Part shown: piece by piece, positions 1-21,473 of the stretch
Position numbering within the stretch: the stretch's first letter is position 1
How the letters are laid out: every line of letters begins with the position of its first letter
Origin: Bacillota bacterium
GTDB lineage: Bacteria > Bacillota_E > Symbiobacteriia > Symbiobacteriales > Symbiobacteriaceae
Assembly: GCA_003242675.1 (NCBI GenBank)
Contig: QGVE01000033.1
Location: 1-21,473 of the forward strand
Direction: 5' to 3'
Length of the DNA stretch: 21,473 nucleotides
Notes under the pieces: model-generated
Seen by the model: the letters and a program-made list of their open reading frames with translations, nothing else
Told to the model about the DNA's origin: nothing
The model's database searches: none
Program-made: the position numbers and the translations under genes

Positions 1-1231
1 AGCCGCCGCCGCAGACGTACCGGAAAGTGCATGCCTGGCACCCCGGCAGGTTATCCGGGTTCACGCCCAACATCGCCTTCAGCACCTCCGACGTCTCCCA
101 GATCTCCCGTAGCGGCTTCTCCCGGATGTTCCCGGCCCTGAACCGCGGATCGTGCAGCAGCTTGCAGGGGTAGACGTCGCCCTTGCAGTCGATGGAGATC
201 TCCTCGGTGCCAACCCCGCAGTGGCGCTTCAGAATGAACGGCGGCGGCGGGTTGTGGAGGAACCGCAGCCCCCGCAGGTTCACCTCGTCGATCCGCTCCA
301 CCAGGATCCGCAGCGACTCCTGCTCCGCCCAGACCCGGTCCGCAGCGGACGGGGCCATGCCCGACTCGCCCCGCCCCAGCTGGCTCACAAACCCGATGCG
401 GTGCGAGCGGATTCCGTGGTCCAGGGCCCAGGAGACCATCCCGGGCAGGTGCCGGACGCTCGCCGCCGTCACCGTGGTGTTGACGTCGACGGGAATGCCG
501 GCCTCCCTGAACAGGGCGATTGCCCGGTTCGCCCGCTCCCACGAGCCGGCGCCCCGCATCGCGTCGTGCCCTCCCTCCGGGCACGGGCTGTCCATGCTCA
601 CGGTCACCGAGGTGAGCGACCGGGCCAGCCGCTTCGCTTTCTCCGGCGTTACCGGACCCCCGTTGGTGATCAGGGAGACCTGAAGTCCACGCGCCTTCGC
701 GTGTTCGATCAAGTCAATGCAGTCCCGCCGCAGCAGCGCCTCGCCCCCGGTAAAGGCCATCGCCTTCACCCCGAGGTCGGCCACCTGGTCGATCATCGCC
801 ATCGCTTCCGCAGTCGTCAGGTCGCCCGCTGTATCCGCCTGCGGCGAGGACTCTGCATAACAGTAGGCGCACGCCAGGTTGCAGCGATAGGTGGCGACGA
901 AGTAGACCACCTTGGGTACCGTTCGCTTCACCTCACCCGGAGGTTCGGGGAGTGGCTCCCCCGGCAAGGCGGCGATCTTGTTGGCCCGCAGCAGCAGAAG
1001 CAGCCGTCCCACCTTCCGGCGGGCTTCAGCGGCGGAAAGGTTCCGGTGCGCCACCAACCACGAGAGGACCTCATTGGGCGTCATCCGCTGGTACTGGAGT
1101 CGGCTGATCACGGCGTAGTCGTCCCGACTGACCACGATCCAGCTGTGAATCGCGTAGTTATGAACGATGTAGCTGCCGGACTCGTAGTAGACCGCCGTCG
1201 TGGGCGCAAACCTTACGGGCTCATCCCACAT
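1..1231 (-). CDS. Radical SAM/SPASM peptide maturase (3' end beyond the left edge)
   Basis: About 410 codons are visible and the C-terminus lies outside the window. Start ATG at 1231 is preceded by AAAAGGAG about 10 nt upstream. Residues 1-90 (MWDEPVRFAP onward) resemble a PqqD-like RiPP recognition element. The radical SAM core follows, with the [4Fe-4S] motif at C117, C121 and C124 (RCNLACAYCYAES) and a GGEAL motif that helps bind SAM. From about residue 335 a cysteine-rich SPASM region appears (HCGVGTEEISIDCKGDVYPC, then GCQACTFRYVCGGG), expected to hold auxiliary Fe-S clusters. Enzymes of this build modify ribosomal peptides, for example by thioether or C-C crosslinks, or mature quinone cofactors. 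The gene lies 85 nt downstream of a tiny Cys-rich peptide gene on the same strand, so that peptide is the likely substrate. The chemistry cannot be read from the sequence. Family assignment is firm; the exact subclass is unknown. Confidence 0.92.
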   Translation of the reverse strand, partial: MWDEPVRFAPTTAVYYESGSYIVHNYAIHSWIVVSRDDYAVISRLQYQRMTPNEVLSWLVAHRNLSAAEARRKVGRLLLLLRANKIAALPGEPLPEPPGEVKRTVPKVVYFVATYRCNLACAYCYAESSPQADTAGDLTTAEAMAMIDQVADLGVKAMAFTGGEALLRRDCIDLIEHAKARGLQVSLITNGGPVTPEKAKRLARSLTSVTVSMDSPCPEGGHDAMRGAGSWERANRAIALFREAGIPVDVNTTVTAASVRHLPGMVSWALDHGIRSHRIGFVSQLGRGESGMAPSAADRVWAEQESLRILVERIDEVNLRGLRFLHNPPPPFILKRHCGVGTEEISIDCKGDVYPCKLLHDPRFRAGNIREKPLREIWETSEVLKAMLGVNPDNLPGCQACTFRYVCGGG

Positions 1232-1262
1232 GAGCCATCAGCTCCTTTTGGTGCGAGATAGG

Positions 1263-1295
1263 GGAAAAGGCAAGGAGGAAACCCTTGCCTTTTCC
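1263..1295 (-). promoter_or_regulatory. 13-bp perfect hairpin between peptide gene and maturase
   Basis: GGAAAAGGCAAGG (1263-1275) pairs perfectly with CCTTGCCTTTTCC (1283-1295) around a 7-nt loop. It sits between the stop of the small peptide gene (1317) and the start of the radical SAM gene (1231). No T-run follows on the minus strand, so it is not a full rho-independent terminator. It more likely attenuates read-through or protects the upstream mRNA, giving more precursor than enzyme, as is common in peptide-natural-product operons. That role is inferred. Confidence 0.6.
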
Positions 1296-1316
1296 GCCCA
1301 ACCTCGAACGCTTGAT

Positions 1317-1403
1317 TTACCAGCAGTACCCGATGATATAGCAGATGCACCAACCCTGGGGCGTCGGATTGAGCTCCTCCGCCATCGGCGCCTGGTACAG
1401 CAT
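1317..1403 (-). CDS. Putative RiPP precursor peptide, 28 aa, Cys-rich
   Basis: ATG at 1403 is preceded by the near-perfect site AAGGAGGTGACACC, so this very short frame is very likely translated. The N-terminal half (MLYQAPMAEELNPTPQG) looks like a short acidic/Pro leader. The C-terminal half is an aromatic, Cys-rich core, WCICYIIGYCW, with C19, C21, C27 and Trp at both ends. There is no Gly-Gly cleavage site and no signal peptide. The radical SAM/SPASM gene lies 85 nt downstream on the same strand and a matching promoter lies upstream, so the two probably form an operon with this peptide as the maturase substrate. Cysteines alternating with aliphatic/aromatic residues would suit thioether (sactipeptide/ranthipeptide-like) crosslinks, and Trp/Tyr could suit aromatic crosslinks; both are inferences. 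I do not recognise a named precursor family. A short uORF is the main alternative. Confidence 0.7.
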   Translation of the reverse strand: MLYQAPMAEELNPTPQGWCICYIIGYCW

Positions 1404-1455
1404 GGTGTCACCTCCTTCGGTCAAACCCCTTCGGCTGCCAGAGGCTGCCGGAACC

Positions 1456-1487
1456 TTTCCCTGCGGGTGAATTTCCCCGCAGGGAAA
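1456..1487 (-). promoter_or_regulatory. 12-bp perfect inverted repeat in the peptide-operon leader
   Basis: TTTCCCTGCGGG (1456-1467) and its exact reverse complement (1476-1487) flank an 8-bp AT-containing spacer. The element lies between the predicted minus-strand promoter (1502-1530) and the ribosome binding site of the peptide gene, so it falls in the first ~40 nt of the transcript. It could be a 5' stabilising hairpin, an attenuator, or a dimeric repressor operator. Confidence 0.6.
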
Positions 1488-1501
1488 CCGGCTGTGACCA
1501 C

Positions 1502-1530
1502 AGTATAAATGCCACGAGGATTCGTGTGAA
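1502..1530 (-). promoter_or_regulatory. Sigma-A-type promoter for the peptide/maturase operon
   Basis: On the minus strand, TTCACA (-35, 1525-1530) is separated by exactly 17 nt from TATACT (-10, 1502-1507), matching TTGACA/TATAAT at 4 and 5 of 6 positions. Transcription would start near 1495, about 90 nt before the peptide start codon, and run through the leader inverted repeat. The -35 box lies 16 bp from the direct repeats at 1546-1563, so a regulator bound there could affect this promoter too. Confidence 0.65.
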
Positions 1531-1545
1531 TGAGACATGAACACA

Positions 1546-1563
1546 TTTAAGCGAAATTTAAGA
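1546..1563 (+). promoter_or_regulatory. Direct-repeat operator (TTTAAG x2, 11-bp period) before the two-component genes
   Basis: TTTAAGC at 1546 and TTTAAGA at 1557 are spaced 11 bp, about one helical turn, as expected for OmpR/PhoB-family winged-helix dimers. A possible -10 (TATAGA, 1576-1581) lies downstream with no good -35, which fits an activator-dependent promoter. The same repeat type occurs upstream of the ABC transporter at 3744-3783. Autoregulation by the adjacent response regulator is inferred. Confidence 0.55.
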
Positions 1564-1617
1564 TTATGCTTGGAATATAGAAAACGCAAGGATCTATCCA
1601 CACGGGAGGGGAGGGCC

Positions 1618-2298
1618 TTGGAGAAGCTGCTGCTCATCGAGGACGACCTGGCCATCGGCGAGTTGCTGGTCGAACGCCTCGCCGAGGAGGGATTTGAGGT
1701 GCACTGGGAACGGACAGGCACCTCCGGCCTGACCGCCGCCCTGAACGGGAACTACGACCTGGTGCTGCTGGACATCATGCTTCCCGGGATCAACGGGTTC
1801 GACATCTGCCGGGAGGTCCGCAGGCACCGGCGAATGCCGATTCTGATGCTGACCGCCCGCACGGAAGAGGAGGAGCAGGTGCTGGGCCTGGGGCTGGGGG
1901 CGGATGATTACATCACGAAGCCCTTCAGCCTGACCACCCTGGTCGCCCGCATCCGCGCGCACCTGCGCCGGTTCCGGCTGGCGACGGCCGAAACCGGGAT
2001 CATCCAGGTCGGCCCGCTGGTGATCGATCCGGTCGCCTGCCGCGTCACCCGCAACGGCCGGGAGCTGAACCTGACGGCCAAGGAGTTCGAACTCCTCCTT
2101 CACTTCGCGCGGAACCCCAACCGCGTCTTCACCCGGGGCCAGCTGTACGAGGCCGTCTGGAAGGAGCCCTACCTCGGGGATGACAACACGGTGATGGTCC
2201 ACATCCGCCGGCTGCGGGAGAAGATCCAGCCGGAGGAGACGGACCCCGAGCTGATCCAGACGGTGCGCGGCCTGGGCTACCGCTTCGTTGTGGTGTGA
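1618..2298 (+). CDS. OmpR/PhoB-family response regulator
   Basis: This 226-residue DNA-binding response regulator probably starts at TTG 1618, because GGGAGGGGAGGG lies directly upstream and the protein then begins at the conserved (M)EKLLLIEDD edge. The ATG at 1537 would add an unconserved tail reading through the promoter region. The receiver domain (about 1-118) has the acidic pocket ED/D8-D10, phosphoacceptor D52 (LLDIMLPG), and TAR and ITKPF motifs. The winged-helix effector domain (about 130-226) ends in the typical VRGLGYRFVVV. The kinase gene starts 2 nt after the stop, or overlaps it if GTG 2295 is used. It likely controls its own operon, the ABC genes and perhaps the divergent peptide operon through TTTAAG/TGTAAG repeats; that target set is inferred. 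Confidence 0.95.
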   Translation: MEKLLLIEDDLAIGELLVERLAEEGFEVHWERTGTSGLTAALNGNYDLVLLDIMLPGINGFDICREVRRHRRMPILMLTARTEEEEQVLGLGLGADDYITKPFSLTTLVARIRAHLRRFRLATAETGIIQVGPLVIDPVACRVTRNGRELNLTAKEFELLLHFARNPNRVFTRGQLYEAVWKEPYLGDDNTVMVHIRRLREKIQPEETDPELIQTVRGLGYRFVVV

Positions 2299-2300
2299 CC

Positions 2301-3734
2301 ATGAGGACCATTCGGATGCAACTGCTGGGGGTCTACCTCGTCTCCCTGCTCCTCCCCCTGGCCAGCCTGGCCGCGGCGGGCGCCGTAACCTGGTTCCTCC
2401 TCTTTCCGGCCTCGAGCACCCTCGACCTGAACCGGCTCGTGCGCTACGCCTCCGACCTGAAGCCCATCGTCGAGAGCCGACTGCAGCAGGAGCCGCCCGC
2501 CGCCGTCCACCAGTGGCTGAGCGGGCGGCTCCGGTCCGAGCTGCCTCCCTACCTGCGGGTGCAGGTGGTCGACCCCGACGGCGTGGTGCTGGCAGACACC
2601 GACGGGTTGCCCGGCGAGACGCTGTCGATGGTCACCCTCTACCACCTCATGGATCCCCCGGGGCTGCACGAGGGCCGCTACCACGCGGTGGAGCTGCTGC
2701 AGCGTGCAGACGGCCGCCCGCTGGGGATGATGGTGGTCAGCGTGGCGGAGAGCGCCACCGCGGTCGTCCACATGGGCGGGAGCCGGCCGCAGGACCGGAT
2801 CGGGTCGGTCCTGCTGGCCAGCGTCCCCCTGCTGTCCTTCCTGGCCAGCGTCTCGCTCTTCTGGCGGCTGGGCTCCGCCCTGGTCCGCCCCCTGCAGGCG
2901 CTCTCCGTGGCGGTCTCCCGCGTGGCGGAGGGTGACCTGACGGTGGAGGTGCCGGTGGAGCGCCGGGACGAGATCGGCCAGCTGGCCCTGTCGGTCCAGG
3001 GGATGGTCCGCCGGCTGCGGGCCGCCCACGAGCGGGCGGAGGCGGCCGAGCGTGCCAGGCGGTACTGGGTGGCGGCCGCCTCCCACGACCTGCGTACGCC
3101 CCTGACCGTCATCCTGGCCCAGGTGGAGACGCTGCTCCGGGCCGACCTTACCCCGAACCACGTGCGTTCCCGGCTGCTCACCGTCTACCAGAAGGCGGAG
3201 CAGCTCAAGCAGATGGTGGACGGCCTGTTCGAACTGGCGGCCCTCGACGCCCAGGCGCTGGAATGGCCCCGGCAGGAGGCCGACCTTGCGGAGCTCATCC
3301 GCCGGGAGACCGCCCACCTGCTGCCGGCCATCGAGGGAGCCGGGATGGCGATTGAGGTGGACCTGCCCGAGCACCCCTGTCCGGTTCTGGTCGCGCCGGA
3401 CAAGATCCAGCGGGCCTTTCAGAACCTGGTCAACAACGCCATCCGCTACGGCGCTTCCGGCCGGCTGCTGATCGTGCGGATGCGGCGGCCCCGCTCCGGC
3501 TGGTGGCGGGTGGAAGTGGAAGACCGGGGCCCGGGGCTGGACGAAGAACGCATCCCGCTGCTCTTCGAACATATCTCCCGTGGCGGGAACGTGCCGGGGG
3601 AGGATCGGAGGGCAGGCGGCCTGGGGCTGACGATCGTGAAGGAGATCATCCGGCGGCACGATGGGCAGGTCGGAGCCACGAACGTGCCGGATGGCGGCGC
3701 CTGCGTCTGGTTTGAACTGCCCGCCCTGCGGTGA
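2301..3734 (+). CDS. Membrane sensor histidine kinase
   Basis: This is the partner of the preceding regulator. The start is ATG 2301; GTG 2295, overlapping the regulator's stop, is also possible. No strong ribosome site is seen, so translational coupling is likely. A first membrane helix (about residues 8-35) is followed by an extracellular sensor of about 125 residues and a second helix (about 165-190). Then come HAMP (RPLQALSVAVSRVAEGDL), the dimerisation domain with phosphoacceptor H262 in AASHDLRTPLTV, and a full ATP lid: N box FQNLVNNAIRYG, G1 EDRGPGLDEE, F box LLFEHIS, G2 GGLGLTIVKEI. All catalytic motifs are intact. The extracellular domain is much larger than that of BceS-type intramembrane sensors, so it may bind a ligand directly. 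Given the divergent peptide operon, that ligand could be the peptide or an envelope stress caused by it; this is inferred. Confidence 0.95.
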   Translation: MRTIRMQLLGVYLVSLLLPLASLAAAGAVTWFLLFPASSTLDLNRLVRYASDLKPIVESRLQQEPPAAVHQWLSGRLRSELPPYLRVQVVDPDGVVLADTDGLPGETLSMVTLYHLMDPPGLHEGRYHAVELLQRADGRPLGMMVVSVAESATAVVHMGGSRPQDRIGSVLLASVPLLSFLASVSLFWRLGSALVRPLQALSVAVSRVAEGDLTVEVPVERRDEIGQLALSVQGMVRRLRAAHERAEAAERARRYWVAAASHDLRTPLTVILAQVETLLRADLTPNHVRSRLLTVYQKAEQLKQMVDGLFELAALDAQALEWPRQEADLAELIRRETAHLLPAIEGAGMAIEVDLPEHPCPVLVAPDKIQRAFQNLVNNAIRYGASGRLLIVRMRRPRSGWWRVEVEDRGPGLDEERIPLLFEHISRGGNVPGEDRRAGGLGLTIVKEIIRRHDGQVGATNVPDGGACVWFELPALR

Positions 3735-3743
3735 GGGCGGGGA

Positions 3744-3783
3744 TTTAAGCTACATGTAAGCTCCAGTACAACTTCATGTAAGC
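3744..3783 (+). promoter_or_regulatory. Three-copy direct-repeat operator before the ABC transporter
   Basis: TTTAAGC (3744), TGTAAGC (3755) and TGTAAGC (3777) are spaced 11 and 22 bp, all on one helical face. This is the same motif and period as at 1546-1563. The array begins 9 bp after the kinase stop. A weak -10-like TACCTT (3793-3798) follows at the distance usual for PhoB-like activation. The ABC genes therefore probably have their own regulated promoter under the adjacent two-component system. Confidence 0.6.
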
Positions 3784-3825
3784 CCGCTGCGCTACCTTAT
3801 CCGCAACGGAGGTGGCGCAGATCAG

Positions 3826-4515
3826 ATGGATGCCATCTTGGTCCAGGGATTGCGCAAGGATGTCTTCTCGGGAAGCCAGCGGATCTCGGTGCTGAAAGGA
3901 ATCGACCTGGCGGTGGCCAGGGGGCAGATCGTCGCCATCATGGGGCCGTCGGGCAGCGGCAAGTCCACCCTGCTGTCCCTGCTGGGCGGGCTGGACCGTC
4001 CGACCGCCGGACGTGTCGTGGTCGGCGGCGAGGTGATCTCCGAGCTCTCCGAAGCGGAGTTGACCCGGTGGCGCCGCGCGAACCTCGGTTTCGTCTTCCA
4101 GTCCTTCCACCTGTTCCGAGCCCTGACGGTGCTGGAGAACGTGGCCGTGCCCGTCCAGCTCGCCGGCCGGAAGGACGCCTACGCGCGGGCCAGGACGCTG
4201 CTCGAGGCCGTCGGCCTGGGGGGAAGGCTGAACCACTACCCGCAGCAGCTTTCTGGCGGTGAACAGCAGCGGGTCGCGATCGCCCGGGCTTTTGCCGCGA
4301 GCCCCCGCTTCGTCCTCGCCGACGAGCCCACCGGAAATCTCGACCGTGCCACGGGCGAGGAAGTGATGGAACTGATGATCCGGCAGGCCAGGGCCGCGGG
4401 TGCCACCATGGTGATCGTGACCCACGACCCTGCGGTGGCCGAACGGTGCGACCGGACCTTCCTGATGGAGGACGGGCGGATCCGGCAGCGGGGAGGGGCG
4501 GTCAATGTACGCTAG
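3826..4515 (+). CDS. ABC transporter ATP-binding protein (YbbA/MacB/LolD type)
   Basis: This 229-residue ATPase starts at ATG 3826, with GGAGGT at 3808-3813 (spacing 12, slightly long). It has a complete nucleotide-binding fold: Walker A GPSGSGKST at 40-48, Q-loop FVFQSFHLF near 90, signature LSGGEQQR at 142-149, Walker B FVLADEP with catalytic E167, D-loop GNLD, and the H-loop in VTHD. Its length and motifs match the subfamily that pairs with FtsX-type permeases. The permease gene overlaps its 3' end by 11 nt, showing tight coupling. Such systems usually act as mechanotransmission or envelope-substrate pumps rather than importers. The operator upstream and the divergent peptide operon suggest peptide export or self-immunity, which is inferred. 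Confidence 0.95.
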   Translation: MDAILVQGLRKDVFSGSQRISVLKGIDLAVARGQIVAIMGPSGSGKSTLLSLLGGLDRPTAGRVVVGGEVISELSEAELTRWRRANLGFVFQSFHLFRALTVLENVAVPVQLAGRKDAYARARTLLEAVGLGGRLNHYPQQLSGGEQQRVAIARAFAASPRFVLADEPTGNLDRATGEEVMELMIRQARAAGATMVIVTHDPAVAERCDRTFLMEDGRIRQRGGAVNVR

Positions 4516-6937
4516 TCTCCGCCTCGGTTCGCGGGCCCTGATGGGCCGCAAGCGGCGCCTGTTCCTCCTCTCCCTGCTGGTGGCAGTGGGGATCGCCGGC
4601 ATGGTGGCGGTTCGCTCCACCGTCGGCGACCTGACCAGGCAGGTCGAGGAGCAGGCCCGTGCGCTTCTGGGCGCCGACCTGGAGCTCCGGGTCCCGGCGG
4701 ACCCGCCGGAAGAACTGGCGGAGGCGCTGGCCGCCGTCGAGCAGGCGGGAGGCGCCGTGCAGCCCGTGACGGTCGTTCCGGCCGTGGCCAGCGCGGGCAG
4801 CCGGGAGGCGCTGATCGAGGTGCGGGCGGTCGACCCGTCCCGCTACCCGTGGTACGGGCAGATCGAGCTGGAGTCGGGGGCAGCGCTGAACCAGGCGCTC
4901 CGCGCGGACGAGGTGGTCGTGGCCGCCGACCTGGCCGAGCAGCTGGACCTGCGGCCCGGCTCGCCCCTCACCCTCCTGGGGCGGACGTACACCGTGGCGG
5001 CCCTCATTGAGCGGGACCCCACCGTCGCATCGAAACCCCCGTTCGCCGGGCCGACCGTCCTCGTAGATCGCAGCGGCTTCGAACCGCCCGCCCGGGGCGC
5101 GGACGAGCGGCTCTTCGTGAAGCTGCCGCCGGGAGAGGAGGCCGAATCGCTCCGGCTCCGGCTGGAGGAGGCGTTGGGCGAAGACCGGGTCCGCCGGTAC
5201 GACGAGGCGGCGGCCGACCTCCAGAGGACGCTGGCGCTCACCGCCCGGGCGCTCACGCTGATCGCCTTCAGCGCCATCTTCCTGGGCGCCCTGGGCGTCG
5301 CCTCCAACGTGCGTGCATTCCTCGCGGAGGAGACCGAGGAGATCGCCGTCTGGAAGGCGCTGGGCTGCTCGACCGGGGAGGTCGCCGCGTACTACGCGGT
5401 CCAGATCGCCGTTGCCGGCACGCTCGGAAGCCTGGTCGGCGCCGGCGCGGGAATCGGAGCCAGGTCGCTGGTTCTGGCGCTTTTCCGGGAACAGCTCCCC
5501 GCGGCCACAGAGGCCCTGCCGCTGGGCGCCGAACCGGTCCTGGTCGGCCTGCTCTTCGGTCCGGTCATTGCCCTGCTGGCCGCCGTGCCTGACCTGGCCA
5601 CCCTGACAGCCATCCACCCGCACCTGGCCCTGCGGGCCGGCGAGCGACCGGCCGGGCGGGGGGCGCGGATGCTGGTCGCCGGGCTGGCGGTCGTCGCCGC
5701 GGCCCTGGGCTTGGTTGCCGCCCTCACCGGCTCCCTCAGGCTCAGCGCCGCCTTTCTGGCGGTGCTGACCGCGGCCGCCTTGTCGCTGTTCGTCATCAGC
5801 CTGTTCACCCTCTGGCTCCTGACCCGGGTTCCCGGCGGGTGGCTGCCGTGGTTCGTCGCCAAGCGCAACCTCCGGCGCCCCAGCGCGCCGGTGGCGGTGG
5901 TCGCCCTCAGCCTGGGCACGTTCCTCCTCTCCGGCCTCGGGCTGCTCCGGGACGGGTTGGTGGCTGACCTGGAGCGGACTGGCGGCTCCGCCGTGACGCC
6001 TAACCTCTACTTGCTGCAGGTGCCCGCCGAAACGCGGCACGACCTGCAGCGGTACCTGGATCAACGGGAGGAGGTCATCTGGACGCTCCCCTCCTTCGCC
6101 ATGGCCAATGGCCAGGTGACCACCGCCGGAGGCGATCGGCGCTCGGCCCTCCTGGTCGAACAGAACCAGCTGATGCGGCATGAGATCGTCGCGGGGCGGG
6201 ACCTGACCCCCGACGACCTGGGCCGGCCCCATCTGCTGCTGCGCAACAGAGAGGCCGCCGCCTGGGGGCTCGAACCGGGCGACAGCGTGACGGTCACCAT
6301 CAGCGGCGCGGAGCGGACCTTCACCGTGGTCGGCATCTTCGACCCCGCCCAGGGGCTGCGGATCGACGCACCGGTCGTGCTGCCGACCGGCGCCATCGAC
6401 ACGGCAGGGACCTATATCCTGCCGCTTCGGGTGCAGTCCGGCGCCGTGGCGGCGCTGCAGTCCGATCTCCTGAGCCGGTACCCCGGCATGCTTCCCGTCA
6501 GCCTGGATGATGTGCTCAACATGGCCAGGGAAGTGGTCGACCAGGCGGCCCTGCTGCTGCGGGGGGTCAGCCTGCTCGCCCTGGCGGCGGGCGCCGTGGC
6601 CGTCGCCGGCGCGGTGGTGGCTAGTCACCTGGAGAGGCGGCGGGACGCGGCCCTGTTCAAGGTGCTGGGCGTCTCCTGGGCACAGGTGCTCACGATGCAG
6701 TCGCTGGAGGGCCTGGTTCAGGGGGCGGGAGCCGGTCTGGCGGGCGGGTTGCTGGCGCTCCTCTCCTTCGGCATCATCGTCCGCATTCTGACCGGCCAGG
6801 GCCTGCCGGCCCACCTGATCTGGCAGACGCTGCTGATCTGGCCCGCCCTCACGGGGGCGATCTCCCTGCTCTCCAGCCAACTGGCGCTCTGGGGGATCCG
6901 GCGGGAGCCCGTCCTGCTCACGCTGCGCGGCCAGTGA
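4505..6937 (+). CDS. FtsX-like ABC permease (YbbP-like, two FtsX modules)
   Basis: This 810-residue integral membrane protein has ATG 4505 inside the end of the ATPase gene, behind GGGGAGGGG. One N-terminal helix (about 17-38) precedes a large extracytoplasmic domain. FtsX module 1 follows (about 245-370, including ETEEIAVWKALGCS, the cytoplasmic coupling motif). A central group of helices (about 385-482), a second extracytoplasmic domain (about 485-690) and FtsX module 2 (about 690-805, with RRRDAALFKVLGVS) complete it, for roughly ten helices. Length and layout match E. coli YbbP (about 804 aa), and the neighbouring ATPase matches YbbA (about 228 aa). MacB and BceB permeases are shorter and have a different helix arrangement. 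Its substrate is unknown. The operon ends at the terminator 16 nt downstream. Confidence 0.92.
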   Translation: MYASLRLGSRALMGRKRRLFLLSLLVAVGIAGMVAVRSTVGDLTRQVEEQARALLGADLELRVPADPPEELAEALAAVEQAGGAVQPVTVVPAVASAGSREALIEVRAVDPSRYPWYGQIELESGAALNQALRADEVVVAADLAEQLDLRPGSPLTLLGRTYTVAALIERDPTVASKPPFAGPTVLVDRSGFEPPARGADERLFVKLPPGEEAESLRLRLEEALGEDRVRRYDEAAADLQRTLALTARALTLIAFSAIFLGALGVASNVRAFLAEETEEIAVWKALGCSTGEVAAYYAVQIAVAGTLGSLVGAGAGIGARSLVLALFREQLPAATEALPLGAEPVLVGLLFGPVIALLAAVPDLATLTAIHPHLALRAGERPAGRGARMLVAGLAVVAAALGLVAALTGSLRLSAAFLAVLTAAALSLFVISLFTLWLLTRVPGGWLPWFVAKRNLRRPSAPVAVVALSLGTFLLSGLGLLRDGLVADLERTGGSAVTPNLYLLQVPAETRHDLQRYLDQREEVIWTLPSFAMANGQVTTAGGDRRSALLVEQNQLMRHEIVAGRDLTPDDLGRPHLLLRNREAAAWGLEPGDSVTVTISGAERTFTVVGIFDPAQGLRIDAPVVLPTGAIDTAGTYILPLRVQSGAVAALQSDLLSRYPGMLPVSLDDVLNMAREVVDQAALLLRGVSLLALAAGAVAVAGAVVASHLERRRDAALFKVLGVSWAQVLTMQSLEGLVQGAGAGLAGGLLALLSFGIIVRILTGQGLPAHLIWQTLLIWPALTGAISLLSSQLALWGIRREPVLLTLRGQ

Positions 6938-6952
6938 ACCCCCTGTGTGAAA

Positions 6953-6986
6953 AACCCCGTACGTCCCGTTCCGGACGTACGGGGTT
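6953..6986. terminator. Bidirectional rho-independent terminator between convergent genes
   Basis: A perfect 14-bp stem, AACCCCGTACGTCC (6953-6966) with 6973-6986, closes a 6-nt loop. On the minus strand the stem runs into TTTTT, so it ends yhbH transcription. It also lies 16 nt after the permease stop and can serve that operon, although the plus-strand tail (CTCGTT) is poor in T. Confidence 0.85.
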
Positions 6987-6990
6987 CTCG

Positions 6991-8133
6991 TTATCCCACC
7001 GCCACGCCGCTCCGGCTGAACCACTTCTGCAGGGCCGGGTACACGTCTCTCTTCTCCGTAATCGTCACGATCACAAACCGCGGGTCCTTGATCGCCGAGA
7101 ACGCGGACATGAGGGAACTTGTGTATCCGGCCTCCCGGATCTCCCCGTACCCGAACAGGTTGCAGACCTCCAGCAGCTTGTGCACCAGCTCCACGCACAG
7201 CCGGTTGTCGTTGTCGCTCCAGTTGTCGCCGTCGCTGAAGTGGAAGGGATAGATGTTCCACCGCTCCGGGTCGTACCGCTCGTGGATGATGTCCAGGGCC
7301 AGCCTGTAGGCCGAGGAAACCCGCGTGCCGCCGCTCTCGCCCCGCTTGAAGAACGCTTCCTCGTCCACCTCCTCCGCCTCGGAGTGGTGGATGATGAACA
7401 CGATCTCCACGTCCTGGTACTTGGTCCGCAGGAAGCGGACCATCCAGAAGAACAGGCTGCGGGTGATATACTTCTTAAACTCGCCCATCGAGCCTGAGGC
7501 GTCGCGCATCGCGATCACGACCGCGCTGCTGCTCGGGCGCATCTCCTGCTCCCACACCTTGAACCGCAGGTCCTCGTTGCGGATGTTGCCGAGCACCGGA
7601 ATGCCCTGGCGGGCGTTCCGCTTCAGGTTCTCCATGATGGTCCGCCGCCGGTCCAGGTTGGACATCGGCCCCTTCTTGCGGACCTCGGTGAACCGGACCT
7701 CCTCGGTGGGGACCTCCTGCGTCGACTTCGGCCTCAGATCCGGCAGGCCCAGGTCCTCGAAGATGAGCTCCGCCAGGTCGTCGACGGTCACTTCCGCCTC
7801 GTAGTAGTCGATCCCGGGCTGGTCGCCCGGCTGGCTGCCGGCGCCGCCCTGCCCCCCGGGCCGGGGGCGCGCGATCACGTCGCCCACCTTCGAGTCGCCG
7901 TCGCCCTGTCCCACGCGCTTTCCCTGGTTGGGGTTGAACCGGAAGCGGTACTCCTCCAGCGTCCGGATCGGCACCTTGATGATCTGCTTCCCGTCGGAGG
8001 TGATGATGGACTCCTCGGAGATGATCTCGGGCAGGTTCTGGCGCAGCGCCTCTTTCACCTTTTCATGGTGCCGGGCCTGGTCAAGCGGCCCCTTCCGGTG
8101 CAGGCTCCAGTCGTGCCGAGACGTCGAGGCCAT
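6991..8133 (-). CDS. yhbH: YhbH/DUF444 sporulation-associated protein
   Basis: This 380-residue cytoplasmic protein of the DUF444/YhbH family is close in length to Bacillus YhbH (about 392). ATG 8133 has GAGGAGGGGGG upstream. The N-terminal part (about 1-90) is charged and contains IISEESIITSDGKQIIKVPI. A Gly-rich linker (about 88-130) follows, then a von Willebrand A-like domain with the metal-site motif DASGSMGE (about residues 211-218) and later FSDGDNWSDN. In Bacillus and Clostridia this gene is linked to sporulation and often to a PrkA kinase and SpoVR. Neither partner is adjacent here. Its biochemical role remains unclear even in model species. Confidence 0.93.
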   Translation of the reverse strand: MASTSRHDWSLHRKGPLDQARHHEKVKEALRQNLPEIISEESIITSDGKQIIKVPIRTLEEYRFRFNPNQGKRVGQGDGDSKVGDVIARPRPGGQGGAGSQPGDQPGIDYYEAEVTVDDLAELIFEDLGLPDLRPKSTQEVPTEEVRFTEVRKKGPMSNLDRRRTIMENLKRNARQGIPVLGNIRNEDLRFKVWEQEMRPSSSAVVIAMRDASGSMGEFKKYITRSLFFWMVRFLRTKYQDVEIVFIIHHSEAEEVDEEAFFKRGESGGTRVSSAYRLALDIIHERYDPERWNIYPFHFSDGDNWSDNDNRLCVELVHKLLEVCNLFGYGEIREAGYTSSLMSAFSAIKDPRFVIVTITEKRDVYPALQKWFSRSGVAVG

Positions 8134-8229
8134 GCTCGTCCCCCCTCCTCGCTGCGCACCCGGGACGGTGCACGGATCGTACTCCAGTCTATGCGGCGGG
8201 CCATTCCCAGACCGTACCTTTCCGGGGCA

Positions 8230-8345
8230 GATTTGCCTTCGGGCGGGTGCGTTTCGCCCACAGCTTATTTATATGGAAATTCTGATTATCGCAGGAATTC
8301 GTTTAAATACGGCGAACCTCCCTTCCAACGAGGTCAGGGGCCCCA
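8230..8345. promoter_or_regulatory. AT-rich divergent promoter region between yhbH and the protease
   Basis: The 242-bp gap between the divergent start codons contains an AT-rich island (about 8262-8310: TTATTTATATGG, TGATTATC, GTTTAAATAC) in otherwise GC-rich DNA, as expected for promoters. I could not pair -35 and -10 boxes convincingly on either strand, nor fit a sporulation-sigma consensus. The protease ribosome site GGGAGGTGG is at 8361-8369. Confidence 0.35.
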
Positions 8346-8375
8346 ACCTCGAATCCCGTTGGGAGGTGGAGCACC

Positions 8376-14261
<5,886 letters not shown>

Positions 14262-14277
14262 CGCAGGGCCGGAAAGC

Positions 14278-14306
14278 AGGAGGGAGCGGCGAGCCCGCTC
14301 CCTCCT
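14278..14306 (+). terminator. GC-rich terminator hairpin after the protease
   Basis: AGGAGGGAGCGG (14278-14289) pairs perfectly with CCGCTCCCTCCT (14295-14306) around a 5-nt loop, 16 nt after the protease stop codon. There is no T-run, as is common in high-GC genomes, so termination efficiency is uncertain. Confidence 0.65.
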
Positions 14307-14385
14307 GGCGCGTCCGGCCAAGCCAGCGCCCCACCATGGCCGGCCGCAGCGGGCCGCCCGGCCGGCCGGGCCTGAGCGCGAAGAA

Positions 14386-14413
14386 GCCGGCCCGCGTCCG
14401 GATGCGGGCCGGC
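14386..14413 (-). terminator. Terminator hairpin for the small membrane protein gene
   Basis: GCCGGCCCGC (14386-14395) pairs perfectly with GCGGGCCGGC (14404-14413) around an 8-nt loop, 11 nt beyond the minus-strand stop. The minus-strand sequence after the stem is TTCTTCGCG, a weak T-tract. Confidence 0.6.
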
Positions 14414-14424
14414 AGCGAGATGGG

Positions 14425-14586
14425 TCAAGCCGATCGCATGGGGCGAGACTCGGCGGAGGACCGGGCCGCCTCCCGGGCGGCCTGGACGGCGGCGTCCAGC
14501 CTGCGGAGCAGGCGGATCCATTTCAGCACGGTGAACACGAGCACGGCCGCCGCGACCAGCAGGTATCCGCGCTGTAGTGGGTCCAT
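14425..14586 (-). CDS. Small single-helix membrane protein, 53 aa
   Basis: ATG 14586 is preceded by GGGGGAGGGAGCGGC, a good ribosome site. The predicted peptide begins MDPLQRGYLLVAAAVLVFTV, with one hydrophobic helix (about residues 8-24). A positively charged stretch (KWIRLLRRL) and an amphipathic Ala/Arg/Glu-rich tail follow, ending at TGA 14425-14427. A hairpin terminator lies just downstream. The layout of a short outside N-terminus, one helix and a basic cytoplasmic helix is common among small envelope or spore-related proteins, but I recognise no family. Ribosome site, frame length and terminator together support a real gene. Confidence 0.6.
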   Translation of the reverse strand: MDPLQRGYLLVAAAVLVFTVLKWIRLLRRLDAAVQAAREAARSSAESRPMRSA

Positions 14587-14676
14587 GCCGCTCCCTCCCC
14601 CGCTGCCGTTGCTCTCCCATGCTCAAAGGCTTTCGTATCGTTCGACCCCCGAAAGGGCGGTTCCTGCTGGGGACCT

Positions 14677-14711
14677 CCCGGGCGGCCGGACCGGCTGCGC
14701 CGGCGCCCGGG
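14677..14711 (-). terminator. GC-rich hairpin after the PgpA-like gene
   Basis: CCCGGGCG (14677-14684) pairs with CGCCCGGG (14704-14711), with a further inner CCGG/CCGG pairing. It starts 6 nt after the minus-strand stop. No T-run follows, so this is only a probable terminator. Confidence 0.45.
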
Positions 14712-14716
14712 GCGAC

Positions 14717-15202
14717 TTACTCGTCCCCGTCGTTGCTCGGCCGCCGGGCGTGGGCGATGCGGCTGGCCGCGGCCGCGGCGATGGCGGAGACCAGGTCGTC
14801 CAGGAACGTGTGGCAGTTGCCGTTCTTGTGCGAGTTGAGCCGGCCGATGACCAGCGGCTTGGTCTTGTCCAGGTAGCCGAAGTTGGTGAGGCCGATGGAG
14901 CCGTAGATGTTGGTGATCGACAGCGCCAGAATCTCGTCGACGCCGAAGAGGAAGTCGTCGCTGGCGACGATGGACTGCAGCGGCTCCGGCAGCTTCCCCT
15001 GTTCCGCGAGCATGTCCAGGGCCAGTCCGGTCAGAACCGCGTTCTGAACCTCACGCTTCCTCACCACGGCCTCCACGCTCTCGAGGCACTCCTCCAGCGG
15101 GAGCGAGTCGTAATAGTTCTTCTGGATCTCATGGACGACCTCGGCGATCTCCCGGAGCGTGACGCCGCGGTCTTCCAACATCTTCACAACGGTCTTGTAC
15201 AT
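14717..15202 (-). CDS. PgpA/YutG-like phosphatidylglycerophosphatase A family protein
   Basis: This protein of 161 residues starts at ATG 15202, with AGGAGG seven nt upstream. The frame is open further upstream to 15283 but lacks a ribosome site there. The sequence MYKTVVKMLEDRGVTLREIA, then IVASDDFLFGVDEILALSITNIYGSIG and NSHKNGNCHTFLDDLVSAIA, resembles Bacillus YutG and the PgpA domain family, with several conserved acidic residues. Classical PgpA dephosphorylates phosphatidylglycerophosphate and has membrane helices. YutG-type proteins such as this are mainly soluble and their substrate is less certain, so the enzymatic label is provisional. It appears monocistronic: a terminator lies upstream at 15341-15373 and a hairpin downstream. 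Confidence 0.75.
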   Translation of the reverse strand: MYKTVVKMLEDRGVTLREIAEVVHEIQKNYYDSLPLEECLESVEAVVRKREVQNAVLTGLALDMLAEQGKLPEPLQSIVASDDFLFGVDEILALSITNIYGSIGLTNFGYLDKTKPLVIGRLNSHKNGNCHTFLDDLVSAIAAAAASRIAHARRPSNDGDE

Positions 15203-15223
15203 CCGGGTCCTCCTGTTCTGGTG

Positions 15224-15252
15224 CGTCTCATGGTTTATCAACTTATGAGACG
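15224..15252 (-). promoter_or_regulatory. Inverted repeat in the PgpA-like gene leader
   Basis: CGTCTCAT (15224-15231) and ATGAGACG (15245-15252) form an 8-bp inverted repeat with a 13-bp AT-rich spacer, just upstream of the ribosome site. The half-site spacing (about two helical turns centre to centre) fits a dimeric regulator, or a leader hairpin. No known regulator motif is recognised. Confidence 0.4.
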
Positions 15253-15281
15253 TTTGACACCACCGTGCGGGCTTGCGCGCC

Positions 15282-15301
15282 ACTATACGAGATCCATTAT
15301 A
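15282..15301 (-). promoter_or_regulatory. Candidate -10 elements for the PgpA-like gene
   Basis: On the minus strand, TATAAT (15296-15301) and TATAGT (15282-15287) occur within an AT-rich patch 80-100 nt upstream of the start codon. Neither has a clear -35 partner. The position, between the upstream terminator and the gene, supports a promoter here. Confidence 0.4.
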
Positions 15302-15340
15302 TACAGAAATAACACCGCCTGTCCTCCTGCCGCAAAAAAC

Positions 15341-15373
15341 CCGGCCCTCTCCGGCAGTGCCGGAGAGGGCCGG
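15341..15373 (-). terminator. Strong rho-independent terminator after the Cu-amine-oxidase-N protein gene
   Basis: CCGGCCCTCTCCGG (15341-15354) pairs perfectly with 15360-15373 around a 5-nt loop. On the minus strand the stem is followed by G then TTTTTT. It begins 27 nt after the stop codon of the upstream gene. Confidence 0.92.
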
Positions 15374-15400
15374 TCACGCAGGGGCCGCGGCCGACTCCCC

Positions 15401-16762
15401 CTATTGATCGACCAGGACCCGGATGCTCGCCGCGCCGCCCCGGGCCGGGTAGGACATCAGCATCGGGCCGGCCACCGTCACCTCGACGCGGGCGCCCACT
15501 TTCAGATCGTCCACGGTGCCCGCGGCGTCGCCGACCAGGATGGTCGTGTTCTCACCCACGGCCAGCCAGGCCAGGAAGGGCTCGCCGCTGGACATGGCCT
15601 CACCCTCCAGCAGGATCCGACCGTCGGCGATCTCCTTGATCACGCCGGTGAGGATGTCCGCCTTGCGGCGGGGCACCACCACGATGCTGGCCGCGCCACC
15701 CCGGGCCGGGAACGACTCCAGGATCGGGCCGGAGAGCTCGACGATGACCTCAGCGCCCACCTGCAGGTCGGCGGCCGTGCCGGCGCTCTCGCCCACGGTG
15801 ATCTGCGTCTCATCCGAGACGGTCACCCAGATCAGCATGGGCTCGCCGTTCGACATGGGCGGGCCCTCCACGAGGACACGCCCGTCCTCCACCTGGCGGA
15901 TCTTTCCGTACAGTCGGTCCTGCATCGCCTCGTCCGGGGCGGTGGTTTCCACCGGGGGCGTGCGGTTCACGACCGCTCCGACCAGGCTCAGGACGCCCTC
16001 CTCCGCCTCCGCCTGGCGCAGGCCGAGCGCCGTGGTGAGGGCGTCGGCGGAGATCATGGTCCGCTCCGCGATGATCTGCGCGGGCTGCGCCATCGACACG
16101 CGGGTGCCGCCGGCCGGTGCGGCTGCGGCCTTCCGCACCTCCGCCTCCTTCTCGCCGATGCGGAAGATGACGGTCCGGTCCGGCAGGTCCACCCGGACGG
16201 CTCGCGCCTCGCCGTCCCAGGTCACCTGCGCGCCCATCGCCTCGGCGATGGCCCGCAAGGGCACCAGCAGGACGCCGTCCGCGACGGTCGGGCTGCCCAG
16301 GTCGCGCGCCACGGGCTTGCCGTCCACCCGGATCTCCTTCGGCAGCGGGGCGTTCGCGCTCACGTCCCGGAGCGCCGGGGCCATGGCCTCCACCTCACCG
16401 GCCGGCCGGATGCTCGTCACCTGGATCGCCGGGACCATGTAGAACGAGATCCCGGTGAACTCAGTGCCCTCGATGACCACCTCCTGGCCGGCGAACCGGG
16501 CGAACTCCTCCGGGTCGCCGATCAGCCGCGTCCCGGCCACGGCCCAGTAGCCGCCCTCCAGGTCCACCCACTCGACGACGCCCACCAACCGCACGAGGCT
16601 CCCCACCTCCGAGGGGGCAAGGATCGGCACGGCATCCGCCGGGGCCGAAATCGGAAGCGCGTCGGCCGGCCCATCGACAGGCAGGTCTCCGGCCAGCGCG
16701 GGAATGGCGGACACGCCCATCAGCAAGGCGCTGAGCGCCGCGGTCTTCTTCCAGCGCTTCAT
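15401..16762 (-). CDS. Secreted protein with copper-amine-oxidase-N-like domain and two C-terminal repeats
   Basis: This protein of 453 residues starts at ATG 16762 (GGGGAGG upstream). A signal peptide (MKRWKKTAALSALLMGVSAI, cleavage about PALA|GD at 24) leads into a small beta-rich domain (about 55-120). A region from about 135 to 205 resembles the Cu_amine_oxidN1 domain (RVDGKPVARD, VPLRAIAEAMGAQVTWDGEA, VRVDLPDRTVIFRIGEK), frequent in secreted Firmicute proteins and not evidence of oxidase activity. Two tandem C-terminal repeats (about 285-363 and 370-450) share MSxGEPxLxWxxV, VGxxAGTxxDLxVGA and YPARGGAASI-type blocks; they recall DUF3221/YobA-like beta domains. No membrane anchor is seen. 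Function is unknown; a cell-wall or matrix role is plausible. A strong terminator follows. Confidence 0.85.
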   Translation of the reverse strand: MKRWKKTAALSALLMGVSAIPALAGDLPVDGPADALPISAPADAVPILAPSEVGSLVRLVGVVEWVDLEGGYWAVAGTRLIGDPEEFARFAGQEVVIEGTEFTGISFYMVPAIQVTSIRPAGEVEAMAPALRDVSANAPLPKEIRVDGKPVARDLGSPTVADGVLLVPLRAIAEAMGAQVTWDGEARAVRVDLPDRTVIFRIGEKEAEVRKAAAAPAGGTRVSMAQPAQIIAERTMISADALTTALGLRQAEAEEGVLSLVGAVVNRTPPVETTAPDEAMQDRLYGKIRQVEDGRVLVEGPPMSNGEPMLIWVTVSDETQITVGESAGTAADLQVGAEVIVELSGPILESFPARGGAASIVVVPRRKADILTGVIKEIADGRILLEGEAMSSGEPFLAWLAVGENTTILVGDAAGTVDDLKVGARVEVTVAGPMLMSYPARGGAASIRVLVDQ

Positions 16763-16860
16763 CTCCCCAACCTCCCCTTCAAGGATGTTCACCCTGACAG
16801 ACGGGGGGCCCCCTCCGGGCCGTTTCACCGGCTGGACAAAAACCGCGTGAAAGCGCGGCG

Positions 16861-16895
16861 AGCGGCTCTCCCCCCTGCCAGGGGCGGGAGCCGCT
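16861..16895 (-). terminator. Imperfect hairpin after the YceI-like gene
   Basis: AGCGGCTC (16861-16868) pairs with GAGCCGCT (16888-16895), with an inner CCCCT/AGGGG pairing. It starts 15 nt after the minus-strand stop. Without a T-run it may terminate only partly, allowing read-through into the next gene on this strand. Confidence 0.5.
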
Positions 16896-16909
16896 TGCCC
16901 GCGCGCCGG

Positions 16910-17617
16910 CTAGCTCTGCGCCTCCCCGACGAAGGTGACCCTGACCGTCACCTCGTCCTCCACCGCCACGAAGTTGGCGATGTTGGGCGGGTCCACGCCG
17001 AAGTCGGTCATGGCGAAGGTCGCCTCCGCCGTCAGCGTCAGGACGCCATTCTCCAGCTTCGCCGTGCCCTCGAAGGTGAGGGGCCTGTCCACGCCCTTGA
17101 TGGTCATGGTGCCGGTCAGCCGGATGGGGACCTCCTGCCCCTCGGCGAGCACCGGGTCGCCCTCGGCCCGTTCGATGCGGTAGACCGCCTTCGGGTGGTT
17201 CCGGGTGTCCAGGACCCGCTGCACCTGGTTGTCCCGGCGCGCCTGATCGCTGCGCAGGGTGGTCAGGTCCACCTCGACGGTGGAGGGCTGAATGACGCCG
17301 TCCTGCAGGACGATGGCCCCGGCGATCGCCGAGGTCCTGCCCACCGCGGTCACGTCGAGCCGCTGCCCGAGGAACGTCTCGTCGACCGCGTAGGACGCCT
17401 CGGACCGGGTGGTGTCCACGTGGTAGGCGATGCCGTCCGCGCTGGCCGGCGCGCGGTCCTCCGACGCCGCCGGTGCCGCCTCCCTTTCGGCCGTTCCCGG
17501 AGACTGCGGCGCGGCCGCCGGCGGGTGCTCGGGCTGCGGCTGCGCGGCGCCCCGGGCGCACCCGGCCACCAAGGCCGCCGCCAAGACCAGGCTGAGGAGC
17601 AAGGTCGAACGCTTCAG
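16910..17617 (-). CDS. YceI-like lipocalin-fold lipoprotein, probable CTG start
   Basis: This protein of 235 residues belongs to the YceI family, whose beta-barrel fold binds isoprenoid-like lipids. Residues 1-20 form a lipoprotein signal, (M)KRSTLLLSLVLAAALVAGC, with lipobox LVAGC. A Pro/Ala/Glu-rich linker runs to about 62. The YceI domain then begins IAYHVDTTRSEASYAVDE and includes VEVDLTTLRSDQARRDNQV, TGTMTIKGVDRPLTFEGTA and ATFAMTDFGVDPPNIANF. No ATG, GTG or TTG lies between the upstream stop region and the basic n-region. The CTG at 17617 has GGAGGGG five nt upstream, and its use gives the Lys-Arg n-region. TTG 17602 is the alternative but would remove the positive charge. The protein is predicted to be anchored outside the membrane. 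Confidence 0.85.
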   Translation of the reverse strand: MKRSTLLLSLVLAAALVAGCARGAAQPQPEHPPAAAPQSPGTAEREAAPAASEDRAPASADGIAYHVDTTRSEASYAVDETFLGQRLDVTAVGRTSAIAGAIVLQDGVIQPSTVEVDLTTLRSDQARRDNQVQRVLDTRNHPKAVYRIERAEGDPVLAEGQEVPIRLTGTMTIKGVDRPLTFEGTAKLENGVLTLTAEATFAMTDFGVDPPNIANFVAVEDEVTVRVTFVGEAQS

Positions 17618-17659
17618 AAGAACCCCTCCAAGATCCGTTGATTCGGTACTATTTTGGAC

Positions 17660-17682
17660 AGAAACCCTGAAAGAAACCTGAA
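17660..17682. repeat. Tandem direct repeat in the YceI upstream region
   Basis: AGAAACCCTGAA (17660-17671) is followed at once by AGAAACCTGAA (17672-17682). The near-helical period (11-12 bp) and position about 45-65 bp before the start codon suggest a regulator site. The motif differs from the TTTAAG repeats elsewhere in the window. Confidence 0.4.
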
Positions 17683-17766
17683 GGTAGCATAAATATTTCC
17701 TTGTAAAATGCGCAGGCTCCGCCGGCAGGGGCCGGTGAAGGCGGTTTGACCGCGTGGCACGGGAAA

Positions 17767-17799
17767 GGGCTGGTTCCGCCCAAGGAGCGGAACCAGCCC
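17767..17799 (-). terminator. Terminator hairpin after the hydrolase gene
   Basis: GGGCTGGTTCCGC (17767-17779) pairs perfectly with GCGGAACCAGCCC (17787-17799) around a 7-nt loop. On the minus strand it is followed by TTTCCCG. It lies 52 nt beyond the hydrolase stop and separates that gene from the YceI-like gene. Confidence 0.75.
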
Positions 17800-17850
17800 A
17801 CGGCTCTTGATCGGCGTTGACGCAGGTTCCATCGCGACCCGGTGCGCGGG

Positions 17851-19029
17851 TCAGCGCGTCCCGGTCTGCGCCTTCAGCCACTCCAGGAGCGCCGCGATCG
17901 CCGCCTCGTCCATCGGGCCGAACCCGTCCCGGGCCGGGTCCTCCGTGGGGCTCAGGGCGTGGCCCAGGCCGGGGAAGCGGCGCAGCGTGACGAATGCGGG
18001 CGCCGCGGCGGCGATGGCCTCGCCGTCCTTCACCGGCACGAACCCGTCCTGCTCGCCGTGCAGGATCAGCACCGGCCGGCGCAGCTGCGGCACGATCTCC
18101 GCCAGCGAGGCGGCCGGCTCGTTGGCCGGGTCCATCATCGGGTTGACGGCGGGATTGGCGATGAACGCCTCGATGGCCGGACGCAGCTCGGCCTCCAGGT
18201 CGATCAGCCCGTCGCCGTCCCGGTCGGTGTCCGGCCGCATCTTCGGGGACCACGGCGTCGAGTCCGGCGCCCACACGTAGAAGCTGCCCATGAGCGCAGC
18301 CGGGCCCGGCGGCACCTCCATCCACTCCTTCACCGAGAGCTTGCCGTCCCCGTCCGCGTCCACCTCCGCCAGCAGGCGCAGACCCAGTTCGAGGTGCTGG
18401 TACCGCAGGGTGGCGGGCCACCCGCTGGTGGGCGGCCCCTGCAGGATAACCCCCGCCACCCCGACGTCGGCCAGGGCGGCGTGGCCCGCGACCTGCGCGC
18501 CCTGGCTCCAGCCGTAGAGGTAGATGCGGTCCGCGTCCACCTCGGGCTGCTCCCGGGCGGCGGCGATCACCCGCGCGGCATCCGCGATCAGCTGGTTCGT
18601 GGTCGCACGGTACGACTGCTCCAGGTCGTAGTCGCCGAGCCGCCTCACCCCCCGCTTGTGGAACCGGAGCACGGCGAAGCCCTCCTGGCTCAGCCGCTCC
18701 GCCAGCAGCCGGAAGTTGGCCGAGGCGACCCGGCCGCTCGCGTCCACGCTGGTGGCGTCCATGTCCACCGGGCCCGACCCGTGGAAGAGGATCACCGCCG
18801 GCCAGGGCCCCTCGCCCTCCGCCGGATAGGTGAGCTCTGCGCCGGAGGACCACGTGTCGTCGAGGGCGATGGTCAGGGCTCGCCGGCGGATCTCGCCGGT
18901 CGCCGCGGAGCCGCCGGTCCCGCCCTCGGCAGCCCGCCCGTCGCCGCCCGAGGGGCCGCCCGCCGGCGCGCAGCCCGCGGCGAGGAGAAGCGCCAGGATT
19001 GCGGCGGTCAACTTGCCGCGCATCCCCAT
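17851..19029 (-). CDS. Lipoprotein alpha/beta hydrolase with EF-hand-type insert
   Basis: This protein of 392 residues starts at ATG 19029 (GAGGGA seven nt upstream); GTG 19044 is the longer alternative. MGMRGKLTAAILALLLAAGC is a lipoprotein signal with lipobox LAAGC, so the enzyme is likely tethered outside the membrane. The alpha/beta-hydrolase fold has oxyanion motif LFHGSG, nucleophile S175 (GWSQGA), acid D328 (LHGEQDG) and H357 (GLGHALS). Between nucleophile and acid, in the cap region, are two calcium-loop motifs: DADGDGKLSVKEW (about 223-235) and DTDRDGDGLIDLEAE (about 267-281). Both show the D-x-D-x-D-G pattern of EF-hand or dockerin loops. The substrate is unknown; ester or peptide hydrolysis is possible. 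The start lies 12 nt after the stop of a decayed transporter permease, suggesting that the gene was once coupled to it. Confidence 0.88.
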   Translation of the reverse strand: MGMRGKLTAAILALLLAAGCAPAGGPSGGDGRAAEGGTGGSAATGEIRRRALTIALDDTWSSGAELTYPAEGEGPWPAVILFHGSGPVDMDATSVDASGRVASANFRLLAERLSQEGFAVLRFHKRGVRRLGDYDLEQSYRATTNQLIADAARVIAAAREQPEVDADRIYLYGWSQGAQVAGHAALADVGVAGVILQGPPTSGWPATLRYQHLELGLRLLAEVDADGDGKLSVKEWMEVPPGPAALMGSFYVWAPDSTPWSPKMRPDTDRDGDGLIDLEAELRPAIEAFIANPAVNPMMDPANEPAASLAEIVPQLRRPVLILHGEQDGFVPVKDGEAIAAAAPAFVTLRRFPGLGHALSPTEDPARDGFGPMDEAAIAALLEWLKAQTGTR

Positions 19030-19040
19030 CCCCCATTCCC

Positions 19041-19226
19041 TCACCGGAGCACGAAGGCGAGGCGGCGGATCAGGCGGGCGCTGGCCAGCCAGATCAGGCC
19101 GGTGTAGGCCAGCATGACCAGGCTGTTCCGGAGCACAGCCACGTCGTCGCCGAGCAGGCCCGCACGCAGCAGCTCCATCGCCGGGCGCGTGGGCAGCCAG
19201 GCCTGCACCTTCCAGAACGCCGGCGA
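19041..19226 (-). pseudogene. C-terminal remnant of an ABC-2 type permease
   Basis: In the frame ending at TGA 19041-19043 the translation reads SPAFWKVQAWLPTRPAMELL, then RAGLLGDDVAVLRNSLVMLA and YTGLIWLASARLIRRLAF. This is typical of the last extracellular segment, last membrane helix and basic tail of ABC-2 exporter permeases (about 62 residues of an expected several hundred). It has no start codon of its own in a sensible place and lies directly against a truncated ATPase in another frame. The joint looks like an internal deletion that removed the end of the ATPase and most of the permease. Confidence 0.7.
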
Positions 19227-19636
19227 CGGGCGCGCGCGAGCCTGAGGCGCGCCATCTCCCCCGGGGTGAGCCGCTCCACCCGGGCGTCCCGCCGGCCGCC
19301 CAGGTCGAGGCGGTTCAGCAGCTCCACGGCCCGCTGCCGGGGCGCGCCCCAGAGCCGTGCAAACGTGTTCAGATTCTCCCAGACCGTAAGCCGCTCCATC
19401 AGGCCCCAGGCCTCGCTGGCCGCCCCCACCAGGGCGCGGCTTTCCGCCGACCCGGCAGGATGCCCGCCCAGCGTGACCGTCCCGGCGTCCGGCGGCAGCA
19501 GGCCCGCCAGGGACCGCACCAGCGTGGTCTTGCCGCTCCCCCTGCTCCCGACCACGGCCACGAGCTCGCCCGGCTGCACGGTGAGGTGGATGTCGGTCAG
19601 CTTGCCGGCAATCGTCAAGCCGCTTACCCTAATCAC
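19226..19636 (-). pseudogene. Truncated ABC transporter ATP-binding gene
   Basis: From GTG 19636 (GGGGGA upstream) the product begins MIRVSGLTIAGKLTDIHLTV and has Walker A GSRGSGKTT (residues 30-38), a Q-loop region VGAASEAWGLMERLTVWENL and the signature-like LTPGEMARLRLARA. Just after the signature, similarity stops: Walker B, D-loop and H-loop are absent, and the frame continues into Arg/Cys/Trp-rich nonsense until 19094. The same DNA in another frame encodes the end of an ABC-2 permease. An ATPase without Walker B cannot hydrolyse ATP, so this is a broken gene. The 5' half looks well preserved, which suggests a fairly recent deletion. Confidence 0.75.
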
Positions 19637-19734
19637 GTGAATTCCCCCACTTCACCGTATTTCGATTCCCGCCGATCGGCCCGAATCCTGCCCCAGCGCC
19701 GCGCCGTGCCGCACAGGAGGTCCGGCCAAGCCAA

Positions 19735-19765
19735 CGCGCCGCCCCCACCGAAGGGGAGCGGCGCG
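19735..19765 (-). terminator. GC-rich terminator-like hairpin downstream of murB
   Basis: CGCGCCGC (19735-19742) pairs with GCGGCGCG (19758-19765), extended inward by CCCC/GGGG with a one-base bulge and a 6-nt loop. It lies about 75 nt past the murB stop. No strong T-run follows on the minus strand. Confidence 0.5.
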
Positions 19766-19840
19766 CCGTCCCAGTCCGCGCCGGACCGGCCCGCACCGGG
19801 TGCTCGCCGGCCGGGCGTCACCGACACGCTGACCCGCGCT

Positions 19841-20824
19841 TCAGGGCAGCAGCTCCGGCTCCTGCTCCAGGATCACCCCGAAGCGCCGATGCACCGCCTC
19901 CTGCACCTTCTGCTTGAATCGGAGCAGGTCCGCGGTGCTGGCCGCGCGGTGATTGACCAGCACCAGGGCCTGGGCCGGCCAGGTGCCCATCCCGGTCTCC
20001 GGGTCGGACACGCCCCGGAAGCCCGCCTGGTCGATGAGCCAGCCGGCCGCCAGCTTCACCCCGCCGCCGGGGACGGGCCAGTGGGGCATGTCGGGGTAGC
20101 GGCGCAGCAGCTCGGCCGCCTGCTCAGCCGGCACGATCGGGTTGCGGAAGAACGAGCCGCAGTTGGCCACGTGCGCCGGATCCGGCAGCTTGGCGCGCCG
20201 GATGGCGATGACCGCCTCCCGCACCTGCTCTACCGTGGGCTCGGTCAGGCCGCGCTCCTCCAGGTACCGGCCCAGGGCCGGGTAAAAGGGAGGGCGCGGG
20301 GGCTCCCGCACGAGCCGCAGCGTCAGCGCCGTGATGAAGAACCGGCCACGGTCCTCCCGGTTGAAGCGCGACCGGCGGTAGCCGAAGCCGCACTCCGCTG
20401 CCGGGATGCGCACAAAGCAGCGGGCCTTCCGGTCGTACGCCTCCACCGATACCAGGACGTCCGCGATCTCCTGCCCGTAGGCTCCCACGTTCTGCACCGG
20501 GGTGGCCCCGGCGGTGCCCGGGATCAGGCTGAGCCGCTCGATGCCGGCGGCCCCGGCCGCGACCGCGCGCGCCACCACCGAATCCCAATCCTCGCCGGCC
20601 CCCACCGTGAGGCGCACGTACCCGTCCTCGTCGGCCAGGTCAAACCCCGGGATCCGGTTGACCAGCACGAGGCCCGTGAAGCCCTCGTCCCGCCAGATGA
20701 TGTTGCTGCCCCCGCCGATCATGATCACCGGCAGGCCGCGCTCCTCGGCCCAGGCGATCCCTTCCACCACCTCAGCGGGGCTGTGGACGTGGGCGAGGTA
20801 CGCAGCCGGTCCGCCCAGGCGCAT
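19841..20824 (-). CDS. murB: UDP-N-acetylenolpyruvoylglucosamine reductase, type I
   Basis: MurB reduces UDP-GlcNAc-enolpyruvate to UDP-MurNAc with NADPH and FAD in cytoplasmic peptidoglycan synthesis. The FAD-binding region includes [13 protein letters not shown] and [20 protein letters not shown]. Catalytic residues are R150 ([10 protein letters not shown]), S224 (NCGSFFRNP) and a C-terminal Glu in LEQEPELL (E324). The C-terminal part ([14 protein letters not shown]) matches the E. coli-like type I enzyme rather than the shorter type II usual in Bacillus. From ATG 20824 the protein has 327 residues, but it then starts inside the conserved N-terminal strand. In-frame codons upstream encode [11 protein letters not shown], as expected for MurB, back to a TAG at about 20906 with no ATG, GTG or TTG. 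The true start is therefore probably non-canonical and upstream. Confidence 0.93.
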
Positions 20825-21155
20825 CGTCGAGTAACTGCGGAGGGAAACCCGCTGCTGAATCTCCAGTGCGGCGATGGCGGTAACCCCCTTCCCGTGCGTA
20901 GCCTATGCGGCCGCCCGGCCGCCCAACCGCGGGTACGGCCGGTGCGGCGGGGAACCGCGCGCCGAGGTACCCGCTTCCCGCGCGGCCCCGGCAGTCCCCG
21001 TGCGCCGCCAGCCGGCCTGCACAGGCTCGCTCCTGGGCATTGTTCGCAGCGGCCGGCCCGTTCTCCTGGTCCCGGCGGTGTCGCGCTTCCGCCGGCAGGA
21101 TTCGCCGGGGCGCTCCCTGAACTTTGAGGCAGAACCCCGGTAGGAGGGATGCGGT
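20825..21155. other. Divergent intergenic region between murB and the macro-domain gene
   Basis: Positions 20825-20866 or slightly beyond probably encode the murB N-terminus (see the murB entry). The rest is GC-rich, and I see no supported gene on either strand. I found no convincing promoter boxes. The macro-domain ribosome site (AGGAGG) is at 21142-21147. Confidence 0.4.
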
Positions 21156-21473
21156 ATGAGCACCTGGCTGGACGGACGGATCGAGATCGTCACGGCCGAC
21201 ATCACGACCCTGCACGTGGACGTCATCGTCAACGCCGCGAACCCCAGCCTGCTGGGCGGCGGCGGGGTGGACGGCGCGATCCACCGGGCCGCGGGGCCGG
21301 AGCTCCTGGAGGAGTGCCGCAAGCTGGGCGGCGCCCGGCCCGGCGAGGTGAAGATGACGAAGGCGTACCGGCTGCCGGCGAAGGCGATCGCCCACGCCGT
21401 CGGGCCCATCTGGCGGGGCGGGAGCCACGGCGAGGCGGAGCTCCTGGCCTCCTGCTACCGGCGCGCCCTGGAG
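21156..21473 (+). CDS. Macro-domain protein (ADP-ribose binding/deacetylase type), right-truncated
   Basis: ATG 21156 is preceded by GTAGGAGGG. The first 106 codons are visible and the gene runs off the right edge. The start, [20 protein letters not shown], is typical of stand-alone macro domains, with the ADP-ribose-binding motif [20 protein letters not shown] (VNAAN at residues 25-29; GGGGVDGAI loop) and later [10 protein letters not shown]. Proteins of this class (YmdB-like) deacetylate O-acetyl-ADP-ribose or remove ADP-ribose from targets. The Asn and Gly-rich-loop residues of the active type are present. No toxin or ADP-ribosyltransferase partner is visible within the window. Confidence 0.92.

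What the first reader, a model, noticed from the sequence alone, without database searches (positions are those of the whole stretch)
1..1403. Likely undescribed radical-SAM RiPP: 28-aa Cys-rich precursor plus SPASM maturase
A 28-codon gene with a near-perfect ribosome site and consensus-like promoter precedes a radical SAM/SPASM enzyme with a PqqD-like N-terminus. Seen: start, ribosome site, three cysteines in a short aromatic core, enzyme motifs. Known: SPASM radical SAM enzymes modify small peptides encoded beside them. Inferred: this peptide is the substrate. The gene is short enough to be missed by automated annotation.
Basis: partly seen in the sequence, partly recalled or inferred. Interest (0 to 1): 0.88.

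Follow-up and report, generated by a model that had tools for sequence, protein, structure and literature searches.

The report
Tiny cysteine peptide with radical-SAM maturase
An unnamed bacterium appears to carry an easily missed 28-residue peptide gene next to an enzyme that very probably cross-links it into a compact modified peptide, a new branch of a known family of such natural products.

Summary
Window 1317-1403 (-) encodes MLYQAPMAEELNPTPQGWCICYIIGYCW behind a 10-base Shine-Dalgarno that occurs once in the window. Window 2-1231 (-) encodes a radical SAM/SPASM enzyme cut off by the window edge. One relative of the peptide was found: 25 of 28 residues identical, and the frame is kept although an indel breaks the frame upstream. 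The enzyme branches with StsB sactipeptide maturases (95/95), scores 221 bits against that family's 625 cut-off, and models like CteB along nearly its whole length. The peptide has YxxP, a leader motif of the type that RiPP recognition elements bind (PMC12710340). Two related loci show a short [YW]xxP...CxC peptide upstream of the enzyme and a PqqD protein downstream. Window 1-6994, with a two-component system and an ABC transporter, is missing at that site in the nearest genome found. Best reading: an undescribed StsB-like RiPP cluster, probably with thioether cross-links. Substrate use and chemistry are inferred, not shown.

The parts
1317..1403 (-). 28-codon precursor gene, MLYQAPMAEELNPTPQGWCICYIIGYCW; YxxP leader motif at residues 3-6, Cys 19, 21, 27
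   Evidence: conserved in P0122/P0123; frame kept across an upstream indel
1408..1417 (-). Shine-Dalgarno AAGGAGGTGA of the precursor gene, 4 nt before ATG
1502..1530 (-). sigma-70-like promoter TTCACA-17-TATACT of the precursor gene
   Evidence: 1 found, mean 0.3 in shuffles
1456..1487 (-). 12-bp perfect hairpin in the probable 5' untranslated region
   Evidence: fold z -4.4 and -4.6
1263..1295 (-). 13-bp perfect hairpin between precursor and enzyme genes, probable expression-ratio control (inference)
   Evidence: fold z -4.9 and -5.7
2..1231 (-). radical SAM/SPASM maturase, 410 aa in the window, C-terminus cut off by the window edge; StsB-like, N-terminal RRE-type domain
1545..1562 (+). direct repeat ATTTAAG-N4-ATTTAAG, possible binding site of the OmpR-type regulator between the divergent genes (inference)
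   Evidence: 150 of 5000 shuffles give a 7-mer repeat at helical spacing
1618..2298 (+). OmpR-family response regulator, likely TTG start at 1618 (read from the sequence; open frame from ATG 1537)
2295..3734 (+). sensor histidine kinase with HAMP domain
3826..4515 (+). ABC transporter ATPase, LolD/MacB type (below the LolD cut-off)
4505..6937 (+). FtsX-type ABC permease, 810 aa; not found in 3 of 3 genomes searched, without a positive control

Best explanation
This is the upstream end of an undescribed StsB-like RiPP cluster. The 28-aa gene encodes the precursor. Its N-terminal YxxP segment docks on an RRE-type domain: the one fused to the maturase, or a separate PqqD-type protein expected just beyond the window edge. 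The SPASM radical SAM enzyme then cross-links the C-terminal core GWCICYIIGYCW, most likely by thioether bonds from Cys19, Cys21 and/or Cys27 to backbone carbons (2 Da lost per bond). The divergent two-component system and ABC transporter probably sense, export or give immunity to the product. Shown here: the gene, its conservation in one relative, its expression signals, the enzyme's clade and modelled fold, and the peptide-maturase order in two related loci. Inferred: docking, the bond type, and the roles of regulator and transporter.
Against: NCBIfam StsB score is 221, far below 625. One search returned 2 proteins of 2 candidates, both with the same peptide; no precursor of the 53-65% enzyme relatives turned up, and no DNA of the relative was available. 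The aromatic core has no Gly/Ser-rich tail as in L138 and L109. The SD of the L138 peptide is weak (4 bases). L139, which falls in the same wider clade, has no SD-preceded Cys peptide of this kind directly upstream. No discrete RRE is visible because the window ends inside the enzyme. In the StsC study a change outside WxxP, K(-18)A/P(-17)A, also abolished binding, so the motif alone is not sufficient. The TCS/ABC link rests on adjacency and on absence from one site in one genome.
Confidence: 0.72

Rival explanations
1. The same precursor-enzyme pair, but the chemistry is not a sactionine: for example beta- or gamma-thioethers (ranthipeptide type, recalled for some SPASM maturases) or C-C/C-O links on Tyr and Trp, with the cysteines left as thiols or disulfides.
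For: The core is rich in Tyr and Trp beside Cys. The closest solved fold is CteB, and SkfB, SuiB, TigE and ChlB also align, so the fold does not fix the chemistry. The enzyme falls below the StsB cut-off.
Against: Nearest named branch is StsB, called a sactipeptide maturase. CxC is kept in the three precursor types compared while the aromatic residues are not.
Confidence: 0.22
2. The peptide is a RiPP substrate, but the product is a redox cofactor or a signal (mycofactocin- or PQQ-like) rather than a secreted inhibitor.
For: Mycofactocin and PqqE models also match the enzyme (140 and 95 bits); the precursor is very short; a sensor kinase lies next door.
Against: Both scores are below their cut-offs (265 and 381). 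The unit is absent at this site in the nearest genome found, unlike a core cofactor, and an ABC transporter adjoins it.
Confidence: 0.12
3. The 28-aa frame is not a gene and the enzyme acts on another substrate encoded beyond the window.
For: No DNA of the relative could be read, so synonymous change could not be counted. Short ORFs are common: 13,622 of 20-60 aa in 146 sources.
Against: Unique SD, frame kept across an upstream indel, drop in conservation before the start codon, YxxP plus CxC and the same order in two related loci.
Confidence: 0.03

Closest known systems
StsA/StsB/StsC sactipeptide system of actinomycetes (NCBIfam NF045574; Precord 2023, cited in PMC12710340, not read)
   Same: Same wider maturase clade, short Cys-containing precursor upstream, [W/Y]xxP leader motif; PqqD-type protein in the related loci L109, L138 and L139
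   Different: 221 bits against a 625 cut-off. Core is aromatic GWCICYIIGYCW without a Gly/Ser tail. A TCS and FtsX ABC transporter adjoin. RRE gene not visible in the window.
CteB (SCIFF maturase, PDB 5wgg/5why)
   Different: About 20% identity. The SCIFF precursor has six Cys in about 45 residues (recalled); this one has three in 28.
Mycofactocin maturase MftC (TIGR03962)
   Same: SPASM maturase of a short peptide (recalled)
   Different: 140 bits, below the 265 cut-off. Precursor ends CW, not the mycofactocin motif (recalled).
GggB/streptosactin of streptococci
   Same: Small Cys-containing precursor with a radical SAM maturase and regulators (PMC8172795 passages)
   Different: Kinship of enzyme or leader was not tested here; its cluster as described has a protease and regulators, with no TCS or FtsX transporter mentioned in the passages read.

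Membership tests
Radical SAM/SPASM peptide maturase | Radical SAM core with CxxxCxxC | tested here: met
   PF04055 97.4 bits; C117, C121, C124 invariant in 18 of 18
Radical SAM/SPASM peptide maturase | SPASM domain with seven cysteines for two auxiliary clusters | tested here: inconclusive
   PF13186 45.2 bits; five of seven in the window (C338, C356, C398, C401, C407, invariant in 18 of 18); C411 and C430 seen only in relatives, at 90% or more, because the window ends
Radical SAM/SPASM peptide maturase | N-terminal RRE-type domain | tested here: met
   Model of P0001: three strands, three helices, pLDDT 94-98 over residues 1-90; CteB aligned from residue 9-10. PF05402 not matched by sequence
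StsB family (NF045574) | Score above the curated cut-off of 625 bits | tested here: not met
   221.4 bits for 410 residues; full-length relatives P0012 266 and L138 202
StsB family (NF045574) | Same clade as StsB | tested here: met
   21-row clade 95/95 with P0019 and L109, but in a separate 16-row sub-clade 99/97
StsA-like precursor | [W/Y]xxP leader recognition sequence | tested here: met
   YQAP at residues 3-6; YEAP in P0122/P0123; binding itself not tested
StsA/B/C system | Discrete PqqD-type RRE (StsC) beside the maturase | not testable with these tools
   Window ends inside the enzyme; present downstream in L138, L139 and L109
Sactipeptide | Cys sulfur to alpha-carbon bonds in the product | not testable with these tools
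   Needs co-expression and mass spectrometry
Mycofactocin system | MftC score above cut-off 265 | tested here: not met
   140.3 bits
SCIFF/CteB | Six-Cys precursor | tested here: not met
   Three Cys in 28 residues; the six-Cys definition is recalled

The most novel reading that the evidence does not exclude
A distinct branch of StsB-like enzymes that turns a very short, 28-residue precursor into a compact aromatic multicycle. Cys19, Cys21 and Cys27 would be joined to the Tyr/Trp/Ile-rich backbone or side chains rather than to the Gly/Ser acceptors expected in its relatives, with its own sensor kinase and ABC transporter on a lineage-specific insert.
Probability: 0.3. Interest if true: 0.68.

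Novelty: new variant of a known kind. Interest (0 to 1): 0.5.

Why it matters
Genes of 28 codons fall below the usual gene-calling floor (recalled), and the relatives found here were listed only as longer in-frame ORFs of 51 and 69 aa. The window shows such a gene with independent evidence that it is real. It extends StsB-like maturases to a branch with a very different core, which would let the acceptor-site rules of these enzymes be tested on a natural aromatic substrate. If the host is thermophilic, as its apparent Symbiobacterium kinship suggests (recalled), the enzyme could also be a sturdy tool for peptide cyclisation (inference).

Tried and rejected
Viral contigs with the enzyme alignment gave only distant radical SAM proteins: of 79 loci kept, best segments were 20-30% identical, and 38% over one short segment. 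Plasmid and phage tblastn with the enzyme gave no match covering 80% of the query in 511 and 24 records. With P0012, 8 of 409 plasmid records did; the 8 rows listed are at most 31.8% identical. Only the Streptantibioticus locus was used; its enzyme has no other plasmid match at E <= 1e-40 (2 records, both that organism). Rfam: 0 matches. A GerPA search to find a Bacilli genome gave 3 of 81 at E <= 0.001, 2 over the cut-off, and was dropped. The broad profile A1 over 299 genomes rang in 64 at E <= 1e-60, none above 235 bits.

Considered and rejected: the longer in-frame ORFs (35 aa from TTG; 134 aa from GTG 1721) as the real gene, because the upstream frame is broken in the relative; mycofactocin and PQQ membership, because scores are below cut-offs. 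The motif [YW]xxP...PQ...CxC was written after seeing the three precursors. Of 13,622 small ORFs in 146 sources it hits 5 rows: window and L109 (each read from an earlier start), L112 and L138 (one place held twice), and one chance ORF in L061. The weaker pattern without PQ hits 30 rows, these included, and P0125 lacks PQ, so PQ is not used as a defining feature.

Full report
What is there. On the minus strand, window 1317-1403 is a 28-codon frame, MLYQAPMAEELNPTPQGWCICYIIGYCW, followed 85 nt later by the ATG of a radical SAM/SPASM enzyme at 1231 that runs off the window after 410 residues. A 94% identical protein is 458 aa long. Pfam finds Radical_SAM and SPASM in the enzyme and nothing in the peptide.

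Is the small gene real? Its Shine-Dalgarno, AAGGAGGTGA, lies 4 nt before the ATG. The 10-mer occurs once on both strands, and 1 of 326 start/ORF combinations of 20-60 aa in the window has an SD match of 7 or more. A 10-of-12 promoter ends about 100 nt upstream. A 12-bp perfect hairpin sits in the probable 5' untranslated region and a 13-bp perfect hairpin between peptide and enzyme; 0 of 200 shuffles of either region fold as well. This fits a strongly expressed small gene separated from its maturase by a stabilising or attenuating hairpin (inference).

Conservation. A search with the peptide plus 12 upstream residues (tool minimum 40) found 2 proteins among 2 candidates, P0122 and P0123, which share one C-terminus. 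Over the 28 positions 25 are identical. The changes are at position 1 (Met to Val, so probably a GTG start), 4 and 9; residues 10-28 are identical. Over the 12 residues before the start 7 are identical, three of them under the SD. P0123 residues 2-18 match the window in frame -2 (16 of 17) and residues 14-69 in frame -1 (42 of 56), so an indel breaks the upstream frame while the gene frame is kept. The DNA of this relative was not available, so codon substitution rates and its neighbouring enzyme could not be examined.

Related loci. Of 154 genomes in the class of G351, 21 match the enzyme at E <= 1e-30 and 133 do not, G351 among them. G513 (L138) is the only nearly full-length one in that table. 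Upstream of its enzyme is GTG-started MTYFKPIIEHLPNYCAAEPQCACGFVSGSGGG with a weak 4-base SD, and downstream a 95-aa PqqD protein. On a Streptantibioticus cattleyicolor plasmid (L109) the order is MVSSWIKPDITSAEPQMLPPACSCGCGSGGGGGAGS with a 6-base SD, then an enzyme that passes the StsB cut-off (738 bits), then a PqqD protein. L139 (G413) has PqqD, an S24-like peptidase and an ABC-2 transporter but no SD-preceded Cys peptide of this kind directly upstream. The three precursors share [YW]xxP near the start and CxC in the core. P0125, found with the joint alignment (4 proteins of 474 candidates at E <= 10; P0125 itself at E = 1), keeps YFKP and CACG.

Why YxxP matters. PMC12710340 (passages read) reports that RREs of the PqqD, FusE, McjB and StsC groups bind a W/Y/LxxP/L/I sequence, and that StsC stops retaining StsA when W/V or K/P of its WxxP are replaced by Ala; a pair of changes outside the motif also abolished binding. 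The window peptide has YQAP at residues 3-6 and the relative YEAP. Binding was not tested here. Precord 2023, the StsA source, is not held and was not read.

Surroundings. Divergent from the peptide lie an OmpR-type response regulator, a HAMP histidine kinase, a LolD/MacB-type ATPase and an 810-aa FtsX permease. A direct repeat ATTTAAG-N4-ATTTAAG lies between the two transcription units; 150 of 5000 shuffles of the region do as well, so this is suggestive only. From 6995 to 21473 the window matches G351 in the same order (MurB 89%; main blocks 75-92% identical, with extra sequence between blocks in G351). Window 1-6994 has no counterpart at that place; a 523-base response-regulator match at 65% is the only one, elsewhere in the 55 kb compared. 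The permease was not found in 3 of 3 genomes searched, without a positive control. So peptide, maturase, TCS and transporter look like one lineage-specific insert next to yhbH (inference). G351's contig length of 3,566,135 is what I recall for Symbiobacterium thermophilum; no tool names it.

Mechanism. Most likely the YxxP leader docks on an RRE and the enzyme cross-links the core through its cysteines. Three Cys allow up to three thioethers, 6 Da in all. Which carbons accept is open: StsB kinship argues for alpha-carbon bonds, the aromatic core and the low StsB score leave room for others. My odds: about 0.95 that the gene is real, 0.85 that it is the substrate, 0.65 for thioethers, 0.5 for the TCS/ABC role.

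Novelty. No paper held contains the core sequence, 'Symbiobacterium' with 'sactipeptide', or 'Symbiobacterium' with 'radical SAM' and 'precursor peptide'. Six hold 'Symbiobacterium' and 'RiPP'; by title none concerns this, and they were seen only in the listing. Only open-licence papers are held, so this is weak evidence of absence from print. The system is a new variant of a known kind.

Noticed in passing
No Pfam or NCBIfam match for the two peptides scanned. It looks like a separate, possibly undescribed RiPP family.
   Followed up: partly
P0007 and P0009: Both list a longest contig of 4935 bases, so two related maturases (53% and 42% identical to this one) may sit side by side in one relative.
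   Followed up: no
window 13500-13770: Long Gly-Glu-Pro repeat linker inside the subtilisin-like protein at 8376-14261; several stretches of it align to the same 60 or so bases of G351, so the array seems shorter there.
   Followed up: no
L138:8965-10356 (-) and L138:13859-14842 (+): Beside the G513 cluster lie an HTH-TPR protein, as in peptide-sensing regulators (recalled), and a reverse transcriptase.
   Followed up: no
L139:1268-2188 (-): A 306-aa protein with a Peptidase_S24 match (26.2 bits, cut-off 23.3) follows PqqD in the G413 cluster; a candidate leader peptidase.
   Followed up: no
window 6950-6990: By eye, an inverted repeat between the convergent FtsX permease and yhbH stops, probably a shared terminator at the edge of the insert.
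   Followed up: no
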